A stretch of 64,000 nt of DNA, taken from Flavobacterium limnophilum. GTDB taxonomy: Bacteria; Bacteroidota; Bacteroidia; Flavobacteriales; Flavobacteriaceae. Under the pieces are notes generated by a model, which saw nothing but the letters and a program-made list of their open reading frames with translations, was not told the DNA's origin and searched no databases. A program made the position numbers and the translations under genes. The stretch spans positions 1,302,001-1,366,000 of the forward strand of contig NZ_CP114289.2 in the NCBI RefSeq assembly GCF_027111315.2, in the 5' to 3' direction. Numbering within the stretch: the stretch's first letter is position 1; every line of letters begins with the position of its first letter. Of the stretch, positions 1 through 64,000 are shown one piece after another.

Positions 1-146
1 TGGCCAAGTATTTGCCATTTGGCCCCGTAAAAGACGTGATGCCGTACTTGATTCGCCGTGCCGAAGAAAACACCTCGGTGTCGGGACAAACCAGCCGAGA
101 ATTGGAAATGATAAAAACGGAACGCGACAGGAGGAAAGGGAAATAA
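1..146 (+). CDS. Proline dehydrogenase family protein, C-terminal end (partial)
   Basis: The window opens inside this gene; only the last 47 codons are visible, ending with TAA at 144-146. The reading frame starts at base 3 and gives a tail containing the segments KYLPFGPVKDVMPYL and RRAEENTSVSGQ. Those segments match what I know of the C-terminus of bacterial proline dehydrogenases, where the RRAxEN segment lies at the substrate/FAD pocket. The enzyme would oxidise proline to pyrroline-5-carboxylate with FAD. A hairpin terminator follows at 191-217. The call rests on a short tail, so the domain arrangement upstream is unknown. Ornithine aminotransferase at 12.1 kb feeds the same intermediate, but the two genes are not adjacent. 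Confidence 0.72.
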   Translation, partial: AKYLPFGPVKDVMPYLIRRAEENTSVSGQTSRELEMIKTERDRRKGK

Positions 147-190
147 AAAGAGTATTCAGTCTGCAGTTTTCAGTAGTCAGTTTAAACCCG

Positions 191-217
191 ACAGGTTTTT
201 GAAACCTGTGGTTTTTA
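191..217 (+). terminator. Rho-independent terminator after proline dehydrogenase
   Basis: Stem ACAGGTTT (191-198) and AAACCTGT (202-209) with a three-base loop, followed by GGTTTTTATTT. It ends just before the convergent ABC transporter gene and could serve both directions weakly. Confidence 0.6.
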
Positions 218-230
218 TTTGAATTAAATT

Positions 231-2018
231 TTAAGAATGACTAAACTGCAAATGGCTCAAGTTTTTATAAATTCCATTTTCTAAAGCAATCAATTCCTGA
301 TGGGTTCCTTGTTCGGAAATCACTCCTTTGTCCAAAACCAAAATTTGGTCGGCACTTCGAATGGTGGAGAGACGGTGTGCAATAATAATGCTCGTTCTTC
401 CTTCCATCAAGATTTCCAGGGCTTCCTGAACCAGTTTTTCGCTTTCGCTGTCCAAGGATGATGTGGCTTCGTCCAATATTAAAATACTCGGATTTTTAAG
501 CAAGGCTCTGGCAATGGCAACACGTTGTCTTTGCCCTCCAGAAAGTTTAACGCCTCTTTCTCCTACTAGAGTTTCAAATTTATCAGGAAAACTTTCGATA
601 AAACTCAAGGCGTTGGCTTGTTTGGCTGCCAACATAATTTCTTCATCGGTGGCATCTGGATTTCCATAAGCTATGTTTTCCTTGATGGTTCCACCAAATA
701 GAATTACGTCTTGAGGTACGATGCTCATATTGCCACGAAGATTTTCCAAATCATAATCGTAGATGTTTTTTCCATCTACCAAAATCTCCCCACTGTCAAT
801 GTCGTAAAAGCGCAACAACAAGGAAGCGATGGTTGATTTTCCAACACCGCTCGGTCCCACAATGGCTATTTTTTGTCCAAAGTTGGCAGTGAAGTTCACG
901 CCTTTCAAGACTTTCATCTCTTTTCTGGAAGGGTAGGTGAAACCCACGTTTTTGAAAGTGACATTGCCTTGTATCTTTTGAACGGAATGCGAATTTTGGG
1001 TCGAATTGATTTTCTCGGGAGTTTCGTCCAATAATTCAAAAACACGTTCGGTGGCTCCAATCGCTTTTTGGATTTGGGCATACAATTCGGCGATTCCTCC
1101 AAAAGAAGCCCCCACGAAAGTGGAATACAATATGAAAGAGATTAATTGTCCCACACTCATTTCGCCACTAATGCTCAATCGAACGCCATACCAAACCACG
1201 GCAACGATGGCTCCAAAAAGACAAAAAATGATGAAGGAAGCAAAGTAACCCCTGTATTTTCCGCCTTTGATGGCCAATTTTACGACTTCGTTTATCTTTC
1301 CTTTATATCTTGCAATTTCATACCATTCATTGGCGAAAGCCTTGACAATACTGATTCCCTGCATCGTTTCCTCTACAATAACCTGGCTTTCGGCAACCTG
1401 GTCTTGTACTTTTTTGGAATATTTTCGAATGAATCGACCAAATACAACTGCTGCAACCGCCACAAGTGGAACTACCGATAACATCAACAAGGTGAGTTTG
1501 ACACTTTCGGTGGCTAATAAAATTACCCCACCAATAATCAATATAAATTGTCTTAAAAACTCGGCGATGGTGGTGGTTAGCGTATCTTGAATTTGAGCAA
1601 TGTCGGAGCTGATGCGGCTGTTTAATTCCCCAACTCGTTTATGTGAAAAGAATTGCATCGGTAATTTGACCAAATTACTGTACAGGGAAAGCCGAAGATT
1701 GGCAAGGGTGTGTTCCGTGAAATTAACAAATAGTGACACCCTGAAAAACGAAAAAATGGATTGCAAAAACAATATTCCAATCAGCAATAAAGCGATGTTG
1801 TTCACTTGGGAATAACTTTTGTCCTTGACGCAATCCACCAACATTCCCATCAATTTGGGAAAAGCCAAGGCCGTGGCACCAGTAAGCAATAGAAAAACTA
1901 GTCCTGTGTAGAATTTCCAGTGATGCCCTGTGGCATATTGGAATATGATAGTTGCTTTACTGAGTGAACTTGCCGTGATTTTTGATTTGGGTAAGTCATT
2001 TTCTTTAAATCGAGCCAT
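231..2018 (-). CDS. ABC exporter, fused permease and ATPase (MsbA/LmrA type)
   Basis: A 595-residue half-transporter that works as a homodimer in the inner membrane. Residues of about 35-320 form a six-helix ABC type-1 exporter domain. The nucleotide-binding domain follows, with Walker A GPSGVGKST at 388-396, signature LSGGQRQRVAIARAL, Walker B ILILDEA and an H-loop in IIAHRLSTI. The size and layout fit lipid-A flippase or multidrug exporters, and the substrate cannot be read from sequence. The gene stands alone between the proline dehydrogenase gene and tRNA-Val, transcribed toward the former. The start MARFKENDLP is the first ATG of the frame and is kept. No signal peptide or fused peptidase domain is present, which argues against a bacteriocin exporter. 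Confidence 0.9.
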   Translation of the reverse strand: MARFKENDLPKSKITASSLSKATIIFQYATGHHWKFYTGLVFLLLTGATALAFPKLMGMLVDCVKDKSYSQVNNIALLLIGILFLQSIFSFFRVSLFVNFTEHTLANLRLSLYSNLVKLPMQFFSHKRVGELNSRISSDIAQIQDTLTTTIAEFLRQFILIIGGVILLATESVKLTLLMLSVVPLVAVAAVVFGRFIRKYSKKVQDQVAESQVIVEETMQGISIVKAFANEWYEIARYKGKINEVVKLAIKGGKYRGYFASFIIFCLFGAIVAVVWYGVRLSISGEMSVGQLISFILYSTFVGASFGGIAELYAQIQKAIGATERVFELLDETPEKINSTQNSHSVQKIQGNVTFKNVGFTYPSRKEMKVLKGVNFTANFGQKIAIVGPSGVGKSTIASLLLRFYDIDSGEILVDGKNIYDYDLENLRGNMSIVPQDVILFGGTIKENIAYGNPDATDEEIMLAAKQANALSFIESFPDKFETLVGERGVKLSGGQRQRVAIARALLKNPSILILDEATSSLDSESEKLVQEALEILMEGRTSIIIAHRLSTIRSADQILVLDKGVISEQGTHQELIALENGIYKNLSHLQFSHS

Positions 2019-2150
2019 TCTTGTTTTTGTTTTAGTAGTACAAATATAATATTATACCAATTCATCCTTAATAAATCAGCAGCTATTTCTATTAAGATTC
2101 AGTGTTTGTTTTGGGACTTAAAATAATTTTAAATTTATTTTCGAATTTTG

Positions 2151-2181
2151 TTTGCAAATACAATATGTAACTGTATATTTG
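2151..2181 (+). promoter_or_regulatory. Promoter of tRNA-Val
   Basis: TTTG at 2151-2154, a 19-bp spacer and TATATTTG at 2174-2181 match the Bacteroidota sigma-A consensus exactly. The tRNA starts 35 bases downstream. Confidence 0.8.
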
Positions 2182-2215
2182 CACTCGCAATAACGAAAGG
2201 GATTGCATCCCGAAA

Positions 2216-2290
2216 GGGCGATTAGCTCAGCTGGTTCAGAGCACCTCGTTTACACCGAGGGGGTCGGGGGTTCGAACCCCTCATCGCCCA
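2216..2290 (+). tRNA. tRNA-Val (anticodon TAC)
   Basis: The cloverleaf closes by eye. Acceptor strands GGGCGAT (2216-2222) and ATCGCCC (2283-2289) pair fully, with discriminator A at 2290. The anticodon stem CCTCG/CGAGG holds the loop TTTACAC, giving anticodon TAC at 2251-2253. The T-arm contains GGTTCGAACCCC-type sequence. CCA is not encoded. The gene has its own consensus promoter upstream and a hairpin terminator downstream, so it is a single-gene transcription unit. Confidence 0.97.
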
Positions 2291-2317
2291 CAAGTTTAAC
2301 AACAAATGGTTTCAAGA

Positions 2318-2350
2318 CCCTATAAATCTTATGATTTATGGGGTTTTTTC
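2318..2350 (+). terminator. Terminator of tRNA-Val
   Basis: An 11-bp stem (CCCTATAAATC with GATTTATGGGG, one G-T pair) closes a TTAT loop and is followed by TTTTTT. Confidence 0.8.
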
Positions 2351-2455
2351 TTTGGTGCATATACCAAATTATTCATTCAATCTTAAAACTGTTTCTACTC
2401 TACAAAAAACTCCAAATTAGAACAACTCCAAATTAAAAAAAAAATAAAATTTTAA

Positions 2456-2500
2456 TTGGCGTTTATTTTAATGTTCGTAAATTTACGAACATTAAAATAA
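2456..2500 (+). promoter_or_regulatory. arsR1 promoter with a 38-bp perfect palindromic operator
   Basis: A perfect inverted repeat spans 2463-2500, with core ATGTTCGTAAATTTACGAAC. A promoter is embedded in it: TTG at 2456-2458, a 19-bp spacer and TAAATTTA at 2478-2485 as the -7 box, which sits exactly on the dyad centre. The arsR1 ATG is only 5 bases beyond the palindrome. A dimer bound here would block RNA polymerase, so autorepression is expected, as is usual for ArsR proteins. Confidence 0.8.
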
Positions 2501-2504
2501 CAAT

Positions 2505-2867
2505 ATGTCCAACACTTCCAAATCAGGTTATTTTACCAGCGAACAAGAACAAACGGCCCGGTTTGCCAAAGCATTGGGACATCCCGTGAGGATCGCCATA
2601 TTGCAATTACTCAACAATCAAACTTGTTGTTATCACGGTGATATGGCCGAAGAACTTCCGATTGCAAAATCAACATTGTCGCAACACTTGAACGAATTGA
2701 AAGATGCCGGTTTGATTCAAGGCAGCATTACGTCGCCAACGGTTAGATATTGCATCAACAGACAAAATTGGAATTTGGCCATCAGTTTATTGAATGGAAT
2801 TTTGATCCCAAATAGGGACCACAATGTAGCCTTAGTAACGAATCCCGAACAATTAATAAAACCCTAA
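2505..2867 (+). CDS. arsR: ArsR-family metalloregulatory repressor (ArsR1)
   Basis: A 120-residue winged-helix protein. The segment FAKALGHPVRIAILQLL begins the domain, and the recognition helix lies around AKSTLSQHLNELKDAGL. A vicinal pair TCC followed by YHGD sits where classical ArsR has its ELCVCDL metal site, so inducer binding through these cysteines is plausible. It heads the operon that continues through the mini-thioredoxin, rhodanese and permeases (gaps of 33 and 8 bp to the next genes). The 38-bp palindrome directly upstream is its likely operator. The inducer could be arsenite or antimonite; the context favours arsenic, but this is inferred. Confidence 0.9.
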   Translation: MSNTSKSGYFTSEQEQTARFAKALGHPVRIAILQLLNNQTCCYHGDMAEELPIAKSTLSQHLNELKDAGLIQGSITSPTVRYCINRQNWNLAISLLNGILIPNRDHNVALVTNPEQLIKP

Positions 2868-2900
2868 GGTTGATGATTTTCAAAATTAAAATAACATATC

Positions 2901-3137
2901 ATGAGTACAACAATTAAAGTATTGGGGCCGGGTTGCCCAAAATGCAAAACCACATTCCATAATGCGGAAGAAGCCGTAAAACAATTGGGCATAGAAGCCG
3001 AAATTATCAAGATTGAAGACATCGAGGAAATGATGCGCTACAACGTGCTAACAACACCCGTTTTGATGATTGACGATGTGGTAAAAGTAAAAGGTAGAAT
3101 TGCCCAAATAGACGAAATTAAAGAATTTTTAAAATAA
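2901..3137 (+). CDS. Mini-thioredoxin (redox-active disulfide protein 2 family)
   Basis: A 78-residue single-domain thioredoxin-fold protein of the TM0996/MTH895 type. The active site is CPKC within GPGCPKCKTT near residue 11, followed by the TTPVLMID strand that carries the cis-proline. It has no signal peptide, so it acts in the cytoplasm. It is the second gene of the arsR1 operon. Small thioredoxins of this type often occur next to YraQ/ArsP-like permeases, as here with the 3628 gene. A role in reducing or carrying arsenicals or persulfide for the neighbouring proteins is inferred. Confidence 0.85.
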   Translation: MSTTIKVLGPGCPKCKTTFHNAEEAVKQLGIEAEIIKIEDIEEMMRYNVLTTPVLMIDDVVKVKGRIAQIDEIKEFLK

Positions 3138-3145
3138 TTGATACA

Positions 3146-3601
3146 ATGGAAAAACAAGTAAGAGTAACTGAAATTTGCCCAACCAAAACACAGGCTTTAA
3201 TCAAAAATGGAGCATTGTTGGTAGATGTTCGCGAGAAAGACGAAGTGGCACAATTGGCATACGATGTGCCGAACATCATCAATATTCCTTTGAGTGTTTT
3301 CGAGGAACATTATACGGAAATTCCCAAAGACAGACAAGTGGTGATGGTTTGCAAAGCGGGTGGCAGAAGTTTGAGAGCCGCTGGTTTTATGGTATATCAC
3401 GGTTACGACAACGTAATCAATATGAAACACGGTCTGATTCGTTGGGTGCAAAAAGGATTTCCAACCATTGGCGACACTTCCTTGGTTTTGGAAAATGCCG
3501 AAGCTTCCTCTTGTTGTGATTCTCATTCTCATTCTCATTCATCCGATAGTAAAAAAACGTGTTGCAACGACGAACCAAAAACAGAAGGAAGCTGTTGTTA
3601 A
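3146..3601 (+). CDS. Rhodanese-domain protein with Cys/His-rich C-terminal tail ending in Cys-Cys
   Basis: A 151-residue cytoplasmic protein. Residues of about 10-110 form one rhodanese domain with the active-site loop VCKAGGRS; its cysteine would carry a persulfide. The last 35 residues are unlike ordinary rhodaneses: SSCCDSHSHSHSS, then KTCCND, then GSCC at the very end, giving three vicinal Cys pairs and a His cluster. That composition suits soft-metal or arsenite binding. The gene lies 8 bp after the mini-thioredoxin and 26 bp before the permease. I infer a chaperone or sulfur-transfer step in the resistance pathway. The exact function is not known to me. Confidence 0.82.
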   Translation: MEKQVRVTEICPTKTQALIKNGALLVDVREKDEVAQLAYDVPNIINIPLSVFEEHYTEIPKDRQVVMVCKAGGRSLRAAGFMVYHGYDNVINMKHGLIRWVQKGFPTIGDTSLVLENAEASSCCDSHSHSHSSDSKKTCCNDEPKTEGSCC

Positions 3602-3627
3602 GATAATACATTTAATACAAGAAAGCT

Positions 3628-4602
3628 ATGTTTGACTGGCTACAAAATTTTGCCGATTGGCTGATTTATTCTGCTTTTGCAATCGAGCAACATACCAAAT
3701 TGGGAGACGCCCTAAATTTCTTTGTTTTTGATACCTTGAAAATTGCGTTGTTGCTTTTTGTAATCACGACGGTAATGGGAATTGTCAATTCTTATTTTCC
3801 GGTGGAAAAAGTGCGTAATTTTTTGAGCCGCAATAAACTCTATGGCTTGGAATATTTGTTTGCTTCCACTTTCGGGGTTATCACTCCATTTTGTTCTTGT
3901 TCTTCCGTTCCTTTATTTATTGGTTTTGTAAAAGGTGGAATTCCGCTTGGGATTACATTTACGTATCTCATTACGGCTCCATTGGTCAACGAAGTGGCAA
4001 TTGCCATATTTTTAGGGGCTTTTGGCTTGAAAATTACGGCAATATATGTTGGAACTGGAATCGTTTTGGGAATAATTGGCGGTTTTACTCTCGGCAAATT
4101 AAAGTTGGAAAAACACCTTTCACCCTGGGTACAAAATATTATTGCCAACGCACAGACTGAAGAAGAATTCGAAGCAGACAATCAAACATTGGCACAACGG
4201 TTTCCTGTTATTGTAAAAGAAGCTTACGATATTGTTAAAGGCGTCGCACCTTATATCATCATCGGTATTGCCATTGGCGGATTGATGCACGGATTTATTC
4301 CAACAGGCTTTTTTGAAGCCTATATCAGTAAAGAAAATCCTTTTGCAGTGCCCATTGCCGTGATTTTGGGAATTCCAATGTACAGCAATGCGGCAGGAGT
4401 CATTCCGGTGATACAAGTTTTGGTTGCCAAAGGTGTTCCGCTGGGAACTGCCATCGCTTTTATGATGGGAGTTATCGGCTTGTCATTACCGGAAGCAATG
4501 CTTTTGAAAAAAGTAATGAACTGGAAATTAATCGCTATTTATTTCGGAACTATTGGCTTCTTTATGATCCTATCAGGTTATTTTTTCAATATGATTCTAT
4601 AA
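3628..4602 (+). CDS. ArsP/YraQ-type permease (DUF318 family)
   Basis: A 324-residue integral membrane protein with about eight to ten hydrophobic segments. The first half carries the family motif TPFCSCSSVPLFIGF followed by GGIPLGITFTYLITAPLVNE; the CxCS-P signature is the conserved cysteine element of this permease family. ArsP members export trivalent organoarsenicals, while many YraQ homologues have no known substrate. Its place between an arsenic-type regulator and an ArsG-like permease supports arsenical efflux. It also resembles permeases seen beside TM0996-type thioredoxins, so a different thiophilic substrate remains possible. Confidence 0.82.
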   Translation: MFDWLQNFADWLIYSAFAIEQHTKLGDALNFFVFDTLKIALLLFVITTVMGIVNSYFPVEKVRNFLSRNKLYGLEYLFASTFGVITPFCSCSSVPLFIGFVKGGIPLGITFTYLITAPLVNEVAIAIFLGAFGLKITAIYVGTGIVLGIIGGFTLGKLKLEKHLSPWVQNIIANAQTEEEFEADNQTLAQRFPVIVKEAYDIVKGVAPYIIIGIAIGGLMHGFIPTGFFEAYISKENPFAVPIAVILGIPMYSNAAGVIPVIQVLVAKGVPLGTAIAFMMGVIGLSLPEAMLLKKVMNWKLIAIYFGTIGFFMILSGYFFNMIL

Positions 4603-4619
4603 ATTAAATTTCAAAAAAA

Positions 4620-5012
4620 ATGAAGAAAAGTATCTTATTACCCATTTTCGCAACACTACTGTTGCTGTTTGTTTCCAGCAATGGAAATGCTCAAACCAAA
4701 ACAACCACAACTGTTCAAGTGATACAGTTTCACTCGGAACACCGCTGCATGACCTGCAACAAAATTGAGGAAATAACTAAAATTGCCTTGAAAAAATACC
4801 CAACCATTCCGTTTTCTTTGGTTAATGCCGACGACAAAAAGAACGAAAAAAAATGTACCCAATTTCAGGCCTACGGAAGTTCCTTGTTTTTGTACAACAT
4901 CAAAACCAAAAAAATCAAGAATTTAACCGAAATGGCTTTTATGAATGCCGGCGACCAAGACAAATTCATCAAGGAATTCAATAAAAATATGGACACTTTC
5001 CTAAAATCTTAG
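4620..5012 (+). CDS. Exported thioredoxin-like protein (nitrophorin-annotated type)
   Basis: A 130-residue protein with a cleavable signal peptide (MKKSILLPIFATLLLLF, cleavage near SNGNAQ). The mature part has one CMTC motif in HRCMTCNKIEE where a thioredoxin fold would place its active site, and a later cysteine in KKCTQF. It would act in the periplasm. It ends one base before the ATG of the ArsG/CcdA-like permease, so the two are translationally coupled. CcdA-type proteins pass electrons to periplasmic thioredoxins, which makes a working pair likely. Databases often call such proteins nitrophorin, but I see no haem-binding evidence. Confidence 0.72.
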   Translation: MKKSILLPIFATLLLLFVSSNGNAQTKTTTTVQVIQFHSEHRCMTCNKIEEITKIALKKYPTIPFSLVNADDKKNEKKCTQFQAYGSSLFLYNIKTKKIKNLTEMAFMNAGDQDKFIKEFNKNMDTFLKS

Positions 5013-5013
5013 T

Positions 5014-5715
5014 ATGGAATGGTTAACTGAATTGGCTCAAAACAATGAAATTCCTTTATTGGCAGCCTTGGCTTTGGGATTGTTGACCGCGATTGCACCT
5101 TGTCCGTTGGCCACCAATATAACGGCAACGGCATTTATCGCCAAAACCATCAACAGTCGAAAGAAGGTTTTGTTCAGTGGCTTGCTGTACACTTTGGGCA
5201 GAATGGTTTCTTACACAGCCATTGGTGCCATTATTTATTTTGGTGCCAACACATTCCAAATTGCGAAACTTTTTCAAGGAAACGGAGAAAAATTCATTGG
5301 TTTTGTGTTGGTTATTCTCGGCTTGATAATGCTGGACATCATCAAACTCAATTTTATAAAAGGTGGGAACTGGATTGACCAACTTTCGGATAAATTCAAG
5401 ACCAAAGGCTTATTAGGCGCTTTTCTTTTGGGAGCTTTATTTGCTTTGGCATTTTGTCCTTACAGCGGCGCCTTATTTTTCGGAATGTTGGTTCCAATGA
5501 CTCTCAAGTCTGGATTGGCAATGCCTCTAGCATTTTCTGTAGGCACTGGATTGCCGGTAATTCTTTTCGCTTTCGTGATTGCGTTTAGTCTGGAAAAGCT
5601 GGGAATCTATTTCAAGGCCATCACCAAAATCGAAAAAGTAATGCGGATAGTGGCGGGAGTTACCTTTATCGTTACGGGATTGTATTACATCAATATCTAC
5701 TTTAAATTGGTTTGA
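5014..5715 (+). CDS. CcdA/DsbD-superfamily permease (ArsG-type aromatic arsenical efflux family)
   Basis: A 233-residue membrane protein with six predicted helices. The paired motifs TAIAPCPLATN (residues of about 24-34) and ALAFCPYSGALFFG (about 146-159) each hold one Cys-Pro, in the two symmetric halves typical of CcdA. In CcdA these cysteines relay electrons. Related proteins in ars loci are classed as ArsG, linked to efflux of aminoaromatic arsenicals. The coupled thioredoxin-like gene upstream fits the redox role and the ars context fits the ArsG role. I cannot decide between them from sequence. It is the last gene of the first ars transcription unit. Confidence 0.75.
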   Translation: MEWLTELAQNNEIPLLAALALGLLTAIAPCPLATNITATAFIAKTINSRKKVLFSGLLYTLGRMVSYTAIGAIIYFGANTFQIAKLFQGNGEKFIGFVLVILGLIMLDIIKLNFIKGGNWIDQLSDKFKTKGLLGAFLLGALFALAFCPYSGALFFGMLVPMTLKSGLAMPLAFSVGTGLPVILFAFVIAFSLEKLGIYFKAITKIEKVMRIVAGVTFIVTGLYYINIYFKLV

Positions 5716-5724
5716 AATAAAAAA

Positions 5725-7260
5725 TCAACCCTTTTCCACAATCATGTAAAGCGGGTCTTCCATGATATTTACGTCAATAATCGCTTCGGCATTTTTCAAC
5801 AAGTTGATGCAATCTTGGCTCAAATGGCGTAAATGCACTTTCTTGCCCTCTTTGTGATAGCGATTGGTTATGGCGTTTAATGCCTCGATAGCCGACATAT
5901 CTACGACGCGACTTTCCCTGAAGTCGATAATCACTTCGCTTGGATCAGTCGAAACCTCGAATTTTTCGGCAAAAGCGGTCACGGATCCAAAAAATAAAGG
6001 GCCAAAAATCTCGTAATGTTTCACCCCGTTTTCGTCCAGGTATTTTCGGGCACGAATGCGTTTGGCATTGTCCCAAGCAAAAACCAAGGCCGAAATAATA
6101 ACGCCAATCAAGACGGCCAAAGCCAAATTGTGAAGGAAAACCGTAATCAGCATCACCACCAGCATCACAAAAATATCGGACATCGGCATGCGTTTGAAAA
6201 TTCGTAAACTGGCCCATTCAAATGTGCCCATAGCCACCATAATCATTACTCCCGTCAAAGCTGCCATAGGAAGTTTTCCGATTACGGGTGCGCCAATCAA
6301 AATGATGAGCAAAATGGTCAAGGCTGCCACAATCCCCGAAAGTCTTGCCCTGGAACCAGCGGAAAGATTGACCAATGTTTGTGCAATCATAGGACAACCT
6401 CCCATTCCAAAGAAAAAACCATTCAAAATATTGGCGCTTCCTTGTGCCAAACATTCTCTGTTGCTGTTGCCTTTTGTACCCGTAATTTCATCCACAAGGT
6501 TCAAGGTCAGCAAACCTTCGGTCAATCCCACGGCGGCCATAATCAAGCCATAGGGAAGAATAATTTTAAAATTTTCAATGGTGAAAGGGAAATTGGGAAT
6601 GTGAAAAGGAGGCAAATTGCCGCTCACCGCAGCAATGTCTTCGACTTGTTTGGTTTCGATATTGAAAATCAAAACCACGGCAAACACAATCATTATCGCT
6701 ACCAATGAAGCTGGAATGGCCTTGGTAATTTTGGGCAACAAGACAACTATGGCGATGGTAAGTGCCACCAAACCTGCCATTATCAAAAATGGAGTTCCTG
6801 TCAGCCATTCGGATTGTCCGTTTATTATGGTTTTGAATTGTTCCAATTGCGACATAAAAATGATGATCGCCAATCCGTTGACGAATCCGAACATAACGGG
6901 TTGTGGCACCAATCGAATGAATTTTCCCAACTTGAATAAGCCAACCAGAATTTGAATCACTCCCGCCAAGGCAATGGCGCCAAACGCAAATTCAATGCCG
7001 TGCGATTTCATCAAAGCGATCAAGACGATTACGGTGGCACCGGCTCCTCCAGATATTAATCCGGGACGACCTCCAAAAATTGCGGTAATCAATCCCATAA
7101 TGAAAGCGCCGTAAAGTCCCACTAACGGTGGAAAACCAGCCAAAATAGCAAACGAAAGTGATTCGGGAATCATTGTCATGGCAACAGTTAATCCCGCTAA
7201 AATTTCGGTTTTGTAATTTATCTTTTGTGATAAATCAAATAAGTGGAATACTTTTTTCAT
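5725..7260 (-). CDS. SulP-family anion transporter with C-terminal STAS domain
   Basis: A 511-residue protein when started at MKKVFHLFDLSQ (7260). The frame extends another 33 codons upstream, but that stretch is not conserved-looking and the internal ATG gives the usual family N-terminus. About ten to twelve membrane helices begin with the SulP motif YKTEILAGLTVAMTMIPESLSFAI. A cytoplasmic STAS domain follows (about residues 410-505, with VVDMSAIEALNAI). It carries sulfate, bicarbonate or another anion. It is inverted between the two ars half-operons and converges on the ArsG-like gene with only 9 bp between stops. No role in arsenic is established, though import of sulfate for thiol synthesis would fit. 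Confidence 0.88.
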   Translation of the reverse strand: MKKVFHLFDLSQKINYKTEILAGLTVAMTMIPESLSFAILAGFPPLVGLYGAFIMGLITAIFGGRPGLISGGAGATVIVLIALMKSHGIEFAFGAIALAGVIQILVGLFKLGKFIRLVPQPVMFGFVNGLAIIIFMSQLEQFKTIINGQSEWLTGTPFLIMAGLVALTIAIVVLLPKITKAIPASLVAIMIVFAVVLIFNIETKQVEDIAAVSGNLPPFHIPNFPFTIENFKIILPYGLIMAAVGLTEGLLTLNLVDEITGTKGNSNRECLAQGSANILNGFFFGMGGCPMIAQTLVNLSAGSRARLSGIVAALTILLIILIGAPVIGKLPMAALTGVMIMVAMGTFEWASLRIFKRMPMSDIFVMLVVMLITVFLHNLALAVLIGVIISALVFAWDNAKRIRARKYLDENGVKHYEIFGPLFFGSVTAFAEKFEVSTDPSEVIIDFRESRVVDMSAIEALNAITNRYHKEGKKVHLRHLSQDCINLLKNAEAIIDVNIMEDPLYMIVEKG

Positions 7261-7580
7261 AAAGAATTGAAGTAGATTTTTTGATGTAATTCCAGTTGTT
7301 AAACTATAAAAATAGATTTTGATTGAATGTTTTTGGGATTTTTTCAGACTTAAAAGCAATAAATCTAAGTGGTCATTTGTTTGAATGAGGTTGCTAATTT
7401 AACTTTTAAAGTCTAGTATCGCAAACTAACGGATTCTTAACTAAGTTCTTTTTTATAGGCAGCCTGCTAATGCCCAGTAATTCAATATTTAATGATTTTT
7501 GTTTCATAACCATTTTTTAACATTTAAAATTTGACTCATATTAATATGTTATCGTAATATTGCAATATAAAAATATAACG
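7261..7580 (+). promoter_or_regulatory. Intergenic region sulP/arsR2 with arsR2 promoter-operator
   Basis: This 320-bp gap holds no gene. Near its end TTTG (7530-7533), a 21-bp spacer and TAATATTG (7555-7562) form a near-consensus promoter for arsR2. A 12-bp perfect palindrome ATATTGCAATAT (7557-7568) overlaps the -7 box and is the likely ArsR2 operator. The sequence differs from the arsR1 operator. The part nearest sulP must contain the sulP promoter, but I could not place it. Confidence 0.55.
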
Positions 7581-7913
7581 ATGGGAGCATCCAAAACAGA
7601 ACAATTTACAAACCAACAAAATGAATTGGCGGTTCTAGCCAAAGCATTGGGACATCCAGCTCGAATTGCCATTATCGAATACTTGTTAAAAGTGGATAGC
7701 TGTATTTGTGGCGATATCGTAAACGAATTGCCTTTGGCGCAACCCACGGTTTCGCAGCATTTAAAGGAACTCAAAAATGCGGGACTAATCAAGGGAAACT
7801 TCGAAGGTGCATCTATTTGTTATTGCATAGATGAAGTGGGATTCGAAAAAATAAAAGGATTTTTTCAGGATGTTGCCCAGCATTTGGAGAAAACTAAAAA
7901 CCAATGTTGTTAA
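7581..7913 (+). CDS. arsR: ArsR-family metalloregulatory repressor (ArsR2)
   Basis: A 110-residue winged-helix repressor beginning MGASKTEQF. The frame is open seven codons further up, but the upstream ATG lies in the operator. The domain start [18 protein letters not shown] is shared with ArsR1. The metal site reads SCICGDI, the CxC arrangement of classical arsenite sensors, and the recognition helix is [12 protein letters not shown]. The protein ends in NQCC, an additional vicinal pair. Typical three-coordinate As(III) sensors use two or three such thiols. It leads the operon arsR2, DUF6428, arsC, acr3, all co-directional. Confidence 0.92.
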
Positions 7914-7930
7914 TTTAAATTTGAAATAAA

Positions 7931-8401
7931 ATGAAACTATCACAAGCAAAAAACATTTTGAAATCGGTAGAAGCGGTGAACTTCCTTTTGCCTGACGGGA
8001 CATCGGTGCCGGAACATTTTCACGTAACCGAAGTGGGGTTGATCACCAAAAACTTCATAGACTGTGGTGGAACGGTACGCAAAGAAACAGTAGTAAACTT
8101 CCAATTATGGAATGCCAACGATTTAGAACACCGTTTGAAACCCCAAAAATTACTCAACATCATCGAATTGTCCGAAAAAGTTTTGGGCATCGAGGATTTC
8201 GAAATAGAAGTGGAATACCAAGCACAAACCATTGGTAAATACGATTTGGATTTCAACGGAAAAGATTTTGTTTTGGTCAACAAACAAACCGCTTGTTTAG
8301 CCCAAGACCAATGCGGGATTCCTTCCGAGAAACCAAAAGTGAAATTATCCGATATTAAAATCGAACAAAGTTGCTGCACTCCTGGAGGAAGCTGCTGCTA
8401 A
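7931..8401 (+). CDS. DUF6428-family arsenic-cluster protein with Cys-Cys tails
   Basis: A 156-residue cytoplasmic protein with no signal peptide or membrane segment. The body (FLLPDGTSVPEHFHVTEVG, then DCGGTVRKE) matches the small family now called DUF6428, which I know from Bacteroidota arsenic loci; its function is unassigned. The C-terminus reads QSCC then TPGGSCC, two vicinal cysteine pairs, preceded by single cysteines in TACLAQDQCG. The tail resembles that of the rhodanese at 3146. It starts 17 bp after arsR2. An arsenite-binding metallochaperone role, as ArsD has elsewhere, is an inference from these cysteines and the setting. Confidence 0.78.
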   Translation: MKLSQAKNILKSVEAVNFLLPDGTSVPEHFHVTEVGLITKNFIDCGGTVRKETVVNFQLWNANDLEHRLKPQKLLNIIELSEKVLGIEDFEIEVEYQAQTIGKYDLDFNGKDFVLVNKQTACLAQDQCGIPSEKPKVKLSDIKIEQSCCTPGGSCC

Positions 8402-8406
8402 TCAAA

Positions 8407-8510
8407 TTAAACACATAGAAACATGGAGTTTGATATTTACAGCTATGATTCACTATTGCAAAGTGAAACGTCTTTTAAAGTTTACACAAACTAAGTTTCT
8501 ATGTGTTTAA
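8407..8510. repeat. 16-bp perfect inverted repeat between DUF6428 and arsC
   Basis: TTAAACACATAGAAAC at 8407-8422 is repeated in inverse at 8495-8510, with 72 bp between. A third, direct partial copy TTAAACACATA lies at 8527-8537, just before the arsC ATG. The arms resemble a palindromic intergenic element that I associate with flavobacterial genomes. It could form a long hairpin in the arsR2-operon mRNA. Confidence 0.75.
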
Positions 8511-8549
8511 AACAATATAAATTGAGTTAAACACATACATAAATTAAAA

Positions 8550-9182
8550 ATGACATCAACCAAAACCAACCTGTTTCCAGAAATTGAAAATCTAATTGCC
8601 ACTTTAAACTTCGAAAGCATTTCCGAAGAACGTAAAATCATTTTGCAACCTCTTGTAGATTTTATACAAGGAAAAGCCAGCAACAATCAAGAAATTCGCT
8701 TGAACCTGATTTGTACCCACAATTCCAGAAGAAGTCATTTGTCGCAAGTATGGGCGCAAACGGCGGCAGCGCATTACAACATCAAAAACGTGTTTTGTTA
8801 TTCGGGTGGGACAGAAGCTACGGCAATGTTCCCGATGGCGGCCAAAACATTGGCCAAACAAGGCTTCCAAATTAAGACCATTGCCGAAGGAAACAACCCG
8901 GTTTATGCCATAAAATATAATTCAAACGCACACCCAATTATAGGTTTCTCCAAAACTTTTGACGACGATTTCAATCCACAAAGCGAATTTGCAGCGATTA
9001 TGACTTGTTCATCAGCCGACCAAGGTTGCCCGTTTATTGCCGGTGCCGAAGTGCGAATTCCAATAACTTTTGAAGACCCAAAAGCATTTGACAACACGCC
9101 ACAACAAGCCGAAAAATACGAGGAAAGAAGCCTGCAAATTGCCACCGAAATGTTCTATGTATTCTCCCAAATCAAACAATAA
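8550..9182 (+). CDS. arsC: Arsenate reductase, low-molecular-weight phosphatase type
   Basis: A 210-residue cytoplasmic enzyme that reduces arsenate to arsenite using thioredoxin. The phosphatase-type P-loop is CTHNSRRSH (C-x5-R), carrying the nucleophilic cysteine near residue 51. A second pair occurs in [11 protein letters not shown], with two cysteines separated by six residues. That is the same spacing as Cys82 and Cys89 of the plasmid pI258 ArsC relay, so the triple-cysteine mechanism should hold. The protein is longer than the 131-residue staphylococcal form because of an N-terminal extension of about 40 residues. It ends two bases before acr3. Confidence 0.9.
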
Positions 9183-9184
9183 AT

Positions 9185-10252
9185 ATGGCAGCAAATAATT
9201 GTGCACCAGTTGTGGAAAGAAAGAAATTAAGCTTTCTCGACAGCTACCTTACCCTTTGGATTTTCATGGCAATGGCTCTGGGAGTTTTGATTGGCTATTT
9301 CATTCCTTCGAGTGGTAATTTCATCAATTCCTTTTCGAGTGGAACTACTAATATTCCGTTGGCAATCGGCTTGATATTAATGATGTATCCGCCTTTGGCT
9401 AAAGTAAAATACGAACAAATGGGAGAGGTGTTCAAGAACACCAAAGTCCTCGGTGCTTCCCTGTTTTTGAACTGGATTGTGGGACCAATTCTGATGTTTT
9501 TCTTGGCATTGTTGTTATTGAACGGTTACCCAGAATACATGATTGGCGTAATCCTGATTGGTTTGGCGCGTTGCATTGCGATGGTAGTCGTTTGGAACGA
9601 TTTAGCCGACGGAAACCGGGAATACGCTGCGGGATTAATAGCCCTAAACAGTATTTTCCAAGTGCTGCTCTACAGCGTTTATGCCTATGTTTTCATCACG
9701 ATTTTACCGCCTTATTTTGGCTATACAGGTTTTGAAGTCAACATCAGCATTGGGCAAATTGCCGAAAGTGTGGGGATTTATTTGGGAATTCCATTTGCAT
9801 TGGGAATTATCAGCCGTTATGCGCTAATTGCTCTTAAAGGTTTGGAATGGTTTGAAACCAAATATGTTCCTTTTATTTCTCCTATAACACTAATCTCGTT
9901 ATTGTTTACGATTGTTCTAATGTTCAGTTTGAAAGGCGAATTAATCGTCCAAATTCCTATTGATGTGTTGAGAATTGCGCTTCCATTGGTCATTTATTTT
10001 GCCATAATGTTCATCATCAGTTTCTTTATCGGGAAATATTTTGGTGCCGATTATTCGAAAGCCACGGCCATTGCTTTTACGGCAACAGGAAACAACTTCG
10101 AATTGGCGATTGCCGTTGCCATTGGTGTTTTTGGCATCAACAGCGGTCAGGCTTTTGCGGGCGTCATTGGTCCCTTGGTGGAAGTTCCAGCCTTGATTGC
10201 CTTGGTAAATGTGGCCTTTTGGTTCAGAAAAAAATACTTTATAAAGGAATAA
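9185..10252 (+). CDS. arsB: ACR3-family arsenite efflux transporter
   Basis: A 355-residue membrane protein with about ten helices, the usual length for ACR3. The family signature [12 protein letters not shown] and the helix-4 segment [18 protein letters not shown] are present; the conserved cysteine there is needed for As(OH)3 transport in studied members. A second conserved block is [20 protein letters not shown]. It exports arsenite using the proton motive force. It follows arsC by 2 bp, so reduction and export are co-expressed under ArsR2. It is the last gene of the ars island. Confidence 0.95.
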
Positions 10253-10267
10253 ATTGACCTGATTTTT

Positions 10268-10347
10268 GACGCAGATTCCACAGATCAGCACAGATTTTTA
10301 AAATATTATTTAATAATTAATTTGTGTAAATCTGTGGAATCTGTGTC
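10268..10347. repeat. Inverted repeat downstream of acr3
   Basis: CAGATTCCACAGAT (10272-10285) and ATCTGTGGAATCTG (10330-10343) are a perfect 14-bp inverted repeat, extendable to 18 bp with one mismatch. It lies between the convergent acr3 and M28 peptidase genes and may act as a bidirectional terminator. I associate this motif with intergenic repeats of flavobacteria. Confidence 0.75.
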
Positions 10348-10363
10348 AGTTTTTTATCTACAA

Positions 10364-11392
10364 TCAATTCCCGCTTTTGTCCACCACGGGGCGATTTTCC
10401 CTGTTGGCCAATTCCCATAAAATGGCAAAGGCGAGTTGGGTTCTTTTTTCCAAAACATCGAATTCAATTTTATCCACTTCATCCGTGGCCTTGTGATAAT
10501 CGGCATGCACGCCGCTAAAAAGGAAAACGGAAGGAATCCCGTTTTTGGCAAAATTGTAATGGTCGGAACGGTAATAAAAACGATTGGGATCGGTTCTGTC
10601 GTTGTATTTGTAATCCAATAGTAGCTTGGTGTAGTTGGTATTGGTCGCTTCGCAAATGTTGTACAAATCAGTCGAAAGATAATCCGAGCCAATTACATAG
10701 ACATAATCGCTCGAATTATTGTGAAATTCGTCATGGCGACCAATCATGTCGATATTCACGTTGGCAATGGTTTTGGACAACGGAAACAAAGGATTTTGCG
10801 AATAATAACTCGAACCCAACAATCCGTGTTCTTCGCCGGTCATGTGCAGAAACAAGATGGAACGTTTCGGGCCGTTGCCTTCTTTTTTGGCGGATTCGAA
10901 GGCTTGGGCAATTTCTAGCAAAGCCACTGTTCCGGAGCCATCGTCATCGGCACCATTGTAAATTTCCCCGTTTTTAATGCCAATGTGGTCATAATGCGCC
11001 GAAATCACCACAACTTCGTCTGGTTTCTCGGAACCTTCGATAAACGCCCAAATATTTTCGGAATCAGGCAAATTATCGTTGCGGATGGCGTTCAGGAACG
11101 AAGCCGGAATTTTTTGGTAATAATCCGTGGCACCTTTTGGAAAAGAAACCATGTTGGTTTTATAGTGGCTGATAAGATAGTTTCCAGCTTTTTTTTGCCC
11201 TGCAGAACCGGTTTCACGTCCTTCCATGGCATCCGAAGCAATGACTTGGAGATGCGTTTTCAAATCTGCGGCAGTAATGGTCGAGATGTATTCGACAGGA
11301 TTTGTACTGGCAACTTTGCCTATTTGGCTGGAGCAACTTGTACTCAAGGCAAACAATGTGCTTAAAAAAATGATTCTCTTTATGTAAATCAT
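10364..11392 (-). CDS. M28-family zinc aminopeptidase, lipoprotein
   Basis: A 342-residue protein starting with a lipoprotein signal; the lipobox is LSTSC, with the lipidated cysteine near residue 20. The peptidase domain carries the M28 zinc ligands in ISAHYDHIG, YNGADDDGSG and HMTGEEHGLLGS, where the two glutamates are catalytic base and ligand. It would be anchored to the outer membrane and release N-terminal amino acids from peptides. It converges with acr3 and stands alone; the Lrp-type regulator gene at 11536 is transcribed in the same direction toward it, 143 bp away. Confidence 0.9.
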   Translation of the reverse strand: MIYIKRIIFLSTLFALSTSCSSQIGKVASTNPVEYISTITAADLKTHLQVIASDAMEGRETGSAGQKKAGNYLISHYKTNMVSFPKGATDYYQKIPASFLNAIRNDNLPDSENIWAFIEGSEKPDEVVVISAHYDHIGIKNGEIYNGADDDGSGTVALLEIAQAFESAKKEGNGPKRSILFLHMTGEEHGLLGSSYYSQNPLFPLSKTIANVNIDMIGRHDEFHNNSSDYVYVIGSDYLSTDLYNICEATNTNYTKLLLDYKYNDRTDPNRFYYRSDHYNFAKNGIPSVFLFSGVHADYHKATDEVDKIEFDVLEKRTQLAFAILWELANRENRPVVDKSGN

Positions 11393-11535
11393 GTTGCTAT
11401 TTTTGAAACAAGTTAATAGAAGTACTAAAAGTAATTATTTTTAATATTTGGACAACACTTTAATTGAAACAAATTACAAAATAATGCATTATTCATTATA
11501 GTCCAAATGTTCCAAAGTTTATGCTGCAACCTCGC

Positions 11536-11988
11536 TTACAGACTGACATTGCGTTTGAAGGCACAACCCAACTCCATTATCGAATCCGTTTTTGCAATCC
11601 CGGGAATGTTGTCGATTTTTTCATAAAGAATCTTCCGCATGTGCTCGTGATTTCGGGCAATGATTTTGATGTAAAGCGTGTATAAACCCGATATATAGTA
11701 GCATTCCGTGATTTCGGGTATTTTTTTCAACTCTTCGATAATTCTGGACGAATCCTGGTCTTTGTTTAGCGTAATTCCGGTGAAAGCTCCCCAATCATAA
11801 CCAATTTTTTTCTCGTTCAGCACTGGTTTTATGCCAAGAAGTATGCCTTGTTCCATCAACCGATTCACGCGCTGATGCACCATCGTGTTCGAAATTTTCA
11901 AATTGGCGGCTATTGTCGAATAGGCCATTCGACCGTCTTTTTCCAATTCTTGGATAATAAAAACATCAAATTTGTCCAGTGTTTCCAT
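11536..11988 (-). CDS. Lrp/AsnC-family transcriptional regulator
   Basis: A 150-residue protein with an N-terminal helix-turn-helix (residues of about 5-50, FIIQELEKDGRMAYSTIAANL) and a C-terminal RAM ligand-binding domain (about 65-140). It is divergent from the ornithine aminotransferase gene with a 149-bp shared control region, so amino-acid-responsive control of rocD is likely. Lrp-type proteins form octamers that bind degenerate AT-rich sites; I could not identify one by eye. Confidence 0.92.
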   Translation of the reverse strand: METLDKFDVFIIQELEKDGRMAYSTIAANLKISNTMVHQRVNRLMEQGILLGIKPVLNEKKIGYDWGAFTGITLNKDQDSSRIIEELKKIPEITECYYISGLYTLYIKIIARNHEHMRKILYEKIDNIPGIAKTDSIMELGCAFKRNVSL

Positions 11989-12099
11989 AAGTTAAAAATT
12001 AAATTGACTTTTATTTCTACATAAAAATAAAATATGACTTATTTTATGCAAATGTAAGTCAAAATACAGTATTTATGATGGTTGAATAAAAAATAGGAT

Positions 12100-12107
12100 T
12101 ATTTTTG
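12100..12107 (+). promoter_or_regulatory. -7 box of the rocD promoter
   Basis: TATTTTTG matches TANNTTTG. It overlaps a TTG at 12105 that is in frame with rocD, which argues against translation starting there. No good -33 element was found at the usual distance, which would suit activation by the divergent Lrp protein. Confidence 0.5.
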
Positions 12108-12137
12108 TGTTTGAATATTTTAAAAAATCAGCCCATT

Positions 12138-13388
12138 ATGCAACAAATACAGTCAAGCCTTTCTCCAAAAGCGGATGAAATGATCGCCAAAGAAAACAAA
12201 TATGGTGCCCATAATTACCATCCATTGCCCGTGGTTTTGAAAAGGGGAGAAGGCGTTTATGTTTGGGATTTGGAAGACAAGAAATATTTCGATTTCCTCT
12301 CGGCTTATTCTGCCGTGAACCAAGGGCATTGCCACCCGAAAATTGTGGGAGCGATGATCCAACAGGCGCAAACCTTGACGCTGACCTCGCGCGCTTTCTA
12401 CAACGACCAATTGGGAAGTTACGAAGAATACGTGACCAACTATTTTGGTTTTGACAAAGTGTTGCCCATGAACACCGGTGCCGAAGCCGTGGAAACAGCC
12501 CTGAAATTATGCCGAAAATGGGCGTATGAAGTAAAAGGCATTCCCGAAAACCAAGCCCAAATCATTGTTTGCGAAAACAATTTCCACGGACGAACCACAA
12601 CCATTATTTCGTTTTCCAATGACGAAACGGCTCGAAAAAGTTTTGGTCCTTTCACTACTGGATTCATCAAAATTCCGTACGACGATATCGAAGCCTTGGA
12701 AAATGCTTTAAAATCAACCCCAAATATTGCTGGTTTCTTGGTAGAACCCATTCAAGGCGAAGCGGGAGTTTACGTGCCTTCTGAAGGCTATTTGGCGAAA
12801 GCCAAGGCACTTTGCGAACAACACAACGTCTTGTTCATCGCCGACGAAGTCCAAACAGGAATTGCCCGTACTGGAAAATTATTGGCAGTACATCACGAAA
12901 ACGTGCAACCCGACATCCTGATTTTGGGAAAAGCACTTTCGGGTGGTGTGTATCCTGTTTCGGCGGTTTTGGCCAATGATGCGATTATGAACGTCATCAA
13001 ACCCGGACAACACGGATCTACTTTTGGCGGAAATCCGGTTGCCGCAGCCGTTGCCATCGCCGCTCTCGAAGTAATTAAAGACGAAAAACTGGCCGAAAAT
13101 GCTGAACGTTTGGGAATCATTTTAAGAAAAGGATTGAACGAAATAGCCCAACGAAATTCCCTGATTACCTTGGTTCGTGGCAAAGGATTGTTGAACGCCA
13201 TCGTCATTGATTGCGACGAAGAATCCGACTTGGCCTGGAACATCTGCCTAAAATTCAGCGAATACGGCTTGTTGGCCAAACCCACCCACGGCAACAAAAT
13301 ACGATTGGCTCCGCCATTGGTCATTACCGAAACACAAATTCAGGAATGTTTGGGTATTATTGAGAGAGCTTTGAATGATTTTAGGTGA
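12138..13388 (+). CDS. rocD: Ornithine aminotransferase
   Basis: A 416-residue class III PLP aminotransferase converting ornithine and 2-oxoglutarate to glutamate semialdehyde and glutamate. ATG 12138 (MQQIQSSLS) is chosen; the frame is open 11 codons further up, but that TTG lies in the -7 box. Conserved elements are [33 protein letters not shown], the FHGRTT segment, [12 protein letters not shown] and LGKALSGG, whose lysine binds PLP. Product glutamate semialdehyde equilibrates with pyrroline-5-carboxylate, the product of the proline dehydrogenase at the window start. Confidence 0.95.
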
Positions 13389-13396
13389 TTTAGTTT

Positions 13397-13422
13397 TTTG
13401 TAGGAATTATTTAATATATTTG
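13397..13422 (+). promoter_or_regulatory. Promoter-proximal block shared with the 52.8-kb defence-like gene
   Basis: A 26-bp block runs from TTTG (13397) to the -7-like TATATTTG (13415-13422). It recurs at 52676-52701 with two mismatches. It lies 100 bp upstream of the OLD-like gene. A 13-bp direct repeat TTGCGCCAATATA follows at 13442-13454 and 13485-13497. Confidence 0.55.
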
Positions 13423-13522
13423 TTTGTAAATGACAATACTATTGCGCCAATATACCCAAATAGGTTGAATACTAGGAAGGTTTGTTGCGCCAATATAATA
13501 TTTCCAACCAATATCTTAAATT

Positions 13523-14998
13523 ATGATTTTCACAAAATTAGAATTACAAAATTTTAGGCATATAGAAAATGAAACTATTGAACTTGGAAGCATAATGACT
13601 GCAATTGCAGGGCAAAATGGAACAGGAAAGTCTACAATTTTAGGTTGGATTGCACAATCTTGTGATTTTAAACTTGACAATAGGAATTTATTAAACTCAA
13701 GTTATAAATCGAAATTTTCAGAAATATTTAGATTCTGTCCTGAAAATGATTTTAACAAAAATTATGAAGTAACAATACATTACAAATACAAAACTGAAAT
13801 TGGTCTAGAATTAGAGGGCACGACAAAAATGACAACTCGTTTACTTCAAGGAGATAAAAGATATCGAGTTGATTGGAATGGCAGAGGAAATGCAATTGAT
13901 TTTCCTGTTTTATATTTAGGACTCAAAAGATTGATTCCTTTAGCAACTGAAAAAAGCGTTAATATAATAGATTCAAGTTTTGAAAAAGTAGATCAACTTC
14001 AATTTTCTAAACTAGCTAAAGAAATTTTGTTCTTAACAAGAGATAATATTAAACCTGAATCTGTAAAATCGACTAATAAGCAAATTGTAGCAATGAAGAC
14101 TGAAAACTATGGTCATCTAGGAAATTCAGCTGGTCAAGACAATTTAGGTCAAATAATTTCTTCTCTACTTTCATTCAATAAATTAAAATCTGAACTTAAA
14201 GAAAATTATCATGGCGGACTGCTTTTAATTGATGAAATTGACGCAACATTATATGCTGGCTCACAGATAAAATTAGTCGAAAAACTTTTTAATCTTGCAA
14301 AGAATTTAAAAGTACAAATCATTTTTACAACGCATTCAATAGAAATCTTAGAATATTTGTCAAAAAAAGTAGGTAACGAATCTAAAATTAACTTTTTGAA
14401 ATGGAGAAATAACTTGGTCATAAATGAGATTAATCCAAATGTTGAATCAATAAGGAATAACATTAAAGTCCAAGTGGGAGAAGTTGTAAAAGTTGAAAGA
14501 ATTCAATTTATTTGTGAAGATATTGTAGCTGAAATGTGGTCAAAAAATCTAATTAATGGTACTGATTTGAAGGGAAAAATTGAAATTACTAAAGGACCAC
14601 TTCCAGAGGGAACATTAGTGACAATGGCTACTTCAAAACATCCTAACTTTAAATCAATAAAATATATTTTAGATGGAGATTGCAAATCGAAATATCAAGC
14701 CAAAAAAATACCAAAGACAGCATTTTTACCAGGAGTATTTAAACCTGAACAAGTCTTTTACAATTTTGTAAACAGCCTCAACGATGATGATTCATTTTGG
14801 GATTTAGATAACAACTTTACTCATCAAACATGTTTTGGTAATTATTTTGCTGAAAAAAATTATAAAAAATGGTTTAATGATGAGACAAATCAGCGATTTT
14901 TTGGAAGAGCTTGTGGTAAATTATTTACTCGTTGGAAAAAGGGTAATATTGGTGAAGCTGAAAATTTTATAAAGCAATTAAACGAAATAACCAAATAA
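13523..14998 (+). CDS. OLD-like AAA ATPase with C-terminal TOPRIM-type nuclease region
   Basis: A 491-residue protein of the SMC/ABC-like ATPase class. It starts with FTKLELQNFRHIENETIELG, then Walker A AGQNGTGKST (about residues 30-39), and has Walker B LLLIDEIDATLYAGS with a following FTTHSIEIL. The last third has FICEDIVAEM and ILDGDCKS, matching the acidic Glu and Asp-x-Asp motifs of a TOPRIM fold as in OLD endonucleases. OLD proteins act in phage exclusion, alone or with partners such as GajB. No helicase partner adjoins it, so it looks like a solitary (class 1) member. Its composition is clearly more AT-rich than rocD, suggesting acquisition. Confidence 0.78.
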   Translation: MIFTKLELQNFRHIENETIELGSIMTAIAGQNGTGKSTILGWIAQSCDFKLDNRNLLNSSYKSKFSEIFRFCPENDFNKNYEVTIHYKYKTEIGLELEGTTKMTTRLLQGDKRYRVDWNGRGNAIDFPVLYLGLKRLIPLATEKSVNIIDSSFEKVDQLQFSKLAKEILFLTRDNIKPESVKSTNKQIVAMKTENYGHLGNSAGQDNLGQIISSLLSFNKLKSELKENYHGGLLLIDEIDATLYAGSQIKLVEKLFNLAKNLKVQIIFTTHSIEILEYLSKKVGNESKINFLKWRNNLVINEINPNVESIRNNIKVQVGEVVKVERIQFICEDIVAEMWSKNLINGTDLKGKIEITKGPLPEGTLVTMATSKHPNFKSIKYILDGDCKSKYQAKKIPKTAFLPGVFKPEQVFYNFVNSLNDDDSFWDLDNNFTHQTCFGNYFAEKNYKKWFNDETNQRFFGRACGKLFTRWKKGNIGEAENFIKQLNEITK

Positions 14999-15106
14999 GT
15001 ACTGTTGATACTCCCTCTGGTACTCGTCTTTGACGAATACCCACTTAAATTAGAATCCCAATTTCTCAATCCGGATCATTCCTCAAAAGGGGAACCAGTT
15101 TTTTTT

Positions 15107-15805
15107 TCAGCAAATCAACAACAAACGATATTCCCCATCCTTTTCTATTGGAGCCCTGTGAATACAAGGGAGCACCTGTTGTTTGGGATGATCCACCGCC
15201 AGGCGCCAAAGATGTCCCAATCCTAAATTAATGGGTGCTGCATCGGGTTGCGCCTGATAATGCAAATCAAAATAATTTTCTTTCAAAAAGTCTTCAAATT
15301 CCTCCGATGGGCCGTTATGTAGGCCTGCCAGTTTTTCTCGAATTTCAGGAATCAGGATTTTTTGTTCGGCCTGCCCATTGGAAATAATATCGCTTGCCGC
15401 TCCGTGATAGGTACATAAAAAAGTATCCGTGGCAATGGGCGAACGATCGACATGATACGAATAGACGTCAGTGGAGATGAAATCAAATTCATCGTCTCGT
15501 TCATAACATTTAAGCAAATTAAGAGACGGGGAAGCTCCGAAATCGGCCAATAATTGCATGTCATTCAAGATAATTTCCCGGGCTAAATTCCCTTTTTCTG
15601 ATAGTTGGAGTGCCAATAAATCTTCAGGATAAACTTCCGTTATATTTTCTTTTAGTTGCAGTTGATTTACAATCGCTGCAAAATCGCCTTCCAAATTTCG
15701 GTACCAGCACAAGGCATTCATTTCTCCCTTGAAATCCGTATGTACAAGTTCAGGAAAAGTGGATACCGTTCCTATTTGGTTGCTGTCAGAAAATCTATTG
15801 CTCAT
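15107..15805 (-). CDS. Hypothetical protein, DUF1826-like
   Basis: A 232-residue soluble protein without signal peptide. The central segment YSYHVDRSPIATDTFLCTYHG and the late segment CIHRAPIEKDGEYRLLL resemble DUF1826 proteins. They also show an HxD...H...R pattern like that of Fe(II)/2-oxoglutarate oxygenases. No neighbour suggests a pathway. I am moderately sure of the family resemblance and have no evidence for an enzymatic activity. Confidence 0.5.
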   Translation of the reverse strand: MSNRFSDSNQIGTVSTFPELVHTDFKGEMNALCWYRNLEGDFAAIVNQLQLKENITEVYPEDLLALQLSEKGNLAREIILNDMQLLADFGASPSLNLLKCYERDDEFDFISTDVYSYHVDRSPIATDTFLCTYHGAASDIISNGQAEQKILIPEIREKLAGLHNGPSEEFEDFLKENYFDLHYQAQPDAAPINLGLGHLWRLAVDHPKQQVLPCIHRAPIEKDGEYRLLLIC

Positions 15806-16113
15806 AGTATATTGTCAAGAAAGGGGTTGCTTTAGGAACTGCAAAATTAGGGAATCGCACGGACTTACAGCATTTTTAGCGCCTTATACTTTAGTCTTTT
15901 ACCGATACCTAAAATCTGCCTAGGCTGGAGCGAGTTTCTTGCCTGTGTCCAAAAAAATCAAGGAAATTATCTCCATACAATTGCGATAGTATACTAAAAG
16001 TTGTATATATTTGAAAAAGGATAAAACGAAACTTCACTAATCAATTTTTTTTGGTGTATATTATGAAGGTCTGTTTAGTCTATAAATGAGTAATTTAAAA
16101 CTTGAGTGCTAAA
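15806..16113. other. Intergenic stretch, promoter only
   Basis: About 308 bp without a gene. TATATTTG at 16006-16013, with TTG at 15981-15983 and a 22-bp spacer, is a possible promoter for the small exported protein that follows. Nothing else was recognised. Confidence 0.4.
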
Positions 16114-16476
16114 ATGAAAAAATTCAATATAATCTTAATTGTTGTTGTCGCAGTATTTGTTTGCGGTTTAGGATTGCGTGGAAAAGTTTCTGGAGAAAAA
16201 TTTAATTCGGAGAAATGGAAAAATGCAAATTTAAACCTTGAAGAAAACATGACTATGCGCTGGGATATGATGAATAGTTTGAGAAATAATTATACGTTAA
16301 TTGGAATGTCTAAAAGTGAGATTATTAATTTACTTGGAAAACCTGATGATAATTTTTCAACAGAAAAAGATTTTAGATATTATCTTGGATATAGTAAAAC
16401 TGGAATAAATACTGGGTCTTTAACTGTGAAATTTGAAAACGGAATAGTAACGGGAATTGATGTGTGGCAAGGATAA
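16114..16476 (+). CDS. Small membrane-anchored protein with SmpA/BamE-like motif
   Basis: A 120-residue protein. ATG 16114 is preferred over an in-frame TTG four codons upstream. Residues of about 4-22 form a hydrophobic signal or anchor. The C-terminal part has GMSKSEIINLLGKPD, the short helix-loop motif found in BamE/SmpA and other small periplasmic proteins, then two beta strands ending in ENGIVTGIDVW. A role in envelope assembly cannot be claimed from this motif alone. It is followed directly by repeat-rich DNA and gene debris. Confidence 0.6.
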   Translation: MKKFNIILIVVVAVFVCGLGLRGKVSGEKFNSEKWKNANLNLEENMTMRWDMMNSLRNNYTLIGMSKSEIINLLGKPDDNFSTEKDFRYYLGYSKTGINTGSLTVKFENGIVTGIDVWQG

Positions 16477-16489
16477 ACTACTCATAACA

Positions 16490-16530
16490 GCTACAACGGA
16501 TTTGGGCAATTGGCTTAATGGGAAGTTGTT
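16490..16530. repeat. Dispersed repeat A, copy 1
   Basis: A 41-bp stretch starting GCTACAACGGATTTGGGCAA recurs at 55132-55172 with four mismatches. Both copies directly follow small genes in accessory regions. Confidence 0.8.
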
Positions 16531-16560
16531 CTCTTTGACAGTTGATGCCATAACCTATAG

Positions 16561-16625
16561 CCAAAGCCATAAATAGTATATGAAAAGGCCTAGTGTAAAT
16601 AGATTGCCATTTTTTGGAATTGGCA
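16561..16625. repeat. Dispersed repeat B, copy 1
   Basis: Begins with AAAGCCATAAATAGTATATG and ends with AGATTGCCATTTTTTGGAAT (16601-16620). The same start and end blocks recur around 16876-17012, and the first block also at 56935-56997. The 3' end abuts the truncated VOC reading frame. Confidence 0.8.
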
Positions 16626-16832
16626 CCTGATCCGCCACCAAGAGTTTCAAGACCAGAAGCAGCAGGACTCAGGCACCTTGCTTTTGAAGTGGATGATTTG
16701 GAAAAAGTCATGGCCCATCTGGAAAAATTCAAAATAGAGGCTGAACCCATTCGAATCGACGATTTTACCGAAAAACGATTTACGTTCATCGCAGATCCGG
16801 ACAATTTGCCCATAGAATTCTATGAAAAATAA
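16611..16832 (+). pseudogene. Remnant of a VOC/glyoxalase-family gene (C-terminal half only)
   Basis: About 70 codons encode PPPRVSRPEAAGLRHLAFEV, then VDDLEKVMAHLEKF, EPIRIDDFTEKRFTF and ADPDNLPIEFYE. This is the C-terminal beta-alpha-beta module of a glyoxalase/bleomycin-resistance (VOC) protein. The N-terminal module, about 55 residues with the first metal ligand, is missing. The frame runs directly into dispersed repeat B, with no credible start codon. I read it as a gene truncated by the repeat insertion or an associated deletion. Confidence 0.72.
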
Positions 16833-17231
16833 AAGGCAATCAATGCCTTTTATTTGAAAATAAGGGACTCCCACTCAAAGCCTACTCAAAGCCCACTCAA
16901 AGCCATAGATAGTATATGAAAAAGCCTGGTGCAAAATAATAATCAACAACAAAGAAAAAACGGCAAAAATTAATGGTAAAAATACCGAGATTGCCATTTT
17001 TTGGGATTGGCATCAACAAATGCGGAAAGTCGTCAAAGAAGGACACTAATTGCACTCAAACCAAGAAATTGTAAGATTGGCTTTATGTCAAAGTTAATTT
17101 TTATAAAAGACTTATTTACAACAGAATATAATTATTATTTTTGTCTTTATTTTGATACTATTCCATCCATTTTGGCGTTTATTATTTTAATTAAAATGGT
17201 ATAAAAACGGTATAATTATTGCCTGAACAGC
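16833..17231. repeat. Repeat-rich intergenic region (dispersed repeat B, copy 2)
   Basis: No gene in 399 bp. At 16876-16938 lie three CTCAAAGCC-type units and the block ATAGATAGTATATGAAAAAG, matched at 56935-56997 with three mismatches in 63. At 16988-17012 the block AGATTGCCATTTTTTGGGAT repeats the end of copy 1. A short reading frame after it (EIAIFWDWHQQMRKVVKEGH, stop near 17049) looks like the tail of a lost gene. Confidence 0.7.
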
Positions 17232-17879
17232 ATGAATAAAATTACACATAAAATGAAAAAAACTATTTTCATCTTAATTCCGGTCGTGGTAATCCTGTTC
17301 TGTAGTTTCAACAATGAGTTGAAATTAACAGAAAAAAAAGCGCTTGAGAAAGTGACCGTTACCAATGCGACCGAACAAAGGCTTTTGGAACATGTTAAAA
17401 CCATCAAGCAATTTGTTGGTGCTAATTCAAAATACAATAATGAATTTGCCTTTTTTGTCGATATGCGAGTGATGTCGGGTAAAAACAGGTTCATTGTTTA
17501 CGACTTGAAAAAAGACTTGATAGTGGATCAAGGCTTGGTTGCTCACGGTATTGGCTCTGAAACAGGAAAAAAGGAAGAATTAAAATTCAGTAACACCAAC
17601 AGCTCCTTTTGTACCTCGCTGGGAAAATATTCCATCGGGCAAGATTATTTTGGAAAATTTGGCAAAGCCTATAAATTATACGGATTAGACGCGACAAACA
17701 GCAATGCTTTTGCAAGAAGCATTGTCCTGCACAAATACGATCAAGTGCCTTATGAGGAGCAGGATAAAGCTATTGTCCATAGTTTGGGATGTCCGATGGT
17801 AAACGAAAAATATTACGGCAGAATAGAAAAAATAATAGACAATTCTAAAAAGAATATCATCTTGGATATTTATTATTAA
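17232..17879 (+). CDS. Exported L,D-transpeptidase-like protein (YkuD_2 type)
   Basis: A 215-residue protein. Two starts are possible, 17232 or 17253 (MKKTIFILI), the latter giving a cleaner signal sequence. The catalytic domain occupies about residues 60-215. It holds FIVYDLKKDLIV, the invariant His in IVLHKYDQV, and the active-site loop VHSLGCPMV whose cysteine would be the acyl-enzyme nucleophile. These match murein L,D-transpeptidase catalytic domains of Bacteroidota, which act on peptidoglycan stem peptides in the periplasm. It stands alone. Transpeptidase versus carboxypeptidase activity cannot be told apart here. Confidence 0.85.
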   Translation: MNKITHKMKKTIFILIPVVVILFCSFNNELKLTEKKALEKVTVTNATEQRLLEHVKTIKQFVGANSKYNNEFAFFVDMRVMSGKNRFIVYDLKKDLIVDQGLVAHGIGSETGKKEELKFSNTNSSFCTSLGKYSIGQDYFGKFGKAYKLYGLDATNSNAFARSIVLHKYDQVPYEEQDKAIVHSLGCPMVNEKYYGRIEKIIDNSKKNIILDIYY

Positions 17880-18012
17880 TCGAACACGGGTTAATAATTT
17901 GACTACTGCCAAAATAGCTTCTCTCCATTTGTAACCAATTAAATGTTTCTATTGCCAAAACCTTTTTATCCGGATTTGAAAAGGAAAATTTTCATTAAAC
18001 CCTAATTTGCTA

Positions 18013-18020
18013 TATATTTG
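18013..18020 (+). promoter_or_regulatory. -7 box for the HD hydrolase gene
   Basis: TATATTTG matches TANNTTTG; TTTTC at 17989-17993 with a 19-bp spacer is a weak -33. The box precedes the GTG start at 18040 by 20 bases and overlaps in-frame codons upstream, which supports the GTG. Confidence 0.5.
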
Positions 18021-18039
18021 TTACCCAAAACAAAATAGA

Positions 18040-19269
18040 GTGAGTGAAATCAACAAGCTAAAAATATTCAATGATCCCATTTATGGGTTTATTACCATTC
18101 CCAATGCCTTAATTTACGACTTAGTCCAACATCCTTATTTTCAAAGATTGCGACGCATTTCCCAAATGGGATTGTCGTATTTGGTCTATCCCGGTGCCAA
18201 TCATACCCGTTTTCATCACGCCTTGGGTTGTATGCACATTATGCAGAAAGCCGTCGATGTGCTCCGTTTCAAAGGTGTTTCCATTTCGGAGGAAGAAGAA
18301 AACGCCTTGTACATAGCCATTTTGTTGCACGATATTGGCCACGGTCCTTTCTCGCACGCCATGGAAAGCAGTATTGTCGAAGACGTGCATCACGAAGCCA
18401 TTTCGTTGTTGTTCATGAACCAGTTGAACAAGGAATTTCACGGTCAGTTGAGTTTGGCAATCCAGGTTTTTGAAGGCGATTACCACCGAAAATTCATGTT
18501 GCAACTCATTTCCAGCCAGCTCGACATGGATCGAATGGATTACCTCAAACGCGACAGTTTTTACTCGGGAGTGGCAGAAGGAAACGTCAATTCCGAAAGG
18601 TTGATCCAAATGATGAACGTGGTCGACGACGTTTTGGTCATAGAAGAAAAAGGCATTTATTCCGTAGAAAAATTCCTGATGTCCAGACGATTGATGTATT
18701 GGCAAGCCTATTTGCACAAAACCAGTTTGGTGGCCGAATTAATACTGACTAAAGTTCTCAAACGAGCCAAAGAATTGACCCAGAAAGGAATCATTTTGCC
18801 GTGTAGCGAGCCTTTGTTGTTCTTTATGCAAAACAAGATCACAATGGAAACTTTTGACAGCAAAAACTTGGACTTGTTTTCCCAATTGGATGATTTTGAT
18901 ATTATTAGCGCCTTGAAATCTTGGCAAAAACAAGATGATTTTATCTTGTCGTCCTTGAGCAAAATGATAATCAACCGCGATTTGTTGAAAATAAAACTAA
19001 CCGAGGAAAAACCTTCATCGGAGGAATTGCACGCACTCAAAGAACGTTTTGCCTTGGAAAACAACATTACTTTGGCAGAAGCCAATTATTTTATCTTTAA
19101 AGGCAAAATCAAAAATCAAGCCTACAGCAAAGAGGCAGAACCCATACGAATTTTGAAAAAAGACAAAACAATTGAAGACGTTGTCGATGCCTCTGACCAA
19201 TTGAATTTGAAGTCGTTATCTAAATCGGTGGTCAAATATTACATATGTTTTCCAAAACAACTTGTATAA
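18040..19269 (+). CDS. HD-domain phosphohydrolase (dGTPase/SAMHD-like)
   Basis: A 409-residue protein with a probable GTG start (18040, VSEINKLKIFNDPIYG). The open frame above it runs through the promoter. The HD signature is complete: the His in HTRFHHALG, then ILLHDIGHGPFSH with the metal-binding His-Asp, and the distal Asp in QLDMDRMDYLKRDS. The start segment KIFNDPIYGFITIP is characteristic of the family found in flavobacteria upstream of lpxD. Relatives hydrolyse dNTPs, but activity in this subgroup is unproven as far as I know. It lies 131 bp upstream of lpxD in the same direction. Confidence 0.88.
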   Translation: MSEINKLKIFNDPIYGFITIPNALIYDLVQHPYFQRLRRISQMGLSYLVYPGANHTRFHHALGCMHIMQKAVDVLRFKGVSISEEEENALYIAILLHDIGHGPFSHAMESSIVEDVHHEAISLLFMNQLNKEFHGQLSLAIQVFEGDYHRKFMLQLISSQLDMDRMDYLKRDSFYSGVAEGNVNSERLIQMMNVVDDVLVIEEKGIYSVEKFLMSRRLMYWQAYLHKTSLVAELILTKVLKRAKELTQKGIILPCSEPLLFFMQNKITMETFDSKNLDLFSQLDDFDIISALKSWQKQDDFILSSLSKMIINRDLLKIKLTEEKPSSEELHALKERFALENNITLAEANYFIFKGKIKNQAYSKEAEPIRILKKDKTIEDVVDASDQLNLKSLSKSVVKYYICFPKQLV

Positions 19270-19296
19270 AAACGAACATTTAAAATCTATTTTTTA

Positions 19297-19304
19297 TATT
19301 TTTG
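19297..19304 (+). promoter_or_regulatory. -7 box before the lpx cluster
   Basis: TATTTTTG fits TANNTTTG, about 97 bp before lpxD. The presumed leader contains a 29-codon reading frame (19310-19399) that stops one base before the lpxD ATG. Confidence 0.45.
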
Positions 19305-19400
19305 TCGGGATGAAACGAGCCAGAACATTTTTTTTAAAAACAAGCAACACCTTTTATAGAGAGTTCCATCTTATTCCTATGAAAAATATAATCCAATAAG

Positions 19401-20447
19401 ATGAAATTTACAGCAGAACAAATAGCGGGCGTTTTAGGAGGAGAAGTAGTTGGGAATCCAAAAGCCGAAGTGTACAAATTATCTAAAATAGAAGAAGGTT
19501 CCGAAGGTTCCATCAGTTTTTTGGCAAATCCAAAATACTTGCCATACATTTATACTACCAACGCGACAATAACCATAGTAAATACCACCTTTATTCCAGA
19601 AGGAGAATTAAAGACCACATTGATAAAAGTGGAAGATGCTTATTTGTCTTTTTCCAAATTATTGGAATTTTACGATCAGGCCAAAAAAGCCAACAAAACA
19701 GGAATCGAACAGCCTTCAGTCCTGCCGGAAAGTGTTAAATATGGTTCCAATTTATACTTGGGAAGCTTTTGCTACATTGGAGAAAATGTGGTTTTGGGCG
19801 AAAACGTGAAAATTTATCCCAATAGTTTCGTTGGCGACAATACCTTAATAGGGAATAATGTCACTATTTTTGCCGGCTCAAGAGTGTATTCGGATACCGT
19901 GATTGGCAACAATTGCACCATTCACTCTGGAGTTGTTATAGGTGCAGACGGTTTTGGCTTTGCGCCAAATGCAGACGGAACATTTTCCAAGATTCCCCAA
20001 ATAGGAAATGTTATTATAGAAGACGACGTCGAAATTGGAGCAAACACAACAATTGACAGGGCCACAATGGGCTCGACCATCATTAGAAAAGGAGTGAAAC
20101 TGGACAATCAAATCCAGATAGGACATAATGTGGAGATTGGCGAGAATACCGTAATTGCGGCCCAAACAGGAGTTGCCGGTTCCACAAAAATTGGCAGCAG
20201 CGGAATGATTGGCGGTCAAGTAGGGATTGTGGGACATTTGACGATTGGTAATAATGTTAAAATTCAAGCGCAATCAGGTGTTGCCCGTAATATAAAAGAC
20301 GACGAAGTCTTGCAAGGAAGTCCAACATTTGGATACAATGATTTTAGTAAATCGTATGTTCATTTCAAGAATTTGCCAAAAATTGTCACAGAAATAGAAG
20401 AGTTAAAAAAAGAAATATTAAACCAAAAAAATGGAAACAATGGTTAA
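19401..20447 (+). CDS. lpxD: UDP-3-O-(3-hydroxyacyl)glucosamine N-acyltransferase
   Basis: A 348-residue enzyme, the third step of lipid A synthesis. The N-terminal UDP-binding domain (about residues 1-100) carries [17 protein letters not shown] sequence. The rest is a left-handed beta helix of hexapeptide repeats ([15 protein letters not shown] and many others). The catalytic His lies in [12 protein letters not shown]. The C-terminal helix ends in a Lys/Glu-rich segment. It overlaps the next gene by 8 bp if lpxC-fabZ starts at 20440, so the two are translationally coupled. Confidence 0.95.
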
Positions 20448-21828
20448 ACAGAAGACCATCAATACAGAAATTTCACTAACTGGAGTTGGATTACACACGG
20501 GAAAAGAAGTTAAAATGACTTTCAAACCGGCACCAATCAACAATGGTTTTACCTTTGTTAGACTAGATCTAGAAGGACATCCCGTTGTTGAAGCAGATGC
20601 AAATTATGTGGTAAATACCCAAAGGGGAACCAACTTGGAAAAACTGGGTGTCAAAATTCAAACGCCGGAACACGTTTTGGCGGCATTGGTTGGTTGTGAT
20701 TTAGACAATGTTATCATTGAATTGAATGCTTCCGAACTTCCTATTTTGGATGGTTCTTCCAAATACTTTGTAGATGCAATCGAAAAAGTGGGTGTTCTTG
20801 AACAAGAAGCAAAAAGAAAAGTATATGTGGTAAAAGAAGTTATTTCTTTTACAGACGAGGAAACAGGAAGCGAAATAATGGTGATGCCTAGCGAAAGTTA
20901 CAGCGTGACGGCAATGGTGGATTTTGGCACTAAAGTGCTGGGAACCCAAAACGCCACGATGAAAAACATCGCCGAGTTCAAAACGGAAATAGCCCAATCC
21001 AGAACCTTCAGCTTTTTGCACGAGCTGGAATCGCTTTTAGATGATGGATTGATAAAAGGAGGTGATTTGAACAACGCCATCGTTTATGTGGACAAGGAAA
21101 TCTCCGAAAAAACAATGAACAGCCTTAAAACTGCTTTTGGAAAAGACGAAATTACCGTTAAACCAAACGGCATCTTGGACAACCTAACTTTGCATTATCC
21201 AAACGAAGCGGCAAGACATAAATTGCTGGACGTGGTTGGAGATTTATCCTTGATTGGAACCAGAATACAAGGGAAAGTAATTGCCAACAAACCAGGTCAT
21301 TTTGTAAACACGCAGTTCGCCAAAAAGATGGCCAAAATCATCAAGATCGAACAAAGAAATTATGTTCCCGTTTATGATTTGAACCAAGAACCTTTGATGG
21401 ACATTCATAAAATCATGTCGGTTTTGCCACACAGACCTCCATTTTTGTTCATTGACCGAATCATCGAAATGTCCGACAGCCACATTGTGGGTCTGAAAAA
21501 CGTTACCATGAACGAAGGATTCTTTGTAGGTCATTTTCCTGGAGCACCAGTAATGCCGGGGGTCATCATCGTGGAAGCCATGGCGCAAACTGGAGGAATA
21601 TTGGTATTGAGCACCGTTCCAGACCCTGAAAATTATTTGACCTATTTTATGAAAATTGACAATGTCAAATTCAAGCATAAAGTTTTGCCTGGTGATACCT
21701 TGACTTTTAAATGTGATTTAATTACCCCAATCAGAAGAGGAATTTGTCATATGCAAGCCAATGCTTACGCCAATGGAAAACTCGTAGCGGAAGCTGAACT
21801 AATGGCCCAAATAGCTAAAAAACAATAA
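20440..21828 (+). CDS. lpxC: Bifunctional LpxC deacetylase / FabZ dehydratase
   Basis: A 462-residue fusion. Residues of about 1-300 are LpxC, the zinc deacetylase committing UDP-acyl-GlcNAc to lipid A, with [13 protein letters not shown], the zinc His in [11 protein letters not shown] and [12 protein letters not shown]. Residues of about 315-462 are FabZ, 3-hydroxyacyl-ACP dehydratase, with the catalytic His in [12 protein letters not shown] and Glu in [10 protein letters not shown]. This fusion is typical of Bacteroidota and joins competing uses of hydroxyacyl-ACP in one protein. [13 protein letters not shown] (20440) is the preferred start; an ATG three codons upstream is also possible. 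Confidence 0.95.
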
Positions 21829-21897
21829 TTTTATGTTGATTTGGTTAATCGTTAATTCGATTAACCGATTAAACAGTTAAACAGTTAAACTAAACAC

Positions 21898-22683
21898 ATG
21901 AATCAACCCTTAGCATATGTTCATCCGGGTGCAAAAATTGCAAAAAATGTTGTAATAGAACCTTTTACAACGATTCACAATAATGTTGTCATAGGTGACG
22001 GAACATGGATAGGTTCAAATGTAACCATAATGGAAGGTGCAAGAATTGGAAAAAATTGCAACATTTTTCCTGGAGCAGTAATTTCTGCCGTTCCACAAGA
22101 TTTAAAGTTTGGTGGAGAAGATTCTCTGGCCATCATTGGAGACAATTGTACCATTCGCGAATGCGTAACCATCAACAGGGGTACAATCGCTTCAGGCCAA
22201 ACATTAATAGGAAATAATTGTCTGATTATGGCTGCTGCCCATATCGCACACGATTGTCACGTGGGTGACAATGCCATTATTGTCAATGGAGTACTTTTGG
22301 GAGGACATGTAACCATCGGAAATTATGCCATTATTGGAGGATTGTCGGCAGTACACCAATTCATCAGCGTGGGTGATCATGCCATGATTTCGGGAGGTTC
22401 CTTGTTGAGAAAAGATGTTCCCCCTTTTACTAAAGCTGCCAAAGAGCCTTTGTCATTCGTCGGAATAAATTCCGTTGGATTAAGAAGAAGAGGATTTACT
22501 CCAGAAAAAATCAGGGAAATTCAAGACATCTACAGAATCCTGTATCAAAAAAATTACAATACCACTCAAGCCATCGGCATTATCGAAGCTGAGATGGAGG
22601 CTACTCCAGAACGTGACGAGATATTGGATTTCATCCGAAATTCATCAAGAGGAATCATGAAAGGCTATTCCGGAAATTCATAA
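21898..22683 (+). CDS. lpxA: UDP-N-acetylglucosamine acyltransferase
   Basis: A 261-residue left-handed beta-helix enzyme that puts the 3-hydroxyacyl chain on UDP-GlcNAc, the first lipid A step. Typical landmarks are the N-terminal hexapeptide repeats (LAYVHPGAKIAKNVVIEPF), the catalytic His in MAAAHIAHDCHVGD and the C-terminal helical segment GLRRRGFTPEKIREI. Length matches the family. It is 69 bp after lpxC-fabZ; that gap contains an inverted repeat (GGTTAATCG, 21843-21851; CGATTAACC, 21858-21866) followed by three GTTAAAC units. Confidence 0.96.
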   Translation: MNQPLAYVHPGAKIAKNVVIEPFTTIHNNVVIGDGTWIGSNVTIMEGARIGKNCNIFPGAVISAVPQDLKFGGEDSLAIIGDNCTIRECVTINRGTIASGQTLIGNNCLIMAAAHIAHDCHVGDNAIIVNGVLLGGHVTIGNYAIIGGLSAVHQFISVGDHAMISGGSLLRKDVPPFTKAAKEPLSFVGINSVGLRRRGFTPEKIREIQDIYRILYQKNYNTTQAIGIIEAEMEATPERDEILDFIRNSSRGIMKGYSGNS

Positions 22684-22820
22684 TTTCAATCCCAGCCTTC
22701 TCAAAAGGGGAGAGAGACTAAATAAAAATGTATTAAAAAAAAATAATTATCTATTAACAATATCACTCTTCGTCTCCCTCTCCTTTGGAGAGGGTCGGGG
22801 TGAGGAAAACAAACATTCAA

Positions 22821-23387
22821 ATGGCATCAACATCAGACATCAAAAACGGATTGTGTATCAAATACAATAACGATATTTATAAAATCATCGAATTTCTTCA
22901 CGTAAAACCGGGTAAAGGACCAGCTTTCGTTAGAACAAAACTGAAAAGTTTATCTAATGGTAAAGTTTTGGACAACACCTTTTCGGCAGGACACAAAATT
23001 GAAGAAGTGCGTGTGGAAAACCATAAATTCCAATTTTTGTATCCAGAAGGTGATGAATTTCATTTTATGAATGTAGAGTCTTTTGAACAAATATCATTAA
23101 ACAAAAATGTATTGGATTCACCAGATTTATTGAAAGAAGGCGAAAGTGTAATGATTGCCATCAACACCGAAACTGATTTACCTCTTTCTGTAGAAATGCC
23201 GGCTTCCGTAGTTCTTGTAGTGACTTATGCAGAGCCAGGAGTTAAAGGAAATACCGCTACAAACGCAACAAAATCAGCCACGGTTGAAACAGGAGCAACC
23301 GTGAATGTACCGTTGTTTATCAACGAAGGTGACAAAATCAAGATTGATACAACTTCCGGAAATTATATGGAACGCGTAAAAGAATAG
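22821..23387 (+). CDS. efp: Elongation factor P
   Basis: A 188-residue translation factor that relieves ribosome stalling at polyproline stretches. MASTSDIKNGLC (22821) is the conserved start; the frame is open 12 codons further up through a repeat-like GC-rich sequence. The three beta-barrel domains are complete, and the tip loop is HVKPGKGPAFVRTK, with a lysine at the modification position. No EpmA/EpmB genes are nearby. It lies inside the lipid A block, as is common in flavobacteria. The 137-bp gap before it holds a CTCTCC/GGAGAG-rich inverted repeat. Confidence 0.96.
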   Translation: MASTSDIKNGLCIKYNNDIYKIIEFLHVKPGKGPAFVRTKLKSLSNGKVLDNTFSAGHKIEEVRVENHKFQFLYPEGDEFHFMNVESFEQISLNKNVLDSPDLLKEGESVMIAINTETDLPLSVEMPASVVLVVTYAEPGVKGNTATNATKSATVETGATVNVPLFINEGDKIKIDTTSGNYMERVKE

Positions 23388-23391
23388 TTGG

Positions 23392-23431
23392 CAGTGTCCA
23401 GTATTCAGCTTGAAGTGAATACTGGACACTG
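23392..23431. repeat. 16-bp perfect hairpin between efp and the second lpxD-like gene
   Basis: CAGTGTCCAGTATTCA (23392-23407) and TGAATACTGGACACTG (23416-23431) close an 8-base loop. There is no T-tract, so it is more likely a palindromic repeat element or mRNA stabiliser than a classical terminator. It begins four bases after the efp stop. Confidence 0.8.
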
Positions 23432-23450
23432 GTTACTGAACACTAAATTT

Positions 23451-24386
23451 ATGAAATTCCCCAAAATAAATACACTACAGGAAATTGCCGCAATTCTGGA
23501 TTGCGAGTTTGTTGGCGATGCCAATTTTCCGGTTTCTGGAATGAACGAAATTCACGTGGTGGAATCCGGTGACATTGTTTTTGTAGATCATCCCAAATAT
23601 TACGACAAAGCCTTGAACTCGGCGGCAACGACCATTTTGATAAACAAAAATGTGGAATGTCCAGCAGGAAAATCCTTGCTGATTTCGGATGACCCTTTTA
23701 GGGATTTCAATATTTTAACTAGACATTTCAAGCCTTTCCAATTTTCCAATGTTGCCATTTCGGCTTCCGCCAAAGTAGGGGAAGGAACCATAATCCAACC
23801 CAATTCTTTTATAGGAAACCACGTTGTCATTGGAAAAAATTGCCTCATTCATTCGAATGTTTCCATTTATGACCATACCATAATTGGTGACAACGTGATT
23901 ATTCACGCAGGAACCATTCTTGGGGCTGACGCTTTTTATTATAAAAAACGAGCGGAAGGTTTCGACCAATTAGTTTCAGGAGGAAGAGTGGTCATCAAGG
24001 ACAATGTTGGCATTGGCGCACTTTGCACCATTGACAAAGGAGTTACGGGCGATACAACCATTGGCGAAGGAACAAAATTGGACAATCAAGTGCATGTTGG
24101 ACACGATACCGTAATTGGAAAAAAATGCTTGATTGCTTCACAAACCGGCATTGCAGGTTGCGTAATCATCGAAGACGAAGTTACTATTTGGGGACAAGTA
24201 GGAACCACAAGCGGGATAACCATTGGTAAAAAAGCAGTGATTCTGGGACAAACAGGAGTCACAAAATCGGTGGAAGGCGGCAAAACTTATTTTGGTACGC
24301 CAATAGAGGAATCTCGCGAAAAATTGAAGCAATTGGCGAATGTCAAAAAATTGCCGGGCATTCTAGAGCAGTTAAAGAGCTTGTAA
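23451..24386 (+). CDS. Second LpxD-like acyltransferase
   Basis: A 311-residue left-handed beta-helix protein; start MKFPKINTLQEIAAIL at 23451, since the longer frame runs through the hairpin repeat. The N-terminal domain resembles LpxD (FVGDANFPVSGMNEIHVVESGDIVF) and the hexapeptide region keeps the catalytic-type His in NQVHVGHDTVIG. It is about 40 residues shorter than LpxD and diverged. Its substrate may be another hydroxyacyl-glucosamine derivative or the same one under other conditions. It is a fixed neighbour of efp and sucD in flavobacteria as I know them, which suggests a conserved but undefined envelope role. Confidence 0.82.
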   Translation: MKFPKINTLQEIAAILDCEFVGDANFPVSGMNEIHVVESGDIVFVDHPKYYDKALNSAATTILINKNVECPAGKSLLISDDPFRDFNILTRHFKPFQFSNVAISASAKVGEGTIIQPNSFIGNHVVIGKNCLIHSNVSIYDHTIIGDNVIIHAGTILGADAFYYKKRAEGFDQLVSGGRVVIKDNVGIGALCTIDKGVTGDTTIGEGTKLDNQVHVGHDTVIGKKCLIASQTGIAGCVIIEDEVTIWGQVGTTSGITIGKKAVILGQTGVTKSVEGGKTYFGTPIEESREKLKQLANVKKLPGILEQLKSL

Positions 24387-24453
24387 AGACTTTCTAATCG
24401 TTCAACAATAAGTAAAACAGGTTATCAATAAGAATGAATTAATTTTTTCAAAT

Positions 24454-24816
24454 ATGAAACCAAAAGATATTGTTCTCGATTTTTACAAATCTGATGTTCT
24501 CTTGGACAAGAAAACAGTGAGTGAGTTGTTGCATCCAGAAGTCACGATCGACTGGAATAGCAGCGAAGGATTTATTCAAATGGATTATGAGGACATGATG
24601 TCACTTACAGACCAAATGGCAAGAGCTTATATTCGATCCAAAATTAGAATTAGCCACATTCTTCAAGAAGACAATCTGGTTTCTTTGCGTTTCTCCCACT
24701 TTGTAAAGACGATTGAAAACCCTAGGGAAGACATGCTTTTGGGTAATTTTTTCGTCATTTGGGAAATCAAGGACGAAAAATTGTTTAAAGGTTTTCAAAT
24801 GAGTCATTTTTCTTGA
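24454..24816 (+). CDS. Nuclear transport factor 2-like (SnoaL-type) protein
   Basis: A 120-residue cytoplasmic protein with the cone-shaped NTF2 fold signature: an N-terminal helix pair (DIVLDFYKSD, TVSELLHPEVTIDW) followed by beta strands ending in FVIWEIKDEKLFKGFQMSHF. The pocket could bind a small ligand or catalyse an isomerase-type reaction, but nothing in the sequence tells which. It sits alone between the lpxD-like gene and sucD. Confidence 0.7.
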   Translation: MKPKDIVLDFYKSDVLLDKKTVSELLHPEVTIDWNSSEGFIQMDYEDMMSLTDQMARAYIRSKIRISHILQEDNLVSLRFSHFVKTIENPREDMLLGNFFVIWEIKDEKLFKGFQMSHFS

Positions 24817-24823
24817 CCAAATT

Positions 24824-24854
24824 TTTGAAAAGTCATCTTCAAAACCTTACTTTT
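24824..24854 (+). promoter_or_regulatory. sucD promoter
   Basis: TTTG (24824-24827), a 19-bp spacer and TACTTTTG (24847-24854) are a full consensus promoter, 40 bp before the sucD ATG. Confidence 0.8.
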
Positions 24855-24893
24855 GCACGCACTATTATAATAAACCAAAAATAAAAATATATC

Positions 24894-25766
24894 ATGAGCG
24901 TTTTAGTCAATAAAGATTCCAAAATTATTGTTCAAGGATTTACGGGTAGCGAAGGAACTTTCCACGCTTCTCAAATGATTGAATATGGAACAAATGTAGT
25001 AGGTGGAGTAACTCCAGGAAAAGGAGGAACAACCCATTTAGACCGTCCAGTTTTCAATACCGTTAAAGACGCCGTTGATCAGGCAGGTGCCGATACTACA
25101 ATCATTTTTGTTCCGCCGGCTTTTGCTGCCGATGCCATTATGGAAGCTGCCGATGCAGGAATCAAGGTTATCATCGCCATCACCGAAGGAATTCCGGTTG
25201 CCGACATGATTAAAGCCAACAATTATATCAAAACTAGAAATTGTACCTTGATTGGGCCAAACTGTCCGGGTGTAATCACTCCAGGTGAAGCAAAAGTAGG
25301 TATTATGCCAGGTTTTGTCTTCAAAAAAGGAACAGTGGGAATTGTTTCAAAATCAGGAACTTTAACTTACGAAGCAGCTGACCAAGTGGTAAAACAAGGA
25401 TTGGGAATTACAACTGCCATTGGAATTGGTGGAGATCCAATTATTGGAACAACTACAAAACAAGCGGTTGAATTGTTAATGAACGATCCAGAAACAGAAT
25501 GTATCGTGATGATTGGAGAAATCGGAGGCCAATTGGAAGCGGATGCAGCCAAATGGATCAAAGCCGATGGAAATCGCAAACCGGTAGTTGGATTTATTGC
25601 AGGTGAAACTGCTCCAAAAGGAAGAACTATGGGTCACGCAGGTGCGATTGTTGGTGGAGCCGACGATACAGCCGAAGCCAAAAAACGCATTATGAGAGAA
25701 TGTGGTATCCACGTTGTTGACTCTCCTGCCGAAATTGGAAAAAAAGTAAAAGAAGTATTGGGATAA
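24894..25766 (+). CDS. sucD: Succinyl-CoA ligase (ADP/GDP-forming) subunit alpha
   Basis: A 290-residue TCA-cycle enzyme subunit converting succinyl-CoA to succinate with ATP or GTP formation. The CoA-binding Rossmann part has [10 protein letters not shown] near residue 19. The phosphohistidine loop is [13 protein letters not shown] near residue 247. The length is typical. The beta subunit is not adjacent; Bacteroidota often separate the two genes. It has its own promoter and a strong terminator. Confidence 0.97.
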
Positions 25767-25795
25767 AATTCCAGTATTTTTAAATTATAAGAAAC

Positions 25796-25828
25796 AAAAA
25801 GTCTCAATATTGTGTTGAGACTTTTTTC
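25796..25828 (+). terminator. sucD terminator
   Basis: AAAAAGTCTCAA and TTGAGACTTTTT form a 12-bp stem with a seven-base loop and a terminal T-run. Confidence 0.85.
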
Positions 25829-25892
25829 TATTTTAAAGTTAATAAAAATAACACTTTGCGCCTTAGTGCCTTGGTGGCAAAAAAAAAAGAAA

Positions 25893-26321
25893 ATGTATAA
25901 AGAATTAAAAAAAATCAAAGTCAAAAATCAGTTCACTTTTTCAGTTGACGATAGTTTAGAGGAAGTTTGCAACGCTTCAGAAGCCGGAAGTGGAATTTTC
26001 TTAGTCTATGCAGTTGACGGAGAAGAGAAAGAATTGATTATGGTAGGTTCTACCGGAACTATCCAAAATGATGGAACTTTGAAAAGTAAAAATGGTGGTT
26101 TATTCGACAAAATTGTAAACGGACACCAATTTGCCAAAACAGGAAGAAAATATTCTTGGCCAGCACAAATGAAATTGGAAAACATCGCTAGATTGGAAGT
26201 GTATTGGTACGAAACTTTCAACGACAAGAATAAAGTAATCCCAACTTTCTTGGAAGGACAAATTTTACAAAATTTCTTGGACGAAAACGCAAAATTACCA
26301 AGATGGAATGTGGCTTTCTAG
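25893..26321 (+). CDS. Small GIY-YIG-like protein
   Basis: A 142-residue soluble protein starting MYKELKKIKV; the frame above belongs to the sucD terminator region. It shows the order of GIY-YIG nuclease motifs: GIFLVYA (34-40) for GIY, LIMVGSTG (48-55) for YIG, GGLFDKIVNGHQF (68-80) for the G-x-x-x-R/K-x-x-x-H helix, Glu in PTFLEGQIL (E121), and PRWN (N139). Insertions around residues 56-68 lengthen the second loop. I do not know a named family for it. It may be a nuclease or a degenerate relative. It is preceded by an A-rich tract and a GCGCCTTAGTGCCTTGGTGG-type intergenic sequence. Confidence 0.55.
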   Translation: MYKELKKIKVKNQFTFSVDDSLEEVCNASEAGSGIFLVYAVDGEEKELIMVGSTGTIQNDGTLKSKNGGLFDKIVNGHQFAKTGRKYSWPAQMKLENIARLEVYWYETFNDKNKVIPTFLEGQILQNFLDENAKLPRWNVAF

Positions 26322-26347
26322 TACATTTCTGAATATATGATGAATTT

Positions 26348-26378
26348 AAAAAGCTTTACTTCGGTAAGGCTTTTTTTT
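26348..26378 (+). terminator. Terminator with TTCG tetraloop
   Basis: AAAAAGCTTTAC, loop TTCG, GTAAGGCTTTTT and further Ts: a complete 12-bp stem with one G-T pair, 26 bp after the GIY-YIG-like gene. Confidence 0.88.
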
Positions 26379-26412
26379 GTAAGAAAATCGTCTATAAACA
26401 ATTCCTTTTTTA

Positions 26413-26420
26413 TATATTTG
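26413..26420 (+). promoter_or_regulatory. -7 box of the first LRR gene
   Basis: TATATTTG matches TANNTTTG, 18 bp before the chosen ATG 26439. No TTTG is found at the standard distance. Confidence 0.5.
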
Positions 26421-26438
26421 ATTACTCAAATTTATAAA

Positions 26439-28982
26439 ATGAAAAAACTATACTTTTTACTTGTTGGAATTTGCTTTTTTAATGTTGTAAATTCCCAGAT
26501 TATTAATTTTCCTGATGTGAATTTTAAATCAATGTTGTTAGAGTCAAATTCAGTAAATTTTATTGCAAAAGATGAGAATGGAAATAATATTACTATTGAT
26601 TTGAATTTGAACCGTGAAATTGAAGTTAGTGAAGCTTTGAATGTTTACCAAATTACTATTCTAAGAAACACTAATCGTCCTTATTTGGTTTCCCTTGCTG
26701 GTATTGAAAATTTTACCAATCTAAGGAAGATAATGTGTGTAGAACAACATTTATCTCAGGTTGATTGTAGTCAATTGATTAATTTAGAAGAAATTGATTT
26801 CAGTTATAACCAATTGGTTAATATTAATTTAACGGGTTTAATACATTTGAAAAAGATTAAATGTTACGGTAATTTATTAACTTCTTTAAACACGACTGAT
26901 TTAGTAAGTTTAGAATATTTAGATTGTAGTAGCAATAAGATTCCGAGTATCAATGTTTCAACTTGCTTAAATCTTCAAAAATTATATTGCTTATATAATA
27001 ATTTAAGTAGTTTAAATGTTGCGGGATTGAGTCATCTTACAGAAATTAATTGTGAAGACAATCATTTAACCACGTTGAACTTATCAGGTTTGTTAAGCCT
27101 AATTGATTTTAGTTGTAGAAGAAACCAACTGACAAGTTTAAATCTTCCAGATTCCAATAATTTGAAGGTTTTGTTTTGTGGCGGTAATTTGCTAACCACA
27201 TTCAATCTACCCAATTTAACTTTGTTAACTAATATAGATTGCAGTTATAATTTATTGACTTCAATTAATCTTACGAATCAGATAAATTTGGTTTCATTAT
27301 ACTGTAATAATAATTCGTTGACTCAACTAGATGTTTCCCATACTAATTTATCCGAGTTATATTGTGAAGATAATAATATTAAAAGCATTGATATTTCAAA
27401 CTGCAGTAATATGTTCCGTTTTACATGTAGTAATAATCCAAATTTGACTTATCTAAATTTGAAAAATGGAAATGGAACCAATTATAATTATTATATGAAT
27501 AAAATTCCAAAGCTCACTTATGTTTGTGTCGATGAGGAAGAATATAATGATATTTACTATAGGATATATTATTATTCAAGCAGTTCAAAATTTGAAATAA
27601 ACTCCTATTGTTCATTTGTTCCAGGAGGGGCTTATTATACTATTCAAGGAAATACTAAACTTGATACAAATAACAATGGTTATGATAATTCTGATGACAT
27701 TTACCCAAATTTAAATTTCAGCATTACCGATGGAATTAATAAAGGAAATTTCATTTCAGATTCTTCAGGAAATTATTCCATTCCAGTGCAAGCAGGAGCT
27801 CATACCATAACTCCAAATATAGAAAACCCTAATTATTTTACCGTTTCGCCATCATCAGTAAGTGTTACTTTTCCAACGCAAACCAGTCCGTTTATTCAAA
27901 ATTTTTGCATCGCTCCAAAAGGCGTTCATAATGATTTGGAAGTAACTATTTTGCCCACCATTCCGGCAAGACCGGGATTTGATGCGACTTATAAAATTAT
28001 TTATAAAAACAAAGGAAATCATACGCAATCAGGATCTGTGAATCTAAGTTTTAATGATGCTGTTTTGGATTTGGTTTCCGCAATTCCAACAACAAATAAT
28101 CAAGTTATTGATAAATTGACGTGGAATTATACAAATTTAAAACCTCTAGAAAGCCGCGAAATTACAGTAACACTTAACGTGAATTCTCCAATGGAAACTC
28201 CTGCCGTGAATATTGGCGACCGTTTGAGTTTTAACGCTTTGATTAATCCTGTAACAGGCGACGAAAAACCAGTTGATAATTCCTCGGCTTTGCGCCATAG
28301 TGTGGTAGGTTCCTTTGATCCTAATGATAAAACCTGTCTAGAAGGTGATATTATTACGCCAGATTTGATTGGAGAATATGTCAATTATTTAATCCGTTTT
28401 GAGAATACAGGAACCTATCCCGCCCAAAATATTGTTGTAAAAGACTTAATTGATTTGACCAAATTTGATATTTCGACTTTAGTTCCAACTAAAGCCAGTC
28501 ACGATTTTGTTACCAAAATATCCGATGGCAACAAAGTAGAATTTATCTTCGAAAACATCAATCTTCCTTTTGATAATGCTACAAATGACGGTTACATAGC
28601 TTTTAAAATCAAAACCTTGCCAACGCTTGTTGTGGGAGATTCATTTGAAAATGAAGCCAATATCTTTTTTGATTATAATTTCCCCGTGTTGACCAATAAA
28701 GCCAAATCTACGTTCAAGAGTTTAGGAACACCAGATTTTGAATTTTCCGATTATTTCAGTCTGTATCCAAATCCTGCAATTGATACTTTAAACATTGGAA
28801 CGAAAAGTTTAATTGAAGTAGAATCTATGGCAGTTTATGATATTTTGGGACAATTGGTTATTGCTATTCCTGATGCGGCAACTGTTTCAAATATTGATGT
28901 TTCTATACTGACTTCCGGAAATTACTTCCTAAAAATGAATACCAATAAAGGAACTTCGAATGTGAAGTTTATTAAGAAATAA
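26439..28982 (+). CDS. Leucine-rich-repeat protein with T9SS type A sorting domain (LRR-1)
   Basis: An 847-residue secreted protein starting MKKLYFLLVG; the longer frame passes through the terminator and promoter. It has a signal peptide, then about twelve LRR units (residues of about 70-330, pattern LxxLxCSxNxLTSLNLT). Next comes a beta-sandwich segment (YYTIQGNTKLDTNNNGYDN) resembling SdrD-B domains. A conserved module PNDKTCLEGDIITPDLIGEY to FFDYNFPVLTNKAKSTF follows, which I recall as DUF7619. It ends with the sorting domain (YPNPAIDTLNI to KFIKK). It should be exported by the type IX system and surface-anchored; ligand binding is inferred from the LRRs. Confidence 0.88.
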   Translation: MKKLYFLLVGICFFNVVNSQIINFPDVNFKSMLLESNSVNFIAKDENGNNITIDLNLNREIEVSEALNVYQITILRNTNRPYLVSLAGIENFTNLRKIMCVEQHLSQVDCSQLINLEEIDFSYNQLVNINLTGLIHLKKIKCYGNLLTSLNTTDLVSLEYLDCSSNKIPSINVSTCLNLQKLYCLYNNLSSLNVAGLSHLTEINCEDNHLTTLNLSGLLSLIDFSCRRNQLTSLNLPDSNNLKVLFCGGNLLTTFNLPNLTLLTNIDCSYNLLTSINLTNQINLVSLYCNNNSLTQLDVSHTNLSELYCEDNNIKSIDISNCSNMFRFTCSNNPNLTYLNLKNGNGTNYNYYMNKIPKLTYVCVDEEEYNDIYYRIYYYSSSSKFEINSYCSFVPGGAYYTIQGNTKLDTNNNGYDNSDDIYPNLNFSITDGINKGNFISDSSGNYSIPVQAGAHTITPNIENPNYFTVSPSSVSVTFPTQTSPFIQNFCIAPKGVHNDLEVTILPTIPARPGFDATYKIIYKNKGNHTQSGSVNLSFNDAVLDLVSAIPTTNNQVIDKLTWNYTNLKPLESREITVTLNVNSPMETPAVNIGDRLSFNALINPVTGDEKPVDNSSALRHSVVGSFDPNDKTCLEGDIITPDLIGEYVNYLIRFENTGTYPAQNIVVKDLIDLTKFDISTLVPTKASHDFVTKISDGNKVEFIFENINLPFDNATNDGYIAFKIKTLPTLVVGDSFENEANIFFDYNFPVLTNKAKSTFKSLGTPDFEFSDYFSLYPNPAIDTLNIGTKSLIEVESMAVYDILGQLVIAIPDAATVSNIDVSILTSGNYFLKMNTNKGTSNVKFIKK

Positions 28983-29002
28983 TAGTTCAAAAACAAAAAT
29001 GT

Positions 29003-29037
29003 AAACTGTTTGGATTTATTTCAAGCAGTTTTTTTTG
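29003..29037 (+). terminator. Terminator of LRR-1
   Basis: AACTGTTTG (29004-29012) pairs with CAAGCAGTT (29022-29030), one G-T pair, followed by TTTTTT. It lies between convergent genes. Confidence 0.75.
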
Positions 29038-29052
29038 TTTCCATAAAGTCAA

Positions 29053-32000
29053 TTATCGTTTTAATGAAAAATGTGATTTGAATTCTTTTGGAATTCCATC
29101 TTCAAGAAATCTTACCTCAAACCAATAATCGGAAGAAGGTAAAGGATAACCGTTAAAAGTTCCGTCCCAACCTAAACCATTCGAACTCATTTGCTTTAAC
29201 AGTTTTCCGTAACGATCTAATATATAGATTATTGGGTTGGATTGCGTATTAAATCCAATGATATTCCAAGTGTCGTTGTTGCCATCCCCGTTTGGTGTAA
29301 AAAATTTGGGATATCCTAACACGACAATTTCTTTGCTTAAATTAGTGCATCCATTGACATCTATAATATTTATGATATGAGAGCCCGCAGCTACTTCTGA
29401 AAAAACAGGAGAGGTTTGAAATATTCCGTTATCTAGTTGGTATTCGTAATTTCCTATTCCTTGTATAATTGATATTGTAATTGTTGCAGCATCATTAAAA
29501 CTGTTGGTTTGTTCTATTTCAACGACAGTTGAATCCGAAAAAGTTTCTGTAATAGTAGCTTCAATAAGTGCCGAGGAACAATTTGTGGTTTTGTCAGTAG
29601 CGATTACCGAATAAATTCCTTTTTCGACCGTTTCTAAAGTATTTCCAATGGCATTGATTATTACATTTCCATTCAAAAACCATTCGAAATAATAATCTCT
29701 TGGATCCAACTTTGAATCCAAAATATAGGACTGAATGATTGTATTTGTGTTTTTATCTATACAAATTTGCCCATTAGTTAATAATGGAATTGGTTTTGGA
29801 TTAACGTTTATTGTTAATTTAGTAGGAATTGCACATTGACCAAAATCTGGTGTAAAAGTATATTCAGTCGTCGCTAAATTGTTTAAAGCAGGACTCCAAG
29901 TTCCTGAGATGTTATTATTGGAAATCAACGGTAATGCGGCAATAGTTTCTCCAACACAAATAGGAGCGACTTGATTAAATAGTGGTGTTGCTTTCGAATT
30001 AACTGTAATCGTTAATTTGGCTGAATTTGCACATTGATTAATATCTGGTGTAAAAGTATATTCAGTCGTCGCTAAATTGTTTAAAGCAGGACTCCAAGTT
30101 CCTGAAAAGGCATTGTTAGAAATCAAAGGTAATGCCGCAATAGTTTCTCCAGCACAAATAGGAGCGACTAGATTGAATAGTGGTGTTGCTTTGGAATTAA
30201 CTGCAATCGTTAATTTGGCGGGATTAGCACATTGACCAAAATCTGGTGTAAAAGTATATTCAGTAGTTGCTAAATTGTTCAAAGCAGGACTCCAAGTTCC
30301 TGAAATGGCATTGTTAGAAATCAAAGGTAATGTCGCAATAGTTTCTCCAGCACAAATAGGAGCGACTGCATTGAATATTGGTGTTGTTTTGGAATTAACT
30401 GTAATCGTTAATTTGGCGGGGTTAGCACATTGATTTATATCTGGTGTAAAAGTATATTCAGTCGTCGCTAAATTGTTTAAAGCAGGACTCCAAGTTCCTG
30501 AAATTCCATTGTTGGATTGTAATGGGAGTGGAGCAATAGTTTCTCCAGCACAAATTGGAGCAATTGAATTAAATGTTGGATTTGTTTTTTGGATTACGGT
30601 TATTGAACCACTAATACTAGCGTTTGCACCGCAACTACCAGAGGTAGAAATAGTATAATTAAATAGACCTTCAGTAGTTGCAATTCCTTTAATAGTAAAT
30701 TGATCTCCAATTAAACTGGCTGTTACACCAGCGGGTAAACTGCCTGAGGTTATTGACGCATTTGTTGCTCCTCCACCAATTGTAAAAATGATATCTGAAA
30801 TAGCCGTGTTTTCGCAAATTTGTTGCGAAATAGAACCTTGATTTAAATTTATTGTGGGTGAGTCCAAGCAAGTATCTAGTAGGCAGGATCGCGCCGCAGA
30901 ATTGAAGCAATTTGTTTTAGTATCGATTGCTGTAACAATAATTGCTACAAGTTCACCTGGAGTGGCTCCAGAAACTGTGTACGAATTGATATTGCCAACA
31001 GAGCCAATTTGTATTTCTGGATTGAATCCAATTCGATATGAGATAGAATATTCAGTAATGTTAGGAATTGGTAACCAATCGAATTGTATAGAATTAGATG
31101 TTTTTACACCACAAGAGATTTCGGGTATTTTTACCATATTAAAACCTACTTTTATTTCATCAGAAGCCGGGCAACCTGTACCCAGTGGAGTTGCTTTGAC
31201 ACCATAAGTTCCCGATTTATTAATAATTAAAACAGGACTCGATTCATTAGGTATAATTTGACCATCTAAAGTCCATTGATGAATAATCGAAGAGTCTAAA
31301 CCTGAATTAAGTTCATATTGATTTACAGAACATAAATTTAAATCCTCTCCTAAATTAATTCCCGGTGAACTAAAACTAGCTCCTTCAATAAATACTGCCG
31401 AATCATAATTGTCGTCACCTACATTGGCAATGGCAAGTTTGATGTGATAAGTTTGTCCACATTGTACATCAGACGTTGCGCCTAAAACTTTGGTAAACCC
31501 ATCGTATTGTATGGTTGTTCCACTTTCGTTATTAATATAGTATTGGCAATATTCACAGGGACCAGAATTTGAAACTCCATTATTGAGATTATTGATAGAA
31601 ACTGGAAGACTAGTATTAGGAATCAAAGCTATATTTTTGGCATTTCCAGAAAAAGGGCCAGTTATACCTGGTCCACTCAAAAAGAAACCGAAATTGTCAT
31701 TATAAGTATCATTAACAAATTCAGGATATTCCTCCGAAGCAAAAACAAAATTGAAATTCAATTTGTTTCCCGTTGGCACAAAATCAAATTCGAGAATAGC
31801 AACACTTTTAATAACTTGATTATTGGAAAGAATATATAAATCATTGTCGCCAATATAAGAATTGGAAGTGGGTAAAGTTGCCAAAGGCCGGTCATTTGGA
31901 CCTTTAGCAATTAATGAATTTCCTGTGCTTAAAATTATACCTTTATCTATACCAATATTAGTTGTTGTTCCATTAGAAAATTGTTCAATTTGATCATTTA

Positions 32001-32178
32001 TTGTGTTGGCACTTATCGCAGAGTTGTTAAATTTAACGTTCGATATATTAATACCTTGTCCCAACAATACATTTTGAGCTAGCTCTAGTGGAGTTTGGGT
32101 ACTGTTATCTATTACCAATTGGGCTTTGATAATGTAACTATTTAATGTCATTAAAAGAACAAAAAATATTTTTTTCAT
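29053..32178 (-). CDS. Choice-of-anchor-L protein with T9SS type B (gliding-motility) sorting domain
   Basis: A 1041-residue secreted protein. After the signal peptide comes a choice-of-anchor-L domain (residues of about 20-260, with FVFASEEYPEFVNDTYND). A fibronectin-like region (about 345-425) and an immunoglobulin-like segment follow. Four tandem 66-residue repeats cover about residues 525-790; each contains APICAGETIA, SGTWSPALNNLATTEYTFTPD and QCANPAKLTI. The end (FFTPNGDGNNDTWNI to FKSHFSLKR) is the type B CTD seen in gliding-motility-associated proteins such as SprB. A surface adhesin role is inferred. Each repeat unit has paired cysteines. Confidence 0.88.
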   Translation of the reverse strand: MKKIFFVLLMTLNSYIIKAQLVIDNSTQTPLELAQNVLLGQGINISNVKFNNSAISANTINDQIEQFSNGTTTNIGIDKGIILSTGNSLIAKGPNDRPLATLPTSNSYIGDNDLYILSNNQVIKSVAILEFDFVPTGNKLNFNFVFASEEYPEFVNDTYNDNFGFFLSGPGITGPFSGNAKNIALIPNTSLPVSINNLNNGVSNSGPCEYCQYYINNESGTTIQYDGFTKVLGATSDVQCGQTYHIKLAIANVGDDNYDSAVFIEGASFSSPGINLGEDLNLCSVNQYELNSGLDSSIIHQWTLDGQIIPNESSPVLIINKSGTYGVKATPLGTGCPASDEIKVGFNMVKIPEISCGVKTSNSIQFDWLPIPNITEYSISYRIGFNPEIQIGSVGNINSYTVSGATPGELVAIIVTAIDTKTNCFNSAARSCLLDTCLDSPTINLNQGSISQQICENTAISDIIFTIGGGATNASITSGSLPAGVTASLIGDQFTIKGIATTEGLFNYTISTSGSCGANASISGSITVIQKTNPTFNSIAPICAGETIAPLPLQSNNGISGTWSPALNNLATTEYTFTPDINQCANPAKLTITVNSKTTPIFNAVAPICAGETIATLPLISNNAISGTWSPALNNLATTEYTFTPDFGQCANPAKLTIAVNSKATPLFNLVAPICAGETIAALPLISNNAFSGTWSPALNNLATTEYTFTPDINQCANSAKLTITVNSKATPLFNQVAPICVGETIAALPLISNNNISGTWSPALNNLATTEYTFTPDFGQCAIPTKLTINVNPKPIPLLTNGQICIDKNTNTIIQSYILDSKLDPRDYYFEWFLNGNVIINAIGNTLETVEKGIYSVIATDKTTNCSSALIEATITETFSDSTVVEIEQTNSFNDAATITISIIQGIGNYEYQLDNGIFQTSPVFSEVAAGSHIINIIDVNGCTNLSKEIVVLGYPKFFTPNGDGNNDTWNIIGFNTQSNPIIYILDRYGKLLKQMSSNGLGWDGTFNGYPLPSSDYWFEVRFLEDGIPKEFKSHFSLKR
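29806..30597 (-). repeat. Four tandem 198-bp repeats inside the choice-of-anchor-L gene
   Basis: Four units of 198 bp (66 codons), each containing GTAAAAGTATATTCAGTCGT or a close variant and the GGAGCGACT-type segment at 198-bp spacing (about 29963, 30161, 30359, with a diverged fourth near 30557). Long identical stretches indicate recent duplication or homogenisation. Confidence 0.9.
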
Positions 32179-32210
32179 TTAATATTTTAGAGATAAACTA
32201 ATTATTTTAG

Positions 32211-32218
32211 CAAATATA
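32211..32218 (-). promoter_or_regulatory. -7 box for the choice-of-anchor-L gene
   Basis: CAAATATA on the plus strand reads TATATTTG on the minus strand, 33 bp before the start codon. A TATATTTA at 32302-32309 may serve the divergent LRR-2 gene. Confidence 0.5.
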
Positions 32219-32327
32219 ATCTTTCTATATTTCTTACTAAAATTAATCTAAAAATCGAAATTAATAATATATTTATAAGAATTACTTTATTGTAGAAAGT
32301 AGTATATTTACAGCTAAATTTTGTTTT

Positions 32328-34940
32328 ATGAAGAAGTATTATTTTTTGCTACTTATCTGTTTTTCATTGACACAAACGAGTGCTCAAATTGTTAATTTTC
32401 CAGATGCTAATTTTAAAAAGAAACTATTAGAAGCGGGTGTTACAAACACTATTGCAAAAGATTTAAACAATAATTACTGCAAAATAGATGTAAATAATGA
32501 TAAAGAAATACAAATAACAGAAGCTGAAAATATAAGTTGGTTAACCTTGGGTAATTCTCTAATTTCTGACTTAGTAGGAATAGAAAACTTTACACAATTA
32601 AACTATCTGGATTTGAGTAATCAAGGTGCTGCTGTGTATAATAATATAAAATCTCTAAATATTAGCTCACTCACCAAACTTGAATATTTAAATTGCAAAT
32701 CAAATAGTCTAAAAACTTTAGATTTTACAGCTTGTAAAGATCTTAAATACTTAAACTGTAGCAATAATAATATTGGTTCTTTAGATTTAAGAGGCTTTAC
32801 AAAATTAGAAAATATCGAATCTGATAGCGCTTATTTAACTTTTTTGAATGTAGATGGATTAGTAAGTTTAAAGACATTATTGGCGAGTGGTAATCAATTC
32901 ACAACTTTAGATTTAACTACTTGTAAAAATTTAGAAGAGGTCGTTATGCATAGTGGAGGATTGATAACTCTGGATGCAAGTGGTTTAGCAAAACTCAAAA
33001 AAATGAATGTTTATAATAATAAATTAACATCATTAAAATTGACTGGCTGTACAAGTTTATCCCATTTAGACGCATGGATTAATAAATTAACTACATTAGA
33101 CGCTTCAGATTTAAAAAGTCTCACATATTTAGATGTAAATTACAATGAATTACAAACTCTTAATATTCAAAATTCAAACAGTTTAGAAAATATAAGTTGT
33201 AATAATAATAAATTAGAAGTTTTAGATGTAAATGAATTTACTAATCTCAAAAGCCTGGCATGTTCTTACAATAAATTAACTTCTATAGAAGTCGATAAAT
33301 TAAAGAAACTTGAATGGCTTATAATTAGTTTTAATCAAATAGAAACTTTAGATATTAGCTCATGTCCTTTATTGTCAAGTTTACATCTTAATAATAACAA
33401 TCTAAAATTTGTTAATATAAAAAACGGAATCAAGAAATTAAATTATCAATATTATGCCAATGATAATTTAAAATATATTTGTTGTGATGAGGAAGAAATC
33501 GATTATTTATTTCCAAATTATCCAGTACAATTTGGTATCCCATATTCTTTTTCTTTAAATACATATTGTTCATTTACACCTGGAGGCATCTATTACACAA
33601 TTAAAGGAGTAAGTACTTTTGACAATGATAATAATGGTTGTAATTCTAATGATTCAAAATATGCTAATTTAAATTTTTCAATTACAAACGGTACACAAAA
33701 AGGTAATTTCATATCTGATGCTTCAGGAAATTATACTATTCCTGTTGGTGAAGGAACTCATACCATTACTCCAATTTTAGAGAATCCCAATTATTTCACA
33801 GTTTCTCCATCTTCAATAAGTGTAACTTTTCCAACTCAAACCAGTCCGTTTATTCAAAATTTTTGCATTACTCCAAATGGTATTCATAATGATTTAGAAG
33901 TAACTCTTTTACCCAACATTCCAGCAAGACCAGGATTTGATGCCTCATATGAAATTGTTTATAAAAACAAAGGAAATCAAGTTCAATCAGGCTCAGTGAT
34001 TTTGAACTTTAACGATGCTGTCTTGGATTATGTTTCGGCAATTCCTGTAATTAACAATCAAGTAACTGATAAATTGACTTGGGATTATATCAATTTGCAA
34101 CCACTTGAAACTCGTAAAATAACAGTTACACTAAATGTCAATTCTCCAATGGAAACTCCTGCAGTTAATATTGGCGACCGTTTGAGTTTTAATGCTTTGA
34201 TAAATCCTGTCTCTAGTGATGAAAAACCCGTTGACAATTCCTCGGCTTTGCGCCAAAGTGTAGTAGGTTCATTTGATCCTAATGATAAAACCTGTTTAGA
34301 AGGCGATGTTATTACGCCAGATTTGATTGGCGAGTATGTTCATTATTTGATCCGTTTTGAGAATACAGGAACCTATCCCGCCCAGAATATTGTCGTAAAA
34401 GACTTGATAGATTTGTCTAAATTTGATATTTCAACTTTGGTTCCAACCAAAGCGAGCCATTCGTTTGTGACCAAAATATCCAATGGAAACAAAGTAGAAT
34501 TTATCTTCGAAAATATTAACCTTCCCTTTGAAGATGCAATGAATGATGGTTTTATCGCCTTTAAAATAAAAACCTTGCCAACGCTTGTTGTTGGAGATTC
34601 GTTTGAAAACGAGGCCAATATTTATTTTGATTATAATTTTCCTGTACTGACCAATAAAGCTAAATCTACCTTCAAGACTTTGGGGACACCAGATTTTGAA
34701 TTTAGAGATTATTTTAGTGTGTATCCTAATCCAGTAAATGATGTTTTAAACATTGGATATAAAAGCGCAATAGAAGTTAAGTCCATAGCAGTTTACAATA
34801 TTTTAGGACAAATAGTTATTGCTGTTCCGAATGTGTCAACTATTTCAAATATTGATGTTTCTAAATTGGTTGCTGGAAATTATTTCTTAAAAATGAATAC
34901 TAATAAAGGATCTTCGACTGAGATGTTTATCAAACAATGA
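32328..34940 (+). CDS. Leucine-rich-repeat protein with T9SS type A sorting domain (LRR-2)
   Basis: An 870-residue paralogue of LRR-1 with the same architecture: signal peptide (MKKYYFLLLICFSLTQ), LRR units at about 65-360, SdrD-B-like segment (TFDNDNNGCNSND), the DUF7619-like module and a type A CTD (YPNPVNDVLNI to MFIKQ). The C-terminal half is nearly identical to LRR-1 in protein and strongly similar in DNA, whereas the LRR halves differ in number and sequence. This pattern suits duplication with diversification of the ligand-binding half and conservation or gene conversion of the export half. Secretion by the type IX system is expected. Confidence 0.88.
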   Translation: MKKYYFLLLICFSLTQTSAQIVNFPDANFKKKLLEAGVTNTIAKDLNNNYCKIDVNNDKEIQITEAENISWLTLGNSLISDLVGIENFTQLNYLDLSNQGAAVYNNIKSLNISSLTKLEYLNCKSNSLKTLDFTACKDLKYLNCSNNNIGSLDLRGFTKLENIESDSAYLTFLNVDGLVSLKTLLASGNQFTTLDLTTCKNLEEVVMHSGGLITLDASGLAKLKKMNVYNNKLTSLKLTGCTSLSHLDAWINKLTTLDASDLKSLTYLDVNYNELQTLNIQNSNSLENISCNNNKLEVLDVNEFTNLKSLACSYNKLTSIEVDKLKKLEWLIISFNQIETLDISSCPLLSSLHLNNNNLKFVNIKNGIKKLNYQYYANDNLKYICCDEEEIDYLFPNYPVQFGIPYSFSLNTYCSFTPGGIYYTIKGVSTFDNDNNGCNSNDSKYANLNFSITNGTQKGNFISDASGNYTIPVGEGTHTITPILENPNYFTVSPSSISVTFPTQTSPFIQNFCITPNGIHNDLEVTLLPNIPARPGFDASYEIVYKNKGNQVQSGSVILNFNDAVLDYVSAIPVINNQVTDKLTWDYINLQPLETRKITVTLNVNSPMETPAVNIGDRLSFNALINPVSSDEKPVDNSSALRQSVVGSFDPNDKTCLEGDVITPDLIGEYVHYLIRFENTGTYPAQNIVVKDLIDLSKFDISTLVPTKASHSFVTKISNGNKVEFIFENINLPFEDAMNDGFIAFKIKTLPTLVVGDSFENEANIYFDYNFPVLTNKAKSTFKTLGTPDFEFRDYFSVYPNPVNDVLNIGYKSAIEVKSIAVYNILGQIVIAVPNVSTISNIDVSKLVAGNYFLKMNTNKGSSTEMFIKQ

Positions 34941-34993
34941 GAATGTTTTTCAAAAAAATAGTTACTTCGGAAAGGCTTTTTTTTTAGCACAAA

Positions 34994-35024
34994 TTTTATA
35001 AAACCCCTAAATAATCTATATTTG
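34994..35024 (+). promoter_or_regulatory. fabG promoter
   Basis: TATATTTG at 35017-35024, with TTTT (34994-34997) replacing TTTG at a 19-bp spacer; 36 bp before the fabG ATG. An imperfect hairpin with a long T-run just before (about 34950-34987) probably ends LRR-2 transcription. Confidence 0.6.
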
Positions 35025-35060
35025 TACATTAGAAAATAAATCAATTTATATCATACCTAT

Positions 35061-35807
35061 ATGAAATTACTCGAAGGAAAAGTAGCCATCATCACAGGCG
35101 CAAGTCGCGGAATCGGGAGAGGAATCGCAGAAGTTTTTGCAAAACACGGTGCAAACGTGGCATTTACCTACAGTTCTTCTGTAGAATCTGCACAAGCTTT
35201 AGAAAATGAATTGAATGCAATAGGCATTAAAGCCAAAGGATACCAATCCAATGCTGCCGATTTCAACGAAGCGCAAATCTTCGTGGATGCTGTTTTGGCC
35301 GAATTTGGAACGGTAGATATTTTAATCAACAACGCTGGTATTACCAAAGACAATTTGTTGATGCGTATGTCGGAAGCCGATTTTGACCAAGTAATCAACG
35401 TAAACTTGAAATCGGTTTTCAATATGACGAAAGCCATTCAGAAAACGTTCTTGAAACAACGCGCTGGTTCTATTATCAATATTAGTTCGGTAGTTGGAGT
35501 TTCTGGAAACGCAGGACAAACTAATTATGCGGCTTCTAAAGCAGGTGCAATCGGGTTTACAAAATCAGTAGCCTTGGAATTGGGTTCAAGAAATATTCGT
35601 TGCAACGCTATTGCTCCAGGATTTATCGAAACTGAAATGACAGCCAAATTGAGTGAAGATGTAGTAAAAGGTTGGAGAGAAGGTATTCCGTTAAAACGTG
35701 GTGGAACTACCGAAGATGTTGCCAACGCTTGTCTTTTCTTAGCTTCAGATATGAGTGCTTATATTACAGGACAAGTTTTGAATGTTTGCGGAGGAATGCT
35801 AACCTAA
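35061..35807 (+). CDS. fabG: 3-oxoacyl-[acyl-carrier-protein] reductase
   Basis: A 248-residue short-chain dehydrogenase. The cofactor motif TGASRGIGRG (residues of about 12-21), NNAG, the catalytic Ser in INISSVVGVSG and YAASKAG (Tyr-x-x-x-Lys) are all present. The C-terminal part (AIAPGFIETEMTAKL, then GGMLT) matches FabG, which reduces 3-oxoacyl-ACP with NADPH in fatty acid elongation. It stands alone with its own promoter, so assignment to FabG rather than a related SDR rests on sequence pattern. Confidence 0.92.
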   Translation: MKLLEGKVAIITGASRGIGRGIAEVFAKHGANVAFTYSSSVESAQALENELNAIGIKAKGYQSNAADFNEAQIFVDAVLAEFGTVDILINNAGITKDNLLMRMSEADFDQVINVNLKSVFNMTKAIQKTFLKQRAGSIINISSVVGVSGNAGQTNYAASKAGAIGFTKSVALELGSRNIRCNAIAPGFIETEMTAKLSEDVVKGWREGIPLKRGGTTEDVANACLFLASDMSAYITGQVLNVCGGMLT

Positions 35808-35886
35808 AAAAGTTTGTTGTTAATGGTTTGTTGTTTATTGTTCTACAACCATAAACTATAAACCCCAAACTATAAACAAAAATAAA

Positions 35887-37914
35887 ATGACAACAAACAC
35901 AATTCTATTACTATTGCTTTCTTTACTAATAGCAGGTGGTTTGTCATTTTTTCAATATTATTATAAAGCCAAGACCAAGTCGAAAGTGAACTTGGTTTTG
36001 GCTTTTTTGCGTTTTTTATCCATTTTCGGAATTTTATTATTGTTGATTAATCCAATAATGAGTCGAAAAACTTTGGAAACCATCAAAACGCCATTACCCA
36101 TCGTGGTGGATAATTCGAGTTCTATAGTTGATTTGAAAGCCAAAGAAACAGCTTTAGAGTTGTATAAAAAGTTATCCCAAAACAAAGAGCTTCAAGAGAA
36201 ATTTGATATGCAATCGTATCGATTTGACAGTGATTTTCAACAATCAGCCGAATTTGATTTCAATGGAACTCAAACCAATTTGGATGAAGTGGCCAAAAGC
36301 CTAAAAAGTATCTATAAAAACAACATTTTTCCAACAGTTTTAATTACTGACGGAAACCAAACTTCGGGGAATGATTATGTGTATTCTTTTGATGCCAATA
36401 ATAAAGTTTATCCTTTGGTTGTAGGCGACACCACTACTTTTTTAGATTTAAAAGTAACCCAGTTAAACGTCAATAAATATGCTTTTCACAAGAATAAATT
36501 TCCTGTGGAAGTGTTTTTGAACTATGCTGGAAACAAAAGTATTGTTGCTGATTTTAGTATTTCTCAAGGAAATTCCGTTTTGAGTAAACAAAGTGTTTCC
36601 TTTTCGCCATCGAAAAAATCGATGATTTTGAATGTTTTGCTTCCTGCTGATAAAGTGGGATTGCAAGTTTTTAAAGCAACTATTTCATCCAAAGAAAAAG
36701 AGAAAAACACCTATAATAACACTAAAAATTTTGCCGTTGAAGTCATTGATCAAAAGACTAATATCGCGATTGTTTCGGCAATTAATCATCCCGATATTGG
36801 TGCTTTAAAACGAGCGATTGAATCTAATGCACAACGAAAAGTAACGGTTATCAAACCTAACTCAATCAATTCTTTACAAGATTACAACATCATTATTTTG
36901 TACCAGCCAACAACTGAGTTCAAGTCAGTTTTCGAGAAAAATAAATTGGCTGGAATCAACACTTTCATTGTTACTGGAAACAACACCGATTTCAATTTTT
37001 TGAATCAACAGCAAAGCAATTTGGTTTTTAAAATGAGTAATCAAAAAGAAGATTATTTGGCCGAATTTAATTCGCAATTCAACCTTTTTGCAATTGATAA
37101 TTTAGGTTTTGAAAATTTTCCACCGTTGCAAAATCCTTTTGGAACAATTACTACAAATGGAACAGTTTCAACTTTGCTTTCGTCAAAGATCAGAAATATT
37201 GAAACAAACGCTCCTTTATTGGCTTTTGCCGAAAACCAAGGCAAACGTTCCGCTTTTTTATTGGGAGAAAATAGTTGGAAATGGCGTTTACAAAGTCATA
37301 TTGACAATCAGTCTTTCGAAAAATTTGATATTTTTGTCGACAAAATTATTCAATTTTTGGCTTCGAATGATTCTAAAAAATCCTTGGTGGTTAATCACGA
37401 AAGTTTTTATAATTCAGGAGAATCCATCGAGATTTTGGCTTCCTATTTCAATAAAAACTATGAGTTTGATGAGAAGGCTCGTTTGACTATTTCGGTAACC
37501 AATATCAAAACAAAACAAACCAAAAACTACGATTTATTGAAAGGAAATAATTCCTTCAAAGTCAATTTGGACGGACTTGTGGCAGGACAATATAATTTTT
37601 CGGTAAAAGAATTAAATTCAAAAACCACGTATTCCAGTCATTTTGAAATTTTGGATTTTGACATCGAGAAACAATTTGTCAATCCTGATGTGGAGAAATT
37701 AAGCCAATTGGCTGTGCAAACACAGGCGAAAGTTCATTATCCTGATCAAGTTGACACTTTAATCAAAGCACTTTTGGAAAACGAAAATTATAAAGCTGTT
37801 CAGAAAGATGTTGTCACAAAAACGCCTTTGATTGACTGGATTTGGTTGCTGGTTTTAATCGCAATTTCGCTTTCTGCTGAATGGTTTATCAGGAAATACA
37901 ATGGGATGTTATAG
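35887..37914 (+). CDS. VWA-like membrane protein
   Basis: A 675-residue protein. Two N-terminal membrane helices (residues of about 5-25 and 36-60) precede a large exported part, and one C-terminal helix (DWIWLLVLIAISLSAEWF) ends in a basic tail. PIVVDNSSSI after the second helix has the DxSxS pattern of a von Willebrand A metal site, and VLITDGNQTSGND fits its later Asp. The layout resembles BatA/BatB-type proteins, but the gene is not in a Bat operon. The middle is beta-rich. Function is unknown to me. The 79-bp gap upstream carries TAAACTATAAACCCCAAACT-type repeats. Confidence 0.65.
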   Translation: MTTNTILLLLLSLLIAGGLSFFQYYYKAKTKSKVNLVLAFLRFLSIFGILLLLINPIMSRKTLETIKTPLPIVVDNSSSIVDLKAKETALELYKKLSQNKELQEKFDMQSYRFDSDFQQSAEFDFNGTQTNLDEVAKSLKSIYKNNIFPTVLITDGNQTSGNDYVYSFDANNKVYPLVVGDTTTFLDLKVTQLNVNKYAFHKNKFPVEVFLNYAGNKSIVADFSISQGNSVLSKQSVSFSPSKKSMILNVLLPADKVGLQVFKATISSKEKEKNTYNNTKNFAVEVIDQKTNIAIVSAINHPDIGALKRAIESNAQRKVTVIKPNSINSLQDYNIIILYQPTTEFKSVFEKNKLAGINTFIVTGNNTDFNFLNQQQSNLVFKMSNQKEDYLAEFNSQFNLFAIDNLGFENFPPLQNPFGTITTNGTVSTLLSSKIRNIETNAPLLAFAENQGKRSAFLLGENSWKWRLQSHIDNQSFEKFDIFVDKIIQFLASNDSKKSLVVNHESFYNSGESIEILASYFNKNYEFDEKARLTISVTNIKTKQTKNYDLLKGNNSFKVNLDGLVAGQYNFSVKELNSKTTYSSHFEILDFDIEKQFVNPDVEKLSQLAVQTQAKVHYPDQVDTLIKALLENENYKAVQKDVVTKTPLIDWIWLLVLIAISLSAEWFIRKYNGML

Positions 37915-37946
37915 CTTTTATTTCTGATGAACTAAATTAGAAAATT

Positions 37947-38843
37947 ATGGATTTTAGACTAAAAGTATTCTTTACGGTTGCCAATAGATTGAGTTTTACA
38001 AAAGCTGCAAAGGAATTGTTCATTACACAACCGGCTATTTCTAAGCACATTCATGAATTGGAAGAACAATATAAAATTAAATTTTTTGAAAGAAACGGTT
38101 CTAAAATTTCTCTTACCAATGCTGGTGAATTATTGTTAAAACACACCAAAAACATATTTGAAGTTTATCGGGAAATTGATTTCGATATGAGCGCCTTGAT
38201 AAATCAGCAGCGAGGATTGCTTCGATTGGGAGCAAGTACAACCATTTCACAATACATAATCCCACCTCTTTTGGCTCGTTTTCATCAAAAATTACAGGAA
38301 ATAAAGGTCAATTTACTGAACGGAAATACCGAGCAAATAGAAAAAGCTTTGTTGAATAAAGAAATTGAAATTGGCATTGTCGAAGGCCAGTCTAAAAATC
38401 AATCCATTAAATACACCGAGTTTTTAAAAGACGAATTAGTTTTGGTTTGCAATAGTAAAAATCCACTAATTAGCAAAGAACAAGTCAATCAAGAGGATTT
38501 AAAATCGATGCGATTTGTAATGCGAGAGCAAGGATCTGGAACACTTGAAGTAATTGAATATGCATTAAAGCCTTTTGAAATTAATCTTTCGCAATTAACA
38601 ATTGAAATGCAATTGGGAAGTACCGAAAGTATAAAATCGTATTTGATGAATTCCGACTGTGTTGCTTTTATTTCGATACACGCCATAGAAAAAGAGCTAA
38701 AAAATAACGAATTGGTCATTCTTGATATTGATAATTTGGTCATTGAACGATTTTTTTACATTATCACTTTGCAAGGAAAAGCAGATGCTCTTTCGGAATT
38801 GTTTATAAAAAATATTGGTAATTATTATAATTTAAAGTTATAG
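37947..38843 (+). CDS. LysR-family transcriptional regulator
   Basis: A 298-residue protein: winged helix-turn-helix at about 1-60 (FFTVANRLSFTKAAKELFITQPAISKHIHELE), linker helix, then a substrate-binding domain from about residue 90. It sits 75 bp upstream of the yeiH-like gene in the same direction. In enterobacteria YeiE (LysR) pairs with YeiH, so local control of the exporter is likely. Its ligand is unknown; sulfite or a sulfur compound would be consistent. Confidence 0.92.
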   Translation: MDFRLKVFFTVANRLSFTKAAKELFITQPAISKHIHELEEQYKIKFFERNGSKISLTNAGELLLKHTKNIFEVYREIDFDMSALINQQRGLLRLGASTTISQYIIPPLLARFHQKLQEIKVNLLNGNTEQIEKALLNKEIEIGIVEGQSKNQSIKYTEFLKDELVLVCNSKNPLISKEQVNQEDLKSMRFVMREQGSGTLEVIEYALKPFEINLSQLTIEMQLGSTESIKSYLMNSDCVAFISIHAIEKELKNNELVILDIDNLVIERFFYIITLQGKADALSELFIKNIGNYYNLKL

Positions 38844-38918
38844 TGGATTATATTATACGATTGGCTAAAATGGATTAATCTTTTCACCTTTGTAAAATAA
38901 TAATTCAACTATTTTACA

Positions 38919-39896
38919 TTGGAAACAGGTCAAAAAATAATTCAAAAAAACGCTCTACTTTTTTTTAAAATAAATTCAAGACTCCAACAAATTATTTTTG
39001 TTGTATTGATTTTGTTTTGTTTGACTTCCTTTGTTTCTCCGCCAATTGCCTTGCTGTCAGGATTAATCGTGGCTAATTTTTCTGGTCATCCTTTTTTGGG
39101 CCTCAACCATAAAGCAACAAATATTCTATTGCAGGTTTCCGTAGTAGGTTTGGGCTTTGGGATGAATGTGACCAGCGCTTTTTCAGCTGGAAAAGAAGGT
39201 TTTTTCTTTACGATTGCGTCTATTTTAAGCACCTTGATTTTGGGAATATTTTTAGGGAAATGGTTCAATATCGAGAGAAAAACTTCCCATTTAATTTCTT
39301 GTGGAACTGCAATTTGTGGAGGAAGTGCGATTGCTGCCATTGCACCGGTAATAAAATCTGACGAAAAGCAAACTTCAGTGGCTTTAGGAGTAATCTTTAT
39401 TTTGAATTCGGTGGCTTTATTTTTATTCCCTGCCGTTGGAAATTGGCTGGGATTATCTCAAAAAGAGTTTGGATTATGGTGTGCCATTGCTATTCACGAC
39501 ACTAGTTCCGTGGTGGGTGCGGCAAATAAATTTGGCTCTGAAGCATTGCAAATAGCCACGACCATAAAATTAGCGAGAGCTTTATGGATTATTCCGGTGG
39601 CTTTAGTTACGGCTGTTATATTCAAAAATAAAACAAGCGGAATTAAAATACCCTATTTTATTGGGTTATTTATTGTTGCAATGATAATGAATACTTATGT
39701 TTCAAAAATAGCGATAATTGCTCCTTATTTGGTTTCAATTGCCAAAATTGGACTTACATTGACTTTGTTTTTGATTGGAGCAGGTTTGAATAGAAACCTA
39801 CTAAAATCAGTAGGAATAAAACCTTTACTTCAAGGAGTTTTACTTTGGATATTTATAGCGGTTGCATCTCTGTTGGCTATTATTTATTTCAATTAG
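38919..39896 (+). CDS. YeiH-family putative sulfate exporter (UPF0324)
   Basis: A 325-residue membrane protein with about ten helices. Family landmarks are NHKATNILLQVSVVGLGFGMN, the mid segment LISCGTAICGGSAIAAIAPV and the later AIHDTSSVVGAA. No ATG gives a full-length product; TTG at 38919 (METGQK) is the likely start and provides a normal N-terminal extension. The family is annotated as putative sulfate exporters, although the substrate is not firmly established. It is paired with the upstream LysR gene. Confidence 0.88.
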   Translation: METGQKIIQKNALLFFKINSRLQQIIFVVLILFCLTSFVSPPIALLSGLIVANFSGHPFLGLNHKATNILLQVSVVGLGFGMNVTSAFSAGKEGFFFTIASILSTLILGIFLGKWFNIERKTSHLISCGTAICGGSAIAAIAPVIKSDEKQTSVALGVIFILNSVALFLFPAVGNWLGLSQKEFGLWCAIAIHDTSSVVGAANKFGSEALQIATTIKLARALWIIPVALVTAVIFKNKTSGIKIPYFIGLFIVAMIMNTYVSKIAIIAPYLVSIAKIGLTLTLFLIGAGLNRNLLKSVGIKPLLQGVLLWIFIAVASLLAIIYFN

Positions 39897-39907
39897 CAGA
39901 ATTATAA

Positions 39908-40636
39908 TTAATTGCCCATTTTTCTTTTTATCAAATGGAATTTTAGACGAAAAAAATCATACCATTGTGCAATCAAAAGAAAAAATGCAGCTATAAAAAG
40001 AGTTTTTATTTCGAGAACCTGATAGATAATTCCTCCTGAAAAACAGCCAATAAAAAAGAAGGTAATGATGGATAATCGCAAATAGATACTGGTTTTCAAT
40101 TTTTTTGTTTCCTCGGGTTTCTTGTAAAAAAACAACTGCGACAATTCTATTCCCAAATCCGTAAAAAGTCCTGTCAAATGGGTTGTTCGAACGGTTGATC
40201 TTGAAATGTTTGTCACCAATGAGTTTTGGATTCCCATGGCAAAAAGCAGAAAGAAAGCTGTTAATTTTCCTTCAAAAGCGAATAAACCCGAACTTGTTCC
40301 AAAAACACCAACAAAAATCAGGATAAACATTTCTAGCGTAATGGGAAATATATGGGAGAGTTGCGGATTTCTTATCGAAATTAATTCCTCCAAAAAACTC
40401 GACAGAAACGAACCCAGCAAAAAGAAAAGAGTAAAAACAAGAAAGGTTATTGCTGCGGCATAATCGTGTTTCATCATTTCTTCGGCAAAAAAAGCAAAAT
40501 GACCGGTTACGTTTGTAGTCAAGGTTTTTAATGCTAAAAGTCCGGTAATATTGACTAATCCTGCAACAAATGACAGCAAGGTGGCCAATCTCAAATTATG
40601 TGCAAAAGTTCTGTTTTTTCCTTTGTGACGAAACAT
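39908..40636 (-). CDS. YoaK-family membrane protein (DUF1275)
   Basis: A 242-residue protein with about six helices. NLRLATLLSFVAGLVNITGLLAL near the start and VTGHFAF, then AMGIQNSLVTNISRSTVRTTHLTGLFTDLGIELSQ are the family signatures. The family's transport or other function is undefined. It converges on the yeiH-like gene with an 11-bp gap. Confidence 0.9.
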   Translation of the reverse strand: MFRHKGKNRTFAHNLRLATLLSFVAGLVNITGLLALKTLTTNVTGHFAFFAEEMMKHDYAAAITFLVFTLFFLLGSFLSSFLEELISIRNPQLSHIFPITLEMFILIFVGVFGTSSGLFAFEGKLTAFFLLFAMGIQNSLVTNISRSTVRTTHLTGLFTDLGIELSQLFFYKKPEETKKLKTSIYLRLSIITFFFIGCFSGGIIYQVLEIKTLFIAAFFLLIAQWYDFFRLKFHLIKRKMGN

Positions 40637-40667
40637 GATTATTTATTTCACTTTGAATATCAAGATT

Positions 40668-40776
40668 TTTAAGTCCTGTAAAAATACGCAATTATTAGCT
40701 AATCATTTTCAATAATAGTATTTAAGTCCTGGATTATCAAAATATTTTTTTTAAATTAATATTTACTTAAATCTTG
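40668..40776 (+). promoter_or_regulatory. Repeated TTTAAGTCCTG elements upstream of the thioredoxin/ApbE cluster
   Basis: TTTAAGTCCTG occurs at 40668-40678 and 40721-40731, 53 bp apart (five helical turns). A diverged copy, CTTAAATCTTG, lies at 40766-40776. The elements sit in the 225-bp control region of the operon and may bind its regulator, possibly the response regulator encoded at 43995. Confidence 0.4.
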
Positions 40777-40861
40777 ATGAGAAGGAGAGGCATTGCAATA
40801 AAAAACAATATTTTTACAATGAAATAATTTAAAAATTTCAATTAATCTAATTTTGATGGTT

Positions 40862-41296
40862 ATGAAAAAAATGTTGGCTATTATGGCACTTTTTATGGCT
40901 ACATTGGGGTATTCCCAAAACTGGAAGACCAACTTTGAAGAGGCTAAATTGGAAGCTACAAAGGAAAACAAGAACATTCTTCTGGTCTTTTCGGGCTCTG
41001 ATTGGTGTGCGCCTTGCATAAAATTAGACAATGTGGTCTGGAAATCGGAAGCATTCAAAGCAGAAACCGAGAAATACTGGGTAATTTATAAAGCCGATTT
41101 TCCGAAGAAAAAAGCGAATCAATTGTCTCCGGAACTTACGGAAACCAATAAAAAATTGGCCGAAAAATACAACCGAAATGGTAGTTTTCCTTTGGTAATT
41201 CTTTTGGACAAAACGGGTAAAGTAATCGGAATGACAGGTTTCAAGAACATTTCGGCTGCTGAATATATTCAACTTATTCATTCATTGGAGAAATAA
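40862..41296 (+). CDS. Exported thioredoxin-like protein
   Basis: A 144-residue protein with a signal peptide (MKKMLAIMALFMATLGYSQ). The mature domain carries the thioredoxin-type active site WCAPC in GSDWCAPCIKLD and the cis-Pro strand GSFPLVILLDKTG. It belongs to the thioredoxin_7/DUF255-like group of periplasmic reductases. Its stop overlaps the apbE start by one base, so expression is coupled. It opens a four-gene cluster thioredoxin, ApbE, DUF4266, DUF3570; a role in keeping the DUF4266 or DUF3570 cysteines or cofactors reduced is inferred. Confidence 0.85.
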   Translation: MKKMLAIMALFMATLGYSQNWKTNFEEAKLEATKENKNILLVFSGSDWCAPCIKLDNVVWKSEAFKAETEKYWVIYKADFPKKKANQLSPELTETNKKLAEKYNRNGSFPLVILLDKTGKVIGMTGFKNISAAEYIQLIHSLEK

Positions 41297-42279
41297 TGAA
41301 AAAAACAATAACCCTATTTTTTTTATGCCTGACGTTTGTCTCTTTTGGACAAATTATGCACAAGAGAAAGTTGTCTATGTTGGGCAGTCCATTCGAAATG
41401 ACAGTTGTTGCCAAAGACACTATTCAAGGAAATGAATTTATCGATTTGGCCGTGGCCGAAGTAAAACGTGTTGAATATTTAATTTCCGATTGGATTCCGA
41501 CTACTCAAATATCGCAGGTCAATAAAAATGCGGGAATCAAACCCGTTAAAGTAGATAAAGAAGTATTTGATTTAGTAAGTCGAGCTATTAAAGTGTCACA
41601 AATTACATCGGGTGCCTTTGATATTTCGTATGCATCGATGGATAGAATTTGGAAATTCGACGGAAGTATGAAAGCAATGCCAACCGAAGAAGCCATAAAA
41701 AAATCAGTTTCCAAAATTGGATACAAAAACATTATTCTCGATCCTAAAGAACAAACAATTTTCCTTAAAAACGAAGGAATGAAGTTGGGACTTGGTGGCA
41801 TCGGACAAGGTTATATTGCCGATAAAGTCAAAGAACTGCTTTTTTCCAAAGGATGTGTTTCCGGGATTGTCAATGTTTCGGGAGACATCAACGCTTGGGG
41901 AAAGCAACCTGATGACAAGCCTTGGACTGTGGGAATCGTGAATCCATTGAACAAGAATAAAATTTTTGCCACTTTTCCGCTCGAAAACAGTGCCGTGGAA
42001 ACTTCGGGGAGCTACGAAAAATTTGTGGTTTTTAATGGCATCCGATATTCCCACATTATAGATCCACGAACAGGATATCCAGCCCAAGGCGTGGTCAGCG
42101 TTTCCGTTTTTGCAAAACAAACCGAAATTGCAGACGCATTGGCAACCGGAATTTTTGTATTGGGAATAGAAGTAGGGATAGATTTAGTAAACCAATTAAA
42201 AGGAATCGAATGTATTATTGTGGATGACAAGGGCAAAATTCATTCGTCAAAAGGAATAGACATCAAAAAATTTGAATAA
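41296..42279 (+). CDS. apbE: FAD:protein FMN transferase
   Basis: A 327-residue enzyme that transfers FMN from FAD to Ser/Thr of exported redox proteins. It has a signal peptide (ITLFFLCLTFVSFGQ). Conserved elements are GLGGIGQGYIADKV, VSGDINAWG, the HIIDPRTGYPAQ loop binding magnesium and FAD, and VFAKQTEIADALAT. No NqrC, RnfG or FMN-bind protein is encoded nearby. The target must therefore be elsewhere or be one of the two DUF proteins in the cluster. It overlaps the thioredoxin-like gene by one base. Confidence 0.95.
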   Translation: MKKTITLFFLCLTFVSFGQIMHKRKLSMLGSPFEMTVVAKDTIQGNEFIDLAVAEVKRVEYLISDWIPTTQISQVNKNAGIKPVKVDKEVFDLVSRAIKVSQITSGAFDISYASMDRIWKFDGSMKAMPTEEAIKKSVSKIGYKNIILDPKEQTIFLKNEGMKLGLGGIGQGYIADKVKELLFSKGCVSGIVNVSGDINAWGKQPDDKPWTVGIVNPLNKNKIFATFPLENSAVETSGSYEKFVVFNGIRYSHIIDPRTGYPAQGVVSVSVFAKQTEIADALATGIFVLGIEVGIDLVNQLKGIECIIVDDKGKIHSSKGIDIKKFE

Positions 42280-42281
42280 AA

Positions 42282-42494
42282 ATGATACAGAAAATAATTT
42301 TGGGATTACTGCTGGTTTTTGTGTTTCAATCCTGTAACACCGTAAAAGAATATGAAAAAGTAGCCATAAACGATGCCGACATGAAGCTTTCGGCCAGAAC
42401 TTCGGAGCGGTATGAAACTACTTTTCAGGTTTATAGAGAAGCCGCGGCTGGAGCCAATGGAGGAAAATCAGGCGGTGGTTGCGGTTGCAACTAA
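42282..42494 (+). CDS. DUF4266 small lipoprotein with Gly/Cys tail
   Basis: A 70-residue lipoprotein. The lipobox is VFQSC, with lipidation expected at Cys 18. The mature peptide is about 53 residues: a short helical part (VAINDADMKLSARTSERYE) and a tail GANGGKSGGGCGCN. Two cysteines separated by one glycine end a flexible glycine-rich arm, which suggests metal, haem or flavin coordination or a thiol relay with the neighbouring thioredoxin. DUF4266 proteins recur beside ApbE and DUF3570 to my knowledge; the function is undefined. It starts 2 bp after apbE. Confidence 0.85.
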   Translation: MIQKIILGLLLVFVFQSCNTVKEYEKVAINDADMKLSARTSERYETTFQVYREAAAGANGGKSGGGCGCN

Positions 42495-42537
42495 TTTTCA
42501 ACAAGAAAAAATTAATGCTGTTTTACACTATTTACAG

Positions 42538-43992
42538 ATGAAAATAAAAATTATGTCTCTTTTTTTACTACTTGGATTGAAAGCCTTTTCCCAAGAGGTT
42601 GCTGATGGTACCGAGTTCAAAAAAAGAGTTTTAGAAAGTACCGAAGTTGATTTTTTGCTGAGTTATTACAATCAAGATGGCTCGAAATCGGCGGTTTCAG
42701 GAGGAATTGGTTCTGAAAAATTAACAGACATTGCCACAAATATCGTGATAGCAATGCCTTTGAACGATGACTCCATTTTAACGGTTGACTTGGGGATTTC
42801 AGCTTATTCATCGGCTTCATCCAGCAATATCAATCCTTTCAATGCCACAGGAGCTTCTGGTGGTGGCGATGATGATGACCACGATGATAGAGTTGGGGCA
42901 TTTGCGGCAGCTCCAGCAACTGCGCCTTACGGCACACCTTGGCAAGCCTCGTCCGGTGCGTCAAAAAATGATGAACTGTCATCAGTAACCGTAAATTATG
43001 CACATAGCAGTGATTCCCGTAATTTTATTTGGAATGCCGATGTTTCTTTCTCTAATGAATACGATTATACTTCCGTAGGTTTTGGAGGTGGAATTGCCCA
43101 ACTTTTTAACGATAAAAACACGGAAATTAGTCTCAAAGCCAATGTTTATTTGGATCAATGGAGACCTATTTACCCAACGGAACTGCACGAATATTCTAAA
43201 TATGGATCCGATTTCTTGAATCAAGGTTATTTTGCCGGAGTGTCGGTCTTGGATCAAAACGGACAAGCAACAGGAGATTATTTGCCCTCGGCTTTTGAAA
43301 CCATAGCTTCCGTGAATAGAAATTCCTATTCCGCCTCGGTTGGATTGTCGCAAGTGCTTTCCAAAAAACTGCAGGTTTCCGTTTTCTTTGACGTTTTGCA
43401 ACAGCAAGGATTATTATCGACTCCGTATCACCGAATTTATTTTGCCGACAAAGCCAATTATTACATTGGTCAAGCGGAATATATCCCCAATTACGAAAGC
43501 GAAAGCAATGCGGGAGTTTATAAATTGGCCGATGATATCGAAAGATTGCCCGACAGTCGATTCAAATTACCCATTGGAGCCCGATTAAATTATTACATCA
43601 ACGAACGATTTGTTTTGAGGACTTATTACCGCTATTACTCGGATAATTGGGATATTCAATCACACACCGCCAATATCGAGTTGCCTATTAAAGTATCCGA
43701 TCGCTTTACCGTTTTCCCGATGTATCGTTTTTATACCCAAACCCAATCGAAATATTTTGCTCCTTACGAAACGCATTTATCAACCGAAAAATATTATACT
43801 TCTGACCCGGATTTAGCTACCTTTGACTCCAATCAATACGGTTTTGGAGTAAATTACACCGATATCTTTACGGGTGCCAAAATCTGGAAATTTGGATTGA
43901 AACACGTCGATTTCAGGTTCAATCATTATCAAAGAAGCGATAATTTAACCGCCAACATTGCTACCATTGGATTCAAGTTTGTAATGCAATAA
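42538..43992 (+). CDS. DUF3570 outer-membrane-like protein
   Basis: A 484-residue protein from ATG 42538 (MKIKIMSLF); the frame above overlaps DUF4266. After the signal peptide (cleavage near AFSQ) almost the whole chain alternates in beta-strand fashion and ends in a hydrophobic strand closing with FVMQ, as in outer-membrane barrels. Residues 100-120 hold FNATGAS followed by a metal-binding-like DDDDHDD loop, and residues 135-145 hold WQASSGASKND. These [S/T]GAS segments resemble ApbE flavinylation motifs, though without the usual preceding Asp. It ends two bases before the response regulator gene. Confidence 0.82.
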   Translation: MKIKIMSLFLLLGLKAFSQEVADGTEFKKRVLESTEVDFLLSYYNQDGSKSAVSGGIGSEKLTDIATNIVIAMPLNDDSILTVDLGISAYSSASSSNINPFNATGASGGGDDDDHDDRVGAFAAAPATAPYGTPWQASSGASKNDELSSVTVNYAHSSDSRNFIWNADVSFSNEYDYTSVGFGGGIAQLFNDKNTEISLKANVYLDQWRPIYPTELHEYSKYGSDFLNQGYFAGVSVLDQNGQATGDYLPSAFETIASVNRNSYSASVGLSQVLSKKLQVSVFFDVLQQQGLLSTPYHRIYFADKANYYIGQAEYIPNYESESNAGVYKLADDIERLPDSRFKLPIGARLNYYINERFVLRTYYRYYSDNWDIQSHTANIELPIKVSDRFTVFPMYRFYTQTQSKYFAPYETHLSTEKYYTSDPDLATFDSNQYGFGVNYTDIFTGAKIWKFGLKHVDFRFNHYQRSDNLTANIATIGFKFVMQ

Positions 43993-43994
43993 TC

Positions 43995-44663
43995 ATGAAA
44001 ATTCTAATAGTTGAAGACGAAATAGGGATTGCCAATTTTCTCAAACAAGGTTTGGAAGAGGAGGGATATTCCATTTTGGTTGCCAATGATGGAAAAACCG
44101 GGCTTGAATTGGCTTTAAGCCAAAAAGTAAACATCATTCTCCTGGATTGGATTTTGCCACAAATGACCGGAATTGAAGTTTGTCAATCCATTCGAAAAAC
44201 AGATACCACAACTCCCATTATTTTCTTGACCGCCAAAGACACCGTTCAAGAAACTATAGAAGGTCTTAAAGCGGGCGCCAATGATTACATCAAAAAACCA
44301 TTTAGTTTTGATGAATTGGTGGAACGCATAAAAATACATTTCAGGAATCAAACCGAGCCGGAAATGTTGAAATTAGGTCCAATTGATATTAATCTTGCCA
44401 AACATCTTGTTTTTGTTGACGGAAATGAAGTCAGTTTGACCCAGCGTGAATTTGAATTGCTCTGCTATTTGGTTCGCAATAAAGGAAAAGTCTGCACCCG
44501 AATCCAAATTATTGAAGATGTTTGGGACATTCATTTTGAATACGATACCGGGGTTATTGACGTTTTCATGAATGCCATTCGCAAAAAACTCAATCTCAAC
44601 AAAGAGGAAGAACTCATTAAAACCATTCGTGGAGTTGGCTATATTGCCAACGATTTAAACTAA
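43995..44663 (+). CDS. OmpR-family response regulator
   Basis: A 222-residue protein: receiver domain (about 1-118) with phospho-acceptor Asp in ILLDWILPQMTG, switch Thr/Lys in FLTAKD and IKKPF, then a winged-helix DNA-binding domain ending KTIRGVGYIAND. It is cotranscribed with the DUF3570 gene (2-bp gap) and with the sensor kinase (4-bp gap). It probably controls the redox cluster and perhaps the VIT1-like transporter, whose promoter has an 11-bp-spaced direct repeat. Confidence 0.95.
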   Translation: MKILIVEDEIGIANFLKQGLEEEGYSILVANDGKTGLELALSQKVNIILLDWILPQMTGIEVCQSIRKTDTTTPIIFLTAKDTVQETIEGLKAGANDYIKKPFSFDELVERIKIHFRNQTEPEMLKLGPIDINLAKHLVFVDGNEVSLTQREFELLCYLVRNKGKVCTRIQIIEDVWDIHFEYDTGVIDVFMNAIRKKLNLNKEEELIKTIRGVGYIANDLN

Positions 44664-44667
44664 TTAT

Positions 44668-46047
44668 ATGTTTTTATTTTCTTTCAAAAACAGAATCGCA
44701 TTGCATTACATCATAAGCACGGGTTTATTGATTTCGGTTTTGTTTTTGGTGATTTATCAAATTACGTCCTACAGTATCAACAAGCATATCAACGACGATA
44801 TTTTGGAAGAATCAAACGAATATCTTGAAGAAATAAAAATTGACTCTAATAATTCCTATTTGATTCAAGTAAAACAATGGAGAGAAAGAGACAATAATGC
44901 CGTAAAAGTCAATCCGGTTTTTGTGCAGTTTTTGGACAACAACAATAAATTAATTGATAAATCTCCCAATCTTAAAGGATTGAAGCTTCAATTGCATAAA
45001 GCGGACAAGGACAATCAATTTGTTGATTCCTATTTGAACAAAAAACCAATCAGGCAAATCCAAATTCCCCTTTTTGATAGAAACAAAAAAGTGGGATATC
45101 TTTTTGTGGCAATGTCATTGGATGAAGCCACATTAATATTGACAAATTTGCAGGATACGCTCTTGATTGCCTTTCCATTAATATTGGTCGTTCTCTTCTT
45201 GATTGCTCGTTTGATTGCCGGAAGAAGTATCAAACCCGTGACGATGATTACTGAAACTTCCAGCCGAATTACGAAAGACAATCTAAAAGAGCGTATTATT
45301 TTGCCCCAAAACAAAGACGAACTTTACGTGCTTTCCAAAACCATCAACGATTTATTGGAACGCATTGAAAATGCCGTGAAACGCGAAAAACAATTTACCT
45401 CCGATGCTTCCCACGAACTAAGAACGCCCTTGACTGTCTTAAAAGGAACACTGGAAGTCTTGGTCAGAAAGCCCAGAACCCAAGCCGAATATGAAGACAA
45501 AATTAGTTATGGCATCAACGAGGTCAATCGATTGAGCAATCTGGTGGATCAATTACTGTTGTTGGCTCGATTCGAAAACCAAATCCAAAGCTTGAAAACC
45601 GAAAAAGTCTATTTAAACGCCTTGATTTTGGATGTTTTAACACGTTATTCTGGAAAAATTAACGCTAAAAAAATCAACATAAATCATCCTTTTTCCAAAG
45701 ATTACTACGTTAAATCGGATAATTATTTAGTCTCCATCATTATAAGCAACATCATAAGCAATGCCATTAAATATTCTAATGAAACCGGTATTATTTCGAT
45801 TTTGCTTTCTCAAAAAGGAGGTGTCACGATTTGCACCATTTCTGATGAAGGAATCGGGATTCCAAAAGAAGATTTAGACAAAATTTTCAATCCTTTTTAT
45901 CGTTCGAATCCAACGCTTCATCCTGAGATAAAAGGTTCTGGACTAGGATTTTCTATTGTAAAACGACTAGCAGAACTGCTGGATATTCATTTCGAAATTC
46001 AAAGTGAAAAAGAAAAAGGAACTTCGGTAATTTTAAGGTTTCAATAG
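44668..46047 (+). CDS. Sensor histidine kinase
   Basis: A 459-residue inner-membrane kinase. The first helix (about 14-33) and second (about 165-188) flank a periplasmic sensor of roughly 130 residues without a known fold. A HAMP linker follows, then the H-box FTSDASHELRTPLTVLKG, N-box NIISNAIKYS, and ATP-binding G-boxes DEGIGIPKEDL and GSGLGFSIVKRL. The partner is the adjacent response regulator. The stimulus is unknown; envelope redox state or a metal is suggested by the neighbours. Confidence 0.95.
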   Translation: MFLFSFKNRIALHYIISTGLLISVLFLVIYQITSYSINKHINDDILEESNEYLEEIKIDSNNSYLIQVKQWRERDNNAVKVNPVFVQFLDNNNKLIDKSPNLKGLKLQLHKADKDNQFVDSYLNKKPIRQIQIPLFDRNKKVGYLFVAMSLDEATLILTNLQDTLLIAFPLILVVLFLIARLIAGRSIKPVTMITETSSRITKDNLKERIILPQNKDELYVLSKTINDLLERIENAVKREKQFTSDASHELRTPLTVLKGTLEVLVRKPRTQAEYEDKISYGINEVNRLSNLVDQLLLLARFENQIQSLKTEKVYLNALILDVLTRYSGKINAKKININHPFSKDYYVKSDNYLVSIIISNIISNAIKYSNETGIISILLSQKGGVTICTISDEGIGIPKEDLDKIFNPFYRSNPTLHPEIKGSGLGFSIVKRLAELLDIHFEIQSEKEKGTSVILRFQ

Positions 46048-46053
46048 ACGCAA

Positions 46054-46100
46054 CTTAAGTCATTCTTAAGCATTTAACAAGTACAAATTCGTTAACTTTG
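46054..46100 (+). promoter_or_regulatory. VIT1-like gene promoter with 11-bp-spaced direct repeat
   Basis: CTTAAGTCATT (46054-46064) and CTTAAGCATT (46065-46074) form a tandem direct repeat of 11-bp period, the usual layout for OmpR/PhoB-type regulators. It replaces the -33 element ahead of the -7 box TAACTTTG (46093-46100), 14 bp before the gene. Confidence 0.6.
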
Positions 46101-46114
46101 TTAAAAAATGAGCT

Positions 46115-47233
46115 ATGGATTTAAGCAAACTAAAAGGACAATTGCAAACCGAAGTTGACACAGCCTTTTTATACGAAAGCATTGCAGCCATTCAAGCAGA
46201 CGAGAATCTGGGTCGCGTTTTGCAAAGTCTGTCCGAAATAGAAAAAGGTCACGCAAAACACATTTTGGATAAAGTCAGGAAGTTCGACCCCAATCACGTA
46301 ATGCCTTTGCCTTCTTCGAGAGCAAAATTCCAACTGAAATTAGGGAAGCTCTTCGGCTACAATTCCATTATCAGCAGTTTGTCGAATGTTGAAAAACAAT
46401 TTGCCGTAAACGCCATCAAAAACAAAATCGAAAAAGGGGAAAAACCCAATGGATTTGAACACAATCATCTAAATATCATTGAAGCCGTAAACAACAATGC
46501 GGCCTTGAATGTTTCAGGCGGATTGTTGTCCAAATTTGAAAGTCGTCATAAATCTGTTGGAGGAAATGCTTTGCGTGCCGCTGTTTTAGGATCGAATGAT
46601 GGACTGGTTTCCAACATGAGTTTGGTTATGGGTGTTGCCGGAGCGGCAGTTTCCAACAACACCATTTTATTGACAGGAATTGCAGGTCTTATGGCTGGTG
46701 CCATTTCAATGGCTTTGGGCGAATGGCTTTCGGTGCAAAGTTCGAGGGAATTAAATCAACGTCAAATTGATTTGGAAACGGAAGAACTGGAAGCCTCTCC
46801 AGAAGAAGAAAAAAAAGAATTGGTCTTGCTGTACCAAGCCAAAGGAATGAACGTTGTGGAAGCCCAAAAACTAGCCGACAAAGCATTCGAAAATCCAGAC
46901 ACGGCAATAGATGCCATAATTACCGAAGAATTGGGGATAGACAAAGAAGAACTGGGAGGTTCTGCCTGGGAAGCCGCCATTGCTTCTTTCATTCTTTTTG
47001 CCATAGGAGCCATTATTCCGTTGTATCCTTTCATGATTTTGGACGGTAAAAATGCTATTTTCCTTAGTATTGCGAGCAGTATTGTGGGGCTTTTCGGCAT
47101 TGGCGCTGCCATAACATTATTGACGGGAAAGAGCATTTTGTTTTCAGGCTTTAGACAAGTGGCTTTCGGTTTGGCAGCAGCAGCCGTTACTTATGGAATT
47201 GGAACTTTGATAGGGGTTTCATTGGCGGGATAA
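46115..47233 (+). CDS. VIT1/CCC1 metal transporter with N-terminal ferritin-like domain
   Basis: A 372-residue fusion. Residues of about 1-140 form a rubrerythrin-like helical bundle with metal-ligand Glu/His pairs (TAFLYESIAAIQ, LSEIEKGHAKHI). Residues of about 150-372 are the CCC1/VIT1 transporter (RAAVLGSNDGLVSNMSLVMGVAGAA, AMALGEWLSVQSSREL, then helices in SFILFAIGAIIPLYPF). Homologues move Fe(II) or Mn(II); the ferritin-like part may sense or oxidise iron. It follows the two-component pair by 67 bp and has a promoter fitting response-regulator control. Confidence 0.9.
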   Translation: MDLSKLKGQLQTEVDTAFLYESIAAIQADENLGRVLQSLSEIEKGHAKHILDKVRKFDPNHVMPLPSSRAKFQLKLGKLFGYNSIISSLSNVEKQFAVNAIKNKIEKGEKPNGFEHNHLNIIEAVNNNAALNVSGGLLSKFESRHKSVGGNALRAAVLGSNDGLVSNMSLVMGVAGAAVSNNTILLTGIAGLMAGAISMALGEWLSVQSSRELNQRQIDLETEELEASPEEEKKELVLLYQAKGMNVVEAQKLADKAFENPDTAIDAIITEELGIDKEELGGSAWEAAIASFILFAIGAIIPLYPFMILDGKNAIFLSIASSIVGLFGIGAAITLLTGKSILFSGFRQVAFGLAAAAVTYGIGTLIGVSLAG

Positions 47234-47265
47234 CAATAAATTATTAACCTTAAATACAATAAATT

Positions 47266-47778
47266 ATGAACGATGCACATTTACACATGGTAGTAAACCA
47301 TTTCCCCATTATTGGGACAATTCTGGGATTGGGAGTTTTAATGGCCGGATTGATTACCAAAAAAAATTCCGTAAAAAATACGGCCTATGTTTTATTTGTT
47401 ATTGGAGCATTATTTGCCCTTGCAAGTATGGCAACTGGCGATGGAGCGGAAGAATTGGTTGAAGATTTGCCTTCTGTGGGAAAACAAATTATTCATAAAC
47501 ACGAAGAAATGGCAGAAAATTTTGCGGTGGTTATGTATATATTGGGTTTTTGTTCTTTATTGGGAATTTATTTTGATTATAAAAACCACGTCAAAGCGAA
47601 ATTGGTTGCGGCCATAACATTGATTATTGCAATAGTTGCAGTGGTATTTGCTTCATTTGTGGGTACTTCAGGCGGTGAAATTCGCCACACTGAAATCAGG
47701 GCCAATGCTACTCAAACTGTTGACATGGACAAAAATGATTCTGGAAATGCACAAGGAGAAGTCGAGGATAAAGATTAG
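47266..47778 (+). CDS. DUF2231-type membrane protein
   Basis: A 170-residue protein with four hydrophobic helices (about 12-32, 42-60, 84-102 and 110-130). The start NDAHLHMVVNHFPIIGTILG has His residues within the first helix, a DUF2231 trait. An acidic, mobile C-terminus follows. It is 32 bp after the VIT1-like gene and likely cotranscribed. A link to metal or redox functions is only contextual. Confidence 0.75.
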   Translation: MNDAHLHMVVNHFPIIGTILGLGVLMAGLITKKNSVKNTAYVLFVIGALFALASMATGDGAEELVEDLPSVGKQIIHKHEEMAENFAVVMYILGFCSLLGIYFDYKNHVKAKLVAAITLIIAIVAVVFASFVGTSGGEIRHTEIRANATQTVDMDKNDSGNAQGEVEDKD

Positions 47779-47810
47779 TTTTTTTGCAACCGCTGCAAAA
47801 AAAATGGAGT

Positions 47811-47844
47811 AGAGGCTGTCCGAAAAGGAAAGCCTCTTTTTTTT
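47811..47844 (+). terminator. Terminator after DUF2231
   Basis: AGAGGCT(GTCC) and (GGAA)AGCCTCT form a stem with one internal mismatch, followed by eight Ts. A second hairpin, TTTTTTTGCA/TGCAAAAAAA (47779-47803), precedes it. Confidence 0.75.
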
Positions 47845-47845
47845 G

Positions 47846-47974
47846 CCATATCCACTAGGTGTTGGGCAAACAGACAATGGATCGAAATTCAACAAAGGCT
47901 TGCTTCCTGAAAAGTGGAAATCGTTAAAGTTAATTGGTGTTGGAACAGACAATAAAACGATTTTAATAAAATAA
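47846..47974 (+). pseudogene. Possible gene remnant (about 42 codons)
   Basis: An in-frame stretch contains LGVGQTDNGSKFNKGLLPEK and KLIGVGTDNKTILIK before a stop at 47972-47974. It reads as the C-terminal end of a protein rather than random sequence, but there is no start and no upstream part. I cannot name the family with confidence. Confidence 0.3.
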
Positions 47975-48073
47975 TTCAAGGAGTAAGCGTATGACAAACA
48001 AATACTCGTGTCGTTTTTGAATGAGGTTTTTAAAGTCTCTTAAGCATTTGAAAAGGAACATTAACCTGGTGAT

Positions 48074-48107
48074 AAAAAAAACTCCATTATTTCTAATGGA
48101 GTTTTTT
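48074..48107 (-). terminator. Terminator of the DUF4258-like gene
   Basis: AAAACTCCATTA and TAATGGAGTTTT form a long stem around TTTC, with A-runs and T-runs on both sides, placed 15 bp beyond the minus-strand stop. Confidence 0.85.
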
Positions 48108-48121
48108 GCGAAAAGAAATCC

Positions 48122-48496
48122 TTATTTCTTGACAATATCTTTCAAAACCGCTTTTTCCTGGTAATTAATCACTTCGAGCGTGATTTCTTGATTTTTAACG
48201 GTTTTCCCGTCAATTGTATATAGTTTTCCGTTTCCAACTTGCACGTTGCTTTTATCGAAATCAACGTCGCCAAATTTTAGACAGTTTTTGATGTCGGCAG
48301 TGTCAATCCATTTCTCGGCCAATATTTGCGAAGCTTTGTCGGAATAATGAAAAGGTTTGTTTCTCAAATCATTTAAAACCCTGGCATTGGGAAAATAATT
48401 GCAACGAGTATCTTTTCCGCTAAATACGGCAGCCACAAAAAAAGAACCCATGATTAACCCTAATAGGTAATAGGCAAAACGATGTACAAATTTCAT
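48122..48496 (-). CDS. Small exported protein, DUF4258-like
   Basis: A 124-residue protein with one N-terminal hydrophobic helix (FAYYLLGLIMGSFFVAAVF) that acts as anchor or signal. The remaining domain has CNYFPNARVLNDL, WIDTADIKNCLKFGDVDFDKS and a strand-rich end. It resembles the DUF4258 proteins of flavobacteria known to me. Function is unknown. It follows the ald gene by 132 bp in the same direction and has a strong terminator. Confidence 0.6.
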   Translation of the reverse strand: MKFVHRFAYYLLGLIMGSFFVAAVFSGKDTRCNYFPNARVLNDLRNKPFHYSDKASQILAEKWIDTADIKNCLKFGDVDFDKSNVQVGNGKLYTIDGKTVKNQEITLEVINYQEKAVLKDIVKK

Positions 48497-48628
48497 AAAT
48501 GTAAAATATAGTTGTTATGGGCCATTTTATGGTATCGCCATTTTTCATAAGGTTTTGTTTGCTACAAACCCGTTTTGCTTGGCGTTTTCATAAATTAAAT
48601 TTTCGGCAAAGATAAAAGAAAGTTTTAG

Positions 48629-49822
48629 TTAAAACACGATTAAATTAATGTCGTTGTTGGGCAAGTCAAACCAATCGCCTATGGCTTTGTTGGTAAGGAT
48701 TCCATGATACAAATAGACGCCATTTTTCAAACCGTGATTACACCTGATGGCGCTTTCTATTCCTCCGTCTTCGGCAATTTGCAATAAATAGGGGGTGAGG
48801 ATGTTGCTGATGGACAGAGAGGCCGTTTTAGAATAACGGGAAGGAATATTGGGCACGCAATAATGCAGTACGCCATTTTTGACAAAGGTCGGTTTTTCGT
48901 GAGTGGTCACTTCCGAGGTTTCAAAACAACCCCCGGTATCAATGCTTACGTCAACAATTACGGCCCCTTTCTTCATGTGTTCGACCATCGTTTCGGTTAC
49001 GATAACTGGACAACGCTCTTTGCCCCGCATCGCGCCAATGGCAACGTCGCATCTTCTCAAGGCTTTTAGCAAGGACTTGGGTTGAATGGTCGAAGTGAAA
49101 ATTCGTTGGGGCAAATGGTTTTGCAATCGTCTTAATTTGGTAATCGAATTGTCGAAAATTTTAACGTTGGCTCCCAAGCCCATGGCCGTTTTGGCAGCAA
49201 ATTCCCCAACGGTTCCTGCACCCAGAATAACGACGTCAGTAGGAGGAACTCCGGTAATGTTGCCGAACAACAATCCTTTTCCAAATTCATTGGTAATCAT
49301 TAATTCGGCTGCAATCAGTATCGAGGCGGTTCCTGCAATTTCGCTCAAGGACTTTACCGCTGGATAAGACCCGTCTTCGTCCTTAATGTACTCAAAGGCA
49401 AGTGCGGTAATTTTCTTTTTGGTCAAAGCCGTAAAATAGGCTTTTTTTCTGGTCTTTAATTGGATGGCCGAAATGATGATGGATTCGGGATTGATCATTT
49501 CTATTTCTACCAAACTGGGTGGTTCAACCTTTAAAATAATCGGGCAACCAAATACTTTTTTGACATCGTTGGTAATTTCGGCGCCGGCATCGGAATATTC
49601 TTTGTCTGTATAACTGGAACTTTGGCCTGCTCCGGCTTCTATCATCACGCGATGTCCTTGATATGTCAACGAATTTACGGCATCAGGAGTAAGGCAAATA
49701 CGGCGTTCTTGGTAACTGGTTTCTTTGGGGATGCCAATAAAAAGTTCGCATTTATGTCTTTCAATTTCAAGTTTTTCTTCTTGAGGGAGCAACTGTTGCT
49801 TTGTAAATGGGGTTATTGCCAT
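48629..49822 (-). CDS. ald: Alanine dehydrogenase
   Basis: A 397-residue NAD-dependent enzyme converting alanine to pyruvate and ammonia. The N-terminal catalytic part has GIPKETSYQERRICLTPDAV, and the nucleotide fold is DVVILGAGTVGEFAAKTA. VSIDTGGCFETSEVTTH and VPNIPSRYSKTAS match the family C-terminal part. The enzyme is about 25 residues longer at its N-terminus than classical Ald, as is common in Bacteroidota. A leading KQQLLPQEEKLEIERHK extension accounts for it. Transhydrogenase alpha subunits are related, but no beta subunit is present. Confidence 0.88.
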   Translation of the reverse strand: MAITPFTKQQLLPQEEKLEIERHKCELFIGIPKETSYQERRICLTPDAVNSLTYQGHRVMIEAGAGQSSSYTDKEYSDAGAEITNDVKKVFGCPIILKVEPPSLVEIEMINPESIIISAIQLKTRKKAYFTALTKKKITALAFEYIKDEDGSYPAVKSLSEIAGTASILIAAELMITNEFGKGLLFGNITGVPPTDVVILGAGTVGEFAAKTAMGLGANVKIFDNSITKLRRLQNHLPQRIFTSTIQPKSLLKALRRCDVAIGAMRGKERCPVIVTETMVEHMKKGAVIVDVSIDTGGCFETSEVTTHEKPTFVKNGVLHYCVPNIPSRYSKTASLSISNILTPYLLQIAEDGGIESAIRCNHGLKNGVYLYHGILTNKAIGDWFDLPNNDINLIVF

Positions 49823-49941
49823 TGTTTCTGTTAAATTAGTGGTACAATTTACGGAAAAAGTTTAAAATCAAACTGTTTTTTAAGACAAATTAAAATTTTA
49901 ATCGTGTTAAAAAAAGAGCGAACAATAATTACAAAACCCTG

Positions 49942-50412
49942 TTAAAGAGTGAGTTCCATTTTTACATCGGCTCTTTCGTAAAGACTTTCTGCCATGCCTA
50001 CTTCTTGAAAACCATATTTTATATACAAATTTAGGGCAGGCGACAATTTTCTGTTGGTGTACAAAACCAGTTTCTTTATTTTCTTTTCTCTTGCTATTTT
50101 AATGCAATGTTCCATAAGTTGATTGCCAATTCCGAGCCCTTGAACGGCATCTGTCACCGCCATTTTGCTCAATTCAAAAGTGGTTTCGTCTATTTTCAAC
50201 AACGATGCCGTGCCAACAATTTTGCCGTCGTATTTAGCATAGAAGATCATCCCGCCTTTGTCAATAATTTCACCTTGGGGATTTGAAAGCATAAGCTCGT
50301 CCTGGGGCTCAACTTTGAATTTTTTTTCGAGCCATTCTAAATTCAAGTTCTTAATGGCTTCCTTCAAATCGGGTGAAAAAGGAACAATGACAATCCTGCT
50401 ATCTAGATTCAT
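49942..50412 (-). CDS. GNAT-family N-acetyltransferase
   Basis: A 156-residue GCN5-type acetyltransferase. The acetyl-CoA loop is VQGLGIGNQLMEHCIKIA, matching the Q/R-x-x-G-x-G/A pattern, with a C-terminal strand KLVLYTNRKLSPALNLYIKYGF. It lies 10 bp downstream of tsaE, so it shares that transcript. RimI-like acetylation of a ribosomal protein is possible given the partnership in other bacteria, but the substrate is not identifiable. Confidence 0.88.
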   Translation of the reverse strand: MNLDSRIVIVPFSPDLKEAIKNLNLEWLEKKFKVEPQDELMLSNPQGEIIDKGGMIFYAKYDGKIVGTASLLKIDETTFELSKMAVTDAVQGLGIGNQLMEHCIKIAREKKIKKLVLYTNRKLSPALNLYIKYGFQEVGMAESLYERADVKMELTL

Positions 50413-50422
50413 GATGCTAAAT

Positions 50423-50830
50423 TTAAGTCAATGACAACAAACGATTGCCGTCAGGAAGTATGTGGATGGAAATAGTCGAATGCGAATCTGGAATAAGGCT
50501 TGGAATCTTTTCGGCCCATTCAATAAAACACCAATTTCCGGAATACAAATATTCATCGGCTCCCATGTCCAAGGCTTCCACTTCATTTTTTAACCTGTAA
50601 AAATCAAAATGATAAACCGTTTGATTGTCAATAGTTTGATATTCATTAACTAAAGAAAAAGTAGGACTGCTGGTAGCGTCATTTACACCAAGAGTTTTAG
50701 CCAAAATTTTAATCAAGGTCGTTTTTCCAACACCCATTTCGCCGTGGAAAAGCATGACTTTATTTGGATTTTGTTCCAAGATTTGTTGGGCAACGTTGTT
50801 AATTTCGTCTAATGAAAAAGTGATATTCAT
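50423..50830 (-). CDS. tsaE: tRNA threonylcarbamoyladenosine biosynthesis ATPase TsaE
   Basis: A 135-residue P-loop protein with Walker A HGEMGVGKTT near residue 30, then SSPTFSLVNEYQ and YHFDFYRLK, both diagnostic for TsaE. It drives turnover of the TsaBD complex that adds t6A37 to ANN-decoding tRNAs. Length is normal. It follows porX by 80 bp; that gap carries a 19-bp inverted repeat (50853-50900). Confidence 0.95.
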   Translation of the reverse strand: MNITFSLDEINNVAQQILEQNPNKVMLFHGEMGVGKTTLIKILAKTLGVNDATSSPTFSLVNEYQTIDNQTVYHFDFYRLKNEVEALDMGADEYLYSGNWCFIEWAEKIPSLIPDSHSTISIHILPDGNRLLSLT

Positions 50831-50852
50831 TTTTAAAAGTTTGTGGTTTGTC

Positions 50853-50900
50853 GTTTAGAGTTTGTTGTTTAGAGTTAACCATAAACAACAAACTCTAAAC
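50853..50900. repeat. 19-bp inverted repeat between porX and tsaE
   Basis: TTTAGAGTTTGTTGTTTA (50854-50871) and TAAACAACAAACTCTAAA (50882-50899) pair perfectly, with one further G-C pair at the ends. Related TTTGTTGTTTA and ATAAACTATAAAC strings occur at 35811-35880 after fabG. Confidence 0.8.
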
Positions 50901-50910
50901 CCTAAACCTT

Positions 50911-52464
50911 TTATTTCGGGTTAAAAACTAAAAACGGGATAATCATTTCTTCCAATGAAATGCCGCCGTGCTGATACGTATTTTTGTAATAACTCACATA
51001 ATGATTGTAGTTGTTGACATAAGCCAAAAACAAGTCATTTTTTGCAAAAATATAAGAACTGCTCATATTTATGGTAGGCAAACCGATATTTTTTGGCTCT
51101 TTCACGGCATAAACATCTTTTTGTTCGTAGGTCAAGCTGCGCCCTGTTTTGTAGCGCAAATTCAAACTCGTGTTTTTGTCGCCCACCACTTTCGAAGGAT
51201 TTTTCACGTTGATGGTGCCGTGGTCGGTGGTCAAGATCAACTTGAAACCCAGTTTTTGCGCCTGTTGAATGATTTCCAGAAGAGGCGAATTCTTGAACCA
51301 GCTCAAAGTCAACGAGCGATAAGCCTTGTCGTCCGAGGCCAATTCTTTTACCACGTCCATTTCGGTTTTGGCGTGCGAAAGCATGTCAACAAAATTGTAA
51401 ACTACCGTGACCAAATCATTGTTTTTTAAGGCTTTGAAACTTTCTACCAGTTTTTTTCCTCCGGCAAGATTGGTGATTTTAAAATAATCCTGCTTGATGT
51501 TCAACCCCAATCGTTTTAATTGTGCGGTCAAAAATTCGGCTTCATACAAGTTTTTTCCGCCTTCTTCGGGATCGTTTTTCCAATATTGTGGAAACTGTTT
51601 CTCCATTTCAAGCGGCGTCAAACCCGAGAAAATGGCGTTTCGGGCATATTGTGTCGCCGTTGGCAAAATGGAGTAATACGGCACTTCTTTTTCCAGTTTG
51701 TAATGGTTGCCCACCACGCTTTCAAAAACTTTCCATTGGTCGTAACGCAAATTATCGATGACCACAAACAAAATAGGTTTGTCTTTTTTGGTGATTTCAG
51801 GAACCACCAATTCCCGGAACAAAGTGTGGGATTGCACTGGTTTATCGGCTTTTGGGGCAAACCAATCTTCGTAATTGCGCTCGATGAATTTCCCGAATTG
51901 CGAATTGGCTTCCGCTTTTTGCGATTCCAATATTTCAATCATCCCTTGGTCGTCGATGTTTTCGAGTTCCAATTCCCAGAAAATCAATTTTTTGTACAAT
52001 TCGATCCAGTCCTCATAGGAATTGACCATCGCCATTTCCATCGAAATTTTGCGGAACTCCTTCTGATAATCCAAAGTTGTTTTCTGCGAAATCAATCGGG
52101 AGTGATCCAAATTCTTTTTCAAACTCAACAAAATCTGGTTCGGATTCACGGGTTTAATCAAATAATCGGCAATCTTGGAACCAATGGCTTCCTCCATAAT
52201 GTATTCTTCCTCGCTCTTGGTAATCATGATCATCGGGATGGAGGATTTCTTTTCCTTCATTTCCGATAGCGTTTCCAGGCCGCTCATTCCCGGCATGTTC
52301 TCGTCCAGAAAAACAATGTCGAAATTATTGTTCTCGAAAATATCAATCGCGTCACGCCCGTTGTTGCAGGTGGTGACACTGTAATTTTTCTTTTCCAGGA
52401 ATAATATATGTGGTTTCAAATAATCGATTTCGTCATCGACCCAAAGTATTTTTATCTTGTCCAT
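50911..52464 (-). CDS. porX: PorX: response regulator with PglZ domain, T9SS regulator
   Basis: A 517-residue protein. ATG 52464 (MDKIKILWVDDE) is preferred over seven extra upstream codons. Residues 1-120 are a receiver with the phospho-acceptor Asp54 in IVFLDENMPG. A helical linker follows. Residues of about 210-515 are an alkaline-phosphatase-superfamily PglZ domain with metal ligands in VVIDNLRYDQWKVF and TTDHGTIN. This architecture identifies PorX, which with PorY and the ECF factor SigP controls type IX secretion genes, and was shown to act as a phosphodiesterase/phosphatase in relatives. T9SS cargo genes lie at 26-35 kb in this window. Confidence 0.94.
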   Translation of the reverse strand: MDKIKILWVDDEIDYLKPHILFLEKKNYSVTTCNNGRDAIDIFENNNFDIVFLDENMPGMSGLETLSEMKEKKSSIPMIMITKSEEEYIMEEAIGSKIADYLIKPVNPNQILLSLKKNLDHSRLISQKTTLDYQKEFRKISMEMAMVNSYEDWIELYKKLIFWELELENIDDQGMIEILESQKAEANSQFGKFIERNYEDWFAPKADKPVQSHTLFRELVVPEITKKDKPILFVVIDNLRYDQWKVFESVVGNHYKLEKEVPYYSILPTATQYARNAIFSGLTPLEMEKQFPQYWKNDPEEGGKNLYEAEFLTAQLKRLGLNIKQDYFKITNLAGGKKLVESFKALKNNDLVTVVYNFVDMLSHAKTEMDVVKELASDDKAYRSLTLSWFKNSPLLEIIQQAQKLGFKLILTTDHGTINVKNPSKVVGDKNTSLNLRYKTGRSLTYEQKDVYAVKEPKNIGLPTINMSSSYIFAKNDLFLAYVNNYNHYVSYYKNTYQHGGISLEEMIIPFLVFNPK

Positions 52465-52582
52465 AATTTTACAAATAGTATTCAAAAGTAATAAATCAAG
52501 TCGGCAATTTACTTGTTTTATAAGGGGAAGTTGCCAATAGTTTGATAATTTAGTATTATTTTAAGGTATTGGGTTTAGTTAT

Positions 52583-52606
52583 GTCATTGCGAGGAACGAA
52601 GCAATC
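52583..52606. repeat. Dispersed GTCATTGCGAGGAACGAAGC repeat
   Basis: The motif GTCATTGCGAGGAACGAAGC is a short palindromic-type element known to me from intergenic regions of many bacteria. It stands in the 370-bp gap between porX and the DUF262 gene. The rest of the gap has no gene and holds the block at 52676-52701. Confidence 0.65.
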
Positions 52607-52675
52607 GCATTACGAGAGCAGGCAATATGATTTCCGCACCAAAATAAGTAGGAAAAATAAATAAATATTTTAATG

Positions 52676-52701
52676 TTTGTAAGAATTATTTAGTATATTT
52701 G
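52676..52701 (+). promoter_or_regulatory. Promoter-proximal block, second copy
   Basis: TTTG at 52676-52679 through the -7-like TATATTTG (52694-52701), 26 bp, differs by two bases from 13397-13422. It lies 133 bp ahead of the DUF262 gene. Confidence 0.55.
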
Positions 52702-52834
52702 GAAGGTAAAAAAAACCGGAATATCTATCAATAATCTAGTCTAAATGTATGATAGTCGCTATTGTATGTGAGCATATGAAAGTTGGTTGCAATTTTTCAC
52801 AACGGTAATATTAACGAGCCCAAAACATAAAAAT

Positions 52835-54427
52835 ATGAGAGAACCTGAATTATCTACAGGCGCCGAAAAAATTGACAAAATCATTAATAGAATTAACTCT
52901 GGAGATATTAAAATTCCAGCCTTTCAAAGAGCCTATGTCTGGAAACAAAACCAAATCCTTGATTTACTTGATAGTATTGTAAGAAATTATCCAATTGGCA
53001 GTGTTTTGCTTTGGAGTACAGTTGAGCATTTAAATCACACTCGTAACATTGCTGGTTATAAAATTCCAAATAGTTCTGAGGAATATCCAGTAAATTATGT
53101 CTTGGACGGACAACAAAGAATTTCATCTATTTATGCAACTTTTAGTGACAAAACTGAACAAGATTTGGAAAGTACCAAATACAACCCAAATCTTAACATT
53201 TTTGAAATTTATTATAATTTCTCTATAAAATCGTTTTTGCCAAAAAGTGAAGTTAACCCGAACGCAAATGATACAATTTATCTTAGAGATTTTCTAAATG
53301 GCGCTAAACTGATTGATTCACTTCAAATTCTAGATTCACAATTCCATAATGATGCAAAAGAATTGTATTCTAAATTCATAAACTACGAACTACCAGTTGT
53401 GACAATTAAGCATCGGGAAAAAAGCGAAGTTGGAATAATCTTTGAAAGAATAAATAATACTGGAACAAAATTAACTACATTGGATTTAATGACCGCTTGG
53501 ACTTGGACTGACGACTTTCATTTGCTAGAGTCTATGAATGAGTTACAAGAAGAATTAGAAGAGAAAAATTTTGGAGACTTGACTCCTAATATTTTACTTC
53601 AAACAATTTCAGGTCTTATTCAAAATAACACAACAACCAAAGCTGTTACAGAATTAAGCGGAGAATTGGTAAGAGATAATTGGAAAAATTTCTGTGAATC
53701 CTTAAGAAAAACTATTGATTTCCTTTCTTCTGAACTTAATTGTTTACATCTTGATTTTTTACCGTTTCAACAACAAATTATAGCATTAACTAAGTTCTTT
53801 AGTATTTCAGGAATGCCAACAGCTGAACAACAAAAAGAGTTAAAAAAATGGTTTTGGAAAACTTCATTTTCAAATAGATATTCAACAGGTCAAACGACAG
53901 ACAAAATGAATGTTGATATTCAAAGAATAATAGAAATACGAAATAATAATTTTGCAGAAGTAAACAATTTAAAATATTCTACAACCAAAAATGAATTAAT
54001 TGAAACAAAATTTTCAAAAGGAAATCCATTAACGAGAGCTTTTCTGCTTCTAATGGCACAACATTCACCTTTGGATTTAATAAAAAATTCAAAGATAGAT
54101 ATTGCAAATTCTCTTTCTAAATACAATCGCAAACAATATCATCACGTATTTCCTAATGCTTTTTTGAAAAAACAAGGTTTTCCACAATCAAAAATATTTA
54201 GCGTAACCAACTTTTGCTTTTTACCAGCAGACAGCAACAAAAAGATTTCAAGTAAAAAACCTTCAGACTATTTCTTCAATATAATTCCACAAAGCGATTT
54301 TGTCAAAATACTATCTAGCAATTTAGTTCCCGTAAAAAAAGAATTGTATCAAACAGATAATTATAACGATTTTTTAGAAAAAAGAGCAGAGCTAATAATA
54401 GTTGAAATTGATAACGTAACGAATTAA
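52835..54427 (+). CDS. DUF262/HNH nuclease, GmrSD-like
   Basis: A 530-residue protein starting MREPELSTGA; ATG 52835 is chosen, as the upstream frame is poor. The DUF262 domain (about residues 1-230) has IPAFQRAYVWKQNQILDLLDS and the ParB-like NTP-binding core YVLDGQQRISSIYA. The C-terminal part has YHHVFPNAFL, then NFCFLPADSNKKIS, matching the DUF1524/HNH pattern. GmrSD enzymes cut glucosylated or otherwise modified phage DNA. Both domains in one chain is the usual form. It is solitary, AT-rich and surrounded by dispersed repeats, which suggests horizontal acquisition. Confidence 0.82.
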   Translation: MREPELSTGAEKIDKIINRINSGDIKIPAFQRAYVWKQNQILDLLDSIVRNYPIGSVLLWSTVEHLNHTRNIAGYKIPNSSEEYPVNYVLDGQQRISSIYATFSDKTEQDLESTKYNPNLNIFEIYYNFSIKSFLPKSEVNPNANDTIYLRDFLNGAKLIDSLQILDSQFHNDAKELYSKFINYELPVVTIKHREKSEVGIIFERINNTGTKLTTLDLMTAWTWTDDFHLLESMNELQEELEEKNFGDLTPNILLQTISGLIQNNTTTKAVTELSGELVRDNWKNFCESLRKTIDFLSSELNCLHLDFLPFQQQIIALTKFFSISGMPTAEQQKELKKWFWKTSFSNRYSTGQTTDKMNVDIQRIIEIRNNNFAEVNNLKYSTTKNELIETKFSKGNPLTRAFLLLMAQHSPLDLIKNSKIDIANSLSKYNRKQYHHVFPNAFLKKQGFPQSKIFSVTNFCFLPADSNKKISSKKPSDYFFNIIPQSDFVKILSSNLVPVKKELYQTDNYNDFLEKRAELIIVEIDNVTN

Positions 54428-54439
54428 ACCCGCTCCGCA

Positions 54440-54494
54440 AAGTCTCCGACTTTGTGGATGCGTTTGTCAGTCTGTGACTGACATAAAATTAAAC
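54440..54494. repeat. Dispersed repeat C, copy 1
   Basis: A 55-bp unit with two hairpins: AAGTC/GACTT, and GTCAGTC-TGT-GACTGAC. It recurs at 55076-55130 with a single mismatch and comes 13 bp after the DUF262 gene stop. Confidence 0.9.
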
Positions 54495-54538
54495 CGAAAA
54501 TTACTATACCACACAAACAAAAATAACGAACAAATCAA

Positions 54539-55066
54539 ATGATATTCGAAATACCATTCAATGAAGTGATTTACAAAAAACAAACCAGTTTGCATTTAAA
54601 CTTGCATTGGAATAAAATTTTGAAAAAAAACAAAAGCAACTTACTTATTGCAATTGTGTTTTTTCTTTTGGGTGTTTTGGCAATTTACGGGAACGGCAAT
54701 GTGGGTTATGTATTTGTGATATTTGGCATATACGGCTTTATCGACTTTTATAGAATTCATACTGCGTATCAAAAAAGCAATAAAGAATTCCAAAAAATGG
54801 TAAACAATGAGATTAAGGGACAAATAGAATCCAATGAAAATTCAATATGGGAATTCAATGAAGAATATTTCAGGTACAAAGATTATAAATGTGATACAAA
54901 AATTAACTGGAAAACATTTAAATCATTCCGGATAATTGACGACAATATATTTCTCGATTTAAACATGGGAATTCAATCGTCATACATAATGGCTAAAGAA
55001 GAAATTGGAGAAAATTCTTTTCAAAAAGCAATAAATTTTTTGGATGGAAAAATAACAAGAATTTAA
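54539..55066 (+). CDS. YcxB-like membrane protein
   Basis: A 175-residue protein with two adjacent helices (LLIAIVFFLLGVLAIYGN and VFVIFGIYGFIDFY; about residues 36-75) and a C-terminal cytoplasmic strand-rich domain. The latter fits the YcxB pattern, WEFNEEYFRYKD to INWKTFKSFRIIDDNIFLDL and AINFLDGK. Function is unknown. It is flanked on both sides by copies of dispersed repeat C (54440 and 55076), so the gene and its repeats may have moved or duplicated as a unit. Confidence 0.7.
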   Translation: MIFEIPFNEVIYKKQTSLHLNLHWNKILKKNKSNLLIAIVFFLLGVLAIYGNGNVGYVFVIFGIYGFIDFYRIHTAYQKSNKEFQKMVNNEIKGQIESNENSIWEFNEEYFRYKDYKCDTKINWKTFKSFRIIDDNIFLDLNMGIQSSYIMAKEEIGENSFQKAINFLDGKITRI

Positions 55067-55075
55067 CCTGTGGCT

Positions 55076-55172
55076 AAGTCTCCGACTTTGAGGATGCGTT
55101 TGTCAGTCTGTGACTGACATAAAATTAAACTGCTACAACGGATTTGGGCAATAAGCATAATGGAAAGTTGTT
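55076..55172. repeat. Dispersed repeat C copy 2 joined to dispersed repeat A copy 2
   Basis: Repeat C occupies 55076-55130 and repeat A begins at 55132 (GCTACAACGGATTTGGGCAA), continuing to 55172. The two families are directly adjacent here, but are separate elsewhere in the window. Confidence 0.85.
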
Positions 55173-55249
55173 TTTGTATTTGGAATGTTTTAGCAAATTC
55201 GCCATCAACATCATGAATTATAGTATTTAAACTCTTTATAATAAAAAAT

Positions 55250-55915
55250 ATGAAAAAGAAACTATTTACACATATTGTGCTTACGGTATTGTTGTTTATT
55301 TCAACACAAGCAACAACCGCACAAACTATTACAAAGAACCAAACTGGAACTCATGACGGGTATTATTATTCTTTTTGGAATCAAGGTGGTGGCGGAACTG
55401 TTGCAATGACTTTAGGACCCGATGGCAATTATAGCACCACTTGGTCTAATGCTACCAATTTTACCGCTGGAAAAGGCTGGGCCAAGGGAAGTCCAGACAG
55501 AGCTATCCACTTTTCAGGTCATTTCGACGGTGGAAAAAATGGCTATTTAGCAGTGTATGGCTGGACAAGAAATGCACTCATAGAATATTATGTTGTAGAA
55601 AACTATGGTGCTTGGACTCCTCCTGGCGGAGTTTCAAAAGGCAGCTTTACCAGTGATGGCGGAACTTATAACATTTATGAAACCACAAGAACTCAACAGC
55701 CTTCTATTGATGGGACTCAAACTTTTCAGCAATATTGGAGCGTTCGCACTACAAGAAGGTCAAGCGGAACGGTAACTTTTGCCAATCACGTAGCCGCTTG
55801 GAAGAGTAAAGGAATGATTTTAGGCAGTTCTTGGGATTACCAAATTATGGAATCCGAAGGGTATTATAGTAGCGGAAGTTCTACTATTACTGTAAGTGAA
55901 GGTTCAGCAAAATAG
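55250..55915 (+). CDS. Secreted GH11 endo-1,4-beta-xylanase
   Basis: A 221-residue protein with a signal peptide (cleavage near TTAQT) and one glycoside hydrolase family 11 domain. Family landmarks are GTHDGYYYSFWNQGGG, YGWTRNALIEYYVVENYG with the nucleophile Glu, the thumb region PSIDGTQTFQQYWSVR, NHVAAWKSKGM and the acid/base Glu in IMESEGYYSSG. It cleaves xylan chains. It has no carbohydrate-binding module and no T9SS sorting domain, so it would be periplasmic or exported otherwise. No other xylan genes, SusC/D pair or regulator adjoin it, and dispersed repeats precede it; recent acquisition is possible. Confidence 0.92.
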   Translation: MKKKLFTHIVLTVLLFISTQATTAQTITKNQTGTHDGYYYSFWNQGGGGTVAMTLGPDGNYSTTWSNATNFTAGKGWAKGSPDRAIHFSGHFDGGKNGYLAVYGWTRNALIEYYVVENYGAWTPPGGVSKGSFTSDGGTYNIYETTRTQQPSIDGTQTFQQYWSVRTTRRSSGTVTFANHVAAWKSKGMILGSSWDYQIMESEGYYSSGSSTITVSEGSAK

Positions 55916-56058
55916 GGGTTGAAATAAATAAAATCTAATCAGCCTGAATCCCCGTTAGTGCGACCGTCTCGCTTCGTACCCATTCCAACAAGCAACCAAT
56001 ACCAATAACTAATTGGAAACAATTAATTTTCTGCATCATATTTGAAAAACAATAAATT

Positions 56059-56913
56059 ATGAAATATATTTTACTTTTAATTGCCCTGATAACTACAAAT
56101 TTGAACGCTCAAAATGTGCTGAAATTTGATAAACGAAATGTGCAATGTGAAGACAAATGGGTAGCTTATCAAATGACTAAAGACAGTATTTATAATTTTG
56201 GATTTATCTATGTAGACAATCAGGCAGGTTTGACATTAGACTATCAAGGCGATTTCAAAATAGACAAAAAAGGTGTTTTTAAAAGAATGGAAAAGACGGA
56301 AAAACAAAAAACAGCTTCTTTTAAATATCGTTTGCAACCCAATAACATTGCAATCGCAGAAATTCCTGAAGAAAAATTCAAAGAATTAAATATTGAAAAA
56401 ATCCCCAGTTGGTTGGCAATTTATAAAATAGATGAAAATTCCATGGAATATTTATATGGTCGAGGATTTTTGTACAACGGCTATCAAGAATTCGAAAAGG
56501 CATTGACCTATTTGGAAAAAGCAGAAAAAAAAAATCCCAATTATAAGGGTTTGCAAACAGAATTGGCATTCTCATACAATGCTTTGGGCAAATTTGACAA
56601 AGCTGAAATTGCTTTGCAAAAAGAATTTAAAATCAATCCTAAAGATTGTTATACTCTCAAGGAATTAGCCTATACCTACAATCATCTTGAAAAACGGGAT
56701 AAATCGATAGAAACATTTAATAAAATGGTTTCTGATTGCGGTAACAAAGCCTATATTCAGGAAACAGCTTATAATTTGGCTTTCAGATATTTTCAACTAA
56801 AAGACAAACCTAATTTTGAAAAATGGGATAAAGAAGCTAGAAAATGGTCGGATAAAGAAAACCAATTTACACAAAATCTAAGTCAATTGGCGATTGAAAT
56901 TAATAAAATGTAA
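56059..56913 (+). CDS. Exported TPR-repeat protein
   Basis: A 284-residue protein with a signal peptide (YILLLIALITTNLNAQ). An N-terminal domain of about 110 residues has no recognised fold. From about residue 125, tetratricopeptide repeats are visible: EYLYGRGFLYNGYQEFEKAL, AFSYNALGKFDKAEIALQ and ELAYTYNHLEKRDKSIETF. It would work as a periplasmic scaffold for protein contacts. Partners are unknown. It ends 19 bp before dispersed repeat B. Confidence 0.82.
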   Translation: MKYILLLIALITTNLNAQNVLKFDKRNVQCEDKWVAYQMTKDSIYNFGFIYVDNQAGLTLDYQGDFKIDKKGVFKRMEKTEKQKTASFKYRLQPNNIAIAEIPEEKFKELNIEKIPSWLAIYKIDENSMEYLYGRGFLYNGYQEFEKALTYLEKAEKKNPNYKGLQTELAFSYNALGKFDKAEIALQKEFKINPKDCYTLKELAYTYNHLEKRDKSIETFNKMVSDCGNKAYIQETAYNLAFRYFQLKDKPNFEKWDKEARKWSDKENQFTQNLSQLAIEINKM

Positions 56914-56934
56914 CATCTCTTTGGCAGTCCATAC

Positions 56935-56997
56935 CAAAGCCTACTCAAAGCCCACTCAAAGCCATAGATACTATATGAAAAAGCCTACTGCAAAATA
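56935..56997. repeat. Dispersed repeat B, copy 3
   Basis: A 63-bp unit with three CAAAGCC-type units and ATAGATACTATATGAAAAAG, matching 16876-16938 with three mismatches. A short hairpin (GCCCGATTTTTGGGC) follows and may terminate transcription between convergent genes. Confidence 0.88.
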
Positions 56998-57044
56998 GCC
57001 CGATTTTTGGGCTATTTTGCAGTAAATAAAGTTTGAGGGATTAC

Positions 57045-58685
57045 TTAACTATTCACCGGTTTCCAAAGCCCATAACCTCCATTGAGATTCACCGAATAAA
57101 TGTTGTTGTTTCTCAAAATTCTTTGTGCCAAATACCCTCTCAAACCAATCTGGCAATAAATCACGTATTTTTTGTCTTTGTCAAAGAAATCCAGATTGTC
57201 CCTCAAAGTATCCACGTCCATATTGATGGCATCCGGAATGGCACCGTTTTCGAATTCGGTTTTGGTTCTCACGTCAATTAGAATCGCATTTTCAGCCGAG
57301 AGATAGTCGTCCAGTTGGTCGTAATTGATGAATCGCACATCGTCATTCAGCATATTTTCGGCCACATAACCCAGAATATTTACGGGATCTTTGGCAGAAT
57401 TATAGGGTGGGGCATAAGCCACTTCTATTTCCTGCAAATCGTGAATGGTCAAATTCCCTTTGATGGCCGTGGCAATCACGTCGATGCGCTTGTCAACGCC
57501 TTCCTGTCCCAAAGCTTGTGCTCCGTAGATGGTTCCGTCTTCCCCAAAATTCATTTTCAGGACGATATTCGTGGCTCCGGGATAATAACTGGCGTGATTG
57601 GCTCTTGTTACGGTTACTGTTCGATACGGAATATTGTAGCGTTTCAACAGCTTTTCGTTGAGTCCGGTGGCACCAACAGTCAAATCGAAGAATTTAATGA
57701 TGGACGTTCCCAAAGTGCCTGCGTAAGGAATTTTGTTTCCTCTGGTAATATTGTCGGCCACAATTCTACCTTGACGATTGGCTGGCCAAGCCAGTGGAAT
57801 CAATACTTTGGCTTGGTTGATGTAATGCGAAACCTCCACGGCATCGCCCACGGCATAAATATTTGGGTCAGAAGTTTGCATATATTCATCCACGGCAATT
57901 CCTCCGGTCACACCCAAATCCAGTCCAGCGGCTTTCGCCAAGGCATTTTCGGGCTTCACGCCAATGGCAAAAATAACCGCATCGGCCAACAAAGTTTTGC
58001 CGTTATTCAGTTTTAATCCAATTTCATTTCCTTTGTCTTCGAATGCTTCAACGCCTGTGTTTACTAATATATTCAGGTTTTTGGCAGCGGCATGATGTTG
58101 CACCATTTTGGCAAATTCATAATCAACCGGAGCCATGACTTGGTTTCCCAACTCGACAACGGTCACGTTCAATCCTTTTTCGACCAAATTCTCTGCCACT
58201 TCCAATCCAATGAAACCACCGCCGACAACGGCTATGTTTTTCAAATCCTTGGTTTGGGCAATGATACGATCCATGTCGGCCACGTTGCGCAGCGTCATTA
58301 TTTTTTTGGAATCAATTCCGGGAATGTTGGGTCTAAACGGTTCTGCACCGGGCGAGAGCAATAATTTGTCGTAGGATTCGGTGTAAGTTTGTCCAGTTAT
58401 CTGGTTTCTGGCTTCGACTGTTTTTTCCTCTTTGTTGATTTTCAAAACTTCGTTAAAAACGCGGACATCCAAGTTGAACCTTGTTTTTAGGGAAGTAGGC
58501 GTGTGCAACAACAATTTGGAGCGTTCCTCGATGACACCGCCAATATGATAGGGCAGGCCGCAGTTGGCAAAACTCACGTGTTCGCCTTTTTCGAAAATGA
58601 TGATCTCGTTTGCTTCGCTCAGTCTTCTTAATCTTGCTGCTGCAGTTGCTCCGCCGGCAACTCCGCCTATAATAAGTATTTTCAT
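57045..58685 (-). CDS. CoA-disulfide reductase-like flavoprotein with C-terminal rhodanese
   Basis: A 546-residue cytoplasmic enzyme. The FAD site IGGVAGGATAAARLRRL opens the chain, the single redox Cys42 lies in FANCGLPYHIGG, and the NAD fold is IAVVGGGFIGLEVAENL. Residues of about 450-546 form a rhodanese with the active Cys in IYCQIGLRGYLAQ. This arrangement matches CoADR-rhodanese and NADH-persulfide-reductase proteins that reduce CoA persulfide or polysulfide. It is divergent from the Crp/Fnr gene and has a partial Crp/Fnr-type site and a -7-like box upstream (58720-58763), so it belongs to the sulfur-handling regulon at this end of the window. Confidence 0.9.
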   Translation of the reverse strand: MKILIIGGVAGGATAAARLRRLSEANEIIIFEKGEHVSFANCGLPYHIGGVIEERSKLLLHTPTSLKTRFNLDVRVFNEVLKINKEEKTVEARNQITGQTYTESYDKLLLSPGAEPFRPNIPGIDSKKIMTLRNVADMDRIIAQTKDLKNIAVVGGGFIGLEVAENLVEKGLNVTVVELGNQVMAPVDYEFAKMVQHHAAAKNLNILVNTGVEAFEDKGNEIGLKLNNGKTLLADAVIFAIGVKPENALAKAAGLDLGVTGGIAVDEYMQTSDPNIYAVGDAVEVSHYINQAKVLIPLAWPANRQGRIVADNITRGNKIPYAGTLGTSIIKFFDLTVGATGLNEKLLKRYNIPYRTVTVTRANHASYYPGATNIVLKMNFGEDGTIYGAQALGQEGVDKRIDVIATAIKGNLTIHDLQEIEVAYAPPYNSAKDPVNILGYVAENMLNDDVRFINYDQLDDYLSAENAILIDVRTKTEFENGAIPDAINMDVDTLRDNLDFFDKDKKYVIYCQIGLRGYLAQRILRNNNIYSVNLNGGYGLWKPVNS

Positions 58686-58719
58686 GTGGGTATTGTTGAT
58701 TTGTCTTTATAATATAGTG

Positions 58720-58763
58720 CAAATTTCAGGAAATATGTTAGAAAGGTTTGTAGCTTTTGTTAC
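58720..58763 (-). promoter_or_regulatory. Promoter of the CoADR-rhodanese gene with Crp/Fnr-type site
   Basis: On the minus strand GTAACAAAAGCTAC (58763-58750) has one perfect and one imperfect half of GTAACA-NN-TGTTAC. The -7-like GAAATTTG is at 58727-58720. Site centre to the end of the -7 box is 36.5 bp, the same as at 59722-59765. Confidence 0.6.
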
Positions 58764-58889
58764 ATAAAACCAAATTTTTGAAATAAAAAAGCAGAAGCTC
58801 CATCAAATGGAATAAAGTGGTTTTAGTTTATTCGCTTTTAATGGAAAATTTTAACGAAATTTACCACTCAAAAAAAAGTTGCAACAGTA

Positions 58890-59519
58890 ATGAAAGAACT
58901 ACTAAAACAAACCTACGGATACATTTTTGAAGACAAACTAATCGATGAAATTGCCGAAACCTCCTTGCTTCGGGATTTCAAGGAAGGCGATGTCCTGATT
59001 GATTTTGGCGATGCCATAAGGAAAATGCCTTTGCTCATCTCGGGAGCCATCAAGATATTGCGCGAAGACTTTGACGAAGGCGAATTGCTGTTGTATTTTA
59101 TCGAAAAAGGCGACACTTGTGCGATGACCATGGCTTGCTGTTTGGGTGAAACCAAAAGCGAAATCAGGGCCGTGGCCGAAAAAAAAGGAACCGTGGTAAT
59201 GATACCCATCAACAAAATGGAAGAGTGGCTAGGAAAGTACAAAAGCTGGCGAAACTTCGTTTTCAATAGTTACAACAATCGTTTAAAAGAAATGCTTTCG
59301 GCTATTGACAATCTGGCGTTTATGAATATGGAAGAACGCTTGTTGAATTACCTCAAGGAAAAAGTAAAAATCAACAATTCCAACGAAATCAACAATACCC
59401 ACCAAGAGATTGCCTATGACTTGCATACTTCCAGGGTCGTGGTTTCGCGCTTGTTGAAAGCATTGGAAAACAAGGGAAAAATCAAGTTGAACCGCTCTTC
59501 GATTGTACTGTTGAAGTGA
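58890..59519 (+). CDS. Crp/Fnr-family transcriptional regulator
   Basis: A 209-residue protein: cyclic-nucleotide-binding-like beta barrel (about 1-120), dimer helix, then helix-turn-helix (THQEIAYDLHTSRVVVSRLLKALENKGKI). The sensor part carries Cys77, Cys83 and Cys84 in DTCAMTMACCLG and lacks an N-terminal iron-sulfur cluster motif. Thiol or persulfide sensing is therefore an attractive guess. It lies between the divergent CoADR gene and the TauE operon, both of which have GTAACA-type dyads at the same distance from their -7 boxes. Confidence 0.92.
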   Translation: MKELLKQTYGYIFEDKLIDEIAETSLLRDFKEGDVLIDFGDAIRKMPLLISGAIKILREDFDEGELLLYFIEKGDTCAMTMACCLGETKSEIRAVAEKKGTVVMIPINKMEEWLGKYKSWRNFVFNSYNNRLKEMLSAIDNLAFMNMEERLLNYLKEKVKINNSNEINNTHQEIAYDLHTSRVVVSRLLKALENKGKIKLNRSSIVLLK

Positions 59520-59551
59520 GGTAACCAAGGCATTCGTTTTCAAAAGTTTTA

Positions 59552-59685
59552 AGCCACGAATTTCACGAATTGGCACAAATTTATGAACAATTAGATTAAA
59601 TTGCACTAATTTTCTTGTGTTTATAAATAAAGTTTGTACGATTTATGAGTATAAAAATTCGTGTTTATTCGTGAAATTCGTGGCT
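59552..59685. repeat. 19-bp inverted repeat downstream of the Crp/Fnr gene
   Basis: AGCCACGAATTTCACGAAT (59552-59570) and ATTCGTGAAATTCGTGGCT (59667-59685) are perfect inverse copies, 96 bp apart. The arms are long enough for a stable hairpin and resemble other intergenic flavobacterial repeats. Confidence 0.85.
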
Positions 59686-59721
59686 AATTTTTTCTTTTTT
59701 TTAAAGAGAATACCCTGTGAG

Positions 59722-59765
59722 GTAACATTTGTTACAGATTTGGGGATAAAATAATCCTATTTTTG
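59722..59765 (+). promoter_or_regulatory. Promoter of the TauE operon with Crp/Fnr-type site
   Basis: GTAACATTTGTTAC (59722-59735) is a perfect GTAACA-NN-TGTTAC dyad. The -7 box TATTTTTG is at 59758-59765. The dyad centre is therefore near -41 relative to a start site about five bases beyond the box, the class II activator position. Confidence 0.7.
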
Positions 59766-59783
59766 TACCTGAAAATTGTATAA

Positions 59784-60587
59784 ATGGAAACCTCTCAAAC
59801 AATCGGATACGTTTTGGCCGTTTTTGTCGGCATGACATTGGGAATGCTGGGCAGTGGCGGATCCATACTTTCGGTTCCTATTTTGGTTTACGTGATGGGC
59901 ATTGAACCCGTATTGGCTACTGCTTATTCTTTGTTTGTCATTGGCACGACCTCTTTGGTAGGTGGAATTCACAAAGCCAAGCAACAATTGGTGGATTTCA
60001 AAAAGGTAGTTTTGTTTGGAATCCCGGCGGTAATTTCGGTCTTTATGACTCGAAAAATACTCGTGCCCAAAATCCCCGAGATTATCTTTTCGACCGAGAA
60101 TTTCACGTTGAGCAAGTCCATCCTGATTATGGTTGTTTTTGCGGTTGTAATGGTTGTTGCTTCCGTTAGGATGATAAAACCGTTTAAGGAAAAAGCAATT
60201 ATCGAGAATGAAAAACTCAATTATTTCAGGATAACCTTGATGGGAATTCTTATCGGATTGCTTTCGGGATTTGTCGGGGCTGGCGGTGGATTCTTGATTG
60301 TTCCCACTTTGTTGTTGTTGACAAAAACACCCATGAAAATGGCTGTTGGAACTTCCCTTTTCATAGTTTCTTCCCAATCGTTGATTGGCTTTACGGGAGA
60401 CATTATGGGAAATCAAGTCATTGATTGGGAGTTGTTGCTGTTCTTCACGGTGGCATCAATCGTGGGGATTTTTATTGGGAATTTTATTTCCAAAAAGATG
60501 AAAGAAGAAAAACTAAAAACCGGTTTTGGTTGGTTTGTGCTCGCCATGGGAATTTATATTATCCTGAGAGAGCTTTTTTGGTCATAA
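59784..60587 (+). CDS. TauE/SafE-family sulfite exporter-like permease
   Basis: A 267-residue membrane protein with about eight helices in two related halves. The family repeats are visible as GMTLGMLGSGGSILSVPILVYV and ILIGLLSGFVGAGGGFLIVPTLLLL. Members export sulfite or sulfoacetate or move other sulfur anions. It is the first gene of the operon containing the ETHE1-like hydrolase, in agreement with removal of sulfite produced by persulfide oxidation. The promoter carries a Crp/Fnr-type dyad. Confidence 0.9.
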   Translation: METSQTIGYVLAVFVGMTLGMLGSGGSILSVPILVYVMGIEPVLATAYSLFVIGTTSLVGGIHKAKQQLVDFKKVVLFGIPAVISVFMTRKILVPKIPEIIFSTENFTLSKSILIMVVFAVVMVVASVRMIKPFKEKAIIENEKLNYFRITLMGILIGLLSGFVGAGGGFLIVPTLLLLTKTPMKMAVGTSLFIVSSQSLIGFTGDIMGNQVIDWELLLFFTVASIVGIFIGNFISKKMKEEKLKTGFGWFVLAMGIYIILRELFWS

Positions 60588-60667
60588 TAATTTCCTAAAT
60601 TGTTGTTATTGAAATGAAATGCAATAGAAAAATTAAATAAATTTACATTATAAATACACTTTGAAAG

Positions 60668-62092
60668 ATGAAAATAGAACAAATTTATACAGGTTGTTTG
60701 GCGCAAGGTGCATATTATATCGAGAGTAATGGAGAAGTGGCCATTATTGATCCGTTGCGTGAAGTGCAACCGTATATTGACAGAGCCAATAAGGATAATG
60801 CCAAAATCAAATATATTTTTGAAACCCATTTCCATGCCGATTTCGTAAGCGGCCATGTCACTTTGGCCGAGAAAACGGGCGCTCCAATAATTTATGGCCC
60901 CACTGCAAAGACCAAGTTCGAGGCTCATATTGCCAAAGATGGCGAAGTTTTTCAATTGGGCGAAATTACCATTACTGTTTTGCACACGCCGGGACACACC
61001 CTGGAAAGTTCCTGTTATCTCTTAAAAGACAAAGACGGCAAGGATTATGCTCTTTTTAGCGGTGACACCTTGTTTTTGGGTGACGTGGGGCGTCCTGATT
61101 TGGCACAAAAAGTGTCCAACATGACCAAGGAAGAACTGGCCGGCATTTTATTCGATAGTTTGAGAACCAAGGTAATGACTTTGGCCGATGACGTGATTGT
61201 TTATCCAGCGCACGGTGCAGGAAGTGCTTGCGGAAAAAATTTGAGCAAGGAAACCGTGGGTACCATTGGCGAACAAAAACAGGTCAACTATGCGCTTCGT
61301 GCCAACATGACCAAGAAAGAATTCATCCAGGAAGTCACCGATGGATTATTGCCTCCGCCCCTTTATTTCCCGTTGAATGCCAAACTCAATAAAGAAGGCT
61401 ATGAAAACGTGGAAGACATTATCAGGGATGCCGTTGCCTATGATGCCGAAGCCTTTGAAATGGTGGCCAATGAAATCGACACGGTAATCCTGGATGTACG
61501 CCATCAGGATGATTATGCCAAAGGACACATTCCTAAATCCATTTTCATAGGAATCGATGGCGATTTTGCTCCTTGGGTTGGGGCTTTGATTCCCGACATT
61601 AAGCAACCAATTCTTTTAATCGCTCCGTTGGGCAGGGAAGAGGAAAGCATCCTGAGACTGGCACGAGTGGGTTATGACAATACTTTAGGCTATCTAAAAG
61701 GAGGTTTCGACACCTGGAAAAACGAAGGCTTGGAATACGATACCGTCAGCTCGGTTTCGGCAGGAATGCTGGAGGAAGTATTGGAAGAAGCAGGGGAAGA
61801 ACATCAAAAAATACCCGTTTTTGACGTTCGAAAAGACGGAGAATACGCTGCAGAACACATAACTGACGTTCCTTCGACACCTTTGGACACCATCAACGAC
61901 CATTTAGCCGAATTTCCGAAAGAAGAAGAATTCTATTTGCATTGTGCCGGCGGTTATCGTTCGATGATTGCGGCTTCAATCTTAAAAGCCCGAGGCTATC
62001 ACAACGTAATTAACGTGGCTGGCGGATTCAATGCTATCAAAAAAACATCCATAAAAACAACCAATTTTGTTTGTCCGACAACGTTGAAATAA
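60668..62092 (+). CDS. ETHE1-like persulfide dioxygenase fused to two rhodanese domains
   Basis: A 474-residue cytoplasmic fusion. Residues of about 1-245 are a metallo-beta-lactamase fold with THFHADFVSGH (ligands His54, His56), LHTPGHTLESSCYLL and SGDTLFLGDVGRPDL, the iron-dependent ETHE1 layout. The first rhodanese (about 265-360) lacks a catalytic cysteine, having LIAPLGREEE at that position. The second (about 370-465) keeps HCAGGYRSM. The protein would oxidise a persulfide carried by glutathione, CoA or bacillithiol to sulfite and exchange sulfur through the second rhodanese. Export by the TauE-like neighbour fits. Confidence 0.92.
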   Translation: MKIEQIYTGCLAQGAYYIESNGEVAIIDPLREVQPYIDRANKDNAKIKYIFETHFHADFVSGHVTLAEKTGAPIIYGPTAKTKFEAHIAKDGEVFQLGEITITVLHTPGHTLESSCYLLKDKDGKDYALFSGDTLFLGDVGRPDLAQKVSNMTKEELAGILFDSLRTKVMTLADDVIVYPAHGAGSACGKNLSKETVGTIGEQKQVNYALRANMTKKEFIQEVTDGLLPPPLYFPLNAKLNKEGYENVEDIIRDAVAYDAEAFEMVANEIDTVILDVRHQDDYAKGHIPKSIFIGIDGDFAPWVGALIPDIKQPILLIAPLGREEESILRLARVGYDNTLGYLKGGFDTWKNEGLEYDTVSSVSAGMLEEVLEEAGEEHQKIPVFDVRKDGEYAAEHITDVPSTPLDTINDHLAEFPKEEEFYLHCAGGYRSMIAASILKARGYHNVINVAGGFNAIKKTSIKTTNFVCPTTLK

Positions 62093-62103
62093 ATTGAAAT
62101 AAG

Positions 62104-62307
62104 ATGAAACAATTACTGTTTTCAAATTGGCATGCGATGCGTTGGCTGAGATTGGCTTTTGCATTGTTTTTGTTTGTTCAAGCATATACCACTCGGGAAT
62201 GGTTTTTTATTGCCTTTGGTTTGTTCTTTTTATTTCAAGCGGTTTTCAATTTAGGCTGTGGGCCAAATGGTTGTGCGATTCCTAACCATAAATATTCTAA
62301 AAAATGA
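62104..62307 (+). CDS. Small membrane protein with CGPNGC motif
   Basis: A 67-residue protein with two helices (residues of about 14-29 and 34-49). The second is followed by NLGCGPNGCAIPNHK, a Cys-x4-Cys pair at the membrane edge. Its stop overlaps the thioredoxin start by four bases (ATGA). It resembles YgaP-associated DUF2892-like proteins. A disulfide or persulfide shuttle between the membrane and thioredoxin is suggested by this order, not proved. Confidence 0.72.
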   Translation: MKQLLFSNWHAMRWLRLAFALFLFVQAYTTREWFFIAFGLFFLFQAVFNLGCGPNGCAIPNHKYSKK

Positions 62308-62606
62308 GTACTAGTTTCGAAAATATCATCCAATCGGAAAAGCCGGTTTTAATTGATTTTTTTGCCACTTGGTGTGGACCATGCAAGATGTTGGCTCCCG
62401 TTTTAAAAGAGGTGAAAGACAGTTTGGGAGAGCGCATTACCATATTAAAAATTGATGTGGACAAAAATCAGGCATTGTCTACCAAATATCAAGTTCGCGG
62501 TGTTCCCACCATGATTTTATTTCAAAACGGAAAGCAGTTATGGCGACAATCCGGCGTTTTGACCAAGGAAGAAATCATTAAAAACATTGTGGAAAAAAGC
62601 AACTAA
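62304..62606 (+). CDS. trxA: Thioredoxin
   Basis: A 100-residue cytoplasmic thioredoxin with the classical ATWCGPCKMLAPVL active site at about residues 22-35 and the cis-Pro loop GVPTMILFQNG. It overlaps the genes on both sides (ATGA with the upstream gene; its TAA overlaps the DUF6132 ATG by one base), so it is made with them. It can reduce persulfides or disulfides in the sulfur pathway and also serve arsenate reductase. Confidence 0.95.
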   Translation: MSTSFENIIQSEKPVLIDFFATWCGPCKMLAPVLKEVKDSLGERITILKIDVDKNQALSTKYQVRGVPTMILFQNGKQLWRQSGVLTKEEIIKNIVEKSN

Positions 62607-62797
62607 TGACCAAGAAAGCAATCATGATTACCGGAATAGGAATAGTCGTTGGGGCAATTGCGGGCTATCTGTACTACTATTATGTAGGTTGTGCTTCCGG
62701 AACCTGTTCCATCACTTCAAAACCCTTGAACAGCTCGTTATACGGTGCTTTAATGGGCGGATTATTATTCAATATGTTTGTAAAAACACCAAAATAA
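62606..62797 (+). CDS. DUF6132 small membrane protein
   Basis: A 63-residue protein with two helices (MITGIGIVVGAIAGYLYYYY and LYGALMGGLLFNMF). The loop between holds VGCASGTCSITSKPL, a Cys-x4-Cys pair. This is the pattern I know as DUF6132. Like the 62104 gene product it offers two thiols at the membrane face. Function unknown; coupled to trxA by a one-base overlap. Confidence 0.8.
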   Translation: MTKKAIMITGIGIVVGAIAGYLYYYYVGCASGTCSITSKPLNSSLYGALMGGLLFNMFVKTPK

Positions 62798-62831
62798 TCA
62801 TACTATTTTTAACCAATTAAATTTAAAAATC

Positions 62832-63038
62832 ATGAAAAAAAACATGGGTTCCACAGACAAGATTATCCGCACTCTTATTGCATTGGTAATAGCCGTTTTA
62901 TACTTCACGGAAACTATTAGCGGAACAACTGCACTAATTTTGTTGGCTTTCGCAATTATCTTTTTAATCACGAGTTTCATCAGTTTTTGCCCCTTGTATG
63001 TTCCTTTTGGATTATCCACTTCCAAAAAGAAAGAATAA
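62832..63038 (+). CDS. YgaP-type DUF2892 membrane protein
   Basis: A 68-residue protein. MKKNMGSTDKIIRTLIALVI is the N-terminal DUF2892 signature; the two helices (about 14-31 and 36-54) are followed by the single cysteine in FCPLYVPFGLST. In Escherichia coli this domain is fused to the rhodanese YgaP; here it is separate, 34 bp after DUF6132. Its stop is immediately followed by the DUF202 ATG. Confidence 0.85.
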   Translation: MKKNMGSTDKIIRTLIALVIAVLYFTETISGTTALILLAFAIIFLITSFISFCPLYVPFGLSTSKKKE

Positions 63039-63344
63039 ATGCTTGAAAAACAAATTAATAAAGACCTTATTTTAAGAGAACGATTGGCTTTGCAAAGAAC
63101 TGTCTTAGCCAATCAATCGACATTTTTGGCGTTTTTGCGAACATCAATGTACTTTTTCATTGCGGGTTTAAGTTTGGAAAGTTTACTGAAAGTGGAATAT
63201 AGTTTTGGTATCGAAATCTTCTTTTTCACCAGTTCTTTTATACTTTTTTTAATTGGCGTGTTCAATTATTTTAAACATAAAAAGATGATTCACGATAACG
63301 AAAAACACGTCGGCGATTACAAAATGGAATACTATGAGCAATGA
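63039..63344 (+). CDS. DUF202 membrane protein
   Basis: A 101-residue protein with the family start RLALQRTVLANQSTFLAFLRTSMYFFIAGLSL and three predicted helices reduced here to about two and a half. DUF202 function is undefined, though it recurs near redox and stress genes. It overlaps the methyltransferase gene by 11 bp and directly abuts DUF2892, indicating one transcript. Confidence 0.82.
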   Translation: MLEKQINKDLILRERLALQRTVLANQSTFLAFLRTSMYFFIAGLSLESLLKVEYSFGIEIFFFTSSFILFLIGVFNYFKHKKMIHDNEKHVGDYKMEYYEQ

Positions 63345-63924
63345 AAAACGCTTAGATCAAGAATATTGGGACAAGCAATACACTTCCAATGCCACGGGTT
63401 GGGATTTAGGACAAGTTTCACCACCCATAAAAGCATACATTGACACTTTAGAAGACAAAAATATAAGTATTTTGATTCCCGGTTGCGGCAACACTTATGA
63501 AGCCGAATATCTCTTGCAACAAGGATTTAACAATGTTACCCTGATTGATATTGCGCCAACATTGGTAGATAAACTTCTTGAAAAATTCAAGAACAATCCC
63601 AATATCAAAATTGTGTTGGGCGATTTCTTTGTCCATCAAGGAAAATACGATTTGATTATCGAACAGACTTTTTTCTGTGCTTTGCCTCCGGAAATGCGTC
63701 AAGAATATGTGTCGAAAATGTACCAACTTTTGGCTGAAAAAGGGAAAATAGCAGGCTTGTTGTTCAATAAAACATTTGAAGGAGGCCCACCTTTTGGCGG
63801 AAGCAAAGCTGAATATGAATTGCTTTTTAATAAACATTTCGAGTTTTTGCATATGGATATGTGCCAAAACTCAATCAAGCCACGAGCCAATTCCGAGTTG
63901 TTTATTGAGTTGCAAAAGAAATAA
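63334..63924 (+). CDS. TPMT-like SAM-dependent methyltransferase
   Basis: A 196-residue Rossmann methyltransferase. YWDKQYTSNATGWDLGQVSPP at the start and SAM motif I ILIPGCGNTYEAEYLLQQG are hallmarks of the thiopurine/thiol S-methyltransferase (TPMT) family. EQTFFCALPPEMRQEYV and PPFGGSKAEYELLF follow. Members methylate thiols, hydrogen sulfide or chalcogenides such as selenite-derived compounds. At the end of a sulfur detoxification operon, methylation of sulfide or small thiols is a sensible inference. Confidence 0.88.
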   Translation: MSNEKRLDQEYWDKQYTSNATGWDLGQVSPPIKAYIDTLEDKNISILIPGCGNTYEAEYLLQQGFNNVTLIDIAPTLVDKLLEKFKNNPNIKIVLGDFFVHQGKYDLIIEQTFFCALPPEMRQEYVSKMYQLLAEKGKIAGLLFNKTFEGGPPFGGSKAEYELLFNKHFEFLHMDMCQNSIKPRANSELFIELQKK

Positions 63925-63936
63925 TTGTTATAATTC

Positions 63937-63966
63937 AAAGTATTTCATAACGGAATACTTTTTTTA
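63937..63966 (+). terminator. Terminator of the sulfur operon
   Basis: AAAGTATT (63937-63944) and AATACTTT (63954-63961) with a nine-base loop, followed by TTTTATTT. Confidence 0.75.
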
Positions 63967-63968
63967 TT

Positions 63969-63992
63969 TATCTTTGTTAACCAAATGGTTAA
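63969..63992 (+). promoter_or_regulatory. Promoter and dyad of the next gene (beyond window)
   Basis: TATCTTTG (63969-63976) fits the -7 consensus. The inverted repeat TTAACC-AAAT-GGTTAA (63977-63992) directly follows at the start-site position, as expected for a repressor operator, for example of TetR type. The regulated gene lies outside the window. Confidence 0.4.
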
Positions 63993-64000
63993 ACCGTATA

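Follow-up and report, generated by a model that had tools for sequence, protein, structure and literature searches.

A DUF3570/DUF4266/ApbE/thioredoxin operon of Flavobacterium limnophilum with a predicted flavin-carrying outer-membrane barrel

Introduction

A gene cluster encoding DUF3570, DUF4266, ApbE and a thioredoxin-like protein was described by Meheust et al. in 2021 (PMC8238504). In the available parts of that paper, the DUF3570 protein of Chlorobium luteolum is flavinylated at two sites by its own ApbE and is the sole DUF3570 with biochemistry; 316 such clusters without DsbD are reported, and the function of DUF3570 is called uncertain. The words "efflux", "copper", "heavy metal" and "RND" are absent from its main text, where "outer membrane" occurs once, about TonB receptors. 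The available parts of a 2024 flavinylation paper (PMC11334425) and of its preprint do not treat DUF3570. A literature search of titles and abstract openings returned no paper on the DUF3570/DUF4266 system beyond PMC8238504.

Here we analyzed an operon in a 64,000-nucleotide stretch of the Flavobacterium limnophilum genome (the window). We found that it is a further member of the published cluster, with all four families present. A preliminary description had called the locus a new device with no known ApbE substrate encoded nearby. Neither statement stands, because the cluster and its modification were published in 2021 and DUF3570 itself is a published ApbE substrate (PMC8238504). What our analysis adds to the available text of that paper is a universal first motif site, a putative surface-loop placement of the sites and a metal-transport neighbourhood.

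Results

Four tightly packed genes form the operon

Four genes on the same strand fill positions 40862-43992 (open reading frame list and Pfam). The first encodes an exported thioredoxin-like protein (Thioredoxin_7, PF13899; 40862-41296, + strand; 144 aa; 44.7 bits, cut-off 27) with Cys49 and Cys52 within WCAPC and a signal peptide judged by eye. It overlaps by 1 bp the gene for ApbE, the FAD:protein FMN transferase (PF02424; 41296-42279, + strand; 327 aa; 274 bits, cut-off 25.6). After a 2-bp gap comes the small lipoprotein DUF4266 (PF14086; 42282-42494, + strand; 70 aa; 68 bits, above cut-off) and, 46 bp further on, the outer-membrane beta-barrel DUF3570, the predicted FMN-carrying ApbE substrate (PF12094; 42541-43992, + strand; 483 aa; 132 bits, cut-off 25). 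With all four Pfam scores above cut-off, the gene families and tight spacing given in the preliminary description were borne out. The genome carries a second ApbE, whose locus is a DUF2271/PepSY/TonB flavinylation cluster. We found no DsbD gene inside the operon; the closest DsbD_TM match lies 35 kb away (5014-5715), in an arsenic-like cluster.

DUF4266 has a probable lipobox at Cys18 (by eye), and its translation ends in GGGCGCN (Cys67 and Cys69), as described before. This tail was GGCGCN in 114 of 116 DUF4266 open reading frames and AGCGCN in the other 2. In almost every locus DUF4266 is a neighbour of DUF3570 and ApbE, as it might be if ApbE modified DUF4266 and not DUF3570. However, the window tail REAAAGANGGKSGGGCGCN lacks [S/T][G/S/A]A[S/T], whereas DUF3570 has the motif and a homologue of proven flavinylation. 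We rejected DUF4266 as the flavin acceptor because the window protein lacks the motif, and we consider this alternative extremely improbable.

DUF3570 carries conserved candidate flavinylation sites

Counting residues from the DUF3570 ATG at 42541, we found two [S/T]GA[S/T] motifs by letter, TGAS at residues 103-106 (42847-42858, + strand) and SGAS at 138-141 (42952-42963, + strand). This was above chance (0.07 expected from shuffles; two or more in 0.18% of 5000). Both motifs had been reported before, with numbering one too high (104-107 and 139-142). Sites 1 and 2 were named from an alignment of 120 DUF3570s, not from the two proven sites of C. luteolum. The pair conserved by alignment was SSAS at residues 90-93 (site 1; 42808-42819, + strand; predicted acceptor Ser93) and SGAS at 138-141 (site 2). 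Site 1 was universal, with [T/S][S/A]AS in 120/120, and an equivalent of site 2 was present in 109/120. TGAS, the first motif of the preliminary description, which overlooked SSAS, was clade-specific (20/120). We rejected it as the conserved site and list it as a candidate third site.

The suggested check that GA[S/T] be invariant in apbE-linked homologues gave a divided result: [S/T]GA[S/T] was missing from 69/120. This leaves flavinylation unrefuted, because the equivalent [S/T][S/A]AS was kept in 120/120. Site 1 was also present in three loci (L088, L144 and L145) with no ApbE match in the stretch covered, a weak test because loci were found via DUF4266 and nearly all have apbE.

As noted previously, the Asp at position 1 of the canonical D-x-x-[S/T]-G-A-[S/T] was absent; this was true of all three window 7-mers (SAYSSAS, FNATGAS and QASSGAS). 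Asp was present at site 1 in 80/120 aligned DUF3570s. Window site 1 also carries Ser in place of the motif Gly. According to a review, Asp-to-Ala had minor effects in a fumarate reductase, where Gly-to-Ala approximately halved the yield. The DDDDHDD loop of the preliminary description does follow TGAS, but it is clade-specific. An acidic loop as a general functional core was rejected, with a run of at least three D/E in residues 96-150 in 21/120. Overall, the window DUF3570 very probably carries covalent FMN as a predicted ApbE substrate. That role had been proposed for it before and is supported by flavinylation of the C. luteolum homologue in the available text of PMC8238504.

The sites lie in one loop of a predicted 16-strand barrel

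The AlphaFold model of the window DUF3570 had a pLDDT of 85.8 and 16 main strands (hand count, short pieces left out), an even number as in a barrel. Two divergent DUF3570 members, the window protein and one other, were modelled, and both models were 16-strand outer-membrane barrels. In both models the flavin sites share one loop on the long-loop side. The window model matches solved barrels, and a hydrophobic N-terminal helix at residues 2-13 resembles a signal peptide by eye. When the DUF3570 alignment was searched against PDB sequences, the single match (E 0.2) was attributed to chance. The barrel models and solved-barrel matches support an outer-membrane location, in line with the outer-membrane-like protein described earlier.

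In the window protein, DSSP of the model places all three sites in the loop that joins strands 3 (78-89) and 4 (145-156) (42808-42972, + strand). The by-eye signal peptide, even strand count and loop lengths suggest that this loop is extracellular. The flavins could instead lie in the barrel lumen or on the periplasmic side, because loop residues 102-127 and 138-141 are poorly predicted (pLDDT < 50). We also considered oxidative folding or repair, in which the flavin would take electrons from envelope thiols in the oxidase direction and have no surface function. The thioredoxin-like and Cys-X-Cys partners fit such a role, but the long-loop side, where two models put the sites, would be a poor spot for periplasmic thiol chemistry, and we regard it as quite improbable.

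Metal-transport genes recur near the operon

DUF3570 occurs commonly across the phylum, with 118/395 sampled genomes giving a match. Plasmid searches gave one ApbE-only match by DNA and five records by protein. In the window, the operon is followed by an OmpR-type response regulator (43995-44663, + strand) and a sensor histidine kinase (44668-46047, + strand). They are closest to the heavy-metal CzcR/SilR/CopR and CzcS/SilS/CopS subfamilies, respectively, yet under the curated cut-offs (TIGR01387, 212 bits, cut-off 279; TIGR01386, 219 bits, cut-off 293). A VIT1-family Fe/Mn transporter comes next (46115-47233, + strand; PF01988, 229 bits at residues 153-364).

We drew 196 genomes evenly from the order; 36 had DUF4266, with 38 operons. 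CusA/CzcA-family pumps over cut-off, among those listed, lay within 10 kb of 14/38 operons compared to 0.44 expected (at least 84 copies over cut-off). VIT1 lay within 10 kb of 15/38 compared to 0.14 expected, using 26 of 27 copies over cut-off; the one omitted is a broken copy ~2 kb from its operon (G002). The sampled genomes are kin, and the Poisson odds overstate independence. These counts, far above expectation, favor an alternative in which the flavin barrel serves metal-ion homeostasis. It would be co-regulated with the CzcA-type RND pump and VIT1, and would either shift Fe, Mn or other metals between redox states at the surface or protect the envelope in metal stress. Pumps lay downstream and upstream on the same strand (22 and 16) and on the opposite strand (2 and 2; n = 42), so one inherited gene order is not the explanation. 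The adjacent two-component system, though below cut-off, and the type of the pump also favor this role. The pump was closer to ZneA (651 bits) than to CusA (587 bits) and has a DFG...DG stretch at ZneA's position. Typing also drew on the methionine triad of CusA and on the HME signature. A copper (CusA) identity was rejected, as alignment to solved CusA and ZneA favors a divalent-cation type.

Other observations argue against metal homeostasis. VIT1 follows the window operon, but the CzcA-type pump is missing there, and among the matches listed no pump in the window genome is over cut-off (best 419 bits against 701), so the pump is dispensable. At 20 loci of the phylum outside the order and 2 plasmid loci, neither pump nor VIT1 was found. 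P-type ATPases, near 17/114 loci and by 3 of these 22, are closest to calcium pumps (below cut-off), not heavy-metal ones. Non-metal genes also recur beside operons, in part via shared synteny, and neighbourhood says nothing on direction or substrate. We hold metal homeostasis to be a serious possibility that falls somewhat short of likely. It is compatible with a flavin relay.

The VIT1 neighbours would also suit a role in assimilatory Fe(III) reduction that supplies ferrous iron for import. The window VIT1-family protein has an N-terminal extension of ~150 aa that is ferritin-like by eye, and a Pfam search of its N-terminal 148 aa gave no match. By eye it resembles MbfA, a ferritin-like part joined to a VIT1 part. 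In the available text of PMC8238504, assimilatory Fe(III) reduction was proposed from VIT1 in 25 clusters. However, MbfA is described as an iron exporter in the available parts of PMC4902296, and the RND pump likewise works as an exporter, which fits overload better than hunger. We regard assimilatory reduction as unlikely.

Discussion

We propose that the operon is probably a flavin-based redox relay ending in the outer membrane. ApbE would put FMN on Ser/Thr of two or three short DUF3570 motifs while the chain crosses the periplasm unfolded, presumably before folding. DUF3570 would then fold into its 16-strand barrel, whose second loop on the long-loop side would hold the flavins on, or close to, the surface of the cell. 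Thiol electrons may pass from an inner-membrane DsbD/CcdA-type protein through the thioredoxin-like protein to FMN, with the Cys-Gly-Cys end of the DUF4266 lipoprotein as the probable last thiol step. We infer this order and the direction of flow. Our best guess for the terminal acceptor is a metal outside the cell, for example Fe(III).

An envelope electron-transfer role, claimed earlier, agrees with the reading here and in the available text of PMC8238504. Metal reduction as claimed earlier is not supported; it draws on gene neighbourhood. The lack of Asp in all three 7-mers and Ser for Gly at site 1 count against the relay, as do the poorly predicted stretches of the site loop, the DsbD-less operon and its distance of 35 kb from DsbD_TM.

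A more specific version is doubtful: a haem-free outlet whose two or three surface-loop FMNs would be reduced across the membrane by the DUF4266 Cys-Gly-Cys tail, perhaps reaching the barrel lumen, and which would serve a metal-export and metal-redox programme of Flavobacteriales with the CzcA-type pump and VIT1. The universal site, putative surface loop and metal-gene link make it testable which Ser, which membrane side and which metal are involved. If the surface placement is true, this would be a Gram-negative electron outlet with its cofactor on the barrel and no cytochrome.

The window operon has four families in common with the clusters in the available text of PMC8238504 and is like the 316 DsbD-less ones; it adds the third TGAS site, the acidic insert, the two-component system and VIT1. 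It differs from the DsbD-containing subclass, as its cluster has no DsbD gene. The DUF2271/PepSY/TonB cluster likewise pairs ApbE with its own envelope substrate family, but there the substrate domain is small and periplasmic, and its partner in the membrane is a PepSY_TM/flavodoxin/NAD-binding protein. In MtrCAB-type porin-cytochrome conduits, an outer-membrane barrel is associated with redox cofactors. The window operon may work alike but is not a member: its four genes encode no haem protein, and the flavin would sit on the barrel itself.

Operon organization

The four-gene operon (window 40862-43992, plus strand) encodes, in order, an exported thioredoxin-like protein with a WCAPC motif, ApbE, a 70-residue DUF4266 lipoprotein with a C-terminal GGGCGCN, and DUF3570, with a 1-bp overlap followed by gaps of 2 and 46 bp. 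Closest among the named relatives of this DUF3570 were those of Flavobacterium. A response regulator follows DUF3570 after 2 bp, then a histidine kinase, a VIT1-family transporter and a DUF2231 protein. The closest subfamilies of the regulator and kinase were heavy-metal ones, both scoring below the cut-offs.

In one collected locus (L094:8556-9002), a stop divides the thioredoxin-like gene into two same-frame pieces. In another (L096:5810-11424), the kinase, regulator and thioredoxin are of the window type, with no DUF3570 of that type beside them, and the group is oriented divergently to a short-type operon; here one operon type looks to have been replaced by the other. Elsewhere in the window, a 1041-aa CHU_C protein is flanked by two leucine-rich-repeat proteins that resemble each other (26337-28982 and 32328-34940), both with DUF7619, DUF11 and a type IX secretion tail, and a 221-aa protein (55250-55915) matches glycosyl hydrolase family 11, a xylanase family, at 234 bits.

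Predicted flavinylation sites in DUF3570

We aligned 119 non-identical DUF3570s with that of the window (n = 120). The 117 source loci, located via DUF4266, comprised 37 from an even draw of Flavobacteriales and the best 80 of 546 relatives of an alignment (three duplicates removed), so the set is biased towards the window's relatives. The preliminary description had proposed TGAS and SGAS as flavin sites and invariance of GA[S/T] among apbE-linked homologues as a check. That invariance did not hold: [S/T]GA[S/T] was wholly absent from 69 of the 120 proteins, because the universal site, immediately past strand 3, reads [T/S][S/A]AS (120/120; TSAS 81, SSAS 32, TAAS 7). A second motif, [S/T][S/G]AS, lies downstream in 109/120. 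The window equivalents are SSAS 90-93 (site 1) and SGAS 138-141 (site 2). The proposed SGAS was thus recovered as site 2, but TGAS (103-106) is not the universal site and occurs in 20/120. It is additional to sites 1 and 2, so the window DUF3570 may carry three flavins.

The canonical ApbE motif is given in PMC12052999 as D-x-x-[S/T]-G-A-[S/T], where loss of Asp is described as having minor effects only and Gly to Ala as giving about half the yield. Motif position 1 at site 1 was Asp in 80/120 and Ser in 40/120. A second set held 45 DUF3570s, of which 43 came from genomes beyond the order while two were plasmid-borne (Vibrio, Hymenobacter). All 45 had at least one [S/T][G/S/A]A[S/T], with Asp at position 1 in 44, mostly as DSVSGAS or DSVTGAS. 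Site 1 is thus best read as the canonical motif, eroded to SAYSSAS in the window's lineage.

Eleven DUF3570s kept site 1 and lacked site 2 (loci L107, L113, L116, L117, L121, L122, L127, L141, L143, L145 and L076); eight of these come from records with Mucilaginibacter in the title. One Bacteroidota family (f32; locus L204, genomes G372 and G486) is rich in DUF3570 matches: a genome holds up to nine, and one operon has four. The contig of locus L081 (CALPPA020000108.1) is titled as a Klebsiella pneumoniae MAG, but its operon is of the Flavobacterium type, with a DUF3570 89% identical to the window's; the label or bin is probably wrong.

Electron supply

Among 116 DUF4266 ORFs from the first set, the C-terminus was GGCGCN in 114 and AGCGCN in two; DUF4266 proteins from other clades end in CGCN, CGCG or CGCAK. 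Both ORFs tested 3' of ApbE in two loci (L203 and L204; 616-621 aa) were DsbD. The same held for an ORF beside the operon of a Vibrio plasmid (L185), which combines DsbD_TM and thioredoxin domains. In L208 and L212 a NusG_II protein, instead of DsbD, lies between DUF3570 and ApbE. The window genome encodes three DsbD_TM proteins, none within the operon. On the basis of the Cys tails and of DsbD alongside the operon elsewhere, we lean towards a thiol relay, in an order that we infer, as the flavin's likeliest electron supply.

Linkage to metal transport

ORF clustering over 114 loci identified as recurrent neighbours an RND permease and its adaptor (42 loci each), the clusters of the window kinase (35) and regulator (33), VIT1 (33) and a P-type ATPase (17) closest to calcium pumps, below cut-off. 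The permease scored 1159 bits against the CusA/CzcA heavy-metal family cut-off of 701 and was closer to ZneA than to CusA. Genes with no evident metal link recurred too, due in part to shared synteny, among them those for a short-chain-dehydrogenase-like protein (27/114), a 125-aa protein (25/114) and a 675-aa protein (23/114).

As a control, we drew 196 genomes evenly from the order and used the 36 that were DUF4266-positive (38 operons), with at least 84 over-cut-off pumps among the matches listed and 26 of 27 over-cut-off VIT1. Among these matches, a pump lay within 10 kb of at least 14/38 operons (0.44 expected). VIT1 lay within 10 kb of 15/38 (0.14 expected) and within 12 kb of 18/38 (0.17 expected), and was present in 27/36 genomes with DUF4266 versus 38/160 others. 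Over the clustered loci the pump's position varied: of 42, 22 were downstream and 16 upstream on the same strand, with 2 and 2 on the opposite strand. Where both flanks reached 8 kb or more (85 loci), 38 had the pump, 31 VIT1 and 50 either one. Many Flavobacterium relatives share the order thioredoxin-ApbE-DUF4266-DUF3570-regulator-kinase-pump-adaptor-VIT1. In the window the kinase-VIT1 gap is 67 bp and the pump is absent there; the window genome has no over-cut-off pump among the matches listed. Neither pump nor VIT1 was found in 20 Bacteroidota loci outside the order and two plasmid loci, which argues against generality of the link. Metal as acceptor or context is a tentative reading, somewhat doubtful on balance.

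The window VIT1 protein (46115-47233) has a ~150-aa N-terminal extension, ferritin-like in appearance, with no Pfam match and a weak, sub-threshold EncB-family match. MbfA iron exporters have a ferritin-like N-terminal extension. An arsenic-like cluster (3146-10252) encodes a rhodanese, an ArsP permease, a DsbD_2-type membrane protein (5014-5715), a sulfate permease (minus strand), DUF6428, a weak LMWPc match and an SBF-family (Acr3-like) transporter.

Comparison with known ApbE systems

In PMC8238504, DsbD clusters typically contain ApbE together with DUF3570 (in 227 clusters), a thioredoxin-like protein of PF13899 (in 183) and a DUF4266 protein bearing a C-terminal CXC (in 221); the four genes also occur in 316 further clusters that lack DsbD. 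The window operon is a DsbD-less example. VIT1 is reported within 25 clusters and the function is called uncertain; the main text nowhere mentions efflux, copper, heavy metal or RND. The same paper reports that Chlorobium luteolum DUF3570 is flavinylated by its own ApbE, and that abolishing this required changing both [S/T]GA[S/T] sites. The central idea of the preliminary description, that DUF3570 carries FMN from ApbE, is therefore already published. Its claim that the vicinity encodes no known ApbE substrate was wrong, because DUF3570 is one. The preliminary description was a sound sequence reading of a published system. We consider it very likely that this DUF3570 is flavinylated by this ApbE, and probable that the flavins face the surface side. 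A specialist could make use of the refinement of the site, of the topology and of the linkage to metal transport.

The window genome (4.5 Mb) has a single DUF3570, no FMN_bind match and two ApbE genes. The second belongs to a gene set of its own (L071:7355-15165; G000:C1, about 510-518 kb): it has a TonB receptor on one side and a PepSY_TM/flavodoxin/NAD-binding protein on the other, a DUF2271 protein comes beyond, and the set also includes an ankyrin-repeat protein. DUF2271 is the other substrate family in PMC8238504, so a separate published substrate family accompanies each of the two ApbE genes. This gene set resembles the PepSY-like iron-assimilation layout described there.
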